Shown here piece after piece: positions 1 through 63,847 of a stretch of 63,847 bases of DNA. Where the stretch lies: NCBI GenBank assembly GCA_938010615.1, contig CALLUY010000025.1, positions 1 through 63,847 of the forward strand. Reading direction: 5' to 3'. The notes under the pieces are model-generated. The model did no database searches and was not told the origin of the DNA. It was given only the letters and a program-made list of their open reading frames with translations. The position numbers were made by a program, and so were the translations under genes. Origin of the DNA: an uncultured Pirellulaceae bacterium. Its GTDB lineage: Bacteria; Planctomycetota; Planctomycetia; Pirellulales; Pirellulaceae. Each line of letters opens with the position of its first letter. Position 1 is the stretch's first letter.

Positions 1-156
1 CCGAACGACAACCAGCTACGAACGATGTCGGGAATGAAGAACTTTCTGATTCAGTCCGTCATCGATCGCGGTGCAAACGGAAAAGACAATCGGTTCGGAT
101 TCGGCGTTCCCGATGGCGAGCAGTTGATTCGCGACCCCGAGTATTGGTTCTTTTGA
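1..156 (+). CDS. C-terminal end of an unrecognised protein (cut by window edge)
   Basis: Frame 1 is open from the first base to a TGA at 154-156 and encodes 51 residues ending in DPEYWFF. The start lies outside the window. The codon choice resembles that of the neighbouring genes, so this is probably the tail of a real gene on the + strand. The next gene starts about 53 bases downstream in the same direction and could be co-transcribed. I recognise no family from the 51 residues, which are mostly polar with several Gly and Asn. Confidence 0.5.
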   Translation, partial: PNDNQLRTMSGMKNFLIQSVIDRGANGKDNRFGFGVPDGEQLIRDPEYWFF

Positions 157-209
157 ATCTTTCAATCGTAACGCAATGTTTGGAACAGAAATTGATAAGG
201 CAAGAGACA

Positions 210-599
210 ATGTTAATTGGACAAATCGAAATACTGACCAAGTTGGTCGAAAACGGAATCATTGCTGCAGCGTTCCTCTACATTCTTCATTGGCTGTTGA
301 ACAAACAGAGCAAAGAAGCTGCCGAGCACTCGAAGCAGTCTCAGTTGACGAGTCTGGAAGTCGCATCTGCGATTAGAGGATTGGTAAACGCGGTCACGGC
401 GATGCAACAACAGTTGTTGACTCACGATCTGACGATGAGTGGACTCAATCCTGATACTGGTGCATCGTTTGAAGATCGTGATTCGTTGGCGTTGAAGAAA
501 TACAACGACGTCATGCTGGCGCTTGAGGAACAACGCGAAATATTGCGAACTCTGAATCAGGAAGCCGATGTCAGGATGTCCGTCATGCGAAGTGCGTAA
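210..599 (+). CDS. Small single-pass membrane protein with coiled-coil tail
   Basis: This encodes 129 residues from the ATG at 210. The frame is open further upstream to a GTG at 144, but 210 is preferred because AAGG lies about 10 bases before it and the result starts just before the hydrophobic segment. Residues about 13-28 (NGIIAAAFLYILHWLL) form one membrane span. The rest is polar and helical (Lys, Glu, Gln, Leu rich), probably a cytoplasmic coiled coil. The layout of short N-terminus, one span and charged helical tail resembles small holin-like (BhlA/UviB) proteins, but this is only a resemblance in shape and no phage genes are nearby. It converges on the gene at 773-1780. Function unknown. 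Confidence 0.6.
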   Translation: MLIGQIEILTKLVENGIIAAAFLYILHWLLNKQSKEAAEHSKQSQLTSLEVASAIRGLVNAVTAMQQQLLTHDLTMSGLNPDTGASFEDRDSLALKKYNDVMLALEEQREILRTLNQEADVRMSVMRSA

Positions 600-636
600 G
601 CGGCACTGAGGGAGCCGGCCGCCTTGAATCGATGCA

Positions 637-705
637 GGGTCGGCAGTGTGAAGTTTGCCGGGTCGGCAGTGCGAAGATTGCAGGGTCGGCAGTGTGAAGA
701 TTGCC
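637..705. repeat. Three tandem 23-bp repeats
   Basis: Three head-to-tail 23-bp copies lie at 637-659, 660-682 and 683-705. Each begins GGGTCGGCAGTG and ends near GATTGC, with two or three substitutions among them. They sit in the 173-bp gap between two convergent genes and immediately precede an inverted repeat. They are too short and contiguous for a CRISPR array, since there are no spacers. Their role is not apparent. Confidence 0.85.
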
Positions 706-711
706 GAAAAC

Positions 712-767
712 ATCGATGGCATCCCGCGCAGCGGAGGACCAAGTACGCGACGCGGAATGCCGTCGAT
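712..767. repeat. Inverted repeat between convergent genes
   Basis: A 17-base left arm (712-728, ATCGATGGCATCCCGCG) and right arm (751-767) are complementary except at two positions and enclose a 22-base loop. The hairpin lies in the gap between the stop at 599 and the stop of the minus-strand gene at 773, so it could terminate transcription from either side. There is no T-tract, so it is more likely a dispersed palindromic repeat than an intrinsic terminator. Confidence 0.7.
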
Positions 768-772
768 CTGTT

Positions 773-1780
773 CTATCGACGTTGCTGCCACTGAGGTGAC
801 GGTCGAACATTGCTGTCGTCGTCGTCAAAGTATTCATTCCTCGTTCGAATCGGAGCCAGTGGCTGGCGACGAGGTTGCAATGGTTGGTCGAAGGTAGCTG
901 GCCGAACGTTTGATTCGTTGGGCCGAACGTAATCTTCGTTCACTCGTTGCCTTAGGAGTTCGTTCTCCCGATGCAACTGATCGAGTCGCCATTGATTCGC
1001 AGCCGTTTCCTGAACCGGAGTTTTCAACTGAATGCGTTGTCGATTCGCACGAGCGACTTTTGCTTCTTCTTCGAGTCGATTGAATCCAAGCTGAGCCAAC
1101 GTTTGAGACAACTGCTGGTTTCCAAGATTCATCGCGACAGCTTGCTGATAGTTCTTTTGCAGCATTTGACTAAGTGGGCCTGCAACGCGACTGATTTGGT
1201 CGGCGGCACTTCCCATCGCTCGCATCTGTCCCATCTGACCTTGCATACGAGCCATCTCGAGAGCGTGATCAGCTTTGAGTTTGATAATTTTTGCCTCGGC
1301 TTTCAACGCGACGTTGCGAGAGACCATCTTGAGCGCTGTTTCGATCATTCGTTTCTTTGCGTCGAGGCTGATATCGCTATCGAGGTTGCCGGCAATCATT
1401 TCGGTTAGCTCGCGGCAGCAATCGTCGATCGAACCAACTTCTTTTGGCTCGACCGGCATGTTCTCTTCAAATGAGATCTCGTCCGTTTCAGAAGGTTCCG
1501 TAACCGGCTGTAGTTCTGGATGGGCGGCGAAAGGAGGGATCATGTCGCCAGTCATCTTTGATGCCGAAAATGGAACCGGCATTTTTCGTTTGACGAACGC
1601 GGCGGGAGCTACCGGCGCCTTTTTTGCGACGGGGTTGTTCAAAAGAGCAACCCGCGCGCTTCGAGGAGCTTCAGTGAGGGCGTTTTGATCGCTTTGTTGA
1701 GCCACCGAAATGGAACTCGACATGCAAACAACTGCGATCAAAACAACGAACGAATGGGCGAAACGAAACTTCCCTGTCAT
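773..1780 (-). CDS. Secreted coiled-coil protein of unknown function
   Basis: This encodes 335 residues from the ATG at 1780, which is preceded by AAAGGAG at ideal spacing. The frame continues upstream to 1840 but the ribosome site decides the start. Residues 1-29 form a clear signal peptide (basic start, hydrophobic core, cut after SVAQQ). A proline and glutamate rich middle is followed by a helical region (about residues 140-250) rich in Ala, Lys, Met and Gln, with the heptad look of a coiled coil. The C-terminus is rich in Arg, Gln, Asn and Pro. No enzyme motif is visible. It is likely periplasmic or cell-surface. Divergent from the Trm112-like gene, with a shared promoter region of about 150 bp. 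Confidence 0.75.
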   Translation of the reverse strand: MTGKFRFAHSFVVLIAVVCMSSSISVAQQSDQNALTEAPRSARVALLNNPVAKKAPVAPAAFVKRKMPVPFSASKMTGDMIPPFAAHPELQPVTEPSETDEISFEENMPVEPKEVGSIDDCCRELTEMIAGNLDSDISLDAKKRMIETALKMVSRNVALKAEAKIIKLKADHALEMARMQGQMGQMRAMGSAADQISRVAGPLSQMLQKNYQQAVAMNLGNQQLSQTLAQLGFNRLEEEAKVARANRQRIQLKTPVQETAANQWRLDQLHRENELLRQRVNEDYVRPNESNVRPATFDQPLQPRRQPLAPIRTRNEYFDDDDSNVRPSPQWQQRR

Positions 1781-1934
1781 GCCAAACTCCTTTTGCAATG
1801 CAATCCTATAGCCTTCATGGCTGACGCCATTTGAATCCACTTTTCAAAATTTACCAATACGAAATCAGTTTGGTTTTCGCCGGTGTTGTGATTTTTTCAA
1901 AGTGCTATCATTTTTGATTCATTCGTCACATGCC

Positions 1935-2219
1935 ATGACACGGTTCGCCTTCCAAATGCAAGTTCCCGACCCTGCCGTCCTTGAATTACTCCGATGCCCC
2001 GTAACGCATTCGCCGATGCGGATCATGGTTCCGGATCAATTGGAGTCCGTTAATCGAAAGATTGGCAATGGAGAAGCGAAGGACCGCAAAGGCCGAGGCA
2101 TTTCAATCGAATTGGAATCCGGTTTGATTAACGAACAGGAAAGTTTCGCTTATTCGATCCGTGCCGGGATTGTGCAATTGATCGCGGACGAAGCAATTGT
2201 TTTGAGTGACAACCAGTAA
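1935..2219 (+). CDS. Trm112-like small protein
   Basis: This encodes 94 residues from the ATG at 1935. A GTG at 1902 and an ATG at 1956 are alternatives, and none has a good ribosome site. The segment VLELLRCPVTHSPM matches the N-terminal LxxLxCPxxxxxL pattern of the Trm112/UPF0434 family, and the C-terminal GIVQLI also fits the family ending. Trm112 proteins bind and activate methyltransferases; bacterial members are short and often lack the full set of zinc ligands, as here, where one Cys is visible. Its stop is 10 bases from the HIT gene start, so the two are probably translated from one message. Confidence 0.7.
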   Translation: MTRFAFQMQVPDPAVLELLRCPVTHSPMRIMVPDQLESVNRKIGNGEAKDRKGRGISIELESGLINEQESFAYSIRAGIVQLIADEAIVLSDNQ

Positions 2220-2229
2220 AGGAAGTTCG

Positions 2230-2571
2230 ATGGCAGAAACCATTTTCAAGAAGATCATCGACAGAGAAATCCCTGCCGACATCGTCTATGAAGACGACTT
2301 GTGCATTGCGTTTCACGACGTTCAGCCGCAAGCACCCGTCCACGTGCTGCTGATCCCGAAACGGGAAATTGAAAACGTTGCGGCGCTTACCGAATCGGAT
2401 CGCGACTTGGCAGGACACTTGCTGGTGAAAGTCCATGAAGTCGCGAAGTTGTTGAACCTTGAATCCGGATACCGCATCGTTGCAAACTGTGGACGGGACG
2501 GCGGCCAATCTGTCGACCACCTGCACATTCACATTCTTGGCGGACGGTCGCTCACGTGGCCACCAGGATAG
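2230..2571 (+). CDS. Histidine triad (HIT) nucleotide-binding protein
   Basis: This encodes 113 residues from the ATG at 2230, preceded by AAAGGAAG at good spacing. The N-terminus (TIFKKIIDREIPADIVYEDD) and the C-terminal triad SVDHLHIHILGGR are those of the HinT/PKCI-type HIT branch. These proteins are dimeric purine nucleoside phosphoramidase/AMP-lysine hydrolases acting in the cytoplasm. The central His of HLHIH is the expected nucleophile. The length is normal for bacterial HinT. It sits directly downstream of the Trm112-like gene and 9 bases upstream of the TPR-like gene, so the three probably form an operon. Confidence 0.95.
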   Translation: MAETIFKKIIDREIPADIVYEDDLCIAFHDVQPQAPVHVLLIPKREIENVAALTESDRDLAGHLLVKVHEVAKLLNLESGYRIVANCGRDGGQSVDHLHIHILGGRSLTWPPG

Positions 2572-2580
2572 ATCGTATCG

Positions 2581-3954
2581 ATGAAGATACGCAAGCACTC
2601 CACTAAACACATTCACGACGTCATGACAGAAGTTTCGTACGAAGAAATCAAAGCCACCACGTTGGCAGCATTGGCCAAGGACGAAAAAGACATCGCATTC
2701 CAAACTTTGCGATCAGCGCTGCATTATGGCAGCGACGCGATGACGGGCGAAACGGAAACGTTTGCGGATGCGATGACCGTGTTCACAAGAGTCGCGGAAC
2801 AGTTTGGCAACGAAGAGTTTGCTTCCAAAGTACAAACGGCTGCCGAAAAACCCGAAGACGTTCAGAGCCTTTACGATTTGGGCTACGCCCTCTATGAAGA
2901 ATCTCTCTTTGGCGTCGCGGCAAGCGTACTGGCGCGAGCGGACAAGATTGCTCCTGGCGAACCGGGCATCGTTTCCGAGTTAGTATGCGCTTTGGAAAGC
3001 GAAGGCCTCAATCAGGAAGCCGTTCGCACTTTGAATCGATATCCGAACTTGGCCAGCGAACATTATCTTTTCTCTTACCTTCTGTCGTTCAATAGTTTGA
3101 TGGCAGGAGATCTGGCTGCGTCACGGGCTGCTTCGGAATCGTTGGTCGGGCTTGAGACAGAAGACGCTCACCCTTTCATGACGGCGCGAATCACAGAGCT
3201 ACTTAAACGCGCAAAGCAGGTCGAATCGGTTTGCCCGTTGGATGAAAACGACTTGCGAGGTTGGCACTACGTCATTAGCGGCAGCATCCTGACGATGTTG
3301 TCTCCGCATGGTTATCCGGCTCCGATGAAAGGTCGCTACGCTTACCTTCAAGACACGGTGGAGAATTGCAAACAAGGTTTGGAGAATCTTCAGCAGATCA
3401 TTGCTGCAAAACAACTGCAGCCAGAACGAATCTATGCCCTGCCCGGTCGTGACTCTGGAATCCTAGCGATCGCGGCAAGCATCATGCTGGACTTGCCAGT
3501 TCAACCCTGGCCCGAAGGTGGGAGCGACTTGCCGGCGATCATCGTTGCGTACGACTTAGGCGAAGTCGACATCAACCCAGAATCGATTGCTCAACATCGT
3601 CCGGGACAGCTGCTCTATTCTCATGCGGTCCAGTGGACGTTCGCGTTACCGATCGCGCCCGACGTGACGACGCTGCTCCATCAAATGCTGATTGCGCCTT
3701 GGGGCGAGCGAACGGGCTTCGATGCTGAAACGAATCAGATCACGACGCACGAAGCGGATTCTCGAGACGCGACAACGATTGCAAACGATATCGTTGCCGC
3801 CACGATTGAAGTCCCAGAGGTAACTCCTGCCGACGAAGCTCCGCCATCGTTGACGACGGAGTTCCTCACCGCGATCGGTCAGTTTCCTGCAACCACAACG
3901 GCCCGCGAACAAATATGGACGTGCTCACCGGTGAAGAGCAGTAAGTTCTCGTAA
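2581..3954 (+). CDS. TPR-like protein of unknown function
   Basis: This encodes 457 residues from the ATG at 2581, with AGGAT upstream; an in-frame ATG at 2623 is an alternative. There is no signal peptide or membrane span. Residues about 20-220 are helical and alanine-rich with the spacing of tetratricopeptide repeats (for instance the LYDLGYALYEESLFGVAASVLARADKIAPGEP stretch, which reads as one TPR). The C-terminal half contains GRDSGILAIAASIMLDLPVQPW and may be a separate alpha/beta domain; I do not recognise it. It ends 13 bases from the stop of the convergent giant gene, with no room for a terminator. Confidence 0.75.
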   Translation: MKIRKHSTKHIHDVMTEVSYEEIKATTLAALAKDEKDIAFQTLRSALHYGSDAMTGETETFADAMTVFTRVAEQFGNEEFASKVQTAAEKPEDVQSLYDLGYALYEESLFGVAASVLARADKIAPGEPGIVSELVCALESEGLNQEAVRTLNRYPNLASEHYLFSYLLSFNSLMAGDLAASRAASESLVGLETEDAHPFMTARITELLKRAKQVESVCPLDENDLRGWHYVISGSILTMLSPHGYPAPMKGRYAYLQDTVENCKQGLENLQQIIAAKQLQPERIYALPGRDSGILAIAASIMLDLPVQPWPEGGSDLPAIIVAYDLGEVDINPESIAQHRPGQLLYSHAVQWTFALPIAPDVTTLLHQMLIAPWGERTGFDAETNQITTHEADSRDATTIANDIVAATIEVPEVTPADEAPPSLTTEFLTAIGQFPATTTAREQIWTCSPVKSSKFS

Positions 3955-3967
3955 CCGGGGAAGCAAT

Positions 3968-6900
3968 CTATCTTCTCAACCAGCTACCCATTCGTTGCAG
4001 GAACGACGGACCGCGGAGGAAGTTCGGCGGACAATCTTCGATTGGCAGCTCTTCGATTGGCAGCTCTTCGATAGGCAGCTCCTCGCACGCGTCGATTTCC
4101 ATCGCTGGATCGACAACGCACTCATCTGAAACCTCCATCACTTCGTCGCAAACTTCTTCCGAAACCGGCTCGCATCCGCAGTCACCTTCGATGACTTCTT
4201 CAACTGGAACCGTCTCTTCGCAACAAGGATCGATCGTTTCAACAACTTCACAGCACTCGCCATCGTCAGTCGCAGCGTCAATCGAATAGCCACCCGTTAC
4301 CGGTCGGCCACTTTCAAGCGTCAATGGATTCGCACTACTGGCGACTGGAATGCCGGAGTAGATCGGACCCGGTGCGGTCAAATATCTGCCGATCGAACTG
4401 CTTGCGATCGGTGACAAGCCTGGGAACCGCGGTGGATTGCCAGATGTACCGCTTTGAATCGGTGTGGTGAAGATCGTTGTATCGCCCCACGTTCCGGTGT
4501 CGCCTAGTGTACCCGGATTGCTAGAGTTCGGATCTGTTCCACCGTCGCTAAAGTCGGTTGCAACGAGCTGTTGTCCGTCGTCATCGAGGATTGGATCTCC
4601 ATTCTCATCGATGGCATCGCCCGAACCAATGACTTGGTTATGCAGTTCGTCCCCAGGTGCGTTCGGATTGACTTCAGCAACAAACTGCAAAGCAAACGAA
4701 TCGCCGACTTGCAATACGTTGGTCGCAGAAACATCCAGCATCTCGGTATTACTTCCTCCATTGAAGCTGGAATTCAAAGCGATGCTGCTTTGCGGGTCGC
4801 TTGGCTGTCCAATCAACACGAGGCTGCTGGCGTCGACGTAGGCGGCTCCAAATTGACCAGCAAGATCTTCAGTCAAAGTCAGGTTGGTCAAATCGACCGT
4901 ACCCGTGTTTTCGACAATCAGCAGGTAAGTGACCAAGTAATGTCCGTCGACAAGTTGAGGCTCGCCAACGATCGACTTGGCGATTCCAAGATCCGCAATG
5001 TAAATCGGAGTTGGATCGTTGCCGAAGATTCCGTCCGGCGTCTGTTCGCCGTTTTCGCCATTGGCATCAACACCATTGTCGCTCACGTCAATCGCGGTAA
5101 GGGGATCGCCAGATGAGTCGACCAAAGTTTGACCGTTGCCATCGATTCCATCACCTTCGGCAGTCGCTTGGTTATCCAGAGCAGCACTGGTACCGCTGGC
5201 GTCCGGGTCGATCGTTACCGTGTAGCTAATTTCGAAGGAATCTCCGATATTGACCTGACCGCCAGAGATCAAGGTTTGGCTAGTGTCACTTTCCCATCCT
5301 GTGTTGGCCGTCGGCAGCGTTCCTGTTCCAGAGAAGTTCCCGACTGTCAGGTCTTTCACGTCGACTGCCGAAGTACCAAATTGGGCCGCGATGTCATCGA
5401 ACAGAGTCAAGTTGTTGAGATCAACGGTTCCATTGTTCTCGTAGACCAAGGTGAATGTCACGTCCCAGTTCTGGCCGTTGGCGACTGCACCACCAGAGCT
5501 CTTTGCGAGCCCAATACTTGGGATCAACAGAGGCGTCGGATCGTTGGACGTTCCGTTGTCGCCTTGATCATTCGGATTGCTCGAATTCGGATCGGTACCT
5601 GAATCAGAATCATCATTGGCGGTAATCGGAGTGCCATTGGAGTCGTTGATCGGATCTCCGTTGTCATCAACGGCATCGCCTCCGACGACGACCTGATTGT
5701 TCATCGGGGTTGAAGTTCCGCTAACATCAGGATCGACTTCGACGGTAAACTGAACCATAAATGCATCGCCAATGGCCAGCAACGTTACTGCTGCCTGGTC
5801 GATCATTTCGGTTGATCCACTTCCGTCCCATGCCGAATTGATGGCAATGTTGCTTGCCGCGTCCGATGGTCCTGCGGTTAGCGTTAAGCCACCGGCACTG
5901 ACGAGTTGATTCCCGAATTGAGCTGCGAGGTCTTCGATCAAAGTTAAACTTGCAAGATCAACGGTGCCGGTGTTTTCGATCAGCAGTTCGTAAGTCACGC
6001 TGAAGTTGCCGTTGCTCAAAACCGACGGAGTTCCACTGACTGCTTTCACCACGCTGATGTCAGCAATGAATATCGGAGTCGGATCCGCATCCGTTCCGTG
6101 GTCTCCGTTTTCGCCCGGGTTGGTGCCTTGAGGATTGGCTCCATCATCTGAAACATCGTCCGCCGTTAATGGATCGCCACTATCATCAAGCAGCGGATTG
6201 CCCATACTGTCAACTGCATCGCCGTTGACGGTGGCTTGGTTTTCCAGAGCCTGCGACACGTTGTCGATTCCATCCGGATCGATTGTCACGGTGAATGTGA
6301 CTTCAAAGCGATCTCCCGGATCAAGGTTGCCACCAGTAATCATGGACAGAGTCGTATCGCCAAGCCATCCAGGATTGTTTGTCGGAGCTGTTCCTGAGCC
6401 AACAAAGTTTTGAACCGTCAGACCACTCACGTCGAGATACGCATTGCCGAATTGAGAAGCAATGTCATCGAACAGCGTCAGGTTGTTCAAGTTGACCGAG
6501 CCCGTATTTTCGACAACCAGCGTGAATGGAACGTCCCAGTCTTCGCCGTTGGCAACTGCATCACCAGCCCGTTTGACGATCGCAATTTCAGGAACGATCG
6601 CATCGATCGGTTCGTCGGTGTCGATACCCGTTCCGTCGTCCGCACCGCTCTGATCGTTCACCGTGATGACCGAACCATCGTAGTTCGTTCCTTCGCCGGA
6701 GATCGTTGCTGTATTCTGCAGATAGTCCGAATCTTCATCGATCAAGTCTGGATCAACCACGATGTCAAACGTAATCGTAAAGTCGTCTCCCGCGACAAGC
6801 ACCTCGCCTGTTTCGGCTGAATCGAACATGTCCAGCGAAGTATCACTGGCCCACGCCGCGTTGATCAGTGAAGCCGGCGTGTAGCTTCCTGGCATCGTCG

Positions 6901-9900
6901 ATCCAACGGAGATCGTCGGAGTCGAAGCTGAGAGATAGGCGGCTCCAAATTGTGCCGCGATGTCTTCACTCAGACTCAGATTGTTCAGGTTAACGGTACC
7001 ATTGTTCTCCACACGAAGCGTGACTGAGATCGTTGAAGTGCCGTCCGCGTTACTAACGGAATCAGAGTGCGTCTTGTAGATCCGAATCTGAGGAACCTCG
7101 AATGGAGTCGGATTGTCTGTTCCAGTTTCTCCATTGTCAGTGTTCGGGTTGAGACCATTGTCAGAGTCATCGTTGACTGGCCCTTGATCGGAATCAGCTG
7201 AACCTTGTACTTGGTTCTGAGCCATGCCATCGAGTGCGTCGCCGTCTCGCATCTCGTCCGCATCAACACGGATCGTGAATGAGACCACGATTTGTTCACC
7301 GACTTGCAAGGCTCCGCTGGTTCCGTCGAAGAGACCCGTTTGGCTTCCGCCGCCCAAGAATCCTGCGTTAAGATTTGGAAGATCGCCCGCATTTGCCAAC
7401 GTATGGCTTACGATCGCGGGTCCAGTAACGAGTCCACTGCGATCAACGACACCGCTTAGCAAAGACGCATCGTAGGCGTCGCCGAAGGTTGACGTTGTCG
7501 TCAGATCGTCGAGCAACTGAAGATTCGTAAGCTCGATCGTTCCAGTGTTCTCAATGACAACAAGGTACTGAACGTCAAACGAACCGGTCAGCTCATTGCC
7601 CGCACCATCGGTCGCCGCGACCACCGTGTTGGCTTGCTTACCGACGCTGAGATCAGGCAGCAACAATGGTGTTGGATCATTGGTTCCGCCGGTGTCTCCG
7701 TCGGCGCCGCTATTGGAATTCGATGGCTCTGTGCCGCTGTCGGAATCATCCGTCGCAGTGATCGGATCACCGTTTGAGTTCGTGATTGGGTTACCAAGGC
7801 TGTCGACAGCTTCGCCCCCTGTGCTGACTTGGTTGTCGAGCGGACCGGAAGTTCCAGTCGCATCAGGATCGATTTCAACTGTGAATTGAACGACATAGGA
7901 ATCGCCGACCATCAGAGCCGTCGACGCATTCTGGTCGATCATCTCTGCGTTGCTTCCGCCGTTCCAGTTCGCTGAGTCAAGCACGACATTGCTGCCGGCG
8001 AGCCCAGGACCTGAAATCAGAGTCAGACTTCCTGCGTTGATATAGGCTGGTCCAAATTGAGAGCTGAGATCATCCAACAACGAGAGGTTGATCAGATCAA
8101 CTGCTCCAGTGTTCTCAACGACTAACTGGTAGGTAACCTCCCAGTTGTCGTTCGCCAACTGAACTGGAGTGCCGAATACTTCTTTCGCAACAGCAATGTC
8201 GGCGATTAGAACTGGCGTTGGATCGTTGCCGTAGACTCCATCGTTGTTGCCGTCTTCTCCGTTTTCGTCGTTCGGGTTCGTACCGTTATCGCTGTCGTCT
8301 GAGGCTTGTAGCGTGCCGCCGCTTCCGTCGTCGAGTGGGTTGCCGTTTTCGTCCAGGCCGTCGCCGGTAATCGTGCCTTGGTTCTCAAGGGATTGGGAAA
8401 CGCTGTCGATGCCGTCCGGATCGATTGTGACCGTGAACTCTACTTCAAACGTGTCGCCGACGTTCAGCTGACCCGTTCCATCGAGCATGTTGAGCATCGT
8501 GTCTGATTGCCAGCCAAGGTTGGCTCCTGGAGCCGTACCCGTTCCAACAAAGTTTCCAACCGACAATCCGCTGGCCGACACAAACGCAGAACCAAACTCG
8601 GTTGCAATGTCGTCGATAAGGTTCAGATTGTTTAGGTCAACGGTTCCAGTGTTCTCGACAACGAATGTGAAAGTCACATCCCAGTCTTCACCGTTTGGCG
8701 ATGCGTCGCCAGCTTCTTTCGCCAAACCGATCGATGGAATGTAGATAGGAGTCGGATCGTCGCTCGTACCGTGATCGCCGAGGTCACCAGAGTTGTCTGA
8801 TGACGGGTCAGTTCCGCTATCCGAATCATCGGTAGCTGTGATCGGCGTGCCGTTCGAATCGTTGATTGGATCGCCATTCTCATCAACCGCATCACCTGTA
8901 GCGGTGACCTGATTTTCGAGAGGACCAGTCGCCGTACCGCCCGCGTCAGGATCGATCTCAACTTTGAATTGGATCACAAACGAATCACCAACAACCAATA
9001 GTGAAGGCGTCGCATCAACCATTTCGGTAACGCTGCCTCCGTCCCAATTGCTCGTATCAAGTGTAACGCTGCTGTTGGCTGACGGCCCTGTCGTGATCAC
9101 CAAATCGTAAGCGTCAACGTACTGAATACCGAACTGAGTCGCGATGTCTTCCGCCAAACTCAAGTTCGCAAGATCAACGGTTCCTGTATTTTCGATAACC
9201 AATTCGTAAACTGCTTCGAAGTTACCGTTGGAAAGCAACGTTGGATTTCCAATAACGGCTTTCGCAACAGAGACATCCGCAATGATGATCGGTGTTGGAT
9301 CGTTTCCAAAAACGCCATCGCCATCATCTTCGCCGTTTTCATCGGAGGCTGATGTTCCATTGTCACTGTCATCGCTGGCAATGACCGGATCACCATTGTC
9401 GTCAAGCAAAGGATCGCCGTTTTCATCCAGACCTTCACCCGAAGTCGTCGCTTGGTTATCGAGACTTTGCGAAACGCTATCGATTCCATCCGGATCGATC
9501 GTAATCGTGAAGACAACCTCGAACGTGTCGCCGGCATTGGCGGTGCCGCCTGAAATCATTGACTGTGTCGTATCGGCCATCCACGCAGCGTTAATCGTCG
9601 GAGGAGTCCCTGTTCCGCTGTAGTTCTGAATCGCCAGACCGCTCGCCGAAACGTACGCATCGCCAAACTCTGCCGCGATGTTGTCGAACATTGTCAAGTT
9701 CGTCAGATCAACGTTGCCCGTGTTCTCCCAGACAAGCGTGAACGTCACGTCCCAATTGTCGCCGTTGGCAACCGCATCGGAAGCTTCTTTCGCCAGACCA
9801 ACATGTGGAATGTAAGTCGGTGTCGGATCATCGCTGGTTCCCATATCGCCGGGCTCGCCCGAGTTCGTATCACCCGTCGTGGCACCCGAATCCGAATCAT

Positions 9901-12900
9901 CGCTGGCCGTGATCTCATCTCCGTTATCATCAAGGTACGGATTACCATCGTCGTCAACGCTCGTACCTTCCACGATCGCCTGGTTCTCAAGGATTCCGGA
10001 AGCCGCAACCGCATCGACCTCAACAGTAAACTGAATCGTAAACTGATCGCCAATCGCCAGTGAGTTACTGACGCCTTGGTCAAGAATATCCGTGGCTCCG
10101 GTTCCGTCCCAATTGGTCGGATCAAGCGTGATACTGCTGAACGCATCCGAAGTTCCTGTCACCAGCGTCAAACCGCTGACGCCTTGGAACACAGACGCAC
10201 CGAACTGCGTTTCGATATCGTCGACCAGCGTCATATCCGTCAAGTCAACTGTACCGATGTTCTCAACGACCAGTTGATAGGTGACTTCAAAGTTCCCGTT
10301 GGAAAGAATCAAAGGCTGACCCACGACTTCCTTGGCAACGCTAACATCCGCGATGATGATTGGAGTCGGATCGTTCGCAAACGTTCCGTCACCGTCGTCT
10401 TCACCATTCTCGCCGTTCGGATCGACTCCGCTATCGCTGTCGTCAGTGACCGTAAGATCTGGATCTGGCAAACCAGTGTCCGGGTGAATTCCTACACCGG
10501 TTGCCGTACCCTGATTTTCAAGACCCTGGGACACGCTATCGATTCCGTCCGGATCGATCGTGATCGTGAACACAACTTCAAACGAGTCACCAATGTTGGC
10601 TTGCCCCGTTCCGTCGAGCATATCCAGCGTCGTATCGCCTTCCCAAGCCGCGTTAGCTCCCGGCGCCGTTCCAGTTCCAACAAAGTTCTGAACCGTCAGC
10701 CCGCTTGCCGAAACAAACGCGTTGCCGAACTCAGCTTCGATATCATCCACCAACGAAAGGGTCGCAAGATCAACGGTTCCTGTGTTCTCATACAAGAACG
10801 TGAAAGTAATATCCCAATTGTCGCCGTTGGCAACTGCATCAGCGGCCGACTTCGCCAAACCAATATCAGGGATCAACAACGGCGTTGGATCGTCGCTGGT
10901 TCCCATATCACCGTCTTCACCAGCGTTGGTTCCGTTCGGATCAGCTCCACTGTCCGAATCATCCGTGACAACGATTGGGTTGCCGCTGGAGTCTTCAATC
11001 GGATCTCCGTTCTCATCAACAGCATCTCCGCCGACGACGACTTGGTTATCCAGAGCACCTGGTGCTCCAACCGCATCCGGATCAACTTCGACCGTAAACG
11101 TAACCGCAAACTCATCGCCAACGGCAAGCGTCGTCGTGGCGATCTGGTTGATCATCTCAGTTGATGCAGTGCCGTCCCAGTTCGAATCAAGAACAACATT
11201 GCTTCCCGCATCGCTTGGCGGCATCGAAAGCAAAATGTTTCCAGCGCTAACAAACGCCGTTCCAAAATGAGCACTCAAATCTTCAACCAGTGTCAAGTTC
11301 GCGAGGTCAACGTTGCCCGTGTTCTCGATCACCAACTGATAGTCAACGCTGTAGTTGCCGTTGGACAACAGCGTCGGCGTACCAGAGACTTCTTTGACAA
11401 CGCGGATGTCCGGGATGATGACGGGAGTCGGATCGTTGCCGAACACTCCGTCCATATCGTCTTCGCCATTCTCGGCTGTCGGATCGACGCCATCGTCGCT
11501 CACATCAGTAACCGTGATCGGATCGCCGCTTCCATCAAGTAGTGGACTTCCGGTTTCGTCGAGTCCTGTTCCGGTTGACGTCGCCTGATTCTCCAGGCCT
11601 GCCGATGAAGTTCCAGACGCATCCGGATCGATCGTGACCGTAAACACAATCTCAAAAGTATCGTCGACTTCCAACGCTCCCGCCGAAGTAATCGCCGAGA
11701 CCGTCGTGTCGGTTTCCCAAGCCGCATTGGCTGTCGGAGCCGTTCCTGTCCCAACAAAGTTCTGCACCATCAAGCTTCCAGGCACGATGCCCACAAATTG
11801 GCCGCCGAACTGAGCCGCCACGTCATCAATCAAGTCAACGTTATCGAGCGCAACGGTTCCCGTGTTCTCCCAAACGAGCGTGAAGGTCACGTCGAAGTTA
11901 TCACCATTGGCAACCGCATCGCCGGCATCTTTCGCCAAGCCGATGCTCGGAATGTAAACCGGAGTCGGATCGTCGGTCGTGCTGTGATCGCCGAGGTCGC
12001 TTGCGTTGTCCGTCGAAGGATCGCTTCCGCTGTCTGAATCATCGGTGGCCGTGACCGGATCGCCGTTGGAGTCATTGATCACATCTCCGTTCTCGTCGAC
12101 CGCATCTCCGCTGGCCGTCACGATGTTCTCCAGCACGCCCGAAGCCAGAACTGCATCGATCTCGACGCTGAATTGGATCACAAACGAATCGCCAACGGCA
12201 AGCAATGATGGCAGAGCCGTGTTGACCAGTTCGATGTTCGAATCGCCATTCCAATTCGCCAAGTCAAGCACAACGCTGCTGCTCGGATCCGCCGGAGCCG
12301 TCACCATCGTCAAGCCGTAAGCATCAACAAACGGTGCTCCGAACTGAGTCGCGATATCTTCGGCAAGAGTCAGGTTCGCCAAGTCGACGGTGCCGACATT
12401 CTCAACCACCAGCTGATAGGTCGCTTCGAAGTTACCGTTGGCCAGCAGAGTCGGCTGCCCAACAACCTGCTTCGCCGCTGAGACATCCGCAATGATGATC
12501 GGCGTCGGATCGTTGTTGGCAATTCCATCACCACCATCGTCTCCGTTTTCGCCGTGGACATCCGTTCCGTCATCGCTATCGTCAGAGGTCGTGATCGGAT
12601 CGCCGCTCGCGTCCGTCATCGCGGTGCCGTCTGGGTTGACGCCATTGCCACTGATTTCGGCTTGGTTCTCAAGCGCCTGTGAAACGCTATCGAGCCCATC
12701 CGGATCGATCGTGACTGTAAAGACGACTTCGAATGAATCGCCAACATTCAGCGATCCGGTTCCGTCGAGCATGTCCGCCATCGTGTTGCCGTTCCAGGCT
12801 GCATTGGCTCCCGGAGCAACACCCATTCCGGCAAAGTTCTGAACCGTCAAACCGCTCGCCGAAACGAATGCGTTTCCGAACTGAGCCGCGACATCGTCAG

Positions 12901-15900
12901 CCAGCGACAGCGTATCGAGCGTCACCGTACCAATGTTCTCGATCGTCAGTGTGAAGCTCACGTCCCAGTCGTCGCCGTTGGCAACCGCATCGCCGGCTTG
13001 CTTAGCAATTCCAACGTCCGGAATCAGCAATGGAGTCGGATCGTCACTTGTTCCGTGATCGCCTTGAGCCGTCGGGTTGGTGCCGTTTGGATCTGTTCCA
13101 TCATCGGACAGGTCACTAACTTCGATCGGATCGCCGTTCGCATCAAGGATCAGATCGCCGTTGGAATCAACTGCGTCACCACCAGCAACCACTTGGTTTT
13201 CATAAGGCTGCGGCGGAGCACCAATGGCATCCGGATCAACTTCAACTGTAAATGTCACCGTGAACGAATCGCCAACGGCCAGCAGAGTCACTGCTGTTTG
13301 GTTAATCATCTCCGTTGTGCCGTCGCCGTCCCAGTTCGCCGTATCGAGCACAACATTGCTGTTTGCGTTTGACGGAGCGGTGGCCAGCGTCAAGTTGCCC
13401 GCACTTTCAAACACAGAACCGAAGTGAGCCGTGAGATCTTCAATCAGCGTCAGATCAGCCAGATCCACGTTGCCCGTGTTCTCGATGATCAACTCATAGG
13501 TCACATCAAAGTTTCCGTTCGGAAGTTCGGTTGGGTTGCCAGAGACAGCTTTAACGACTCGGATATCCGGGATAATAATTGGCGTCGGATCGTTTCCGAA
13601 TGTGCCATCACCATCATTGGTTCCGTTTTCATCAGTTGGATCAACTCCATCGTCGCTATCGTCGGTGACTGTGATCGGGTCGCCACTGTCATCCGTTAAC
13701 GCATCGCCGTTTTCATCAAGAGCTTCGCCAGTTGATGTAGCTTGGTTATCAAGTCCTGTCGACGAAGTTCCGCCAGCATCGGGATCAATCGTGACCGTGA
13801 AGAAGACTTCAAACGTGTCGCCAACTTCAAGCGGTCCAGTGCTGTTGATCAAGGATAGCGTTGTATCGCCTTCCCAAGTCGCATTGGCGGTCGGAGCAGA
13901 TCCAGATCCGACAAAGTTCTGAACCGACAAGCTTCCCGAAACGACTTCGACGAACTGATTTCCGAACTGAGCCGCGATGTCGTCCATCAAGTCAACGTTG
14001 TCGAGTGCAACGTTTCCAGTGTTCTCCCAAACCAGCGAGAAGGTAACATCGAAGTCGTCGCCATTGGCAACCGCATCGCCGGCATCTTTCGCCAAACCGA
14101 TATCAGGAATGTAGAGCGGTGTCGGATCGTCACCTCCGCCAGTGTCTCCCGGTTCGCCAGCATTGTCATCGCCTGTTGTTGCGCCTGAGTCCGAATCGTC
14201 GCTCGCAGTGATGTCGTCGCCATTGGAGTCGGTGTAGACATCTCCGTTTTCGTCGACGCCAGTTCCACCGACCATCGCCTGGTTGTCGAGGACTCCAGTC
14301 GCAGCTCCAGCATTAACTTCAACTGTGAATTGAATCGTAAAGATGTCACCGATTGCTAGGTCATTCGAAACGGCTTGATCCAACATATCTGTTGCGCCAG
14401 TTCCGTCCCAGTTCGCCGCGTCCAGTGAGATGCTGCTTCCTGGATCCGTCGGACCTGTGATCATTGTTAGCCCACTCACGCTTTGGAACACAGAAGCTCC
14501 AAACTGAGTTTGCAAGTCATCGACAAGTGTCATGTCGGCCAGATCAACGGTACCGATGTTCTCGATCACCAACTGATACGTGACGGCAAAGTTACCGTTG
14601 GACAGAATCGAAGGCTGACCAACAACTTCTTTGGCGATACTAACGTCCGCGATGATGATTGGCGTCGGATCGGCATCAGTACCTTCGTCGCCATTTTCGC
14701 CTGGGTTGGTTCCTTGCGGATTCGTTCCATCGTCAGAAACATCATCGGCTGTCATTTGATCGCCGTTTTCATCCAACAGCGGATTGCCCATGTCATCAAC
14801 GGCGTCACCGTTAACGGTTGCTTCGTTGTCCAAAGCCTGAGAAACGCTGTCGAGTCCATCCGGATCGATGGTCACTGTGAACGTCACTTCGAAGCGATCA
14901 CCCGGAACCAGATCACCGCCGTTGATCAACGTCAGAGACGTATCGCCAGCCCAGCCGCTGTTGGCAGTGGGAACTGTTCCCGAACCAACGAAGTTCTGAA
15001 CCGTCAAGCCACTGGTGCTCACGTATCCGTTTCCGAATTGCGAAGCAATGTCATCGAACAGGGTTAGATTATTCAGGTTCACTGAGCCAGTGTTCTCAAC
15101 CACAAGCGTGAATGGAACATCCCAGTCATCGCCGTTGGCGACTGCATCGCCAGCCTGTTTGACGATCGCGATTTCTGGAACGATCGCAGGAGTTGGTTCG
15201 TCTGAATCGATACCTGATCCATCATCGGCACCACTATCGTCAGTGACTTCGATTGTTGTACCGTCGAAGTTCTGACCATCGCCAGAGACGGTCGCTGTGT
15301 TTGCAAGATAGTCTGAATCGTCGTCCAAAAGGTCCGGATCAACGATCACTTCGAATTCAATCGTGAACTCATCGCCAGCTTTAAGGAGCTCACTGTTGAT
15401 GCTCGAATCAAACACGTCCAATGAAGTGTCTGCATTCCAGGATCCATTGATCAAGTTTGCCGGGACAGTGCTGGATGCATTATTTGGCGGAACAGAGATC
15501 ACAGGATTGGTTGCCGAAATGAAGGCCGCCCCGAACTGCGTCTCCAGATCTTCGGTCAAGCTAAGATTGTTAAGATCGACCGTACCACTATTTTCAATTC
15601 TGAGTTGAACGGTGATCGTCGAAGTTCCATCTCCGTTGTCAACTCGATCGGAATGCGATTTCCAAAGGCGAATCTGCGGAACCTGGAAAGGTGTTGGGTC
15701 GTTCGTTCCACCGCTACCGTTGTCGTCGTTCGGATTAAGTCCATCATCGGAGTCATCTGAAACCGGACCCTGAGGCGAATCAGCAGATCCCTGAATTTGG
15801 TTCTGAGCCAATCCATCCGTTGCATCACCATCCAAAAGTTCGTCAGCATCGATGCGGATCGTGAACGAGATCACAATCTGCTCACCGGTTTGCAATGCCC

Positions 15901-18900
15901 CACTTGTTCCGTCGAACAGATTCGTGTCAGCACCGCCACCAAGGAAGCCAGCGTTAAGGTTTGGCAGATCTCCAGCGTTGGCCATTGTGTGACTCACAAT
16001 GGCAGGTCCCGTAACGAGTCCACTTCGATCCGTCGGACCAGCCAACACCGTTGGATCGTACGCGTCACCAAAGGTCGAGATCGTCGTCAAATCATCAAGC
16101 AACTGCAGGTTCGTCAATTCAACGGTACCTGTGTTCTCAACGACAACAAGGTACTGAACATCAAAGACGCCAGTCAACTCGTTGCCCGCTCCATCAGTCG
16201 CGATGACAACTGTGTTGGCTTGTTTTCCAACACCCATTGCTGGCAATAGCAGCGGAGTCGGATCATCGCTTCCGCCAGTGTCGCCATCGCCACTACTATT
16301 GGTGGTTGAAGGATCGGCTCCGCTATCTGAATCGTCATCAACGACAATCGGATCGCCATTAGAATCTGTGATTGGATCGCCGTTGGAATCAACCGCGTCG
16401 CCAGCCACAGTGGCTTGGTTGTTCATCGGACCAGACGTTCCGGTTGCATCTGGATCGACTTCAACATCGAACTGAATGACAAACGAATCGCCAACGATCA
16501 GAGATGAAGCCAAAACCTGGTTGATCATTTCAACAGAGGTGTCACCATCCCAATTGGCTGAATCAAGGACGATGCCGCTTCCGGCAGCTGATGGTCCTGC
16601 AATCAGAGTCAAGTTTCCTGCGTTAACGAACGCGTTGCCGAATTGGTTGGCCATATCGTCGACCAACGTCAAGTCAGCCAGATCAACCGTGCCAGTGTTT
16701 TCAATCACCAGTTGGTAGGTGACGGAGAAGTTGTCGTTTGCCAATTGAACCGGCGTGCCAACAACTTCTTTGGCGACCGAGATATCTGCGATGACGATTG
16801 GCGTCGGATCATTGCCGAACGTTCCGTCGCCATCATCTTCACCGTTTTCGCCATTCGGATCGGTTCCGTTATCGCTGTCATCATTGGCCTGAAGCGTTCC
16901 GCCGCTGCCATCATCGATCGGATCGCCGTTCTCATCCAATGCGACGCCAGTGATTGTTCCCTGGTTCTCGAGGTTCTGGGATACAGAGTCGATTCCATCA
17001 GGATCGATCGTGACGGTGAAGACAACTTCGAATGAATCGCCCACGTTCAACTGACCCGTTCCATCGAGCATGTTCAACGTCGTGTCTGATTCCCATGTAG
17101 CGTTTGCTCCAGGGGCGGTTCCTGATCCGACAAAGTTCTGAACCGTCAGTCCGCTTGCCGAAACCCAAGCATTGCCAAACTCAGCTGCAATATCGTCTTC
17201 CAGATCCAAATTATTCAGATCGACGGTTCCGGTATTTTCAACCACAAACGTAAACGTCACGTCGAAGTTATCACCATTGGCAACCGCATCGCCAGCCTGC
17301 TTCGCCAACCCTATCGCCGGAATGTAAACCGGAGTTGGATCGTCTGTCGTTCCGTGATCGCCAGGAGAGCCCGCATTGTCTGTTGAAGGATCCGTGCCAT
17401 CGTCTGACAAATCAGAAGCCAGAATTGGATCTCCATTGCTGTCAGTGTATGGAGTACCCGAGTCATCAACACCTGTTCCTCCAGCAGTGACCTGATTCTC
17501 AAGCGGTGCTGACGCAGTGCCGCCAGCGTCCGGATCGATCTCAACAGAGAACTGAACGACGAACGAATCGCCGATCGCCAAGTTTGCCGCAAGGGCCGTG
17601 TTCACCATTTCGGAAACGCCATCTCCATCCCAGTTAGCTGAATCCAGAGTGATTGAGCTGCCCGGATCGGTTGGGCCCGTGATCATGGAAAGCCCATATG
17701 CATCTACAAACTGAGTTCCAAACTGAGCCGCGATGTCATCGTCGAGTGAGAAGTTAGCAAGATCAACCGTTCCAGTGTTCTCAATCACCAACTGGTAAGT
17801 TGCCTCGAAGTTTCCGTTGGCAAGCTGCGTTGGCTGAGCAACAACCTGTTTCGCGACTGCCACGTCAGCAATGATGATTGGAGTCGGATCGTTTCCAAAC
17901 GTTCCATCGCCATTGTCTTCACCGTTCTCTCCGTTGACCTCGGTTCCGTCATCGGACTCGTCGGAAACCATCACTGGATTCCCGCTTCCATCTAGAATCG
18001 GATCGCCATTTTCATCCAACGCATCGCCACCAGCAACCGCAGTGTTGTCGAGCGCTTGAGAGATACTGTCGAGACCATCAGGGTCAATCGTTACAATAAA
18101 CACAACCTCAAAAGAGTCGCCCACATCCGCAGTTCCAGCTGTCATCACGCTCAGCATGTTAAGCGTCGTATCGGACTCCCAGGCTGCGTTTGCGGTAGGT
18201 GGAACTCCAGTTCCGACGAAATTTTGCACCGCCACGCCATTTACCGAAACGAACGCGTTGCCGAATTGTGCAGCGATATCATCGTACAACGTTAAATTGT
18301 ACAGATCAGCGTTTCCAGTGTTCTCATAAAACAAAGTGAACTCAACATCCCAGTTGTCGCCGTTGGCAACTGCATCGCCGGCATCTTTGGCGAGACTCAC
18401 TTCAGGAATCACCAGTGGCGTCGGATCATTTTGTCCGCCACTGTTGCCCGGATCGCCACTGTTTTCATCATCCGGATCTCCGCCACTGTCGCTTTCGTCG
18501 GTTACGGTAATTGGATTGCCGTTGGAATCGTTGATCGGGTTGCCCATGTCGTCAACCGCGTCACCGCTTCCGTCGATCTGGTTGGTGATCACGTTATTGG
18601 CGTTGCCGGAATCGTAGATGTGATCGATCGTCCAGTTGTCGTTTCCGCTTGTTTCGAACTCGATGTCGATGTGCGTGTAGACTTGACTTCCAGTTCCCTG
18701 GATACCGATGAACCGAGCAAAGTTAGACGGCAAATCACCATCGGTTCGCTCGTCATGCTCGAACAGAACCGTTCCATCGCTGGCGGTCGCTTTAAAGTAA
18801 GTCCACTGACCCGCAGGGGCTCCACCAGCTGGATCAAACACGTCGGACCAAACGAAACCAATCGCGTTGCCAGGGTTAGGAACGGTAATCCGAAGGTTGG

Positions 18901-21900
18901 CCGATCCGCCATCGCTTTGTCGAATCGCGAACACACCAGGATCAGGTGCACCACCACTGAAGGAATTTTCATCGACTCGGGTTTCAGCGCCTGTTCCAAC
19001 TGAAGAAACGATCGTGCCGCTGATTTCAACTCCGCCGAGGTTAGAGACAAATGGCCCCAAGCTGAGGTCGACCGGAGTGTTCCCAACGATGTCCGTAAAG
19101 TCTTCCCGCAGAGTCGCTTTAGTTGCCGACGCAAACGCAGCTTCGCTTGTGTACACGATCGGAGCGGTGGCTGTAGGAAGTGACGATGCGTCGACTTCTA
19201 CCGTAAAGGTAATCGTGAACGAGTCACCGATCGCCAAGAGCGATGCGGCTCCGGAGTCTACCATTTCAGACAGGGCCGTCGTTCCGTCCCAGCTACTTTC
19301 AAGCGTGACGGTTGACGATGGATCCGATGGTGCAGTTCCGATCGAAAGTCCAGTCGCGTTTTGGAATCCGGCTCCGAACTGAGCCTGAAGATCTTCGATC
19401 AAACTCAGGTTTGCCAGATCAACGCTTCCGGTGTTTTCGACCACAACCGAGTAGTCGATCGCGTGGTTGCCGTTGGATAGAAGCGTCGGTCCGCCGACGA
19501 TCGCTTTGGTGATGTCGAGGTCCGCGATGAACAATGGAGTCGGATCGTCGGTTCCGCCGGTATCACCAGGTTCGCCAGCGTTGTTTGTGTTTGGATTAGT
19601 TCCGCTATCGGAATCGTCAGTCACAACGATTGGATCGCCGGACCCATCGGTAATCGGCGAGCCATCCGGGTTGGCAGCATCGCCAGTCGTGACGGCCGTA
19701 TTCTCAAACGGAACAATGGCTCCGGCTCCGTTTGGATCAAGCTCGACGGTGACACCAACTGTGTATGAATCTCCCGGAGCCAACAATCCTGATGTTCCAT
19801 CGAGCAAATTCGCATCGGCATTGCCGTCGTAAGCCACGTTGCGATTCGGAGCAACACTGCTCGGATCCGTCGGAAGAACATTGACGACAGGCGGAGCAAC
19901 AATTTGCACAAAGACATTGGCGCCAAACTCCGCCGCGAAGTCTTCGACGACTTGCAGATTGCTGAGGTAAGTCGTTCCAATATTTTCGACAACAAACTGA
20001 TACTGAACCACGAAGTTGCCGTTAGCGATTTGAACAGGATCACCAACAATACTTTTCGCAATCGCCACATCCGGCAGAAGAAGTGGAGTTGGATCGTCGC
20101 TTCCGCCGCTGTCGCCGTTTTCACCCGGGTTGTTTGTCTCTGGATCTGAACCGGTGTCCGACAGATCATCGACAACAACTGGATCGCCATTTGAATCAGT
20201 TAACGGCAGACCGTTCTCGTCAACCGCGTCACCCGAAACGGTGGCTTGATTATTTAGAGCCTGAGACGTACCGGTAGCATCGGGATCAACTTCAACGGTG
20301 AACTGAACAATGAAGAACTCGCCGCCTGCAAGAATATTGGTCTGAGTTTGATTGACCATTTCAGTGACAACGTCACCATCCCAATTGGCTGAATCCAGTG
20401 TGATCGGATTGCCAGCCGGCTGAGTGATCATCGTCAATCCTCCGGCGCCGACAAAGGCCGCGCCGAACTGTGCGTCCAGATCGTCTTCCAAAGAGATGTC
20501 CAGGGAAGCGTTTCCTGTGTTCTCGACAACCAACTGATAGGTTACCTCGAAGTTGCCGCTCGCTGTTGGGACCGGAGTGCCAACAACTTCCTTCGCGATT
20601 GAAACATCAGCGATGAACAGCGTGTTTGGATCGTCCGCGTTGTTGTCGCCATTTGGATCGACATCGTCCGAGTTGTTTGGATCATCCGACGCGTCAGTGT
20701 AAGTCGTGCCGTCGTGGTTACCAGAAACCGTTGCTTGGTTGACGAGATTGTTGTTGGCATCGAAGTTGGCACCAACCGCGTTCGGATCAACTTCGAATAC
20801 GATTCGAATCGTAACCGACTGACCCATCGCAATCAGGTTGATGTTGGAACCTGAATTATCGAACACTTCTGCGTCAGAAATTCCACCATCGTAGCTTGCG
20901 TTTATCTCTGGAGGATTCGTCATGCTTGACGACTGAATCGTGGCTTGAATTCCACTTTGCGGAACGATGGCAACGAAAGCCGTTCCATACTGAGCCAAAA
21001 CATCTTCCTGCAACGACAACATATCCATCGGAGCATTGCCGAAGTTGGAAATCGTGAAGTCATAAGTTACATCGAAGTTGCCTTGAGTTCCGCTGGACGC
21101 TGCCACTGGATCACCGACAAGCGTCTTAGTCAAGTCAATGACAGGAATCGCCCAAGTTGTTGGATCGTCCGGATCATTGTCGGCATCGTTGTCGCTATTC
21201 GTCGAGTCGTTTGGATCGTCACTTTCGTCGTCCGTCACGATGCCCGAAGTCGTACCAACACCGGTCACGGCCGCTTGGTTGACCAGCATGCCGCTAGTGT
21301 AAAGCGCAGTGGCATTGTCGGGATCAACTTCGACAACGATCTGGATTCTGATTGTCTGACCCATTGCCAGTTCGTTGGTAGTCGAGCTGTCAATGAGCTC
21401 AGCGTCCGACGCCCCGCCGTCAAAGTTCGGATTAATTTCCACCGGATCGGTGGCGTCGCTAAACGTGACGACCGCCGGAGCTGTACCTTGAGGCACGATG
21501 CCTTGGAACGCACCGCCATATTGAGTCAGCAAATCTTCAAGCAACGAGATATCTTCCAGCGCTTCGTTTCCACTGTTGGTAATCACGAATTCAAACGTGA
21601 CGTCCATGTTTCCAGTTGCTCCGCTGGAAGCAGGAACCGGCGTACCAACAATGGCCTTCGTCAGCTCGATGTTCGGGAACAACAACGAAGTTGGATCATC
21701 CGGATCAGAGTCGTCGCCGTATTCGGCATCGGTTGGATCGGTCGGATCATCGGAGGTATCGGCGACTGGAATTCCGTTGTACGGATCTTCGGCAGTAACG
21801 GAAGCCTGATTTTCGAGACTTCCGTCGCCGTCGACGGTAATTCCGTCGTAAATCGCACCTGGAGCATCAGGATCAATCTCAACCGTGATCTCGAAAGTAA

Positions 21901-24900
21901 CTTTCTGTCCTGCTTCAAGCAAGTTTTCATTTGGCGCAGTTATCTGGAAGTTACTGACATTGATCTGGGTATCGGTTCCGCCAGATCGCCAATCAGCCAA
22001 CACGAGGGCTCGAATAGAATGGGTGCCAGGGCGCCAAAGATTCTGGCCTCCACCGGCATTGGAAATGAATCCGCCACCAATGTCCGCCGAGTAAGTCCCT
22101 CCCGTTTCGTCGATATGCGCGTTGCTAAGAAGTGAGTACTGATATGTTCCGCCACTTGTCGCGTTGCGAACTGCATCGCCAGCAGCCAACGCCGGACCAG
22201 CCCAAGGATTGGTCAGCGTGATCGTGTTACCGGAAATGGCTCCCGGGTCCCAGCCGTTTGCAAGAAAATTTCGCGTGTAGTCATAGTCAGCATAGGTGAA
22301 CCCGGTGCTGTCAGTGTAACCGTACCAGGCGATCGCTCGCTGAAAGCCTGCTCCAGCATTTTGCCATCCGGTCGCATCTGCGAGTGTGATGGTCGTGTCG
22401 CCAGGATTCAACGGTGCGGCGAGCGTAGTATCGACTGCACCTGAATGCTTGGCGTAGTTGTATAAGCCAATCAATCTGCCATCGATATCGTAAGATGCGA
22501 ATCCGAGGAACGTGCCCGATGCTGGATCATAGTTTCCTCCCGCACCGTCGCCTGCAAAAGCATCTGCCGTCAACGTGTAAGTTTGATTTGGATCAATAAC
22601 GTAGAATTGATCTCCAAAATAAGACACATTGTCAATGGTTGTGCTGGTCGGATTGCCGCCAAACGTCCAAGGAGTGACCGTCGGAGTATTGTTGAAGATG
22701 TCCGTATCAGTCGAGCCATCGTAGTCGGTGTTGAAGTCCGGTGAATCCGTTGCCGTGGTCATCGTGACTCTTGGCCCATTGACGATGCCTTGGAAGGCTC
22801 CGCCAAGATTGGCAATGAAGTCTTCGATCATCGAAATGTTATTGAGGTCTGTCGTTCCTGTGTTTTCGATCATGAACTCGTAAGTCACATCGAAGTTGCC
22901 GTTGACCCCGCTGCTTGCTGGAACTGGCGAACCAACAATCTGCTTCGTCAAGTCAATCGAAGGAAGAATCAATGGCGTTGGATCGTCCGTGCCACCCATT
23001 CCATCGTCACCGCGGGCGCCCGGATTGTCGGAATCCGGATCGCTTCCGTCATCTGAAAGGTCGGTCGTTGGAGTTCCACCTGGACCGCCAGTTATACCAC
23101 CGGCTTCAACTTGATTCACAGTGCCAGAAGGATTCGGCAACAAGGCAGGATCGACATGCACCGTGTAAGTGATCGTAATACTGTCCGTTGGAAGCAAGTA
23201 TCCGTCGGCGTTAAGGACTGCCGTATCTCCGGCTCCGTTGTACGATCCGTTGATCGTCGGAGACGTACCTCCCGCCGAGATACTTGAAGACGTGATCACT
23301 GGAGCATTAACGATCCCCTGGAATCCAGGGCCGAAAGCACCAACCAAATCTTCCGTCAGCGTGATTTGCGCCAAATCAAAGATACTGGTGTTCATGACTT
23401 CGACTTCGTACGTCACCTCGAACAAGTCAGGGTTCGTTGTGCTTCGAACCGCATTGGTCTGTTGTTTCGCGGCTGAGATTTCAGTGACGAAGTTCGCTTC
23501 TGCATCGTCCGTGTCGTCGACAGTTTCTCCAAACTGGTCGGTTGCCTCGACATCTGCTGAGTTGACATAGTTGCCAGAATCGTTCACATCGAGTTGATAA
23601 ATCAAGTACGCTGTGTCGCCAGCAGTCAAATCAAAAGTCCACGTGGCCGGGAATCCCGAGAAGTCACCGCCAGAGGCAACCGTCGTTCCGGCAACAAACG
23701 TGGCTCCTGCCGGCAGACTATCAGTGACCGTGGCGCCAAGGAAATCTGCCGTACCTGTATTGGTGACTTTCAAACGGAAGTAGGCTTTATCCGTATCGTC
23801 GAAGTTTACCGTTTCACCCCAATGCGCGTCGTTGGTTGGATCGATGTTAACATGCGTCTCATCGAGTGCGACTTCTTTTTCAATTTCGATATCGGGAGCT
23901 ACAACGACTGCAGTCACCGCGGCGCTTGTTACCGGTAATGGCAAAGCCCCTGGATCAGTTCTGGCTGCAAACTTGTTCGTGTAATGGTCTGAAGGAATAC
24001 CAACATTGCCGTCGGGTGTCAGCTCAAGGAAGAATTTGGTCGATTCGCCTGGATCGAGATAAGGATCGATCGCTTTATCGCTAACCACGCGGATCGCAGT
24101 AACTTGATCAACCGTCGGTGCACCGGCTACACCAGCCTGAACGTCAGCCAACGTGTATGTCCAGATCCCTGTTCCTTCGGCCACAAACCACGCATCACCA
24201 GCGGCGGCGGTGCCCGGGTCTGCGTAGCCGTCCACGGTTCCATCAGCCGCATCCAAAGTCGATGCAAGTGTTGAAGTCACGTAGACCTCCAACCCTGGAT
24301 CCAAACCCGTTACATCGATAAATGAGTAGGAGCCATTGATGCTGGAGCCTTCAAAGTCGGCGTCGTAGGGTAGGACGTCGACAAGATCAAACCAAGGAAC
24401 CTCCTTGTCGTCGGAAACGTTTGCGATCCCAAGTTCATAAATGATTGTTGTATCTTCGGGCACAAGTGGCGTAACCACAAATTTGCCAGCCGACATCGCA
24501 GCGACCTGTACGGCAACAAGACCAGCCGATGAATTTCGAAACTCCTCGGTCGAATCATCCGAAGGCGATGACGCGACGGCGGTGTTGGTCCATGATTCGC
24601 CGTTCTTCGCATCGAACGGAATCAAGACATCAAATGTCATGGTTGGTAGAGCTGTGTTTAGCGGGACGTCGCCGTAGTACCAGCGAATTCCAGATGCCCC
24701 GTAAGTCCAAGTTGTACTCCAGCTCGTTCCGTCCCAGTACTCAACGGATTGGACCGTTTGAGTGGAACCGTCGCCGGCCACGTAAGAAAAACCTGCAGCA
24801 GGAGTTGCTGAACCGCCAACAACGGTCAGACCTGCCGGCAGTAAGTCGGTAATGTAAACATCCTGAGCAGGTGAGCCATCGTCTGGTCCTGGAATCGTCA

Positions 24901-27640
24901 CGGTTCCTTCCAGTTGAATGGTTGCTGCTGAACCTGCAAGGTAATTATTGCCGGCTCCCAGATCGATTACCGTTTTATCAACGTCAACGTTGGCATCGAC
25001 AATCCAAAGTCGGTCACCACGGTCAACGTCCCCTGCGACTCCACCAGAATAGAAGCTGTTCGTTAGCGGGTCATACTCAGATCCCCGCCAATCGTCATCT
25101 GGATTCGCGTTGTCGCGAAGGAAGCCAACCGACGACGCGTTGAAGTTGGCGATGATGTTCCCGCCAGGGTTGATCCCAAGGTCCAAAGTTGAATGACCAA
25201 CCGTTTCCATACTCACCAGACCAATTACGTTCTCGCCGGGTTCCAAATCACGCAGCATCGTGATTCGCCATTTCGAGATGGAATCACGGACACCATCGGC
25301 GTAGGCGTTGCCGCCCAGATTGACATCGGTTGGATCAGCGCTCCAGTAGCCGCCAATGGATTGGTCATCTGCCAATGTCGCGTCGCCCATCGAATCCCAG
25401 TCGGTCCAGCCCGCCGGATCAGCGTCAACGCCTCCTGTACCAAACTCAATGATGTAGTCGACACCATAGGTTAAGTGTGAACCGCTAAACGGTCCGCCCG
25501 ACGAATAAGCTCGAGACCATCCGTCTCCCGATTCTGATGGAAGGCTGTTGGCGACAATTTTGGTGGCTGAATTGTCAAACTTGTCCCCAAAAATTACGCC
25601 CGGTAGCGTCAGCACGCCTTGGTTTCTTCCACTCGAAACACGAGCGTCATAGATGTGGCCCACGGACGTCTCTGCGTCGCCGGAACTAAACTGTGTTGCC
25701 GTACTAACCCAGCGTCCAGATGTTGGATGGCCAGCTTCTGAGTTGTGTTTCGTAGATCCGCCTAACGAGAACGAACGAATCGTGTGAGTTCTCTCGTTGT
25801 TGGAGGTGTCTTCGGTTGCCCCGTCCCCAAAGTTGTTGGTGATCCCAAACGCATCATCAGGATCGAAGTTTGTTAACTTCGGCGTGACAGCCAGCAGATT
25901 GTCATCGGCTGTACCAACGATCCCATCTTCACCGGGCAGGATGTCATCGATCGGAATCCAGACATGAACCATCGAGGATGTAAACCAAAAATCCGAAGCC
26001 GGGATGACGCGATTAGCCGCTGTCCGTCCTGGAAAATACGAACCTGTTGTGTCAGCGCCAGAGACTTCCGCACTAAAGACGGTGCCTGTTGAACCCGTTA
26101 TGTTCCAGTCACCACTGTCTGGGGTCGATCGCTCCTCACTCCAAACGGCGCTTGGCCCTTCATTGAGTTGACCGCTGGGACGGGAGCTGTTTGACCACGC
26201 CGTTTCATCGTTTCCTGCAACATTGACGAATCGTTCATAATTCCTTGTCAGTCCATCATCAGCGTTGTCCGAAGCGGCACCAAGGGAAGGTCCCCACGTG
26301 AATACCTGCGAGTTTGGGGTGACATCAGTCAAGTCAATATCAAACGTGAAATTGTCTTCGATCGGAGCCGACCCTTTGACCCCATCAGAACCTGTTCGAG
26401 TTGGGTGTGCCCCAAAGATTCCAATTCCGTAACTGTAGACGACTCCGTCGACGGTCCCAGACGCATCGGTGTATACCCCGCGAAATGTTGGAGCGAGTAG
26501 TTCAATGTCCATATTCGCCGCCGACGACAGGACGAAATCAAAGTCTTCAGTGACCAACGAGGTCGCGTTTTCGTTTGAATGGACTTCGAATTGGACATCA
26601 TTCAATGGGGTTCCCTGAGCGCCACCAAGAGCTCGAGCTTCAAACGTAACGCTGGAAGTAAACGTTCCCGCAACATCCGGTAGGTACGCCGTAATCGTCC
26701 GGCCATCAGCACTAATGTTGGATCGTGAATCAAGCGCTGCTGCCGCTGGCAAATTGTCAAAAACGAGACCGTCGGGTAGCGTCGAAGTAAAATGCAGATC
26801 GGTCGCGCCAGCGGCATCGGTGTTGTAGAACACTTCCATGACAATCGTGTCATGTGTTCGAATAATCCCATTGGAACCGTCCGTGTCATTGCCGGCATTG
26901 TTGTCCGTGTCCCAGACCGGTGTTCCATCAGAAACGATACTCAATGTGGCATCCGCTAATGCCAAAGTTCCCGTGTACTGATAAGCCGCCAGAGTCTGAG
27001 CCGTTACGATGCCGCTGGTAAACTCCAGATCCCAGTCGCCGCCTTGATCAGCCGCACCTGTGATGTCATCCGACGCCGCAACATCGGCACCGGTCACAGC
27101 ACTGATTGACTCGATCAACGATTTGCCGTCCGCAGTGCTCGCCAAATCGCAACCGTAAAACAGAAGGTCAGCTTCCTCGGTCAGAGCGGAAGACCAACTG
27201 CTCAATTCATCTGCGTAGTTGGACAGGTTGTCGTATTGCAACGTTGTGTTGCCCAAGTGGACTTGTCCGTCGTCGCCATGGGAGATGATATGAATGGCGT
27301 CATATTTGGTTTCTGCTTGTGACAGAATCTCTGTGATCTGTTGAATGCCATCCTGCCCACCATCAAGCACTCTGATTTCAAATGTGCGATCTGAACGCGA
27401 CTCCAATATCTCCGACAACAAAGCGTCGCTGTCTTCGACGCCGGGATCGACAAAGATCAACTCAACTTGTTGCCCAGAATCCGCAATGTCCGCGTCCTGA
27501 ACTTGAGCCGGAGCTGGATTCCCACTGTCCGTTTGTGGAATAAAGAATTGAGCGTCAGGAACACCGTCGAAAAGAACTCGTTCTTCCAACGACTCAAAAA
27601 GGGAACGGTGGGAAGGAGAATTCTGAGAATCTTGACTCAT
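3968..27640 (-). CDS. Giant secreted DUF4347/DUF11-repeat protein
   Basis: This is a single open frame of 7,890 residues from the ATG at 27640, preceded by AGGAAA; the frame also extends 13 codons upstream without a ribosome site. Order of parts: a planctomycete N-terminal signal region ([14 protein letters not shown], residues 13-26); DUF4347 (about 58-215); about 1,200 residues of varied beta-rich surface domains; about 33 DUF11-like units of roughly 180 residues, each with a [12 protein letters not shown] core and ending in DDPTPxxIxD; and a tail with ten cysteines, three LPIEE repeats and a basic end. It is very acidic, with Asp and Gly rich linkers. Known relatives are giant adhesin-like surface proteins of planctomycetes and other bacteria. 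An extracellular structural or adhesive role is inferred. No anchoring motif such as PEP-CTERM is visible. The full-length open frame across many near-repeats suggests selection to keep it intact. Confidence 0.92.
4036..4080 (-). repeat. Three 15-bp repeats encoding LPIEE
   Basis: Copies at 4036-4050, 4051-4065 and 4066-4080 differ at one base (CTTCGATTGGCAGCT, then ATAGG in the third). They encode three copies of the pentapeptide IEELP near the C-terminus of the giant protein, between its last two cysteines. Replication slippage is the likely origin. Confidence 0.9.
18590..19165 (-). other. Inserted beta-rich domain in the DUF11 array
   Basis: Between the [11 protein letters not shown] end of one DUF11 unit core and its [14 protein letters not shown] continuation lie about 190 residues unlike the repeats. 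They begin [21 protein letters not shown], include [14 protein letters not shown], and contain [12 protein letters not shown] and [10 protein letters not shown]. The FxxAT..REDFTD start and the aromatic strands resemble the extracellular domain found in many PEP-CTERM proteins. The name is by resemblance only. Confidence 0.6.
22000..22750 (-). other. Second inserted domain in the DUF11 array
   Basis: Within the second DUF11 unit from the N-terminal side, about 250 extra residues are inserted after a [10 protein letters not shown] segment and before [15 protein letters not shown]. They contain [27 protein letters not shown] and [13 protein letters not shown], and are rich in Gly, Tyr and Trp. 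I do not recognise the family; a carbohydrate- or surface-binding beta sandwich is plausible. Confidence 0.5.
26996..27469 (-). other. DUF4347 domain of the giant protein
   Basis: Residues about 58-215 of the giant protein show the DUF4347 pattern: [12 protein letters not shown], then [16 protein letters not shown], then [14 protein letters not shown], then [14 protein letters not shown] and GGDWDLE. This domain is typically near the N-terminus of very long adhesins and cadherin-like proteins. His121 followed by Gly, and Cys164, resemble in position the dyad of clan CD cysteine peptidases. That similarity is my inference. Cys164 is the only cysteine I noticed outside the C-terminal tail. Confidence 0.85.
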
Positions 27641-28275
27641 AGTATTTCCTGATTTGGCTAGGTAGACCTGATGCCACAATCCGGGTGGGATGATGGATTG
27701 CGAATAACTTGTAGGGTCGATCTACGAAGGAAAATATTTTTGCGCAGCGCGTCGATCATCTAATCGTCAAGCATTTGGTTGACTACCTCACAAACTCCAA
27801 GCTGCACATTGATACAGTCAGGCTAACCGTATCGAATTGGAAACTTGAGCAAGAGTTACCCCATCGAATGAACTGCCAGACCAAGTTTCTCGAAACGGTT
27901 AGGTCGATTAGGCAGCAATTGACTTGCACTTGACTGACCCGCTAGCAGTTCGAACTATTTTCGACATCGCGCGCTCGTCGCATCGTCAGCCGAATTTTTG
28001 GCGCCTGTTTTGGAGTCCCAAAGGAACGAATTGAATCGTTGTGTGAAAACGAAACTTGCCGAGTCTTCGCATCGGAAATTCGAAGCGTTGAACGAACAAG
28101 TCTGTCGAGCCGATGGATATTCGGCGCGGTGGTGCGAACCGAAGGATGCACGACTCGTCGATTTGCCAAAGCACAAACTTTGGTCGCACCAATTGAAGAT
28201 GGCTACTTTGAAATTTAGCCCAGCGGATGACCGCCAGAGAATCGAAAAAAAAGAAACGAAAAAAAAGAGACGAAA
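27641..28275. promoter_or_regulatory. Intergenic region upstream of the giant gene
   Basis: About 635 bp separate the giant gene start from the terminator of tRNA-Asp. No open frame here has a ribosome site or family features. It must hold the giant gene promoter on the minus strand. I see no clear -35/-10 pair. The last 55 bases before the terminator are A-rich on the + strand and form the T-tract of that terminator. Confidence 0.5.
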
Positions 28276-28310
28276 AAAGCCCTGCATTCACGGAGGGAAT
28301 ACAGGGCTTT
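28276..28310 (-). terminator. Intrinsic terminator of tRNA-Asp
   Basis: The stem AAAGCCCTG (28276-28284) pairs perfectly with CAGGGCTTT (28302-28310), and inner ATTC/GAAT can extend it. Read on the minus strand, the hairpin is followed by TTTTTTCGTCTCTTTTTTTT. It starts 18 bases beyond the tRNA 3' end, as expected for a factor-independent terminator. Confidence 0.9.
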
Positions 28311-28328
28311 CTCGTTAGTTTCACTTAG

Positions 28329-28402
28329 CGACGCAGACGGGACTCGAACCCGCAACCTCCGGATCGACAGTCCGGGACTCTAACCAATTGAGCTACTGCG
28401 CC
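28329..28402 (-). tRNA. tRNA-Asp (anticodon GTC)
   Basis: The 74-nt minus-strand sequence folds as a standard cloverleaf. The acceptor GGCGCAG pairs with CTGCGTC (one G-T), the D arm is TAGCTCAATTGGTTAGA, the anticodon stem CCGGA/TCCGG holds loop CTGTCGA with anticodon GTC, and the T arm contains GGTTCGA. The discriminator base is G, as expected for tRNA-Asp. CCA is not encoded. A strong terminator follows. Confidence 0.97.
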
Positions 28403-28603
28403 TTGTGATTTGGCAGGGGCGTATTTTGCATGCCTTAGCCAGAGATTTCAACCTCAAATTTCGGCTTATTTCCTTAGGATTTCGGAGCTTCCGACGAGTT
28501 TCTGAAGCCTAATCCCGAAAGTTGCTGCAATCCAGTCGAAAGGACAGCCACAACACCTCAAGGTTCGCCTCTCAGGCCTTACATGACCCCTCAAAGCAAA
28601 GCC

Positions 28604-30373
28604 TCATTCAACTCTTCGAAACATCAACAAACGCATGTTAGCAACCTCTTCGCCAGCAACATCGACGGCCTTCAGGGAAAGCAATTGCCGACCCGGGGAA
28701 AGCTTCATCTTCCCCAAGTCCATCGGCTTCCAGCGACGCACATAGCCCTCGACACGATCGAAGCGATCTTCAGCAGCTCCAATCAGCGGCACCTCGTTGG
28801 GCTCGGAAATCGTTGCTCGGATTAATGATTCCCCACAAACTAGCTGTACTGTGGAGCCAACATCATCCGCATCACAGCTGTAATACATTTGCACTTCGAA
28901 AGTTCCACCTGCCACGACATCAACCTCCCAGTTGATCGAACTTTCGGTGTCCGTCCAATTTTTCATGAACGTGCAGTTGGGATAACGATTGCTGCGAGTG
29001 ATCGTGCCCGAGGCCGTTGCGTCGCGAGCCGGCAACTGAGTCCACTGTGCGTCCGGATGTCCCAACGGAAATGGACGAAGCACCGCTGACTTGGCCGGCT
29101 TTCCGGGGCACTCCTTTTGCCAAGTCGCCAAAGCAGTTCGAAGCTTTTCGGCGATCAACGGTTGTTCTTTCGAGACATCGTTTTGCTCACCGGGATCGCT
29201 TTCGATTTCGAAGAGTGCACCATTGTGCTGCAAACGATGTGTTTGTGAGCGAACCGTCGACTTGCCATTCCAAGCGCTAAACAGAAAGCGATCGGGAATC
29301 GTGTTGTCGCCTTCGAGATCCCCTTTGATTGAAACGCCATCGAGTGGTTTTCGACTTTGCAGTTCAATGCCGGCGAAATCGGCAAGCGTTGGAAGCAGAT
29401 CAATTGCCGCACTGATTCGTTTCACTTTGGTTGCTGGTTTAATCGATTTTGGGTAGCGAATGAAACAAGGTGACCTGACGCCGCCTTCATGGGTCGAACC
29501 TTTTCGGCCACGCATTCCTCCATTGAAGCGTTTTCCATTGGGCCCATTGTCACAAAAGTAAACAACGATCGTGTTGTCAGCCAACTTCGACCGTTCCAGA
29601 TAGTCCAAAATACGACCAACATTGTCGTCAATGTTCTCACACATCGCGAGCGCGGCTCTGGTGTGTTGCAGCTGAACATCTTTTTGATTTTCAGGCGCCG
29701 GGTCGGGAACGATTTCTTTCTCCTTGAACCGATCCCAATATTTGCCTGGAACCTGCATCGGTGAATGAGGCGTGTTTAGCGGAAGGTAGACGAAAAAAGG
29801 TTTTCCCTTTTGATCGTGAATGAATTCAATGGCGTGGCCAGTCAAATCGTCGACCAGAAAACCGTCCCCTTGAACGATGCGACCGTTATGTTCCAGCATT
29901 GGAGAAAAGTAGTGCCCCCAGTGACCGCTGCAGAATCCATAGAAGTCATCGAAGCCGCGCGCATTGGGATGATACGGGTGCTGCATGCCGTTGTGCCATT
30001 TCCCGAAGGCTGCCGTCGCGTAGCCGGCACCTCGGAACACGTCGGCAATCGTTGTTTCGTCTGCATCGAAACGCTCGCCGCCAGCAGAAGTGCTGAAGAC
30101 ACCCATTCGCGTATGGTAACGTCCGGTTAAGAATTCAGCGCGTGTCGGTGAACAAACCGGACAAACATAGAAGTGCTCAATTTGAGCACCTTGTCGCGCG
30201 AGGTCATCAATACGTGGCGTCGAAAGATTTGGATTGCCGTGAAGGCTCAAGTCGCCCCAGCCTTGATCGTCGGTGAGGATAACGACAATGTTGGGGCGAT
30301 CATTGGCTGTCAAAATGGGGGAAAAGAGAACGAAAAATGCGACGAACAAAAGTAGTTTTGAAAACTGGTTCAT
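28604..30373 (-). CDS. Secreted arylsulfatase-type sulfatase
   Basis: This encodes 589 residues from the ATG at 30373 (GGGAAAA upstream). Residues 1-23 are a signal peptide ending at LTA. The type I sulfatase core follows: metal-binding DDQGWGD at about 35-41, the formylglycine signature CSPTR with Cys74 as the residue to be modified, GKWH, PFFVYLPLNTPHSP and YFCDNGPNG. The last 130 residues (from about ATASGTITRSNRYP) form an extra beta-rich region seen in some planctomycete sulfatases. Such enzymes hydrolyse sulfate esters of algal or host polysaccharides in the periplasm or outside the cell. The substrate cannot be told from sequence. It stands alone, 202 bp upstream of the tRNA-Asp 5' end. 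Confidence 0.93.
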   Translation of the reverse strand: MNQFSKLLLFVAFFVLFSPILTANDRPNIVVILTDDQGWGDLSLHGNPNLSTPRIDDLARQGAQIEHFYVCPVCSPTRAEFLTGRYHTRMGVFSTSAGGERFDADETTIADVFRGAGYATAAFGKWHNGMQHPYHPNARGFDDFYGFCSGHWGHYFSPMLEHNGRIVQGDGFLVDDLTGHAIEFIHDQKGKPFFVYLPLNTPHSPMQVPGKYWDRFKEKEIVPDPAPENQKDVQLQHTRAALAMCENIDDNVGRILDYLERSKLADNTIVVYFCDNGPNGKRFNGGMRGRKGSTHEGGVRSPCFIRYPKSIKPATKVKRISAAIDLLPTLADFAGIELQSRKPLDGVSIKGDLEGDNTIPDRFLFSAWNGKSTVRSQTHRLQHNGALFEIESDPGEQNDVSKEQPLIAEKLRTALATWQKECPGKPAKSAVLRPFPLGHPDAQWTQLPARDATASGTITRSNRYPNCTFMKNWTDTESSINWEVDVVAGGTFEVQMYYSCDADDVGSTVQLVCGESLIRATISEPNEVPLIGAAEDRFDRVEGYVRRWKPMDLGKMKLSPGRQLLSLKAVDVAGEEVANMRLLMFRRVE

Positions 30374-30502
30374 CGCATATTTTCCCGTATGTTGTTTGTG
30401 TTAGCTGGCCCTATCCGGCCTTAGCCAGTTTCGCATTGCACGAACTGACCACAGTTTAATGCATGCCCAAAGGCGTTAACAACAAACATCGAGGCGATTT
30501 TC

Positions 30503-30521
30503 CACGTCTCGGAGAGACGTG
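30503..30521. repeat. Short palindromic hairpin downstream of the helicase gene
   Basis: CACGTCTC (30503-30510) and GAGACGTG (30514-30521) are perfect complements around a 3-base loop. It lies 43 bases past the minus-strand stop of the DEAD-box gene, followed on that strand by GGAAAATCG rather than a T-run. It may be a weak terminator, or a copy of a dispersed palindrome. Confidence 0.6.
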
Positions 30522-30563
30522 CTACTTTGACAAGCAATCCCAAATTTGAGAATTAACGCGGCA

Positions 30564-32882
30564 CTAGTCGCTCTTTCGCTTGCTCTTTACTTTGGCAAAC
30601 GTGCGGCCTCCGCCGCCGGACTTTCTCTTGCCGCGGAAATCTTTGCCGCCGCTACGTCCGCCGCCACGTGGATTTCCACCGCGAGAATCACGACCACCGC
30701 CACCACCACCGCGACGATCATTGCTGCGACCTCGACCACCACCACCGCCGCCGTATCCGCGACCGCGACTTCCGCGATCCTCTTGGACTTCATCCTTCGG
30801 TGTGGCTTCGCGAATTTTCAACTCACGACCGACCACTCGCGTGTTGGTAAGAATCTCACGAACGTCATCCGGCATTCCAGAAGGAAGATCAATTGTGCTG
30901 TGCCCACCGTAGATCTGGATCGGACCGATGCTCTTGCCTTCAATTCCCGCTTCGTTGGCAACCGCGCCGACGATGTTACCAGGTTTCACCCCATCGCGAT
31001 GACCGACTTCAATGCGATATCGAGTCATCCCTGATTCAGGAACTCCCGGAGTTCGACGTCCGCGAGACTCACGACCGCCGCGACCTTCAAATCCGCCGTC
31101 ACGATCATCGCGTTCGCGACGCTGACGTTTCGGTTTGTCCGTTGAGAAGAACTCGTTACCGCGTTGGCCCATGAATGCCAAAGCAGCTGCGACGTCTTCC
31201 ATTGATTCGCCAGTCTCTTCCGCGTGCTCGGTAATGAGCTGTTGGAATCGCTTCAAATCCGAGCCTTTGATCGTTTCAGAAATCGTGTTTCGCAACTTGG
31301 TGACGCGCATCGCATTGAGATGTTTCGCCGAAGGAGGATCAACGATTTCGATCGTTTTCTTGGTGGCACGTTCGATCATCCGCAGCTTGCCACGTTGTGA
31401 GTGCGTCAGGAAAATGATCGCCTCGCCCTTGCGGCCAGCTCGGCCGGTTCGGCCAACGCGGTGAATGTAAGATTCGGTGCCTTCTGGCAAATCGTAATTG
31501 AAAACGTGACTAACGCGCGTCACATCGAGACCACGAGCCGCAACATCCGTCGCAACCACGATGTCCAATCGTCCCGCTTTGAGTCGCTCGATTGTTCGCT
31601 CACGAGTCTTTTGCGGCATGTCGCCGTTGAGCGCCGCGACTTTCAGCCCAGCGCGATTGAGGTGTTCGGCGACACCGATCGTTGAGTCCTTTGTTCGCGT
31701 GAAAATCAAAACACCATCTGTCTCTTCGACCTCCAACATCTGAATCAGCAAGTCGATCTTGTCACGATTCGGAGTCAGGATCGCTCGCTGGCGAATTGAA
31801 TCTGCAGTGATCGTGTTGCGTTGAATCTTGATCTGAATTGGATCATTCAAGTAACGCTTGGCAATTTTCTTGATGTCATTGTTGAACGTCGCAGAAAACA
31901 AAGTCACCTGACGGCTCTTTGGAGTCTTGTCCAACACAAATTCGACATCGTCAAGGAAACCCATGTTGAGCATCTCATCCGCTTCGTCCAAAACGAGTGT
32001 GTTGAGTTTACTCAAGTCCAGTGTGCCACGTTTGATGTGGTCAATCACGCGACCCGGCGTTCCAACAACCACTTGAACACCGCGACGAAGTTTGCGGAAT
32101 TGCACTTCATAGTCCTGTCCACCGTAGATCGCAACAGATGAAAAACGTGGAACTTGCGAAGCATAAGTATCAAATGATTCTGCAACCTGAATCGCTAACT
32201 CACGAGTCGGAGCAAGCACCAAAACGTGTGGAACTTTTGTGCTGGTATCGATTTTTGACAAAATCGGAAGCGCGAACGCGGCCGTCTTTCCTGATCCTGT
32301 TTGCGATTGAGCCATCACGTCGCGACCATCGAGCATGTGCGGGATGATCTGTTCCTGAATCGCAGTCGGGAACTCGTAGCCAGATTTGGCGACGGCTTTT
32401 TGAACGTGCTCAGAAAGATCCAAATCGCGGAACCGAGTTTTCTTCGCGTCACGATCAGCAGCAGCCTTAACGGTCTCTGCAACGAGCTTTTCTTTCGCTT
32501 CGTCGGCATCAACTTCCTTTGATTCTTCAACCGGCTTGACGACTTTGGCAGGCTTCACTGACTTGACTGCTTTGACGGGCTTCACAGGAGCAACGGCTTT
32601 GACGGGCTTGATAGGCGCGACGGGCTTCACAGCTTTGGATGCTTTAGCTTTTGCTTTTTCCTGTTGGGCTTCGGCTTCCTGTTTGGCTTCAGCGGTCGCC
32701 TCTGCCTCAACCGTAGCATTGGCAGACGCAAGAATTTCTTCGGATAGGGTCTTCGCAGGAGCAGACACTTCTACTTGGACTTTTGTTTTCGATACTGGTG
32801 CTTCCGCAGTGTTCGTGTCGTCAAAGACAACCACAGTAGGGATTGATTTTTTAGGTGCGTTGTTTTCAGAGTTTTCTGTCAT
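30564..32882 (-). CDS. DEAD-box ATP-dependent RNA helicase (DeaD/CsdA type)
   Basis: This encodes 772 residues from the ATG at 32882 (MTENSENNAPKK); the frame runs further upstream but with atypical Arg-rich sequence. Order: an N-terminal low-complexity linker rich in Ala, Lys, Pro and Val (KPVKAV repeats); helicase core with GSGKT, PTRELA, DEAD, SAT, TDVAARGLDV and HRVGRTGRAGR; a DbpA-like RNA-binding domain (YRIEVGHRDGVKPGNIVGAV); and an RGG-rich basic tail. DeaD-type helicases unwind structured RNA in ribosome assembly and at low temperature. The long N-terminal KPVKA linker is unusual for the family. The gene has a hairpin-rich leader, consistent with temperature- or self-regulation. Confidence 0.95.
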   Translation of the reverse strand: MTENSENNAPKKSIPTVVVFDDTNTAEAPVSKTKVQVEVSAPAKTLSEEILASANATVEAEATAEAKQEAEAQQEKAKAKASKAVKPVAPIKPVKAVAPVKPVKAVKSVKPAKVVKPVEESKEVDADEAKEKLVAETVKAAADRDAKKTRFRDLDLSEHVQKAVAKSGYEFPTAIQEQIIPHMLDGRDVMAQSQTGSGKTAAFALPILSKIDTSTKVPHVLVLAPTRELAIQVAESFDTYASQVPRFSSVAIYGGQDYEVQFRKLRRGVQVVVGTPGRVIDHIKRGTLDLSKLNTLVLDEADEMLNMGFLDDVEFVLDKTPKSRQVTLFSATFNNDIKKIAKRYLNDPIQIKIQRNTITADSIRQRAILTPNRDKIDLLIQMLEVEETDGVLIFTRTKDSTIGVAEHLNRAGLKVAALNGDMPQKTRERTIERLKAGRLDIVVATDVAARGLDVTRVSHVFNYDLPEGTESYIHRVGRTGRAGRKGEAIIFLTHSQRGKLRMIERATKKTIEIVDPPSAKHLNAMRVTKLRNTISETIKGSDLKRFQQLITEHAEETGESMEDVAAALAFMGQRGNEFFSTDKPKRQRRERDDRDGGFEGRGGRESRGRRTPGVPESGMTRYRIEVGHRDGVKPGNIVGAVANEAGIEGKSIGPIQIYGGHSTIDLPSGMPDDVREILTNTRVVGRELKIREATPKDEVQEDRGSRGRGYGGGGGGRGRSNDRRGGGGGGRDSRGGNPRGGGRSGGKDFRGKRKSGGGGRTFAKVKSKRKSD

Positions 32883-33036
32883 GAGATTCCGTGAAATGAT
32901 GTCCAGATGGCCAGGACGAACCTTGAGCCAGCTGTGGTGAATACGTTTGCGGATACATCGCGAACGTACAGACAGATAAATGTCCGGTTCACGGGCGTAC
33001 GCAGTTAAGGTGCGACGCCGCTTCATATCACGTGCC

Positions 33037-33056
33037 GTCGTGGGAGATACCACGAC
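33037..33056 (-). promoter_or_regulatory. Hairpin in the helicase leader
   Basis: GTCGTGG (33037-33043) and CCACGAC (33050-33056) are perfect complements around a 6-base loop, 155 bases upstream of the DEAD-box start. With the palindrome at 33098-33121 it makes the leader strongly structured. Known cold-induced helicase mRNAs have long structured leaders; the link here is inference. Confidence 0.45.
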
Positions 33057-33097
33057 ATGAGAAGACTGGTCGCTAGTCGTGAAAGACCTGCCGAGTG

Positions 33098-33121
33098 CCA
33101 ATTTGTTCGCAAACAAATTGG
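33098..33121 (-). promoter_or_regulatory. Perfect 10-bp palindrome upstream of the helicase gene
   Basis: CCAATTTGTT (33098-33107) and AACAAATTGG (33112-33121) are perfect complements separated by 4 bases. It could be an operator for a dimeric regulator or a leader hairpin. It is AT-rich, unlike the nearby REP-like element. Confidence 0.5.
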
Positions 33122-33349
33122 GGAAACGACCGGAAGAGATTGGCGTTCGGGTTCCAGTTTCTGGCCCGAGGTCTCTCTTTCACAGCCCGAATGTTAGTCA
33201 GGTAGTCGACTTAAGGAAAGGACAAAAGTGTGAAAGTGGGCTTTTGACGATTGGGCGAGCGACATGGTTGCGGTTTCCAGCGGCAGGAATCCATCGAAGA
33301 TCGTATGGATTGCCGCAAGGCTCTGTCACTGGGGAAGTTACTCAAGTTC

Positions 33350-33585
33350 ATCCCGAAGGGATTCAAGCTATTAGCCGGTGATAAGCGCAGCGCCATCACC
33401 GGATTCGGTCCAAAGCAAACATGATCCCGAAGGGATCACAGCGGGCGTTTGCTGCGATCCTTTCAGGATCGAATCGTGCATCCTTAGGGTTCCGGAGGTG
33501 GTCGCTGCGCTCGACCTCCGGCTAATGGCTGAAATCCCTTCGGGATGGACCGATATAGCACAACTTCAAAGCACGTTAGCGAGGC
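33350..33585 (+). repeat. 235-bp multi-hairpin intergenic element, copy 1
   Basis: This non-coding block contains at least five hairpins: GGTGAT/ATCACC, GATCCC-GAA-GGGATC, GATCCT-TTC-AGGATC, CCGGAGGT/ACCTCCGG and ATCCC-TTC-GGGAT. Almost the same sequence, inverted, lies at 44105-44338. It resembles the mosaic REP-like elements scattered between genes in planctomycete genomes. No open frame in it is credible. It sits between the helicase leader and the ABC permease 3' end. Confidence 0.88.
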
Positions 33586-33663
33586 AACTGCCCGCACTTC
33601 GCTCACGCGTCGGGATCTGCATAGACAAATCAAATCCATGCAATCTCCCAAATAACCACGGGA

Positions 33664-34710
33664 CTAATCGTTCCAGCGGAAAATTGCCAGCGCCAAAAAG
33701 AATGGAAAGACACACCAAACCGCAATAACGCACAACTCAGGAAGAATATCCACCAAAGACTTGCCATCTGACATGATTGCTCGCAAGGCATCAATGACCG
33801 GCGTCAGCGGTAACAATTTGATGAACGGCTGCACGATTTCCGGGAAACGCTCGTACGAGAAAAAGATCCCGGACAGCGTCCACATCGGCAGCATCACCAA
33901 ATTCATCAGCCCCGAGGCCGTCTCTGCCGTGCGGGCCCGCGACCCAACCAACAAGCCAATCGCAGCGAACTCAAAGGCCCCAAGCAAAATCACAATAATC
34001 AGAGCCAACCAGCTTCCGTAGACTTGGACACCAAAGAACAGCCAAGCGAAAATCAGCAAAATCACGATCTGCGGGATCATGAACACCAATCGACTAAGCA
34101 ACATCGAAAGCAGAAAGTGCGTTCGCTTCATCGGCGTCGCCATGAATCGCTTCAGCAGTTTGCGGATTCGCAGATCGACGATCGCAAATCCAACGCCCCA
34201 CAATCCGCCGCCCATCAAGCCCATCGCCAACAAACCGGGAATCAAATAGTCGATGTATCGCCCGCCGGGCTCGAAAAAGTGAACATCGGTACTGGCGAAT
34301 ACATCTTCCCGTCCGAGCTCCGTTTGCAATTTCGCATCGACCAAGTTTCGTGCCTCAAGACTTCCCGGCCGCGCGGGATCGAACTCGTAAGTCAAATCGT
34401 TTCCGCTTTCGGTCGCAGTGACTGCGAGCATCGTTTTTCCTGTGCGGAGCCGTTTTCGGGACGCTTGTAGCGAAAACAGTTCCGGCTTGAGATCCGGCAT
34501 CGCTGACAAACGTTTAAACAGAACTTCTGACTTCGGACCTTGAATCACGTCAACAACGACGGATTCTTTCGGTTGATTGCGAAACGCAACGCCAAGCACA
34601 ACGGCCATCAGGACTGGAAAGAAGTAAACCCAGAACATCGCTTCGGGGCGGCGAATGAATTCTTTCAACCGGGCAATGGTGAATGCGAGTATCGGATGTC
34701 GAGTTTTCAT
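33664..34710 (-). CDS. ABC-2 type exporter, permease subunit
   Basis: This encodes 348 residues. The N-terminal span FWVYFFPVLMAVVLGVAF is followed by an extracytoplasmic region of about 110 residues and then five hydrophobic segments (from YLIPGLLAMGLMGGGLWGVG to LCVIAVWCVFPFFLALAIF). This is the layout of the ABC-2/DrrB-NodJ family with a large first loop. Its start lies 3 bases past the stop of the ATPase gene, so the two are translationally coupled. The pair probably exports a lipid, polysaccharide or drug; the substrate is unknown. Confidence 0.92.
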   Translation of the reverse strand: MKTRHPILAFTIARLKEFIRRPEAMFWVYFFPVLMAVVLGVAFRNQPKESVVVDVIQGPKSEVLFKRLSAMPDLKPELFSLQASRKRLRTGKTMLAVTATESGNDLTYEFDPARPGSLEARNLVDAKLQTELGREDVFASTDVHFFEPGGRYIDYLIPGLLAMGLMGGGLWGVGFAIVDLRIRKLLKRFMATPMKRTHFLLSMLLSRLVFMIPQIVILLIFAWLFFGVQVYGSWLALIIVILLGAFEFAAIGLLVGSRARTAETASGLMNLVMLPMWTLSGIFFSYERFPEIVQPFIKLLPLTPVIDALRAIMSDGKSLVDILPELCVIAVWCVFPFFLALAIFRWND

Positions 34711-34713
34711 TCG

Positions 34714-35655
34714 TTAAGCCTCGTCCGAAAGGTGCTTGCCGGTGAGGCTGACGAAAACGTCTTCCAACGTTGCCTGCCGTGTTGAAAGCCCGGTCAATGC
34801 AATGCTTTCGCGTTCAAGACCGGCAACGAGCCCTGGCAAGACTTCGTGTAATTGATCTGCCGTGACGCGGACGTCGTTGTCTTCGACTTGAACTTGGCTA
34901 ACCGAAGGAAGTTTCTCGATCCAATCGACTGACTTGCTAACTGATGAATCATTGGTTGAAAATTCGATCACATGATTCGCGCCAAGCGATCGAATCAATT
35001 CGGTCGGTGAACCTTCGGCGATAATTTTTCCCGCATCGAAAATGGCCACGCGATCGCAAAGCCGTTCTGCTTCTTCCATGTAGTGCGTCGTCAACATCAC
35101 GGTTCGGTTCTGAGCCTTGAACGATTCGATGATGTCCCAAAGCTGTCGACGACTGGTCGGATCGAGGCCAGTCGTTGGCTCGTCCAGAAAAATCAGCTCG
35201 GGATCACCGACCAGCGCCGTCGCAACAGCAAGCCGCTGCTTCTGTCCGCCGGACAACGTTTTCACCCAGCTGTTTTCTTTCTCTTCTAGCGAAACGCGGC
35301 TCATCGCTTCGGCGGTCGAAATGCCCGACGAATAGAAGCTCCTAAACAGTTTCAAAGTTTCACCAACGGTCAATCGATCGCTGAGCTGCGTTTCTTGAAG
35401 CGACACTCCAATGCGTTCACGAATCTGTGTCGCGTGGGATCGCCAATCCATTCCCAGAATCGTGGCGGTTCCGGAAGTTGCCGAAAGAAGACCTTCCAGA
35501 ATCTCAATCGTTGTCGTTTTGCCAGCACCGTTGGGACCGAGAACACCAAAGCACTCGCCGACTTTGACTTGAAAATCAATTCCGCGGACCGCTTCCACTG
35601 GCGGCTTGCCGGGATAGGTCTTGATGAGGTTTTGGCAATCGATCGCGAGAGTCAT
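34714..35655 (-). CDS. ABC-2 type exporter, ATP-binding subunit
   Basis: This encodes 313 residues. Walker A is GPNGAGKTTT, the signature LSGGQKQRLAVA, Walker B LIFLDEPTTGLDP, and the switch His lies in LTTHYMEEAERLCDR. The C-terminal 90 residues match the accessory domain of DrrA-like subunits. It is immediately upstream of its permease and 45 bases downstream of fabF, so it may be read with the fatty acid genes. That placement hints at a lipid-related substrate, but this is weak evidence. Confidence 0.95.
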   Translation of the reverse strand: MTLAIDCQNLIKTYPGKPPVEAVRGIDFQVKVGECFGVLGPNGAGKTTTIEILEGLLSATSGTATILGMDWRSHATQIRERIGVSLQETQLSDRLTVGETLKLFRSFYSSGISTAEAMSRVSLEEKENSWVKTLSGGQKQRLAVATALVGDPELIFLDEPTTGLDPTSRRQLWDIIESFKAQNRTVMLTTHYMEEAERLCDRVAIFDAGKIIAEGSPTELIRSLGANHVIEFSTNDSSVSKSVDWIEKLPSVSQVQVEDNDVRVTADQLHEVLPGLVAGLERESIALTGLSTRQATLEDVFVSLTGKHLSDEA

Positions 35656-35700
35656 TAAAGCACCCAGTGCAGATCACAGGCTGGAAACCTATGCACCACG

Positions 35701-36960
35701 TTAATCGACGAATTTCTTGACGATGACCGATGCGTTGTGACCCCCGAAGCCAAAACTGTTGCTCATTGCATAATTGATGTCACGCTCTTTCGGCTTGAGC
35801 GGCGTGTAATCCAAATCGCACTCAGGATCCGGATCGGTCAGGTTTGCAGTTGGAGGAACGATACTTTCCTGAATCGCTTTGATGCAAAGGATCAGCTCGA
35901 TGCCGCCAGTGGCTCCGAGTGAATGGCCAAGCTGACTTTTCGTGCTACTGATCGAAACACTTTTCGCAGACTCGCCGAAGACGCTCTTGATCGCTTGCGT
36001 TTCGGCTTTGTCGCCAAGCGGAGTGCTTGTTCCGTGAGCATTGATGTAATCGACCTGATCCGCGTTGATTTCGGCGTCATCCAAAGCGGCTTGCATTGCT
36101 TGAGCCGCTCCTTTGCCTTCACCATCCGGAGAAGTAATGTGCCCGGCGTCGCAACTGGTTCCGAAACCAGCGATTTCGCCATAGATCGTGGCACCGCGGG
36201 CACGAGCCGCTTCGAGCTCTTCGACGACGACGATACCGGCACCTTCAGAGAACACGAATCCGTCACGCTTACTATCAAAGGGACAACTTGCCGTTTCGGG
36301 ATTCTCGTTTTTCGAAAGAGCTCGCATGTTCGCAAACGCCGCCAGAGCCATACGCGTCATCGCGGCTTCGCTTCCACCGGTAATCAGCTGATCGCAAACG
36401 TTGTCCCGAATCAGATACATCGAGTTTCCGATTGCGTTGGCCGCACTGGCACACGCCGTTGCGACACTGTAGTTCGGACCTCGCAAGCCATACTGAATCG
36501 CCAGATTTCCACCGCCGGCGTTAAGCATCAGCTTGGGAATGGTCAGTGGCGAAACACGGCCGGGACCTTTTTCAATCAGCCGGCTCATCTGGTCGTAGAT
36601 GGTGGTCATTCCACCGATACCCGAACCAAGCACAACACCAAACCGGGAAGAGTCCTTCGGATCGTCGAACGCAACACGCCCATCCGCATCCAGTTTCCAA
36701 CCGGAAGAATCCATCGCGTCAGCAGCGGAGACCATTGCGAACTGAGAATAGCGATCGATACGTTTTGCATCGGCAGACGTTTCACCGTATTGCCAATCGT
36801 AAACATCGCCGCCAATTTTGACTTTGATATCCGACGTATCGAATAATTGGATGTCGTGAATGCCGCTTTTGCATTCGAGAATCTGCTTCCAGCATTCGTC
36901 AACATCACAACTCAAAGGTGTGATGATGCCCATACCAGTTACGACAATTCGCCGTTTCAT
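35701..36960 (-). CDS. fabF: 3-oxoacyl-ACP synthase II
   Basis: This encodes 419 residues, the normal length for FabF. The active-site Cys lies in TACASAANAIG, and the two catalytic histidines in NAHGTSTPLGDKAE and SFGFGGHNAS. It condenses malonyl-ACP with acyl-ACP in cytoplasmic fatty acid elongation. It follows acpP in the fab cluster, but an intrinsic terminator lies between them, so fabF may have its own promoter or be read by leak-through. The ATG at 36960 has a weak GGGATG ribosome site. Confidence 0.97.
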   Translation of the reverse strand: MKRRIVVTGMGIITPLSCDVDECWKQILECKSGIHDIQLFDTSDIKVKIGGDVYDWQYGETSADAKRIDRYSQFAMVSAADAMDSSGWKLDADGRVAFDDPKDSSRFGVVLGSGIGGMTTIYDQMSRLIEKGPGRVSPLTIPKLMLNAGGGNLAIQYGLRGPNYSVATACASAANAIGNSMYLIRDNVCDQLITGGSEAAMTRMALAAFANMRALSKNENPETASCPFDSKRDGFVFSEGAGIVVVEELEAARARGATIYGEIAGFGTSCDAGHITSPDGEGKGAAQAMQAALDDAEINADQVDYINAHGTSTPLGDKAETQAIKSVFGESAKSVSISSTKSQLGHSLGATGGIELILCIKAIQESIVPPTANLTDPDPECDLDYTPLKPKERDINYAMSNSFGFGGHNASVIVKKFVD

Positions 36961-37036
36961 TGATTCATCCCGAAGTTCAGCGGTCTACTCGCGCGTCAAC
37001 GCGACCAAAGAGTAACATCTCATCCCACAAAAAAGA

Positions 37037-37073
37037 CCGCCTGGCAAACCGGATAGCCGGATTGAGCAGGCGG
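37037..37073 (-). terminator. Intrinsic terminator between acpP and fabF
   Basis: On the minus strand CCGCCTG (37073-37067) pairs with CAGGCGG (37043-37037), with an inner CCGG/CCGG hairpin, and is followed by TCTTTTTTG. It lies 20 bases past the acpP stop. It would let acpP be made in large excess over fabF, which matches the known high demand for acyl carrier protein. Confidence 0.8.
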
Positions 37074-37092
37074 AACTTGTTTGTCAGTTTTT

Positions 37093-37332
37093 CTATGCAG
37101 CAGAGCCTTTGTCGATATGAGCAATCGCTTCACCAACAGTCTGAATTTTTTCAGCTGCATCGTCAGCAATGCTGATATCGAACTCTTCTTCGAGCTCCAT
37201 TACCAGTTCGACGGTATCCAAAGAATCCGCGCCAAGATCGTTCACGAAGTTGGATTCCAATTTGATTTTTTCTTTATCGACACCAAGCTGCTCAGCCACA
37301 ATGTCTTTTACTCGTTCTTCGACCGATGCCAT
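37093..37332 (-). CDS. acpP: Acyl carrier protein
   Basis: This encodes 79 residues from the ATG at 37332, preceded by a strong AAGGAGG. The frame extends 25 codons further but without a ribosome site. The phosphopantetheine attachment Ser lies in the standard [16 protein letters not shown] motif. The protein is acidic and helical, of normal length. It carries the growing acyl chain for FabD, FabG and FabF, whose genes flank it. A terminator follows directly. Confidence 0.98.
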
Positions 37333-37519
37333 ATTTATCGGCCTCCTTCTTATAAACTCAGGATAACGTTGAAGTGCTACTGTGATCGAACGACTTCGAA
37401 CTCTCACAGTTCCGACAAAAGGGTCCGCCGGACAAGCGACTAAAGATAGATGAAACCCTTAAAATGGGTCAAGGCTCAAACGAAAATCGATCCCTTTTTC
37501 ACCCATTTATTAAGGAAAA

Positions 37520-38281
37520 TCAGCAAGTCATGCCACCATCAACCGTAAGAACTTGCCCTGTAACGTAGCTGGCTGCCGGAGAAGCCAAAAACAGCACACA
37601 GGCCGCCACATCCTCTGGGACACCTATGCGTTTGGCCGGAATCCGCTTTTTGACTTCGCCAAGGATCGTATCGCCGAGCGCGTCAGTCATTTCACTTTCG
37701 ATAAAACCCGGAGCCACCGCGTTAACGGTAACCTTACGTTTGGCGATCTCTTTGGCAAAGCTGCGTGTCATTCCTATCACACCGGCCTTGGAAGCCGAGT
37801 AATTTGTTTGGCCCGGATTTCCAATCAAGCCAGAGACACTGGAGATGTTGATGACGCGACCGTATCGCTTTTTCATCATTGATTTCGATACAGCGCGGGT
37901 GAATAGAAACGTTCCGCGCAAGTTAACTGCGATCACGTCGTCCCATTGCTCGTCGGACATCACAGGCAAAAGCGTGTCACGAGTGATACCGGCATTGTTG
38001 ACTAGGATGTCAATCTTTTCCCATTCTTCAGCGATCTTGTCGACGACCGCGTCGATCGCTTTACTGTCAGACACGTCGCACTGAAACGCTTCGGCTTGCC
38101 CGCCCGCGTCAGTAATGACTTTGACCGTGTCAGCCAGTTTGTCAACGTTGCGAGCGACACAGGCAACGCGAGCCCCTGCGGCACCCAGCTCAATCGCGAT
38201 CGAACGACCCAGCCCTTGGGATGCGCCCGTGACGATGGCAGTTTGATCGGAAAGGTCGACGGAGAATTTATCGAGACTCAT
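37520..38281 (-). CDS. fabG: 3-oxoacyl-ACP reductase
   Basis: This encodes 253 residues. The Rossmann cofactor motif is TGASQGLGRSIA, with NNAGITRDTLL. The catalytic Ser lies in INISSVSG and the Tyr and Lys in YSASKAG; the C-terminus GQVLTVDGGMTC is typical of FabG. It reduces 3-oxoacyl-ACP with NADPH. The ATG at 38281 is preceded by AGGACC. It lies between fabD and acpP in the usual order of this cluster. Confidence 0.97.
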   Translation of the reverse strand: MSLDKFSVDLSDQTAIVTGASQGLGRSIAIELGAAGARVACVARNVDKLADTVKVITDAGGQAEAFQCDVSDSKAIDAVVDKIAEEWEKIDILVNNAGITRDTLLPVMSDEQWDDVIAVNLRGTFLFTRAVSKSMMKKRYGRVINISSVSGLIGNPGQTNYSASKAGVIGMTRSFAKEIAKRKVTVNAVAPGFIESEMTDALGDTILGEVKKRIPAKRIGVPEDVAACVLFLASPAASYVTGQVLTVDGGMTC

Positions 38282-38353
38282 AGTTGGTCCTGTTTTTGGT
38301 TTTCAGTTTTCGGTGTGTGGTTTTCGGTGTGTGGTGTGTGGTTTGCGGAAGCA

Positions 38354-38374
38354 AGTACTCAGTACTCAGTACTC
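38354..38374. repeat. AGTACTC tandem repeat between fabD and fabG
   Basis: Three perfect 7-bp copies (38354-38360, 38361-38367, 38368-38374) are followed by an imperfect GGTACT. Just before lie repeats of TTTTCGGTGTGTGG. The region separates fabD from fabG by about 103 bases and contains no gene. AGTACT is itself a palindrome, so the block can form several alternative hairpins. Confidence 0.8.
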
Positions 38375-38384
38375 GGTACTTTTT

Positions 38385-39296
38385 CTAATCCAACGTTCCA
38401 TGCGTCGGCATCTTTCGATTGACTCGTTTCAGCAAACTTCTGAGCACGCGTCCGGTGCCGACTTCATAAAATTCGTCGTAGCCATCGGCAATCATGGTGG
38501 TCATGGTGTCGTGCCAGCGAACCGGTGCACAAATTTGCTTCACCAATAGTGGTCCAAAATCGCCGGACTGCGTATGAGCTGTTGCGTCAACGTTGCAGTA
38601 AACAGGAACTCTCGGATCAGAAAAAGTTACCGCACCGACCGCTGACTCTAATGCTCCGCTGGCGGGATCCATGACCGGCGTGTGGAAAGCACCCGCAACG
38701 GATTGCGGCAGCACTTTCATCGCCCCCGCTTTTTCGGCGACGCCTTCGACGTTGGCACAAGAAGCTTTCTGCCCGGAGACAACGATCGTCGTTGCGCCAA
38801 GATAATTCGCTGGCTGCAAGACTTCGCCTTCGACGCGAGCTTCATCGCAAACGGTGGCAACCTGATCGGGATCCAGCCCCAAAACCGTCACCATGCCACT
38901 GTCGCATGCATCTGCTGCGGCTTGCATCGCTTCGCCACGCTTCTGTACCAGACGCAATCCGTCTTCAAAGCTGATCGCACCGGCAAACGCCAGCGCCGAA
39001 TACTCGCCTAAGCTCAGGCCGGCAACGCCCGCACAAGCCTCAACGGCTTCCGGATTGGTCGCTTTCAAGAACTCAACCGCCGCCATGCTCGTTACAAATA
39101 GAGCCGGCTGACTGATGACCGTTGAATCAAGCTTCTCCTTAGGACCTTCGAAACAAATATCCTCAATGGAATAGCCTAGAATATCTGACGCTTGAACAAA
39201 TAGCTGTTTGACTGTGTCATGCTGTTCCCAAACCTGTTTGCCCATGCCAACGGTTTGGGCTCCCTGGCCGGGAAATAGAAAAGCAATTTTACTCAT
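38385..39296 (-). CDS. fabD: Malonyl-CoA:ACP transacylase
   Basis: This encodes 303 residues. The N-terminal FLFPGQGAQTVGMGK and the catalytic Ser in GLSLGEYSAL (usually GHSLGE, so His is replaced by Leu) are present, as is the catalytic His in GAFHTPVMDPA. It loads malonate onto AcpP. As first gene of the cluster its promoter should lie in the 103-bp gap to the divergent AAA+ gene. The His to Leu change beside the nucleophile is not expected to prevent activity, since the catalytic His is the distant one. Confidence 0.96.
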   Translation of the reverse strand: MSKIAFLFPGQGAQTVGMGKQVWEQHDTVKQLFVQASDILGYSIEDICFEGPKEKLDSTVISQPALFVTSMAAVEFLKATNPEAVEACAGVAGLSLGEYSALAFAGAISFEDGLRLVQKRGEAMQAAADACDSGMVTVLGLDPDQVATVCDEARVEGEVLQPANYLGATTIVVSGQKASCANVEGVAEKAGAMKVLPQSVAGAFHTPVMDPASGALESAVGAVTFSDPRVPVYCNVDATAHTQSGDFGPLLVKQICAPVRWHDTMTTMIADGYDEFYEVGTGRVLRSLLKRVNRKMPTHGTLD

Positions 39297-39399
39297 TGGA
39301 TAGTGTTCACTTCGGACCGTTTAATTTCGGGCGAGATTATGACGCAATTGCCGTCGAGCGACTACCTCCAATTTCGAACCTCACCCATGGAATCAATTT

Positions 39400-40752
39400 A
39401 TGCCCGGACTCGAAGAAATAATCAAAAGCTGGTATCGGGGACATAAATTTATTGATCGCGAGCTTCAAAAGTCGATTGCACCGCGAAAAACTGCATCGAT
39501 GAAGACACTCAAGAAGAGCTACTCCAATCATCGCCGAGTCGACTATCACCGAGCGATTGAAGCTTGGCTGGAAACTCGCGAGCTGAAAACCAAGATCGAA
39601 TCTGAGCACACCGGTGCTGCTCTGCTGGATATTCTGCAACACAGGATCCCGGCTCATGTGAAACGGCTGATTGCGGCATCGCAGAAGACTTCGGAGTCGG
39701 TCGACTACGAAAACACAGAGCACTTTCCGCAGGATTGCTTCTGGACGTTTTTTGATAACGGAAAAGCCGGCGCGATTCGGATGCTTCACAATCACTACCA
39801 AAAGGAAGTCGAGATCGCGTTCGAAGACGAAGACGCTTTGGGCGATATCGCAGCAGAAATCGAAAAGCTAAGCGTCGAGCATTCGATCTATCGCAACAAG
39901 TTCCTCCAAGTCGACATCGTGGAGCCGATGCAGGACGACTACGGGCATTCATCACAAGCCGACGGTATGCAGATCACGTTTCGCAAGCCACCGACGGTCA
40001 CCGAAGAGCAAATTATCTTTGACCCGAACGTGAAACAAATAATCGATCGCAACGTCATTTCGTTTTTCCAGAATCGGGATCGGCTGCACGAACTTGGACT
40101 ACCGCTGCAGCGAGGCGTCCTGTTTTACGGGCCGCCGGGAACAGGAAAGACCTACACCTGCCAGTACATCCACGGAAAACTGAAACCCGTCACAACGATT
40201 ACCGTCACGGGAAAAGGACTGGGCCAAGTCCGCACGATTTGCAGCCTTGCTCGATTGTTGCATCCATCAGTTTTGGTGCTGGAGGACGTTGACTTGATCT
40301 TCACATCGCGCGAAATCAATCTCTACAGCACGGCCCTTGGCGACATGATGGACGAATTGGACGCTTTCAAACGCGAAGAAAGCGTTCTGTTTATTCTGAC
40401 GACAAATTCGATCGAGCGACTTGAAGCCGCGATCAAGGATCGACCCGGCAGGATCTCGCAGTGTATTTTCTTTGGCCCGCCGACTCGCGATTTACGAATT
40501 CGATATTTGCAGCGTTATCTGGAAGCCTACGATTCAAGCAATCTTTCGATGGAATACATCGCCGACATTTCCGACGGAGGCAGCCAAGCGTTTCTGGAAG
40601 AGCTCGTTTATCGCACGGTGCAGATCGCGGCAGAAAGCAACGGAGACAAGATCGTGTTGAAGGACGAATACTTCAAGGAAGCGGTTGATGAGATGACCGG
40701 GCATCAGGATCAATCCGCCGGTTCGATTCTGGGTTTTCGCTTCGATACTTGA
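39400..40752 (+). CDS. AAA+ ATPase with unrecognised N-terminal region
   Basis: This encodes 450 residues. The first 210 are charged and helical and match no family I recognise. The AAA+ module begins around residue 215: Walker A LFYGPPGTGKTYT, Walker B VLVLEDVDLIF, sensor 1 ILTTNS, and an arginine-finger-like KDRPGRISQCIFFG. The ATPase core resembles the BCS1/FtsH-like AAA branch, but no membrane span or protease domain is present. No partner gene adjoins it; fabD diverges upstream and ruvB converges downstream. A chaperone or remodelling role is inferred. Confidence 0.85.
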   Translation: MPGLEEIIKSWYRGHKFIDRELQKSIAPRKTASMKTLKKSYSNHRRVDYHRAIEAWLETRELKTKIESEHTGAALLDILQHRIPAHVKRLIAASQKTSESVDYENTEHFPQDCFWTFFDNGKAGAIRMLHNHYQKEVEIAFEDEDALGDIAAEIEKLSVEHSIYRNKFLQVDIVEPMQDDYGHSSQADGMQITFRKPPTVTEEQIIFDPNVKQIIDRNVISFFQNRDRLHELGLPLQRGVLFYGPPGTGKTYTCQYIHGKLKPVTTITVTGKGLGQVRTICSLARLLHPSVLVLEDVDLIFTSREINLYSTALGDMMDELDAFKREESVLFILTTNSIERLEAAIKDRPGRISQCIFFGPPTRDLRIRYLQRYLEAYDSSNLSMEYIADISDGGSQAFLEELVYRTVQIAAESNGDKIVLKDEYFKEAVDEMTGHQDQSAGSILGFRFDT

Positions 40753-40802
40753 TCACCCTCCCTCTGAGGGCACTTCGTAATATTTAGTGGCTGGAGAACT
40801 CG

Positions 40803-40871
40803 TTTAACGGCAAGCCGGAGGCGACTGTGTGCGAAGAATGCAGACGCAGTCGCCTTCGGCTTGCCGTTAAA
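40803..40871. repeat. 25-bp inverted repeat between convergent genes
   Basis: The left arm 40803-40827 and the right arm 40847-40871 pair over 25 bases with one mismatch (core GGCAAGCCG..GGCGACTG) around a 19-base loop. It lies between the stop of the AAA+ gene and the stop of ruvB and could end transcription from both sides. There is no T-run, so it may also be a dispersed palindrome. Confidence 0.8.
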
Positions 40872-40959
40872 CAATTCCGAAAAAACTGACTTACCCAATA
40901 GTAACTACAAGGACCCATTAACATCCACGATGAGCCCCCAGAGGGTTGTTGATGTTTCA

Positions 40960-41994
40960 TCAAAACAAAGGCTCTTGCCCATCCTTCGGCACTGGTGGCG
41001 GCAGCTTCATGTGATCGTAAGCCTTCGGTGTGGCAACTCTTCCGCGTGGTGTTCTCAAAATCAATTCGCTACGAAGCAAGAACGGTTCGACCTCATCGGA
41101 CAAAGTATCAGTCGCCGTATTCATCGTCGCAGCAATGGTCTCAATCCCTGTCGGACCACCAAGACAAATTCGCATCAACGTATCGAGATACTTTCGATCC
41201 TGACGATCGAGCCCCAATGCATCGATCTCGGCAACTTCCAACGCCTTCTGCGCGACCGGCATCGTGATCTCACCGTCGGCCCGGCTCTGCGCATAATCTC
41301 TTACCCAACGCAAACGATTGTTCGCCACACGAGGAGTGCTCCTCGATCGGGCTGCGATTTCAACCGCAGCATCGTCAACGATTTCGATCTTCAACTTTTT
41401 CGCGTTGCGCTGAACGATCTCCGTTAGCTCCTCTAGCGAATAAAAATCCAAGTGCTCACGAAGCTGAAATCGATCCCGCAACGGACCCGTCAACATTCCC
41501 GCTCGTGTCGTCGCTCCGATCAAGGTGAATGGCTTCAGCTTGAAGGTGTGCGTCCTCGCGTTGATGCCGTCACCCAAAATCATGTCGATGCGAAAGTCTT
41601 CCATCGCTGTGTAGAGGTACTCCTCGACCGCTTTCGGAATCCGATGAATCTCATCGATGAACAGAACTTGGCTGGGCCGCAGGTTCGTCAGACTGGGAAC
41701 CAAATCCTTCGGCGCCTTCAACGTTGGACCCGAAAGAAAATCGACCGGCACGCCCATCTCAGCGGGAATCACAGTCGCAAACGTGGTCTTACCAAGCCCC
41801 GGAGGACCATCGAAAAGAATGTGTCCCAAAACTTCGTTTCGCTTTTTCGCCGCATCGATAGCAATTTCGAGGCGATTAATAACATCACGCTGCCCGACCA
41901 TTTCCGACAAACGCGTGGGGCGCAAGTGCGGATCGTCATCGTCGGGCGACGGGTTATTCGATAAAATGATGTCTCGGGCCATCCGCGGTTCCAT
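40960..41994 (-). CDS. ruvB: Holliday junction branch migration helicase RuvB
   Basis: This encodes 344 residues, normal for RuvB. Walker A is FDGPPGLGKTTFA, Walker B VLFIDEIHR, then AMEDFRIDMILG, sensor 1 LIGATTRAGMLTGPLRDRF, and the winged-helix C-terminus ends with TPRGRVATPKAY. It drives branch migration with RuvA. The first ATG at 41994 has no ribosome site; the ATG at 41982 has GGAA 9 bases upstream and is an equally likely start. ruvA and ruvC are not in the window. Confidence 0.97.
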   Translation of the reverse strand: MEPRMARDIILSNNPSPDDDDPHLRPTRLSEMVGQRDVINRLEIAIDAAKKRNEVLGHILFDGPPGLGKTTFATVIPAEMGVPVDFLSGPTLKAPKDLVPSLTNLRPSQVLFIDEIHRIPKAVEEYLYTAMEDFRIDMILGDGINARTHTFKLKPFTLIGATTRAGMLTGPLRDRFQLREHLDFYSLEELTEIVQRNAKKLKIEIVDDAAVEIAARSRSTPRVANNRLRWVRDYAQSRADGEITMPVAQKALEVAEIDALGLDRQDRKYLDTLMRICLGGPTGIETIAATMNTATDTLSDEVEPFLLRSELILRTPRGRVATPKAYDHMKLPPPVPKDGQEPLF

Positions 41995-42080
41995 AAACTT
42001 ATTGTGGCGTCGTAATATAGCAGAGTCCCAACATTGACCGAGACCGGATGGGGCTCGTTCGGAACTTTTGAAGTTAGCTG

Positions 42081-43568
42081 ATGGCGAAAACCAGAAAAAT
42101 CAACAACGCCCTGACTCGGATTCTCGATCAGTCCAGTTCGATCGTGTACATGATCTCCGACGAGCTAAAACTTTGCTACGCCAACGAGGCTTGTGCTGCT
42201 TGGACCGGAGTCGATCTCGAAACGCTCGTCGGCACGAATCTGATTTACACGACCGAACCGCTCGACGACGCGACTGAGAACGCGGCCAAGGGATTGGCGA
42301 TTACGCCCAACCTGATCGCGACACCGCAAGCCATCGATTCGTTTCCAGTGGAGATTTTCTCGTACGCTAAACCGCAAACGAAGACTCGATCTGCCTCCGC
42401 GAGTGCCATCTACGATCACCGCGGCGTCCTGTCTGGTTACCTCGTCGTCGGCAGCTCTAAAGATGGTTCGCTTCAGGAAGTCAACGTTCGTGAATCGATT
42501 GACCTTCCTGCGAAACTGCACAACGCATTGGCACTGGTTCGACAACAGCATCAGAAACGATTCGACTTGAAGCAACTTGTTGGTAGCTCTGCAGAATCCG
42601 ATCGCGTCCGGCGACAGATGCAATCGGCGACCGATAGCGAAGGCGACGTGCTGATCATTGGTCCGGAAGGTTCAGGACGCGAGCATCTTGCGCGTACTGT
42701 CTTTACAAGCCAGTTCTCCTCAAGCCAGTTCTCCTCAAACCAGTTCTCCTCAAACCAGTTTTCTGATTCGCCAGCAACGCCGGAATCGGAAATCGAAACG
42801 CAGCTCGTTCCCCTGCACTGCTCGATCACGGATCCCGCTCAAATTCAGTCAACGATGAAAGTACTATTAAAGGATCGCGATCGAAAGGCAACGCTGCTGC
42901 TGATCGACGTCGACAAAATGGACGCTGGCTCCCAACAGGAAATTCTGGGCTACCTCCAACTACCCGGACTATCGGCTCGCATGATTGCAACCTCTTCGAC
43001 AAAGCTGATCGATGTAGAATCAGATTTCGATCAGGCTCTCGCAAGTCGACTTAGTACGCTGACGATTGAACTGCCACCATTGGCACAGCGTCGCGAAGAC
43101 TTACCGTTGCTCGCTCAAGCGATTCTCGAATCCAAAAACGATCGACAAGCCAAACAGTTCTCTGGTTTCTCACGCCAGGCGATCGAGATGATTTGCGAAT
43201 ACGATTGGCCGGGCAATTTTGGCCAGCTGGCTTCAACGATCGAAGAAGCCGCCGCCAGCGCGACTGGAAGCATCATCGAAGTCGCTGACTTTTCCGAAAC
43301 GTTTCAGCACTCGATTAAAGCTCAGCGTTTCGCGGCGAAAGATGAAACGAGAATTCAGATGGATGATTATCTTCTGGAAATCGAATCGCAACTGATCGAT
43401 CGGGCAGTAACTCAAGCCAAAGGCAACAAAACAAAAGCCGCCGAACTGCTTGGCATCAGTCGAGCCAAATTGCTGCGTCGTTTGGCAGTGTTCAAGAAAG
43501 CAAACGATGACAGCCAAACAGAATTGGTTGACGAGTCCGTCTTTGAAGAGGAAGTCACGGATGAATAG
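42081..43568 (+). CDS. PAS-containing, degenerate sigma-54-activator-like regulator
   Basis: This encodes 495 residues. Residues about 10-130 form a PAS-like sensor domain (YANEACAAWTGVDLETLVG). About 180-390 follow the AAA+ layout of NtrC-type activators, but the Walker A is GPEGSGREH without the GKE/T lysine, the GAFTGA sigma-54 contact loop is absent, and in its place stand four SQFSS repeats. The Walker B region is reduced to TLLLIDVDKMD. DWPGNFGQL (normally WPGNVREL) and a C-terminal Fis-type HTH (GNKTKAAELLGISRAKLLRRL) remain. It probably binds DNA but cannot remodel sigma-54 holoenzyme. It overlaps the next gene by 8 bases. Confidence 0.85.
   Translation: MAKTRKINNALTRILDQSSSIVYMISDELKLCYANEACAAWTGVDLETLVGTNLIYTTEPLDDATENAAKGLAITPNLIATPQAIDSFPVEIFSYAKPQTKTRSASASAIYDHRGVLSGYLVVGSSKDGSLQEVNVRESIDLPAKLHNALALVRQQHQKRFDLKQLVGSSAESDRVRRQMQSATDSEGDVLIIGPEGSGREHLARTVFTSQFSSSQFSSNQFSSNQFSDSPATPESEIETQLVPLHCSITDPAQIQSTMKVLLKDRDRKATLLLIDVDKMDAGSQQEILGYLQLPGLSARMIATSSTKLIDVESDFDQALASRLSTLTIELPPLAQRREDLPLLAQAILESKNDRQAKQFSGFSRQAIEMICEYDWPGNFGQLASTIEEAAASATGSIIEVADFSETFQHSIKAQRFAAKDETRIQMDDYLLEIESQLIDRAVTQAKGNKTKAAELLGISRAKLLRRLAVFKKANDDSQTELVDESVFEEEVTDE
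42708..42764 (+). repeat. 15-bp tandem repeat inside the regulator gene
   Basis: Units of AGCCAGTTCTCCTCA start at 42708, 42723 and 42738, with a fourth decayed copy from 42753. They encode SQFSS/NQFSS pentapeptides in frame. The array occupies the place where the GAFTGA loop of true sigma-54 activators would lie. Confidence 0.9.
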
Positions 43569-44010
43569 CTCCAAAATTTCTCCGCCGATCGTCGCAGCCG
43601 TTCGCTCGCCTCGCTGGCGTTCTCAAGTTGAAAGATTCGTCGAACGGCTTGAAGCGTCACCGCCCGTTCATTGGAAACTCGGATTTGACTCCGTCGTCTC
43701 ATTTGCCATCGCGCATCCATCGTCGGTTCTGATCGCCGAGCTTCCAGATTCATTCGCCGAAGCACCGATCGAGTCGCTGAAACTGGTCAGTTCTCTTTGC
43801 AACAATCCTCAGCAGTGTCCACTCTTTCTGCTGGGCGACGAATCCACCGAGCCGTGGCGAGACATCCTGACCGAAGCTGGAGCCACCGCGACCTGTTGCT
43901 CGATTCTGGACTTCGAAAGAGTCTGCCTGCAGATCGATCGGCATCTGGAAAACCATGCGATCAGCGATTTGTCGGTTGAAGACGCTGTCGCAGCTCGGTT
44001 ACCGTGGTAG
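43561..44010 (+). CDS. Small partner protein, possibly receiver-like
   Basis: This encodes 149 residues from the ATG at 43561, preceded by GAGGAAG and overlapping the regulator stop by 8 bases, so the two are translationally coupled. The alternation of hydrophobic strands (SVLIAELPD, CPLFLLGDE, TATCCSILDF) and helices suggests a flavodoxin-like receiver fold. The conserved Asp, Thr and Lys pattern of phosphorylated receivers is not evident. Function unknown; acting with the upstream regulator is inferred from coupling. Confidence 0.7.
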   Translation: MNSSKISPPIVAAVRSPRWRSQVERFVERLEASPPVHWKLGFDSVVSFAIAHPSSVLIAELPDSFAEAPIESLKLVSSLCNNPQQCPLFLLGDESTEPWRDILTEAGATATCCSILDFERVCLQIDRHLENHAISDLSVEDAVAARLPW

Positions 44011-44104
44011 AAAGTTGGCCTTCGGCTGGACGGATGAACGGCGTCCGTTGAGGCGGCCAACGCCGACATCACAACCCGAAGCGTTAGCGAGGCACAGCCA
44101 GCAC

Positions 44105-44338
44105 CTCGCTAACGCGCTTTGAAGTTGCACACATTTCTATTCCGAAGGAATTTCAGCCATTAGCCGGAGGTCGAGCGCAGCGACCACCTCCGGAACCCCA
44201 AGGATGCACGATTCGATCCTGAAGGGATCGCAGCAAACGCCCGCTGTGATCCCTTCGGGATCATGATTGCTTTCGACCGAATCCGGTGATGGCGCTGCGC
44301 TTATCACCGGCTAATAGCTTGAATCCCTTCGGGATGGG
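44105..44338 (-). repeat. 235-bp multi-hairpin intergenic element, copy 2
   Basis: This is the reverse complement of the element at 33350-33585 with scattered substitutions, and it preserves all the hairpins. Together with flanking GCGTTAGCGAGG/CCTCGCTAACGC arms (44090-44117) it fills most of the 467-bp gap between the receiver-like gene and the Mrp gene. No gene is credible here. Confidence 0.88.
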
Positions 44339-44477
44339 CCGATATAGTGCAACTTCAAAACTAACGTGTCGGGTTGTGATCAATTCATTAACCCAGCCCT
44401 CGCCTTGGAGCTCCACATGAGCCAAAATGGCGGCCCGAGAATTCTTCTACCACACCTTAACGAATCAAAACGGCTTC

Positions 44478-45554
44478 ATGTCTGAAAATAACGAACTGAT
44501 CGAACAAGTACGCGCCGCACTGGGAAAAATCCCTGACCCTGAAACCGGTCGAGGGCTGAAGAAACAAATCCTCTCGGTTGAAAATTCCGGTGACGCCGTC
44601 AACGTCTCCGTCGGATTGACCTCGTTTGCCGCGGCGATCAAAGACGAATTTAAAGCTGAAGTCGAATCGACGCTCTCAGAGCAGTTCGGTGACTCGAAGT
44701 TCAACGTCCAAATCGAGAACTTCGATCGTCCACCTCAACCGATCGGAACCGTTGGACTCAAATGCAAAGCAGTCATCGCGATCGCTGCCGGAAAAGGTGG
44801 CGTCGGGAAAAGTACCGCCGCCACGAGCCTCGCGATTGCCCTCAAGCGAGTTGGTTCGTCAGTCGGACTGCTGGATGCAGATGTCTACGGCCCATCGATC
44901 CCTCAGCTAACTGGAATCCGCGGACGCTGTGCTGCCGGTCAAGGCGAAAAAATCGCACCGATGGACTTCGATGGGATTCCGCTGATGAGCATCGGCTACA
45001 TGATCCCGCCGGGTGAAGCGGTCATCTGGCGTGGCCCGATGTTGCACTCGGCGATCACGACGTTTGTCCGCAACACAGACTGGGGCGATTTGGACTACCT
45101 GATTATCGACATGCCGCCTGGCACCGGCGACATCGCCTTAAGTCTTTCACAGCTATTGCCGCTAACTGGCTCTGTCATCGTATGTACGCCACAGGAAGTC
45201 GCCTTGATCGATGCGGTGAAAGCCGTCGGCATGTTCCGCAAAGTTAAGATTCCTGTGATCGGACTGATTGAAAACATGAGCAGCTTCATCTGTCCAGACA
45301 ACGGCAAGAGCTACGACATCTTCGGTAAGGGCGGCGCAAAAGAATACGCCCAACAGGATAACATTCCCTATCTCGGAGAGATCCCGATTAACATCAACCT
45401 GCGGCAGCGCGGGGATGCGGGAAAAATGTTTGACAACTTCGATGACGAAACGATTGGTCCGTATCTCGAATCGATCGCCAAACAACTCGTGACGACCTTG
45501 GCAAAAAATGCAGCGACCAATCCGCCGACGCCAACGCTGCCTGTGATTGGTTAG
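44478..45554 (+). CDS. Mrp/ApbC family P-loop ATPase (Fe-S carrier)
   Basis: This encodes 358 residues from the ATG at 44478; the frame begins earlier without a ribosome site. Residues about 5-80 are a DUF59/MIP18-like domain (IPDPETGRGLKK). The deviant Walker A AAGKGGVGKST is followed by DADVYGPSIPQL, LDYLIIDMPPGTGDI and IPVIGLIENMSSFICPDNGKSYDIFGKGG. Mrp proteins carry [4Fe-4S] clusters to apo-proteins, bridged by a CxxC motif at a dimer interface. Here the motif reads CPDN, with the second Cys missing. Confidence 0.94.
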   Translation: MSENNELIEQVRAALGKIPDPETGRGLKKQILSVENSGDAVNVSVGLTSFAAAIKDEFKAEVESTLSEQFGDSKFNVQIENFDRPPQPIGTVGLKCKAVIAIAAGKGGVGKSTAATSLAIALKRVGSSVGLLDADVYGPSIPQLTGIRGRCAAGQGEKIAPMDFDGIPLMSIGYMIPPGEAVIWRGPMLHSAITTFVRNTDWGDLDYLIIDMPPGTGDIALSLSQLLPLTGSVIVCTPQEVALIDAVKAVGMFRKVKIPVIGLIENMSSFICPDNGKSYDIFGKGGAKEYAQQDNIPYLGEIPININLRQRGDAGKMFDNFDDETIGPYLESIAKQLVTTLAKNAATNPPTPTLPVIG

Positions 45555-45574
45555 TGGTTCAATAAGTGTTTGAA

Positions 45575-46180
45575 TCAAGCTGCCGAATTCAAAAATTGAA
45601 ACGCGAACCACGCTGGAACCATCAAGTAACTGAGCAACATCAAAATGATGCCAACTCGTCCCGCAACGTTTTTGAATCGCATCCACATCCAGACCGAAAG
45701 TGCAACGCCTAGAATCGCTTCGCAACTGGCGGCCTGAACACCGAAGTGGTTTGGATCCCAATAAGAAACGGTTGATCGAAAACGCCAACTCGACAGCGGA
45801 AAGAAATGTCGATGAGCGTCTTCGACGTGCAGTGGAAAATCGCAAGCCATGTGAGCCAAACAGGATCCAGCGAAAACGATCAGCAACATCGAGGCTGTTT
45901 TGAAGTTAGCCGTGGCGGCCATGGCGAATCCGATCGCCAACAGGCAGATCCAAAGCGGGATCGAGTTTCCCCACGCAACCGCATCCTGCCAAAAAGGGCT
46001 GTAGTAGACGTCCGACCAAATGATCGATTCGGATGTACCGCGGAACTTCTCAACGGCGTACAACACGTAGATTGCCGCATCGGGAATAATGCCACCAGCA
46101 ATCGCCATCCAGTTCTTTGCCGACTCTCGAGGCCGACCAAACATCGCCAAGCCAACCAGCACATGGGTCTGCGTCATCAT
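45575..46180 (-). CDS. Membrane protein resembling YdjM/DUF457 metal-dependent hydrolases
   Basis: This encodes 201 residues from the ATG at 46180, with a second ATG directly after. The start HVLVGLAMFGRP, then AGGIIPDAAIYV, and the pair LAHMACDFPLHVEDAHRHFFPLS fit the family of small integral membrane proteins with conserved His/Asp residues called metal-dependent hydrolases by homology. Four or five hydrophobic segments are visible. It converges on the Mrp gene. The biochemical role of this family is poorly known. Confidence 0.75.
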   Translation of the reverse strand: MMTQTHVLVGLAMFGRPRESAKNWMAIAGGIIPDAAIYVLYAVEKFRGTSESIIWSDVYYSPFWQDAVAWGNSIPLWICLLAIGFAMAATANFKTASMLLIVFAGSCLAHMACDFPLHVEDAHRHFFPLSSWRFRSTVSYWDPNHFGVQAASCEAILGVALSVWMWMRFKNVAGRVGIILMLLSYLMVPAWFAFQFLNSAA

Positions 46181-46236
46181 GGCCAGCAATCTCACTTATT
46201 CGGTTTGGTTGGCGGACAAGGTTAGCGCATAAAAAT

Positions 46237-46257
46237 AGGGCTGTAGAAGACAGCCCT
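46237..46257 (-). terminator. Intrinsic terminator of the lysine-rich gene
   Basis: AGGGCTGT and ACAGCCCT form a perfect 8-bp stem with a 5-base loop. On the minus strand it is followed by ATTTTTATG. It lies 40 bases past the stop of the lysine-rich gene and before the next minus-strand gene. Confidence 0.85.
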
Positions 46258-46296
46258 TTCTCGTTGTGTCACTCAAAGTTGAATCAAGCGTCGCGC

Positions 46297-46542
46297 TTAC
46301 TTCTTGCGCTTGGCTTTTTTCTTCTTCTTGGCCGTTTTCTTCTTCTTAGCTACCTTCTTCTTTTTCTTTGTAGCTTTCTTCTTCTTGGCCTTTTTCTTCT
46401 TCTTGGCTACCTTCTTCTTTTTCTTTGTAGCCTTCTTCTTTTTCTTAGTAGCCTTCTTCTTAGCTACCTTCTTCTTTTTCTTTCCTTTTTTAGGTGAAGC
46501 TTTTTTCTTCTTGCTTACCTTCTTCTTTTTTTTCTTGGCCAC
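46297..46542 (-). CDS. Extremely lysine-rich, histone H1-like protein
   Basis: This encodes 81 residues from a GTG start at 46542, set by a perfect AGGAGG 7 bases upstream. Fifty-six residues are Lys; the rest are mostly Ala, Thr and Val in the pattern ATKKKKKVAKKK. It resembles the C-terminal tail of histone H1 and bacterial H1-like nucleoid proteins, without any globular domain. Binding of DNA or RNA by charge is inferred. The strong ribosome site and own terminator argue that it is expressed. It has a very long, unusual upstream region. Confidence 0.85.
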   Translation of the reverse strand: MAKKKKKKVSKKKKASPKKGKKKKKVAKKKATKKKKKATKKKKKVAKKKKKAKKKKATKKKKKVAKKKKTAKKKKKAKRKK

Positions 46543-47382
46543 AGGACGTCCTCCTTAAAATGGACCTGAATCACGCTGCGAACTTCGCACCGATCATCTT
46601 CGAATAAACTAAAACCAAATGGTTCAAGTAAAACCTTCTGCTTCCGCAAACGATCGCTCAAATCAATTTGAACGATTCGTTTGTTTTCACATCGGGTTGA
46701 CAACGCTTAAAGTTTTAGAAAACAGCCAAGGTTTTTCAATGTTGGTTTGGACAAAACAATAAATTTTTTTGACCAGTTCGCATCTCGTTTTGATCACACA
46801 AAACGCTCAACAACGAAACGTTGATCGCAAACAAACTCCTCGCGTTCAAAACGATACACTTTTCAACTGCAACCAGTTGCAAACATAAAAGCAATGTTCA
46901 AAACTGACAGTTTTTTGACGTACAACGAACGAAACCTTGGTCGTTAAGTGCTTCTCTGTAATTTTTTCATACTTACTGTCACAAATTTCGCTTCTCACTG
47001 CGCAATAGCGATTTGGCCGTGCGTGAAAAACATTCGAATATCGTGTTTGTTTTTGCAATCAGGAAACACATTGGCTTCAAGCGACCTATTTAGGGACTCT
47101 TTGAAGCGCGAATTTTGTTGTCGTGGTATCATTCATGAAATGTTTACACGAAAAAACAAACTGAATCCTTTCGTTGGCAAAAAAACGTACCTTCAAAAAA
47201 ATTGACCGTTCAAAACCAAGTTGGTTTTCGTTTTCGCATGGCAAGTTTGTTTCAAAACGAGAACGTGTTTTTCTTTTGAAACAGAGTGGCAAAAAAAAAT
47301 GCATTTTTTTGCACAAAACACTCTCAGTTCACCCAAATTTGAACAATCGAACACACTTCGAACTTTTTACAACGCTTCAAAC
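46543..47382. promoter_or_regulatory. AT-rich intergenic region between divergent genes
   Basis: About 840 bp lie between the lysine-rich gene and the divergent secreted endonuclease-like gene. I see no credible gene. The sequence is clearly richer in A and T than its surroundings, full of AAAAC/GTTTT runs, and has three copies of GTTCAAAAC (46844-46852, 46896-46904, 47208-47216) and a CAACTG-CAAC-CAGTTG hairpin (46864-46879). Promoters for both genes must lie here. Confidence 0.55.
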
Positions 47383-48615
47383 ATGACTAACAACTGGCAC
47401 CGCAACATTCGTTTCTTACTTTCAATCTCGCTGCTGATTTTCTGTTTCGATTCGTTCGGCACAGCATCGTTCGCGCAAACCAACAACCAAACCTTGAAAA
47501 AGAAACCGGGCGCAATTCGCGTTGCAACTTTTAACGTTGCACTAAACCGCAGCAGCGAAGGGGAACTGCTGAAGGAACTTGAGAAAGGCGATTCAGAAAA
47601 GATTGCCAAGCTTGCTGCGATTATACAAATGGTGCGGCCAGACGTACTGCTATTGAATGAAGTTGATTTCGACGAAGGCAAAACAGTTGCCGCATTTGAA
47701 AAACACTTTCTCTCGAAATCACAACACGGCCAAAAAGCGATCTCGTATCCGTTTCGCTACGTCGGAACCGTAAACACGGGCGTGGATTCCAAACAGGACC
47801 TCAACGGAGACCGCAGAGTGGGTTCAGCCGACGACGCGTTTGGGTTTGGATGGTTCCCGGGCCAGTACGGGATGGCCGTCCTTTCAATGCATCCGATCGA
47901 CACCGACAACGTGCGGACGTTTCAAAATTTTCTGTGGAAAGACATGCCGGGGGCGATGCTGCCGGTCGACCCAAAGACAGGCGAGAACTGGTACTCAAAA
48001 GAAGCGATGGACATCTTCCGGCTTTCATCTAAAAGCCACTGGGATCTGCCGATCACTGTTGATTCGAAAACCTTTCACTTGCTCGCTTGCCACCCAACTC
48101 CGCCTGTCTTCGACAAGGAAGAAGATCGCAACGGAAAGCGAAACCATGACGAGATCCGACTTTGGGCGCAATACATCAACAACGACTGCGATTGGCTTTA
48201 TGATGACAACGGCAATCGGGGCGGGCTCGCGAACGGCGCGGCGTTTGTGATCGCAGGCGACTTGAACGCAGACCCCAACGACGGTGACAGTACCGACAAC
48301 GCGATTGATCAACTTTTGAAACACGATCTTGTTTTGGCAGATTCAATCCCGGCGAGCAACGGCGGCAAACACTATTCGGAGAAGGACGGCCAAGCCAACC
48401 TCGAACATAAAGGAGATGCTTCCCACGACACTGCCAACTTCAATGACAAAACCGTTGGCAACGTTCGCATCGACTACGTGCTTCCATCCAAAGGAACGAC
48501 GGTATCCAACCAAGGAGTTTTCTGGCCGGCACCTGGCGAGCCCGGTAATGACTTGGCTACCGCTTCGGACCATCGCATGGTTTGGATCGACATCGAGTTA
48601 CCGAAGAAGGAATAG
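47383..48615 (+). CDS. Secreted endonuclease/exonuclease/phosphatase-family protein
   Basis: This encodes 410 residues from the ATG at 47383; the frame extends 54 codons upstream into AT-rich sequence, without a ribosome site. Residues 1-31 are a signal peptide ending SFAQ. EEP-family motifs follow: IRVATFNVALN, DVLLLNEVDFDEG, FVIAGDLNADPNDGDS, RIDYVLPS and the final SDHRMVW. These are the metal and catalytic residues (Asn, Glu, Asp, Asn, Asp, His) of DNase I-like enzymes. The substrate may be nucleic acid, a phospholipid or a phosphate ester; secretion suggests phosphate scavenging, which is inference. Confidence 0.9.
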   Translation: MTNNWHRNIRFLLSISLLIFCFDSFGTASFAQTNNQTLKKKPGAIRVATFNVALNRSSEGELLKELEKGDSEKIAKLAAIIQMVRPDVLLLNEVDFDEGKTVAAFEKHFLSKSQHGQKAISYPFRYVGTVNTGVDSKQDLNGDRRVGSADDAFGFGWFPGQYGMAVLSMHPIDTDNVRTFQNFLWKDMPGAMLPVDPKTGENWYSKEAMDIFRLSSKSHWDLPITVDSKTFHLLACHPTPPVFDKEEDRNGKRNHDEIRLWAQYINNDCDWLYDDNGNRGGLANGAAFVIAGDLNADPNDGDSTDNAIDQLLKHDLVLADSIPASNGGKHYSEKDGQANLEHKGDASHDTANFNDKTVGNVRIDYVLPSKGTTVSNQGVFWPAPGEPGNDLATASDHRMVWIDIELPKKE

Positions 48616-48662
48616 TCGCTCGACCTCTCCTTGGGTTTGATTTTTTCAAATCGAGTGAGCGC

Positions 48663-48696
48663 AAATACAAGCCCGAAGCGCAAGTTTTGATGTTGC
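48663..48696 (+). repeat. Dispersed repeat, ACAAGCCCGA(A/C)GCGCAAG family
   Basis: About 34 bases downstream of the endonuclease-like gene match the copy at 52928-52961 at all but two positions. The same core also forms the arms of the inverted repeat at 48766-48840. Pirellulales genomes commonly carry many copies of such sequences between genes. Confidence 0.8.
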
Positions 48697-48765
48697 GCAT
48701 TTAAGTTGGGATTTCTTGTTTTACATGACAAAAGGCGTGAAAATTGAAAAACACGAAGCGTTGCA

Positions 48766-48840
48766 ATACAAGACCGACGCGCAAGCGAGGGATCGGGAAA
48801 TCCTCGGAAATATTCCCTCGCTTGCGCGTCGGGCTTGTAT
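48766..48840. repeat. 27-bp inverted repeat between convergent genes
   Basis: Left arm 48766-48792 and right arm 48814-48840 pair over 27 bases with one mismatch (core GACGCGCAAGCGAGGGA) and a 21-base loop. It lies between the stops of the + strand endonuclease-like gene and the minus-strand sulfatase. Translated copies of this repeat family give peptides such as PTRKRG, which appear as false proteins. Confidence 0.88.
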
Positions 48841-48899
48841 TTGCGCAACCGCTCTCGCAAAAAACAGCTTCCCCGAAACCATGCTTGGCATCGCAAGCG

Positions 48900-51089
48900 T
48901 TAACGAATCTCTTCTTCCAGCTTGCGTTGTTTTTCGCATTTCCGATCAACCACACAGCGACTGGGTTTCGACGGTCCAGACCAGTTGCCCGCAGCGTCCT
49001 TTCCAATGGCTGTAATTTCGTAGCGTCCTTCAGGGAGCGGATGTCGTGCATGCCACAAGCCACGCTGCCGATTGATCAAAACAGCCACTGAGGTTTTCTC
49101 TGGAGTCCATTGTTCGCCATCGAACCAGTTTTTGGTTTCCAAATTGAAAATAAATAGCCGTACGTCTTCTGGTCCCTGATCATCAAGTATCTTGCCGCCA
49201 AAATGAAAGAAGTCAGGATAGATGAATTGATTTCGAGGCCGAGCTATCTCTATCATTGGCGGTTGGTCGTCGAAAATAACATCTAATTTGCTGATCGAAG
49301 CTTTCTCAGTACTCATCTGGTCGCAATGCAGTTCAATGGTCAGCACTTCTCCTGTTTCCAAACCAGTCACCTTCGGCTCTGCACGCCACTCGTACAGCAA
49401 ACCAGCGCCGATAGGAGACTCTGTTGACAACGTCACCAATTCCTTTTCCCAGTCGCTGCCAGTCCAGTACTCTCCGGTACGTTTTCGGCGAACCGAAACG
49501 CTAACCGGCCCCGTCCGTGTTGCGGATTCAGCAAAGCCCTGCAGCTCAACGTTGGGGCCGATAAATCTACGGTTCACGGTCGGAAAGCTAATCGTCGCCG
49601 TCATCCCCAAATCTTGAGAGACGCTCTGACGCAATGAATGTAGTTCGGCTTCGAGTGAACTTTTTGTGGCAGCGTCGAGCGCCGTGTAGCCATTCTCCAA
49701 CTGGTACGGATCCGATTCCAGATCGTAGAACTCCTGCTCACCAGTCGCCCACTGCGTGAACATGCTGTTCGGCTTGATGATCGAAGAGTAAACCACTTTC
49801 TGCTTCGACACACTGTTCAATCGCGACTCCCAGTTTTCAACCAACACCGATTGCCGAACCGCATCCGGTTCTTCGATCGAATCGTCAAGCAGAACTTTCT
49901 TGAAAGAACGTCCATCGACGAAGTCCGGTAGCGTGGCTCCGCCCACATCGGCGACCGTTGCCGATATATCAATGTGCGCCAGAAGCTGTCCCGCGTCTCG
50001 AGACTTTACTTTTTCAGGCCAATGCACCCACAGCGGAACTCGAGTCGCTTCGACTAACGGAAATGACTTGCCGTGCATCCGATGATGGCCCAAAAGATAA
50101 CCATGATCCGAAGTGAAAATTACGACAGTGTTTTCGGCTTGCCCAATGTCAGTGATCTTTTTGCGAATTCGGCTCACCATTTCATCAACGCCCAACATCG
50201 CAATCAGCCGACGTCGTTGGGCAACCTTTAACGTCGTGAGTTCTTTCTGCGAAAGCGGCAGCGTGTCACGGTAAGCAACGGGTTTGTCAGAAACATCCGC
50301 TTCGTTAAAGTTCGCCGCCGTCGGCAAGTCAGCATCGGGGAATTTGTCTTTCCACTGATCGGGAACTGGATCTTCTTTCACCGGTCCGACGTGTGGTGCG
50401 ACCGGCGCGACGTAGAGAAAGAACGGCTTTCGCTTGTCGGCATCATTCGAGTATTCATCAAGCAACTCAATCGCATCGTTGGTCTCCAGTTCGGTGCGAT
50501 AGCCGACGCGAGTATCGATTACTTTCTTTCCATCGGGGTAGAAATTGAATCGAACGGCTCCGAGGTAGCTGTTGCCGCCCCAAACCAAAAACCTGTCCCA
50601 ACCAGGAACTGGCTTGTGCTCAGTTTTCCCTTGAAAGTATTTGCCGACCATCATCGTGTGGTAGCCAGCGTCTTGCAGCCAAACAGGAAGTTGATCCTTG
50701 GCCAAACCGCTGTCCTGAAAGAACTGAGTGCCGCCGGTAAATCCGCTGCCGACGTCGAGGTTGGCTCGGTTGGTGCGGTAGCCCGTGTTGTGAGCATATT
50801 GACTGCGAAAAAGACAAGTCCGCGAAGGGCCACAGAGCGGCGTCGTGACGTGGCAGTTGGTGAATCGAACGCTACTGCTGGCAAGATCTTTCAGGTTTGG
50901 ATAGTGTTCCAACCTCGCATCGCTGACCAGATCAACATCACAATCGTCAATATTGATCAAAACAATGTTCGGTTTTCGATCTTGTGACGCGGCCGACGTA
51001 TCCTGCAACGCTGCCAACGCAGTTGTTCCAATCGCAGAAAGCAGCAGCATCGCAAGTAGCGAACAGATTGTTCCGTGTAGATTCCGCAC
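48900..51089 (-). CDS. Secreted sulfatase with C-terminal beta-rich extension
   Basis: This encodes 729 residues from a GTG at 51089, placed 8 bases after GAGG; a TTG at 51095 is the alternative. A signal peptide ends near TTALA. The metal-binding DD (NIDDCD), formylglycine signature CGPSRT with Cys86 as the modified residue, GKYF, and DHGYLLGHHRMHGK match type I sulfatases of the iduronate-2-sulfatase/choline sulfatase side of the family. About 220 extra residues after YDLESDPYQLENGY look like one or two Ig-like or fibronectin-like domains (IEIARPRNQFIYP, GRYEITAIGKDAAGNWSG). The substrate is unknown; sulfated polysaccharide is likely. Confidence 0.92.
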   Translation of the reverse strand: MRNLHGTICSLLAMLLLSAIGTTALAALQDTSAASQDRKPNIVLINIDDCDVDLVSDARLEHYPNLKDLASSSVRFTNCHVTTPLCGPSRTCLFRSQYAHNTGYRTNRANLDVGSGFTGGTQFFQDSGLAKDQLPVWLQDAGYHTMMVGKYFQGKTEHKPVPGWDRFLVWGGNSYLGAVRFNFYPDGKKVIDTRVGYRTELETNDAIELLDEYSNDADKRKPFFLYVAPVAPHVGPVKEDPVPDQWKDKFPDADLPTAANFNEADVSDKPVAYRDTLPLSQKELTTLKVAQRRRLIAMLGVDEMVSRIRKKITDIGQAENTVVIFTSDHGYLLGHHRMHGKSFPLVEATRVPLWVHWPEKVKSRDAGQLLAHIDISATVADVGGATLPDFVDGRSFKKVLLDDSIEEPDAVRQSVLVENWESRLNSVSKQKVVYSSIIKPNSMFTQWATGEQEFYDLESDPYQLENGYTALDAATKSSLEAELHSLRQSVSQDLGMTATISFPTVNRRFIGPNVELQGFAESATRTGPVSVSVRRKRTGEYWTGSDWEKELVTLSTESPIGAGLLYEWRAEPKVTGLETGEVLTIELHCDQMSTEKASISKLDVIFDDQPPMIEIARPRNQFIYPDFFHFGGKILDDQGPEDVRLFIFNLETKNWFDGEQWTPEKTSVAVLINRQRGLWHARHPLPEGRYEITAIGKDAAGNWSGPSKPSRCVVDRKCEKQRKLEEEIR

Positions 51090-51279
51090 TCTCAAACCTC
51101 AAACTTTTTGCGATTCATGCAACGAACTGACTTTCATTCTATCGGCTGACCATTTCGATGGCGAACTAAACGGATTTTTCCTGTCCGCGGGAATGTTCCA
51201 TCTCGGGAAACTTTCACTGATGCAATCGTAGTTGCCTTTTCATCCCGAACGTACGATGAATCGGTCGAATTAACTGTTA

Positions 51280-51957
51280 ATGATCCGATTCCTCACAGAC
51301 AAATTGCAGCAACGTTGGCGGCTGGTGACGATGTGCCTCCTTATCGTTGTCGGTTGCGCTTCGGCGGAAGCTCAAGAAATAAACGAAGCGACCACAAGCT
51401 TCGAATTGTCCGGTCGGGTTGTCTCAAAAACAAAATACGGATTCGAAGTCAAAACCAAACAGGGCGATGTTGTCGAAGTCGTTGCCAACGATTCGACCGA
51501 CTTTGCATTGCGAATGGCCAGTCCATGGTTCGATGCGGAAGCTCGCAAAGTAGTTGTCGATGGCAAACGGATCGCTAACGGTACGCGTGAACGGATCAAG
51601 TACTCGCTGCCTGAAGGCAAACTATATCTGCTGGCTCAATTTCGATCCGCTGAGCACCGCGACCGAATCATGAACGAATCCGTGTGGCGAATCAACAATT
51701 ATCTAATCAGCGACGAACCGATTGAGCCCGCCCTGCCCTCCGGCGATGACGTCTTACTAGCGGGCGAAATTGATTTAGCCACGCCTGCGGTCATCATTGG
51801 CGAAAAGTCACACGCAGTTGTTCTTGGCTTTCGCGGCGCAACGCTACGCGGGCGATCGATCGCAGACATCGTGCCGCAAGAAAGCGTCGTGCTTGTGTCG
51901 GGTAGCCAAACAGATGGATCAAACGTTGCCGACACAGTTCTGTTCATGTCTCGTTAA
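51280..51957 (+). CDS. Secreted protein of unknown function
   Basis: This encodes 225 residues. The N-terminal hydrophobic segment VTMCLLIVVGCASAEA is a signal peptide and may be lipoprotein-like (VGCA), although the lipobox is imperfect. The following SFELSGRVVSKTKYGFEVKTKQGDVVEV looks like an OB-like or small beta-barrel domain; a second beta region (VLLAGEIDLATPAVIIGEKSHAVVLG) follows. No family is recognised. Its stop is 10 bases before the probable start of the Xer gene. Confidence 0.7.
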   Translation: MIRFLTDKLQQRWRLVTMCLLIVVGCASAEAQEINEATTSFELSGRVVSKTKYGFEVKTKQGDVVEVVANDSTDFALRMASPWFDAEARKVVVDGKRIANGTRERIKYSLPEGKLYLLAQFRSAEHRDRIMNESVWRINNYLISDEPIEPALPSGDDVLLAGEIDLATPAVIIGEKSHAVVLGFRGATLRGRSIADIVPQESVVLVSGSQTDGSNVADTVLFMSR

Positions 51958-51967
51958 GGCGGCTGAT

Positions 51968-52912
51968 TTGAAGAAAAGCAAAAGTCGACTGTTGGGTAAA
52001 ACTCCGGCCCTCAAACCCAAGCCAGACCATTCGCAACGTCAGGAAGCTTTCGTTGACTATCTCCGCAGCGAATGCCATCTGGCCGACAACACGGTGGCTG
52101 CTTACCAGCGAGATATCACTCGATTCAATGAGTGGCTGGGCTCTCGTGATTTGGTGAAGCTGACGATTTCTGAGCTCTCTGACTTCGTTGCGTTTCTGAA
52201 TTCGCGTGATCTTGCTCCGGCATCGATCGCACGAACCGTTGTCGGACTGAAGATGTACTTTCGCTATCTGCAACTCGAAGGCATCCTGATCGACAACAAG
52301 GTCGAACTGCTCGGCAGTCAGAAACTTTGGCAACGCGTGCCGGAAGTCATGTCACCCAAAGCCGTTGAGCGTTTCCTCAACGCGCCGAAGAAATACGAAA
52401 TCTATCATTTCCGTGATCGGGCATTGCTTGAGTTGCTCTACGCAACCGGTTGTCGTGCTTCGGAGCTTTCGGATCTGCGAATTCGCGACATGCATTTGGA
52501 CGAACGTTTCTGCAAGGTGCAAGGAAAAGGCAGCAAGCAGCGGATGGTTCCTTTGGGCGATGCGGCGATCGATGCGGTTGAACAGTATTTGAAGCGACTA
52601 CGTCCGCAGTTGGCCGCCAACCGACCCGACGAAACGGATTGGCTTCTATTGACGCGTTCCGGAAGACGATTGCGACGCGAGGCGATCTGGGAGCTGGTGA
52701 AGAAGTATGCTCTCGAGGCCGACATCGATGTCTCCATCAGTCCTCACACGCTTCGCCACAGCTTTGCGACTCATCTGCTCGCCGGCGGCGCGGACTTACG
52801 CCAAGTCCAGGAGATGCTGGGGCATGCGAGCATTTCAACGACGCAGATTTACACTCACGTCGATCAGTCGCGTTTGAAGAAAGTGCATCAGCAGTATCAT
52901 CCGCGGGCGTAA
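51968..52912 (+). CDS. Tyrosine recombinase of the XerC/XerD type
   Basis: This encodes 314 residues from a TTG at 51968 with AAGG 8 bases upstream. An ATG at 51914 would overlap the previous gene by 44 bases. The N-terminal SAM-like domain (QEAFVDYLRSECHLADNTVAAYQRD) is followed by the catalytic core: Arg in ATGCRASELSDLR, Lys in GKGSKQR, SPHTLRHSFATHLL, LGHASISTTQIYTHV with His and the nucleophilic Tyr. The length and N-terminus fit the XerD branch of chromosome dimer resolution rather than a phage integrase. No attachment site or partner gene is visible. Confidence 0.9.
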   Translation: MKKSKSRLLGKTPALKPKPDHSQRQEAFVDYLRSECHLADNTVAAYQRDITRFNEWLGSRDLVKLTISELSDFVAFLNSRDLAPASIARTVVGLKMYFRYLQLEGILIDNKVELLGSQKLWQRVPEVMSPKAVERFLNAPKKYEIYHFRDRALLELLYATGCRASELSDLRIRDMHLDERFCKVQGKGSKQRMVPLGDAAIDAVEQYLKRLRPQLAANRPDETDWLLLTRSGRRLRREAIWELVKKYALEADIDVSISPHTLRHSFATHLLAGGADLRQVQEMLGHASISTTQIYTHVDQSRLKKVHQQYHPRA

Positions 52913-52927
52913 TGATTGAAGTTGCAT

Positions 52928-52961
52928 AAATACAAGCCCGACGCGCAAGTTTTGAAGTTGC
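52928..52961 (+). repeat. Dispersed repeat, second direct copy
   Basis: This matches 48663-48696 at all but two of 34 positions and lies just downstream of the Xer gene. The two copies are in the same orientation about 4.3 kb apart. Confidence 0.8.
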
Positions 52962-53003
52962 AGTGTTTACCTTTAGGGGCAAAGCCCCGTTCATTTGTCT
53001 AGC

Positions 53004-53181
53004 CCAGCCCAACGGGCTGGGACTTACATTCACCCGATTATTTAGGACCAAAGGTCCGGCCGATTTGCTTCGGTTAGGCAGCACTCGCGCAGCAACTGGT
53101 CGGACTTTCAGCCCTTGTGTTAATCTTGATCGGAAACCCAGCCCGATGGGCTGGGCTAGGTAAATGCTGGGCCGTTGGCCC
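53004..53181. repeat. Cluster of four GC-rich hairpins
   Basis: Perfect small hairpins occur at 53004-53022 (CCCAGCCC-AAC-GGGCTGGG), 53045-53057 (GGACC-AAA-GGTCC), 53137-53155 (CCCAGCCC-GAT-GGGCTGGG) and 53169-53181 (GGGCC-GTT-GGCCC). They fill the gap between the convergent Xer and ExbD genes. The first and third share the same stem. This is a different palindrome family from the 235-bp element. Confidence 0.85.
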
Positions 53182-53235
53182 GATTCGAATACAGAAGTGC
53201 AACTTCAAAGAGCGTAAGCGTAGGCTACAAAATGC

Positions 53236-53745
53236 CTACTGCGAGTTATCTTTGAGCTTGATATTCTCGATCAGCTTCTTGACATTGCCATCGGCCAACT
53301 GCTTTCCCGAAACCGCTTCGATGGCACTCACGGTGTAGCGGTACTTGAGAGTCGTATCGATGTCGAATTCAACTTCGGTGTCGACACCCTCTTCCGGATC
53401 ATCGCCCAGTGAAACTTTTGCGTCGACGTATTCATTTAGCTGTCGGTAAAGATCCTCGGTCGTGTCACCGACAAACGTTTTGACCTCGACTTCATCGTCG
53501 ACTTCGATCGTGCTGATCGCTCCCGTTTCGCCAGCTCGCAACATCACACGAATCAGCTCAGGTGGTTCGTCGTCCATTTCCTCGTCGGGCGCGACCGCCG
53601 CCAATGGCATGCGGACGTTGTAGTCACCTTCTTGGACGACGACTTTGAACGTCAAAATGAAAAACACCAACAGCTGGAACACGATGTCGATCATCGATGT
53701 CATGTTCAGCTTGATATCTTCATTTTCTGTCGGTTCGTATTTCAT
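53236..53745 (-). CDS. ExbD/TolR family protein (second copy)
   Basis: This encodes 169 residues. NMTSMIDIVFQLLVFFIL is the single ExbD/TolR membrane helix with its essential Asp; the rest is periplasmic. It starts directly after the stop of the other ExbD gene with no gap, so the pair is co-translated. Last gene of the operon. ExbD proteins pair with ExbB/TolQ to turn the proton gradient into force on an envelope partner. Confidence 0.94.
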   Translation of the reverse strand: MKYEPTENEDIKLNMTSMIDIVFQLLVFFILTFKVVVQEGDYNVRMPLAAVAPDEEMDDEPPELIRVMLRAGETGAISTIEVDDEVEVKTFVGDTTEDLYRQLNEYVDAKVSLGDDPEEGVDTEVEFDIDTTLKYRYTVSAIEAVSGKQLADGNVKKLIENIKLKDNSQ

Positions 53746-54198
53746 TTAGTACTCTTCATCCTTCACCCGGAACTTGAAGTTCTCCATTTCCTCGGATTGG
53801 CATTTCCCGATCAGCTCCTGCACGATTCCTGTCGGCGTATCCTCATGAGCACGGATGATGACGGCGATATCCTTTGCGGGAACGCTTTTTGTGCGACTGC
53901 GACGAGCGTTGTTGATCTCTTGAATCAGGATTGGCGACATCAGTGAAATTTGCTCGACGCGTTGGCCAGCAAAAACGACCGATCCATCGGGATCGAGATT
54001 CAAAATCACTTGATAATCGGGACGCTCCGTCGGCGGAGTCGCCAAAACGCTTTTCGGCAAAACGATTTCCTCGGCGCGATCGACTTCCGAAAAGTTGATC
54101 AGCAACATAAAGAAGGCGATCAACTGAAACGTCATATCGATCATCGGCGTCAAATCGCCTTCGAGGATCTCGGTATGTTTTTTGTTCTTGAATTTCAT
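53746..54198 (-). CDS. ExbD/TolR family protein (first copy)
   Basis: This encodes 150 residues. LEGDLTPMIDMTFQLIAFFMLL is the conserved helix with Asp. The periplasmic part has the usual DPDGSVVFAGQ strand region. It lies 18 bases after the ExbB/TolQ gene. Two different ExbD proteins with one ExbB is a common layout in planctomycetes and suggests a heteromeric motor. Confidence 0.94.
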   Translation of the reverse strand: MKFKNKKHTEILEGDLTPMIDMTFQLIAFFMLLINFSEVDRAEEIVLPKSVLATPPTERPDYQVILNLDPDGSVVFAGQRVEQISLMSPILIQEINNARRSRTKSVPAKDIAVIIRAHEDTPTGIVQELIGKCQSEEMENFKFRVKDEEY

Positions 54199-54216
54199 GC
54201 TGCGAAATCGCGAAGG

Positions 54217-55005
54217 TTACTTCTTCTTGTTACCAACTTTTTCGAAGCGTCCCATCAGGTTTTCACTGGTGGCACCGACTTCAAGAATTCGACGCTGAAC
54301 AAGGTTGCGTAAAATGTTGTAGCCAGCAATCGCGGGAATCGCGATCGCCAAACCAATCAACGTCGTCAGAAGTGCCGTTGAGATACCTTCGGCGAGCTTG
54401 TTTGCATCCGGTGTGCCGCCACCATTTGCGATTTCGTAAAACGATTCGATCATTCCGTGAACGGTTCCAAAAAGTCCAATCATCGGACTGATCGTTCCAA
54501 TGAGCGCCAGATAGCTCAAGCGGTGATCCATTTTCATACTCTCGTCAGCACCAGCTTCCTGCATCGCCGCAACGGCCTGAGGATAGCCGCTCGAAAGCCG
54601 AGCCAATCCAGCGGACAAAACCGTACCCAGGAAAGATTCGTCCGTCTTCGCGAGGTCGTAAGCTTCTTGATACTGTTTGTTGTCGAGCTGCGATTCGAAG
54701 GTCGCGACCAATTCGCCAGGGCAAACGCTTTCACGACGGGCAGCAAGAATGTTCAGTATGAACAGAGCCACAAGAATGAACGAAAGTGCTAGGAAGACGA
54801 TGATGTACTCGAATCCCAAACTCTTCAGCAACCAGGTCAGTAGTGAATCCTGATCGGCGGGGGCTGCACCGCCTTCAGCAGCTGCTTGTGCGAACGCGGT
54901 CGCCTCGTTGATTCCGATTGTCGAAAACGCGAGTGCGAGAAACGCGAACAGGAACGTGAGTATAAAGACTCGACGTTGCGTAAATTTGAACTGAAACCGC
55001 GGCAT
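54217..55005 (-). CDS. ExbB/TolQ/MotA family proton channel protein
   Basis: This encodes 262 residues from the ATG at 55005, preceded by GGAGAG; the frame extends upstream to 55098 without a better site. An N-terminal signal-like helix (VFILTFLFAFLALAFSTIG) precedes three core spans: IIVFLALSFILVALFIL, LIGTISPMIGLFGTVHGMI and ALLTTLIGLAIAIPAIAGYNIL. The GLFGTVHGMIESF and ALLTTLIGLAIAIPA motifs are hallmarks of the family. It partners the two ExbD proteins. Confidence 0.94.
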   Translation of the reverse strand: MPRFQFKFTQRRVFILTFLFAFLALAFSTIGINEATAFAQAAAEGGAAPADQDSLLTWLLKSLGFEYIIVFLALSFILVALFILNILAARRESVCPGELVATFESQLDNKQYQEAYDLAKTDESFLGTVLSAGLARLSSGYPQAVAAMQEAGADESMKMDHRLSYLALIGTISPMIGLFGTVHGMIESFYEIANGGGTPDANKLAEGISTALLTTLIGLAIAIPAIAGYNILRNLVQRRILEVGATSENLMGRFEKVGNKKK

Positions 55006-55141
55006 TCGTGTTCTCTCCATCGAGGCATCACGTTTGATTGGGAAGGATTTCACCCAAGCCAAAATGGCTCGAGTGGTCTGTCTAATTGTAGTTGTCACGA
55101 TCTGGTTCGTGAACCTGCGCTCGCAATATATCAGTTGAGTA

Positions 55142-56200
55142 TCAGTTGAGTTGGCCAGACCACCACGTATTACGGTATCGCGACTTGAGAATTTGTCTCG
55201 CTTCGGATGCTCGATCCGTCTGGTTTTGTGTCGTCCAAATGCTTGTCAAATGATAAACGGCCTCTGCGTGCGCGTTAGATTCGCTATCAAACAGGAGATG
55301 CGTAAACAGAAACTTCTCCTGAGCCTCCGCCAAATCATTTGATTTCAGGTGACAACTACCTAGAGCATTGTAAGCACAAGCGAAGAGTTCCTTGTCGTCC
55401 GGATTCTCCTGCTTGATGATCGTTTCAAGCGTCGCGATCGATGCGGCGGCGTCACCACCACCCAGAGCTGCGGCCTTCGCTTTCTGACATTGCCCAAGTC
55501 GCTTGTAACGTTGCGTCAGGTCATCGTTGCCCCGGAGTGAAATCAATTTGTCGAACTCAGCTGCAGCCTGCGGGTACTTTTTTTCACGCATCAGTGCCTC
55601 GCCAGACAGATACAGGCCTTTGGCGACGTATTCTGGCCAATTGGATTTCTTCAGCAGATCGAATTTCTGTTTGGCAAAATCCAGTTTGCCGTCTGCCATC
55701 GCGAGCCGCCCCATCATCTCCGTTGCCGGGACGATGTGATGACTCTTTGCATTTGCTTTGATGAACTTGTTCATTGCACCCCCTGCATCGACCGCGCTGA
55801 CGCTTCCACCTGAAAAAGCCATCTTCGACATCGCCATAGCGCGATAGAAACCGACTTCTGCATCGGTGATCGGATTGCTACCAAGCTTGACCCTGTCCAG
55901 CAACTCAAGCGCTTCGTCATAACGCGCACCGTCGATTCGATCACGAGCCTTTTCAACTTCAACAGGCTCGTTTCCGGCGGCCAGTTTTTCAATTTCCCAA
56001 ACCGGAATTTTTTCTACACCAGAGCGTCCATTAAAAGTCACCGACAGCGCAGAAATTTCCTGAATCTTGCCGGTCTGTTTTGAGGATTTGCCCGATTTCT
56101 TAATTCGATAGAGCACGTCGTTCTGGGCGCTCGCGGACGAAGCCATTAAACAAACAAGTAATCCACAAAGGAAAAATGGAATTGAGTTTTTCATGTTCAT
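55142..56200 (-). CDS. Periplasmic TPR protein
   Basis: This encodes 352 residues from the ATG at 56200, 1 base after the previous stop; ATG 56194 and the further ATG at 56224 are alternatives. A signal peptide ends SSASAQ. An N-terminal beta part (VLYRIKKSGKSSKQTGKIQEI) is followed by TPR-like helices (YLSGEALMREKKYPQAAAEFDKLIS, ACAYNALGSCHLKSNDLAEAQEKF). It probably serves as a periplasmic scaffold for the ExbB/ExbD complex encoded next to it. Confidence 0.85.
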   Translation of the reverse strand: MNMKNSIPFFLCGLLVCLMASSASAQNDVLYRIKKSGKSSKQTGKIQEISALSVTFNGRSGVEKIPVWEIEKLAAGNEPVEVEKARDRIDGARYDEALELLDRVKLGSNPITDAEVGFYRAMAMSKMAFSGGSVSAVDAGGAMNKFIKANAKSHHIVPATEMMGRLAMADGKLDFAKQKFDLLKKSNWPEYVAKGLYLSGEALMREKKYPQAAAEFDKLISLRGNDDLTQRYKRLGQCQKAKAAALGGGDAAASIATLETIIKQENPDDKELFACAYNALGSCHLKSNDLAEAQEKFLFTHLLFDSESNAHAEAVYHLTSIWTTQNQTDRASEARQILKSRYRNTWWSGQLN

Positions 56201-56201
56201 G

Positions 56202-59200
56202 TTATTTCTTTGCCGCTTTCTCAAGATCTATCAGCAATTGATCGAATTTGTTTTCCCATGGCCCAACGCGAAGAAAGTCGAATCGCTTGATTGCCTTCTT
56301 AAGTTCGCCGAGAGCACTGTCGATCGCTTTGCTACTGTTTGCAATTTTGCCGTATTCGAATCGAGTTTGCACTGAGTAATACAAGCACTCGCGAAACTGC
56401 TCACGAAGTTTTTCTTTGCCACGCGTGAGACTGGCGAGCGTCTTCCAACCCCAAATTCGCTTTCGCATTTTTTTGGTTTTCGGATCGCGATAATCGCCTC
56501 GACCGTTCATTGCACTGGTGAGTGCTTTCTTGTCCTTCTTTTCGATGCCCCACATCAACAGAGTTTTCGCTGCATCGATTTGGATGTTGAGCCCGTTTGC
56601 CGTTTCCAGAATCTTCTCCAAGCTATCAGCCGCAGCCGAGAAGTTTCCGCTACCTCGCTGAGCCAACGCGAGCTGATGCTGGTAGTTAAGCGCAAGGCCT
56701 TTGTCGTCACCGAATCCAGCTTTCTTGGATGCTTCGAGCAAACTGATCGCCTGAGCCGAAAGCTCTTTCGATTTATCGACGCCGCCTTCGAGTTTTAAAG
56801 ATTCAGCAATCCCAAGCAACGTCGAGCCAGCCCACAGTAACGTCTTGCCGTCTTTTGCGACCGATCCGATGCCGCCGAAAAACGAACTGAGCGAATCAGC
56901 AAACTTTTCTTTCTCCGCCAATGATGGGAGAGAGTCGAATTGGTCCGTTAGGTCGCGAGCCACTTTTCTGTAGATGCTGCTGACGGTTTTAACCGCAACC
57001 GGATTGCCAGCTGCCTCGGCACTCATTTTTTCGATGACAACTTTTGATTTGTCGATCCAGTTCTGAACGTCCGGCTTGCTGCGTAACGCTTCGAGATAAA
57101 CATTCAGCGACGCGTTGTAAACCGATTGGCGAAATTTCGCACTCTTGCTGATCGCCGGATTTGTATCAAGCACACTCAATAGTCCATCAATGTGAGTGAC
57201 TGCCTGATCGAGATCGCCGAACTCACGACAGGCATCGACGTGATACAGAGCCGCCACGGCGGTTGAGAAATCCATCGTCGCGAGGTCGGTGCCTTCGATG
57301 GCAATCGCCAGAAACTCCTTGGCTCGCTGAGTCTGCTCCTGTTTTTCCTGATCCGTTGCGGCATTTTTTCGTCCGCTCCAAATCTGCTGACCAATCCGCG
57401 ATGCCAACGGACCTCTCGTTGGCGATGTCGCAGGAATGCGTTCAAAGAATCGGTTTGCTGCCTCGAAGTCATTGTCGATCACAGCAACACGCGTCGCCGA
57501 AACGGCTGCCGTTGAAGATTCGGTTGAATCCGGCCAAACATCCATCATCGCCATCGCCGAATCAATGACTTTTTGTTTCGCAGTCGCCCGAACTTCGCCA
57601 GTCGTCGTATCGAACATACGTTCGTAGCCACGAACCATCAAACCAGCCGCCTGTTGACTCCACTCGATCGTCGGATACTTCTCCAACAGGAATCTTCCCA
57701 CGACCGCAGTTTCGGGATAACGCTGCTTCGCAAAGTAACAATAGGCTTGCAAGTAGCGAACGTTATTCATCTCTGTTCGCTGCGTTTCGGAGTCGGAAAA
57801 CTGAACGGCCTGAGACAACATGCCCAAAGCCTGATCGGCCCGCTGGTTGATTCCGTTTTGAAGCTTGTCGACAATTAGCTGTTGGTCAGACTTGGCTGCG
57901 ACATCTGTTAGCTTTGCCATTTTCCGTTTGGCAACCGCTAACTCCCTCAACTGGTCCGACAGCGGAGCAATCAAGGTTTTACTTTTCTGTCTCGCATCGT
58001 CAAAAGACGTCGCCGGTTTGGTGGTGACCACTTCAACGGCTTCATTGCCGGCTGCTTTGATCGAGACGCCCCAACCGTTGAGCATTTCAGCTGCCAACTT
58101 GCTGTGCGGATTTTTCTTCTGAGCAACTTCTCGAGCCATCCGGGATGCTTCGCGCTTCAAGTTAGCTGCCGCAGATGAATCTTCGGCCTTTACGGCAACG
58201 GACCGCTCGTACTTCGCTCGCGCCAACTCCAGCTGAATTCGGAGCCACCCAGGATCAGCTTTCTCGCGACGGTTTAGTAAACTCACAGCTTGGTCGGCGG
58301 CCGCGATAACATCCTTCGCGGGATACGGCTCAAGATTTGACCACGTTTCAACGCCCACGTTTAATCCTTCGCGGACCAACATCTTGGGAGGGTTCGGATA
58401 GTCGAAAACTTCTTTCAACAACGATGATGCTTTCGCATAGTCAGCCGCTTGCTGAAAACAGCGAGCCGAGAAAGCCTTTGCCATCCGACCTTGCACGAAA
58501 CGCTGGTCGTAAAGTTTGGCGACGGCTTCGAACTCTGTTCCGGCTTCGATCAGTTTTGTTTTTCGGTTGTCTGCGTCATCACCAAACGCCAACGCAAACT
58601 TCTCCATCGCGACGGGAATCTTAAGTCGCGTATCGACATAGCTGGCTTGCAGTTCTCTTAGCTTGTCGTCGGACTTGGGATCTTCGGGATCGATCTGAAA
58701 GTTTTCGATTTGATCCCGCTGAGATTTTTGGACTTCGCGAAATTTTGGAACCGCATCACCAAGCAGTTTTTGCGAGAGCCCAAAAAGTTCCTTCTTCCGA
58801 TCAGCGGATACTTTTCCTGAGGTCGCCTGATTCAAATAGTTTCGCCCACGAAAATACCTAACGTTCGACTGAAACTTGAGCACTTCAGTTGCCTCAAGCG
58901 GATCCGAAATCGTTTTGGCGTACTCAGTCAGCAATTCGTCGGCTTGATTGAGACGCGTTTCCTGTTTTTCCGGATTGCGGATCGAGCCAACGCTATCGAT
59001 CAGGATCTGAGCTTTCTCGAAAGCAATCCGCTTTTTGAAAGCATCCGGCACCGAAGACGATGATGCCACGCCGTCAAGATAATGAATGGCGATATCAAAA
59101 TAGCCACGGTCTCGGAGTGCCTGAAGGAATTGTTCTGCCGGTTCGTCAGCAAACGCATTGGGGCTCGGCACAGCGAAAGAAGCGATCGCGAAAACGAGGA

Positions 59201-59291
59201 CCGCCAGCGTGCGAATCATCTGCTTGCGGATATTTCTACAGCTTTCCATCATGCCTCGACCGTTCCTCACGACTTTTGTTCCCAATTTCAT
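56202..59291 (-). CDS. Large periplasmic TPR protein
   Basis: This encodes up to 1,029 residues from the ATG at 59291. In-frame ATGs at 59252, 59249 and 59219 follow, the last leaving the cleanest signal peptide (MIRTLAVLVFAIASFAVPSPNAFA). The whole mature part is helical with degenerate TPRs (ARCFQQAADYAKASSLLKEVFDYP, RYLQAYCYFAKQRYPETAVVGRFLLEKYP). It resembles YbgF/BamD-like tetratricopeptide scaffolds but is far longer. First gene of the operon with the second TPR protein, ExbB and two ExbD. Confidence 0.88.
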   Translation of the reverse strand: MKLGTKVVRNGRGMMESCRNIRKQMIRTLAVLVFAIASFAVPSPNAFADEPAEQFLQALRDRGYFDIAIHYLDGVASSSSVPDAFKKRIAFEKAQILIDSVGSIRNPEKQETRLNQADELLTEYAKTISDPLEATEVLKFQSNVRYFRGRNYLNQATSGKVSADRKKELFGLSQKLLGDAVPKFREVQKSQRDQIENFQIDPEDPKSDDKLRELQASYVDTRLKIPVAMEKFALAFGDDADNRKTKLIEAGTEFEAVAKLYDQRFVQGRMAKAFSARCFQQAADYAKASSLLKEVFDYPNPPKMLVREGLNVGVETWSNLEPYPAKDVIAAADQAVSLLNRREKADPGWLRIQLELARAKYERSVAVKAEDSSAAANLKREASRMAREVAQKKNPHSKLAAEMLNGWGVSIKAAGNEAVEVVTTKPATSFDDARQKSKTLIAPLSDQLRELAVAKRKMAKLTDVAAKSDQQLIVDKLQNGINQRADQALGMLSQAVQFSDSETQRTEMNNVRYLQAYCYFAKQRYPETAVVGRFLLEKYPTIEWSQQAAGLMVRGYERMFDTTTGEVRATAKQKVIDSAMAMMDVWPDSTESSTAAVSATRVAVIDNDFEAANRFFERIPATSPTRGPLASRIGQQIWSGRKNAATDQEKQEQTQRAKEFLAIAIEGTDLATMDFSTAVAALYHVDACREFGDLDQAVTHIDGLLSVLDTNPAISKSAKFRQSVYNASLNVYLEALRSKPDVQNWIDKSKVVIEKMSAEAAGNPVAVKTVSSIYRKVARDLTDQFDSLPSLAEKEKFADSLSSFFGGIGSVAKDGKTLLWAGSTLLGIAESLKLEGGVDKSKELSAQAISLLEASKKAGFGDDKGLALNYQHQLALAQRGSGNFSAAADSLEKILETANGLNIQIDAAKTLLMWGIEKKDKKALTSAMNGRGDYRDPKTKKMRKRIWGWKTLASLTRGKEKLREQFRECLYYSVQTRFEYGKIANSSKAIDSALGELKKAIKRFDFLRVGPWENKFDQLLIDLEKAAKK

Positions 59292-59407
59292 TCTAGATTG
59301 TAGTGCCCGGAAGTTAAGGTATCGTCGACCAAATTTTAAACGCCCGGGGTTAAAAACGGACAGCGTACGGTAAAATCGCCACCGAGCCGATCATCCAAGC
59401 AAAAGAA

Positions 59408-60751
59408 ATGTCAGAATCAAAACAGAAATCAACTCGCAACAACTTGCTGGCCGAGTCCGTTGGTGAAAAACCAGCCACTTCGGTCAAAGGGTACACGCGT
59501 GCCGTGAGGCGCAAGCTGTACTTTTTGTTTGCGTTGCTGTTACTGGTCATCATCATGATGAAGGAAGCTCGCAAACCAGAAAACTGGATGTGGATGGGAT
59601 TCGATCGAAACGCTATCGCAGACGCTTCTGCCATCGAACTGAACGGTTTCAGTGACGAGCCTAACCAAGAAAGCCATCTGGCAAACGACACCGCTGAAGG
59701 AACGCTAACACATGCCGCACAGACGAACAACACTTTAGATAGCCAGACGGATCTCGAGCATACCCAGTTCTGGAAACAGCTCTGGGAGTCGCTGGAAACG
59801 GAAGACAAGACGGCACTTGTTGAGCTCGTTCAACTGACGCAAAAACCGCTCGCTGAACGTGACGTGAATTGGGCAGACTTCGAACCGCTCGCTGAGGTTC
59901 TCGCAAACGCGAAACCTGCCGGAGACAACTTTCCGAAATCGTGGAATTCGAAAATCAAACCTGGCTTGCTCGCCGTGGCCAAAGGCGAAGACGTCACGAT
60001 CGGACAGCAATCGAAGATCAGGGAGCTTTTCGAAACGCTGGATCCATTGATCCTCGACGAGCTTGAAGATTTCACTTCGCCCAGCCGAAAATCTGACCAG
60101 CCCGCGTGGTTTCGATATTGGGGTCGCGTTCTGGACGAAGAACAACACGCTGCAACGGAAGACGTCTCCGCCGTGCAATTGGTTGCTCAGCCGGACGTTT
60201 GGCGGTTCAAGCCGATTCGCATTCGTGGAAAACTTTTGTCAGGACGCAGTCGCCAGGCAGGAATTCACGGTCCCTTGCGGAATCAGGATACTTGGTACGA
60301 ATGGTGGGTTGGAAACGAGCACGGCGCCAGCGAAGTCTGGTGCATCTACACCGCAAACAAACCTGATTCGCTGGAAGTCGGTAACAAGTTCTCTGACTTT
60401 GATGTTTCGATCAATTCAGACGGATACTTTTACAAAGTGCGTTCTTACGTGGACGGAAAATCGCAAGGCAACCACTGTCCGCTTATTCTGGCCAATTCAT
60501 TGACCGTGCTCAAGAAGTCGAACCCAATCGCAGAAGCAACGTGGACGCCGTCGCTGACGACGATGATTGTTGGCGTTCTGGCCGTGATCGCAATCGCGTT
60601 TGGAGTTGCGATGCTGGTCCATCGATCGGATCGACACAAACTGCCGCAGCCCGGCGGAGAATACAAAGAAGCGATCAACCAACATTTAGATTCGCTTGAA
60701 AACGATCCGGACATCAAATCGATGGCGGAGAGATTGGAGGAGCTTTCGTGA
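59408..60751 (+). CDS. Two-span membrane protein upstream of multiheme cytochrome
   Basis: This encodes 447 residues with AAAGAA before the ATG. Span 1 is LYFLFALLLLVIIMM and span 2 is MIVGVLAVIAIAFGVAMLV; a large region of about 370 residues between them faces the periplasm. That region contains WRFKPIRIRGKLLSGR and DTWYEWWVGNEHGASEVWCIYTANKP, with several Trp. The last 160 residues align in order with the next protein (GYFYKVRSYVDG versus GFFYRIWAYPSE; PLILANS versus PLIMASS). Its stop overlaps the next start by 3 bases. No known family recognised. Confidence 0.8.
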   Translation: MSESKQKSTRNNLLAESVGEKPATSVKGYTRAVRRKLYFLFALLLLVIIMMKEARKPENWMWMGFDRNAIADASAIELNGFSDEPNQESHLANDTAEGTLTHAAQTNNTLDSQTDLEHTQFWKQLWESLETEDKTALVELVQLTQKPLAERDVNWADFEPLAEVLANAKPAGDNFPKSWNSKIKPGLLAVAKGEDVTIGQQSKIRELFETLDPLILDELEDFTSPSRKSDQPAWFRYWGRVLDEEQHAATEDVSAVQLVAQPDVWRFKPIRIRGKLLSGRSRQAGIHGPLRNQDTWYEWWVGNEHGASEVWCIYTANKPDSLEVGNKFSDFDVSINSDGYFYKVRSYVDGKSQGNHCPLILANSLTVLKKSNPIAEATWTPSLTTMIVGVLAVIAIAFGVAMLVHRSDRHKLPQPGGEYKEAINQHLDSLENDPDIKSMAERLEELS

Positions 60752-62085
60752 TCCGTTTCGTTCTGACAATCTGGTTCGCGTTGTCCGCATCCTGGCAAGG
60801 CGACCTCAGTACATTGGCTCAGGAAGAAAACTTGCGCGAACTTTCGGGCATGACACAGCAAGATCTCGACGCGACGAAAGACCTTCAGGCCTTCAACCCA
60901 TCGAACACGCAATTCAAAAAGCTTCTCTATCGCACAGGCACCGTCGATCCCGAGATCCTCCGTCAGTGGACCGTTCGCACAAGGGAAACTTCGCTGGCAC
61001 AAATTGCGTCGGCGCCGCAGCAGTATCGCTTTCACCCTTTCAGTCTCGAAGCGTCGGCTCTTGCAGTTCAACGTTTCGACTTCAGCGACGACGATGCAAA
61101 AGATTTTCTCAACGGATTTTTCATCGCGTCCTGTGAAGCTAAAGACGGAAGCAAGTTCACACTTCTATCGCGATCCAGCATTTCGACTTGGCCAAAAAAC
61201 GAGGAACTGTCGACGGCTCAGGCGATTCAATTCGATGGCTTCTTCCTCGGCAACTTGTCGCTGGAATCTATTCTCAAAGACACCGGCGATGCAAACATGC
61301 AGCCGGTTTTCGTCGCCCGTCGTTTCGCCTGGCATCCGCAGCAGCCAAACGAAAGCCTCGGAGTTGATGCGGCAAAAGTCGCATTGTCTGATGGCGGCGT
61401 CGACATTGCACTGCTGGACGTTGTGAAAGCTCGCAAAGGCAAGTCGATCGGATCCCGCGAAGCGACTTGCTTCTGGCAGATGATGGCGGCCTGTAAGAAA
61501 ACGAAATCGATCGAATTGCCAAATCAAATTGACTTCGAAACGATGCTACGAGAGCCGCTCAAAAGCGTCGGCAAAGCTGCCTCCATTCAAGGCCGCGTAC
61601 GGCAATGCGTTCCGGTAAAAGTTACGTCTCCCGAAGCAATCGACTTGCTTGGCACTGACACGTGGTTCCAATTGACCGTTTTTCCCGATCTCGACGGAAG
61701 ACCGATTCAAGTCGCCACGCGTGACGGTGATCCGGAAGTCTATCGAAATGCTTTTCCCGTTACCGTTTGCGTCTTGGATTTGCCCATCGGTTACAATGGC
61801 AGTTCAATCGCGGGCAACACGTTTCAGTTCGACGGTTTCTTTTATCGCATCTGGGCTTACCCTTCAGAACGCACGGAGAATTCTGGCCTCGACGGACAGC
61901 CAAGCCCGCTCATCATGGCTTCGTCGATCAGAATCGTGGAATCAACCAGCGGACAACTTCGAACGTTACTGACGGCAGTTCTGCTGTCGATTGCGATTGC
62001 GATCGCCGTTATTGGCTGGTTCGTTTTTCGCACCAAAAAGTCCGCGCCGCGAACTGAACTCCCTGAAAAGATAGAAACCTGGTAG
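60748..62085 (+). CDS. Secreted membrane-anchored protein related to its upstream neighbour
   Basis: This encodes 445 residues from a GTG at 60748 in a GTGA overlap, with GGAGGAGC upstream, so it is translationally coupled. A signal peptide (FVLTIWFALSASWQG) and one C-terminal span (LLTAVLLSIAIAIAVIGWFVF) with a short basic tail are present. The C-terminal third shares its pattern with the preceding protein. I recognise no family. Coupling suggests that the two form a complex. Confidence 0.8.
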   Translation: MIRFVLTIWFALSASWQGDLSTLAQEENLRELSGMTQQDLDATKDLQAFNPSNTQFKKLLYRTGTVDPEILRQWTVRTRETSLAQIASAPQQYRFHPFSLEASALAVQRFDFSDDDAKDFLNGFFIASCEAKDGSKFTLLSRSSISTWPKNEELSTAQAIQFDGFFLGNLSLESILKDTGDANMQPVFVARRFAWHPQQPNESLGVDAAKVALSDGGVDIALLDVVKARKGKSIGSREATCFWQMMAACKKTKSIELPNQIDFETMLREPLKSVGKAASIQGRVRQCVPVKVTSPEAIDLLGTDTWFQLTVFPDLDGRPIQVATRDGDPEVYRNAFPVTVCVLDLPIGYNGSSIAGNTFQFDGFFYRIWAYPSERTENSGLDGQPSPLIMASSIRIVESTSGQLRTLLTAVLLSIAIAIAVIGWFVFRTKKSAPRTELPEKIETW

Positions 62086-62103
62086 CGAGATTCGTTGATC
62101 GTC

Positions 62104-63489
62104 ATGAAGTTCAAAACCTTACTCATCCTCGTCGCCATTATCGCTGGAATCGCCGCCGCGTATTTCCTTGCTTCCGACAACAACAGTCGTTCGGTCGAAA
62201 ATTTGGATCACGTCGTCAAGTACATCGCGCCAGAAGGCTACAACGTCACCGGGCAAGTTCACGAACTTCAAACCACTGAAAAAGGACAACGAGTCGCATT
62301 GTTGCCGCGGCAATTCGATACCGGAGAATTCACCCGAAAACCAGACTTCGCCCGACAAGAAGGATTCGTTGGTCCCGAGAGTTGCAAAGAATGCCACGCC
62401 GACTACTACAACGGCTTCATTGAAACAGCGCATTACAAAACGTCTGCTTTCGCCAATAAGTCATCGATTCTGGGTTCATTCGAGGCCGGCGAAAACGTGA
62501 TGGAAACCAAACAGCCTGGCTTCCGATTTGAACTCACTGAGAAAGACGGACAGTTCCTGCAGTCGCTACTGGTTGACGACGATGGCAAGACTTATTCGCA
62601 CAATTGTCAATTTGATATCGTCACCGGATCAGGCAACGCCGGTCAAACCTATCTCTATTGGCAAGACGATTTTCTGTTCCAGTTGCCGGTCTCATGGTTC
62701 GCCAAAGCGGGCTGGGTCAATAGTCCTGGATACCCTGATGGATTTGCGGACTTTGCTCGCCCTGTTGGAGCCGGTTGCCTGACTTGCCATTCGACGCGTA
62801 TTGAGTACTCAAAGAATCGAGTCAATCTTGCTGACAAAGAAACGATCATCTTGGGAGTCACTTGCGAACGATGTCATGGCCCAGCCGAATCGCATGTCAA
62901 ATTTCATCGCGAAAATCCGGATGCCGACGGTGCAAAATTTATCACGCATCCGAACGACCTGCCTCGGGAAAGGATGAATGACATTTGTGGACAGTGCCAC
63001 GCTGGCGGAGGCGTCAACCTGAAGCCCCCCTTCGATTTTAGGCCCGGAGACTCGATTGAAGATTTCAAGCATTTCAAAAAAGAGCCAACCACTGGCGGTA
63101 GCGTTCATACCGCCAACCAACATCCGCGGCTTATCAAGAGCAAATGTTATCTTGAATCCGATTCGATGAATTGTGCAACATGCCACAACCCGCATCGAAA
63201 CGAACACGGGAACGTGAAACTTTTTTCAAGTCGTTGCATGAAGTGTCACGAACCCGAACACTGCGGACAGTTTGCGGACAGCGGTCAACGCATCACGTCG
63301 AATTGCATTGGCTGTCACATGCCAAAACAAAACGATGAGAACACCAAGATGGAAGCGGCCGACAAAGAATTCTTTCCCGAAATCCGTGACCACTTCATTC
63401 GCATTGAAAAAGAATCTTCGCGTGAGGTGCTCGACGAATGGGCTCGCAACGACCAGCAGCCCAAACCCGGCGACAAGCAGCCCAAATGA
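62104..63489 (+). CDS. Multiheme cytochrome c with seven CxxCH motifs
   Basis: This encodes 461 residues from the ATG at 62104; a TTG at 62095 is the alternative. An N-terminal hydrophobic anchor (FKTLLILVAIIAGIAAAYFLAS) precedes a periplasmic domain with seven c-type heme sites: CKECH, CLTCH, CERCH, CGQCH, CATCH, CMKCH and CIGCH. The arrangement resembles the cytochrome c554/NapC-associated and DUF-type multiheme families of planctomycetes. It should pass electrons in the periplasm. It lies 18 bases after the second membrane protein, and the three genes are probably one operon. Confidence 0.93.
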   Translation: MKFKTLLILVAIIAGIAAAYFLASDNNSRSVENLDHVVKYIAPEGYNVTGQVHELQTTEKGQRVALLPRQFDTGEFTRKPDFARQEGFVGPESCKECHADYYNGFIETAHYKTSAFANKSSILGSFEAGENVMETKQPGFRFELTEKDGQFLQSLLVDDDGKTYSHNCQFDIVTGSGNAGQTYLYWQDDFLFQLPVSWFAKAGWVNSPGYPDGFADFARPVGAGCLTCHSTRIEYSKNRVNLADKETIILGVTCERCHGPAESHVKFHRENPDADGAKFITHPNDLPRERMNDICGQCHAGGGVNLKPPFDFRPGDSIEDFKHFKKEPTTGGSVHTANQHPRLIKSKCYLESDSMNCATCHNPHRNEHGNVKLFSSRCMKCHEPEHCGQFADSGQRITSNCIGCHMPKQNDENTKMEAADKEFFPEIRDHFIRIEKESSREVLDEWARNDQQPKPGDKQPK

Positions 63490-63562
63490 TGAATCGAGCT
63501 TCGTGAGGAGCTTTTGGTGTCAACGGACTTGACCACGATCTTAAAGTAGCCTGATCACTTAT

Positions 63563-63591
63563 AGCTCTCGTAAACAGCAAGGACGAGAGCT
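63563..63591. repeat. 9-bp hairpin downstream of the cytochrome gene
   Basis: AGCTCTCGT (63563-63571) and ACGAGAGCT (63583-63591) are perfect complements with an 11-base loop, 74 bases past the cytochrome stop. There is no T-run after it. It could be a weak terminator. Confidence 0.6.
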
Positions 63592-63640
63592 CACGTTACG
63601 ACCAACAGGGCAACCAAAAAAGCTTGCCTGATTTACCAAT

Positions 63641-63847
63641 TTGGCTCCTGACGTCTTTGTTTTCTTCAATTTGGCTCCTGACGCCTTTGTTTTCTCTGGC
63701 TCCTGACGCCTTTGTTTTCTCTGGCTCCTGACGCCTTTGTTTTCTCTTGACGCCTTTGTTTTCTCTTGACGCCTTTGTTTTCTCTTGACGCCTTTGTTTT
63801 CTCTTGACGCCTTTGTTTTCTCTTGACGCCTTTGTTTTCTCTGACGC
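63641..63847. repeat. Minisatellite with shortening period, cut by window edge
   Basis: Copies of GACGCCTTTGTTTTCTC begin at 63650, 63680, 63705, 63730, 63749, 63768, 63787, 63806, 63825 and 63843. The step is 30, then 25 twice, then 19 five times, then 18. The longer units carry a leading TTGGCTCCT or TGGCTCCT that the shorter ones have lost. The array continues beyond the window. Confidence 0.95.

Follow-up and report, generated by a model that had tools for sequence, protein, structure and literature searches.

How a giant gene came to contain two diverged copies of the same block of repeat units, and whether the copies arose within that gene, is the question raised by this locus, which lies in a 63,847-nucleotide stretch of DNA (the window) from an uncultured Pirellulaceae bacterium. 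The gene forms an open frame of 7903 codons (Table 1). Its N-terminal part matches DUF4347 (PF14252; 174.7 bits, curated cut-off 24.6) and pieces of the array match TIGR01451 (DUF11/B_ant_repeat; 96.4 and 140.9 bits, curated cut-off 24) and PF24346 (DUF7507; 148.3 and 224.1 bits, curated cut-off 27), while PF01345 is matched in the N-terminal piece only (43.8 bits, cut-off 24.6). Judged by these matches, the predicted product is a DUF4347 protein with DUF11-type, Ig-like repeats. The array units are mostly 161-189 residues long and fall into two alternating classes, with neighbouring units sharing a mean identity of 37%. They are numbered 0-31 from the N terminus, and the unit type names (J, A-G) are labels coined in the present analysis. 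An initial segmentation yielded 33 units, since unit 0 was divided at a chance match to the motif, and the earliest window tree took in all but three of these; all later counts are based on 32 units.

Table 1. Features of the giant gene and its repeat blocks in the window
Feature	Position	Strand	Remarks
Giant gene	3968..27679	-	DUF4347 N-terminal part, 32 DUF11/DUF7507-type units and conserved Cys-rich C-terminal tail
N-terminal part, 1569 codons	22973..27679	-	DUF4347 at residues 74-230 of the piece, and DUF11 match
C-terminal tail, GPIYSG region, Cys-rich end	3971..4471	-	Like the tails of the G012, G015, G040, G004 and G014 genes
Copy 1, units 7-12, types J A B C D E	14660..17878	-	Array positions are those of the single block of G040
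Copy 2, units 23-28, types J A B C D E	6074..9289	-	Units 25, 27 and concatenated B-E group with G015
C-type unit 10 (copy 1)	15689..16252	-	
C-type unit 26 (copy 2)	7103..7666	-	
D-type units	6602-7102 and 15188-15688	-	
Units 21-22, types F, G, adjoining copy 2	9290..10360	-	Join G015 units 08-09 in tree
Units 13-21, between the copies	9818..14659	-	Closest partners at offsets 4, 6, 8 and 12, not 16

The first-pass annotation described a 16-unit, 8.58-kb duplication inside this gene, of which the excess likeness at offset 16 and the existence of a two-copy block are borne out. The mean unit identity at offset 16 is 0.647 (units 3-14 with 19-30), while the nine remaining even offsets up to 20 give 0.466-0.536, so that the lack of any excess over offsets 2, 4, 6 or 8, named beforehand as the refuting outcome, is not what is observed. 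Among 20000 shuffles, limited to units 3-30 and keeping odd/even parity, none reached the offset-16 mean and 21 reached the best-even-offset value. Five mutual best pairs (units 8-12 with 24-28) form an uninterrupted run at this offset, a length found in none of the 20000 shuffles, where the longest run was four, in 12 shuffles. In a tree restricted to the window, units 6/22 and the pairs of types A to E are sisters, as the first-pass reading would predict, with 100/100 support for types C, D and E. Two diverged copies of a multi-unit block at offset 16 are thus real. The proposed C units (7109-7669 and 15692-16254) and D units (6600-7109 and 15190-15692) agree with the present borders within a few bases, and the proposed offset of 8.58-8.59 kb becomes exact, both borders of units 9-13 and 25-29 differing by 8586 bases. 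DDGSGGTLQ and the other motifs used to mark pairs (18 protein letters, not shown) occur exactly twice each, whereas VDAY, found in units 7, 17 and 23, is not specific to one pair.

The proposed size of the block fares differently. The mutual best pairs at offset 16 are five of 16 possible, and the ordered pairing of the flanking units holds for units 8-12 with 24-28 but is ambiguous for 7/23, a possible sixth pair, since the best partner of unit 7 is unit 17 and unit 23 comes second (both 0.69 after rounding). Units 13-22, the ten that separate the copies, are most similar to partners at offsets other than 16; units 13-17 pair at offsets 8, 4, 4, 4 and 6, with units 13, 14 and 15 best paired with 21, 18 and 19 rather than with 29, 30 and 31. 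Five to six consecutive units therefore correspond, not an ancestral block of 16, and the array runs on for only nine units from where copy 2 begins. The conserved unit lengths, although reflected in the exact 8586-base offset, are weak evidence of common copying, because units 13 and 29 keep this offset at 56% amino-acid identity. An even offset, which preserves the alternation of the two classes, is seen in nine of the window's ten mutual best pairs, the exception being units 1/2 (identity 0.50).

The origin of the copies is addressed by comparison with related genomes. An initial scan of genome contigs for relatives returned none. The rare C unit is present in four of the 241 family genomes searched, namely the window's own (G000) and, once each, three relatives of the same genus (G012, G015 and G040); none was found outside the genus among these 241. 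The C-, D- and E-type units stand in the same order in the three other genes. In an unrooted tree of concatenated B-E units (five rows), copy 2 groups with the G015 block (99/98; identity 0.78) and a clade of copy 1 and copy 2 is rejected (p-AU 0.002), while the grouping of copy 1 with G040 has low support (54/29). The corresponding A-E tree (four rows, likewise unrooted), from which G012 was left out owing to the doubtful orthology of its A unit, also unites copy 2 with G015 (100/99) and rejects the clade of the two copies both with the C unit (p-AU 0.00088), which forms a long branch in G040, and without it (p-AU 0.00029). The B-E set and both A-E sets overlap, hence these tests share data; the clade of the two copies was prespecified by the finding, and other tested groups were picked after the trees were seen. 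The claim that the copies arose inside the gene is thus not supported once relatives are added. A higher-order repeat of 16 units would have all or nearly all units best matched at the block length and its copies as each other's closest relatives, whereas here the first pattern is absent from the window array itself and the second, seen for A-E among window units alone, is rejected when the relatives are included.

Single units give a more varied picture. In a tree of 106 units, whose bootstrap was unsettled and from which five of 111 units, those of at least 250 residues, were left out, units 22, 27 and 25 group with G015 (100/96, 100/92 and 98/74) and unit 21 joins it weakly (98/41), whereas the copy-1 units 7 and 9 group with G040 (100/90 and 80/81) and unit 10 with G012 (94/80). 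For unit E the two copies group together, with weak support (92/47), and the A, C and J units of copy 2 have no supported placement beside G015. Unit 24 is closest to G040 (0.82) and copy 1 (0.81), followed by G015 (0.75), and unit 23, at 0.70-0.72 to four units, is undecided in its placement.

The species relationships are distinct from those of the blocks. By rpoB, G040 is nearest to the window's genome (95.2% over 587 residues, the longest stop-free stretch of the window genome's gene), compared to 86.3% for G015, and the G012 and G015 genes share 90.3%, more than either shares with that of G040, although the G012 gene overlaps this piece by only 91 residues. A gyrB gene was found in seven of seven genomes. 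Against the rpoB result, a clade of the G012 and G015 blocks is rejected (p-AU 0.00057), and the N-terminal 1.1 kb of the giant gene resembles that of G040 (69.5%) no more than that of G012 (72.0%); such conflicts are the pattern that exchange would cause. The arrays of the window's genome and G040 are collinear, with mean identities of 0.81 (units 0-13), 0.69 (14-21) and 0.80 (30-31) that drop to 0.53 over units 22-29, the site of copy 2. Both arrays have 32 units, and the array was therefore not lengthened by copy 2. Block repeats also occur in the relatives, where units 15-16 of G040 reappear as 19-20 (91-92%) and units 7-10 of G012 as 21-24.

The copies are old. Over B-E they share the same codon at 0.478, below the pooled 0.518 of seven flanking orthologs of the window's genome and G040 (single genes 0.453-0.550), where random unit pairs give 0.41 and 0.38 is expected at saturation. 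The two copies appear to have split at about the time the species' genes did, or earlier. Recent homogenisation was rejected on these near-saturated shares and on the longest exact run of 24 bases between units 6-12 and 22-28. No sign of a recent transfer of copy 2 is seen in its codon share with G015 (0.444 against the random 0.41). Unit E has the highest share among the offset-16 pairs (0.55), which could be due to later conversion or to a true in-gene copy.

The preferred reading of copy 2 is that recombination with a diverged giant gene brought it in, or that it persists here from an old duplication that other lineages have lost. There is about an even chance that the chain is a mosaic in which blocks of units have been copied and exchanged while the two classes continued to alternate. 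Copy 1 would then be the resident block, placed as in the sister species G040, and copy 2, perhaps from unit 21 onwards, a diverged version closest to that of G015, the one G015-like gene in the sample. Its arrival may be due to homologous recombination in which similar units of two diverged giant genes paired and the incoming block took the place of other units. This would have happened so long ago that synonymous sites are now almost random, and 16 would then be the distance to the place of entry rather than the size of a duplicated block. The unrooted trees fit import and old duplication with losses alike. An in-gene duplication preceding the split of the four species, one version of which was later lost in G040 and G012 and the other in G015, while intervening units were gained or shuffled, is a somewhat less probable account; it predicts the same unrooted topology, block gain is known in these arrays, and the codon share of the copies suits a split at least as early as that between the window's genome and G040. 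It requires, however, separate losses in three lineages with 32 units left in three full-length genes, and the leaning of several of units 21-28 to one species is more easily explained as one event.

The remaining accounts are less favoured. An assembly artefact, in which the contig fuses two co-occurring strains or species and copy 2 is foreign to the gene, is improbable: the genome is a draft of 221 contigs (84% complete) whose rpoB match contains one TAG, and exact runs of up to 35 bases are shared between units, but the frame is open throughout, no near-identical source gene was found among the genes fetched, and units 30-31, past copy 2, are G040-like again (0.78 and 0.81), so that two false joins would be needed. 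A duplication of 16 units within the gene, followed by divergence, is very improbable despite the excess over shuffles, the five consecutive pairs, the exact border offset and the sister pairs of the window-only tree, as a G040 array of equal length, collinear on both sides, has only copy 1; one clean duplication of this size is rejected by the pairing pattern and the AU tests. Also considered was a tandem duplication of ten units, produced by crossing-over at A-type units and followed by insertions; it was dropped, because the copies do not form a clade and the array does not exceed that of G040 in length. Likeness at matching places through structural demands rather than descent is hardly credible; the two-class alternation is itself a positional constraint, and with synonymous sites near saturation mostly protein likeness is left, but the fully supported sister pairs and their conserved order in three other genes argue against convergence.

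The product is probably an exported stalk or adhesin, a surface protein, a role suggested by its domains, the predicted fold and the export genes adjoining the relatives' copies. A structure model of B-C-D from five sequences reached a pLDDT of 57, and a search of solved structures by sequence with a 28-unit profile gave a single match (E 0.79). Genes of the secondary SecA_DEAD/HlyD/Peptidase_M50/OEP module of Planctomycetes, described in the part of PMC4452313 consulted and thus not new, adjoin the giant gene in G040, G015 and G009, whereas the window's genome carries this module on a contig (C213) separate from the giant gene. The location of the giant gene is variable, as its upstream neighbours, which make up 12 of the 15 window genes tested, match the gene order of G040:C1:5855014-5875252, a segment some 2.5 Mb away from the giant gene of G040. 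A search for the window gene at 2581-3954 in four relatives gave no match and was uninformative, and an exact 19-base pattern had no match in its own genome.

Block copying in domain arrays is already known, such arrays growing by the copying of several domains at once, often mid-array, according to the portions consulted of PMC1553488 and PMC10665226. These portions also describe the titin and nebulin super-repeats, which share multi-domain copying and preferred block sizes in unit identity, whereas the present array has a single block of about six units, repeated once without regular period and with sister copies rejected. The Acinetobacter Bap and Bap-like adhesins are similarly giant, with Ig-like modules of variable composition and inferred exchange between species at the Bap-like locus (PMC4647330, in part); their modules are of 80-110 residues, compared to the longer DUF11 units of this planctomycete, and the two are likened by description only. 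The same excerpt states the idea that neighbouring homologous domains are mostly below 40% identity, which the even-numbered pairing and the neighbour identity observed here fit. DUF11, DUF7507 and DUF4347 proteins are comparable through the above-cut-off matches in the array and N-terminal part of this gene, but the present array has 32 units and the rare C type. The giant-gene family is not mentioned in the excerpt of PMC11573180, on huge proteins.

A strong autocorrelation peak in a single array can be mistaken for a block duplication of that length, and the addition of orthologs changes the answer on duplication. More speculatively, and rather doubtfully, whole blocks with an even number of units may pass in register between the giant stalk genes of different species in this genus, reshuffling composition but keeping the chain at exactly 32 units with its length under selection, copy 2 being one such block. 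If so, these giant stalk proteins would represent a natural case of modular exchange at fixed overall length.

Unit-to-unit identity in the giant gene array averages 37% between adjacent units and 46% between next-but-one units. Two unit classes therefore alternate along the array, and offset 16 is fairly compared with the other even offsets. Identity averages 0.647 at offset 16, against 0.466-0.536 at the remaining even offsets from 2 to 20. With units permuted within the odd and even classes, 0/20000 shuffles reached the offset-16 mean (21/20000 for the best even offset) and none gave five mutual best pairs in a row, the longest shuffled run being four, in 12 shuffles. The excess identity at offset 16, which the first-pass annotation had named as a check on its duplicated and then diverged 16-unit, 8.58-kb block, is real. 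The in-register block is, however, five to seven units long, not sixteen, as follows from the best-partner pattern and the sister pairs in a tree of the window's units alone. At offset 16 only units 8-12 and 24-28 are each other's best partners; unit 7 has 17 as best and 23 as second partner (both 0.69), while 13 pairs with 21, 14 with 18, 15 with 19 and 17 with 23, and the best partner of 16 is 20. The tree of window units alone recovers the C, D and E pairs as sisters (100/100 each), along with the A (89/70) and B (89/82) pairs and units 6 and 22 (U07 and U23 in that tree's numbering; 92/90), and does not make 23 the direct sister of unit 7. Of the paired markers, VDAY is found three times, whereas DDGSGGTLQ and [18 protein letters not shown] are indeed each found twice. 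The equal unit lengths of both copies are little proof, since units 13 and 29 hold the exact offset at 56% identity.

Coordinates of the array copies and of other features in the window and in relatives
Feature	Location	Description
Copy 1	window 14660..17878	units 7-12, types J A B C D E
Copy 2	window 6074..9289	units 23-28, types J A B C D E
15-base tandem repeat	window 4035-4085	encodes PIEEL repeats close to the giant protein's C terminus
CTT-rich tandem repeats	window 46309-46483	inside the 2-kb stretch of lowest GC in the window
25- and 19-base tandem repeats	window 63642-63847	reach the contig end; assembly may have stopped there on their account
rpoB match of the window's genome	G000:C2:16401-18041	one TAG inside, which may be a wrong base in the draft
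Counterpart of window genes in G040	G040:C1:5855014-5875252	
G040 giant gene	near 3356700-3379700	
G040 giant gene neighbours	L021:241-9311	SecA-like, two HlyD-type, M50-HlyD, OEP
G040 transposase-like frames	L053:1206-2435, 3672-4556, 10738-12120	downstream of the giant gene; named from translations
G015 giant gene	G015:C64 (L024, L015), CALFWR010000064.1	in two frames, DUF4347-like start and array; either a real break or an assembly error
G015 giant gene neighbours	L024/L015	SecA-like, two HlyD-type, M50-HlyD; stretch ended before any OEP
G012 contig	CAKZVF010000051.1	
G009 giant gene neighbours	L065	OEP, SecA-like, two HlyD-type; stretch ended before any M50

The C unit was searched for in sets of 40 genomes (own included), 28 of the genus and 241 of the family, and has strong matches in four genomes of the family set, own included, with a single C unit in each of the same-genus relatives G012, G015 (both uncultured Pirellulaceae) and G040. 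The region of residues 301-1100 is present in 3/28 genus genomes (own, G012 and G040), while G015 has its own DUF4347-like start in a frame different from that of the array. The array frame of G015 holds 15 units; all three full-length giant genes (those of G012, of G040 and of G000, which is the window's own genome) hold exactly 32 despite differing block content. Internal block repeats also occur in G040 (units 13-16/17-20, offset 4) and G012 (units 7-10/21-24, offset 14).

By rpoB, G040 is nearest to the window's genome (95.2% over 587 residues; G015 86.3%). Their arrays are collinear, with mean identity along the diagonal of 0.81 over units 0-13, 0.69 over 14-21, 0.53 over 22-29 and 0.80 over 30-31, and copy 1 occupies the same positions as the block of G040. 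An assembly chimera at copy 2 is improbable. In the B-E tree copy 2 groups with G015 (99/98) and copy 1 with G040 at only 54/29; clades of copy 1 with copy 2 (p-AU 0.002) and of G012 with G015 (p-AU 0.00057) are rejected. With four rows of A-E units, copy 2 joins G015 at 100/99, and a grouping of copy 1 with copy 2 has p 0.00088, or 0.00029 when the C unit is left out. The 16-unit duplication of the first-pass annotation is very unlikely, and copy 2 is best explained, with about even confidence, as a diverged block introduced by recombination. That copy 2 instead survives from an old duplication is a possible, if less probable, reading. In a tree of 106 units, for which the bootstrap did not converge, units 22 and 27 group with G015 (starred support), as do 25 and 21 with less support, copy-1 units 7, 9 and 10 group with G040 or G012, and copy-2 units A, C and J have no supported placement with G015; the E units pair inside the window, weakly. 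By identity, unit 24 is closer to G040 and unit 23 lies between candidates.

The share of identical residues with the same codon in units B-E is 0.478 between the copies, 0.473 for copy 1/G040 and 0.444 for copy 2/G015, compared with 0.412 for random unit pairs, 0.518 for seven flanking G000/G040 orthologs and a saturation expectation of 0.383. The copies are therefore about as old as the G000/G040 split or older, and any import of copy 2 by recombination would also be old. Units 15-16 and 19-20 of G040 share 91-92% protein identity with same-codon shares of 0.44 and 0.52, so strong protein similarity in these arrays is more a sign of selection than of recent copying.

Fifteen window genes were compared with G040: the 12 that lie upstream of the giant gene form a collinear match to one segment of that genome, where the three downstream genes have no match; the G040 giant gene is located elsewhere (see table). 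Export-type genes adjoin the giant gene in G040, G015 and the further relative G009, and likely represent a dedicated export module; a module of such SecA/HlyD/M50/OEP kind is described in PMC4452313. In the window's genome all five export-type genes lie on contig C213, separate from the giant gene's contig, and no giant gene was found among the C213 frames of 200-250 residues or more.

Among the open-licence literature matches listed, none deals with this gene family. Overall, the array is built as a mosaic, its blocks keeping the alternation of unit classes. As block-wise growth of domain arrays (PMC1553488 and PMC10665226) and giant adhesins built of variable Ig-like modules (PMC4647330) are already known, the giant gene is a further case of a known kind.
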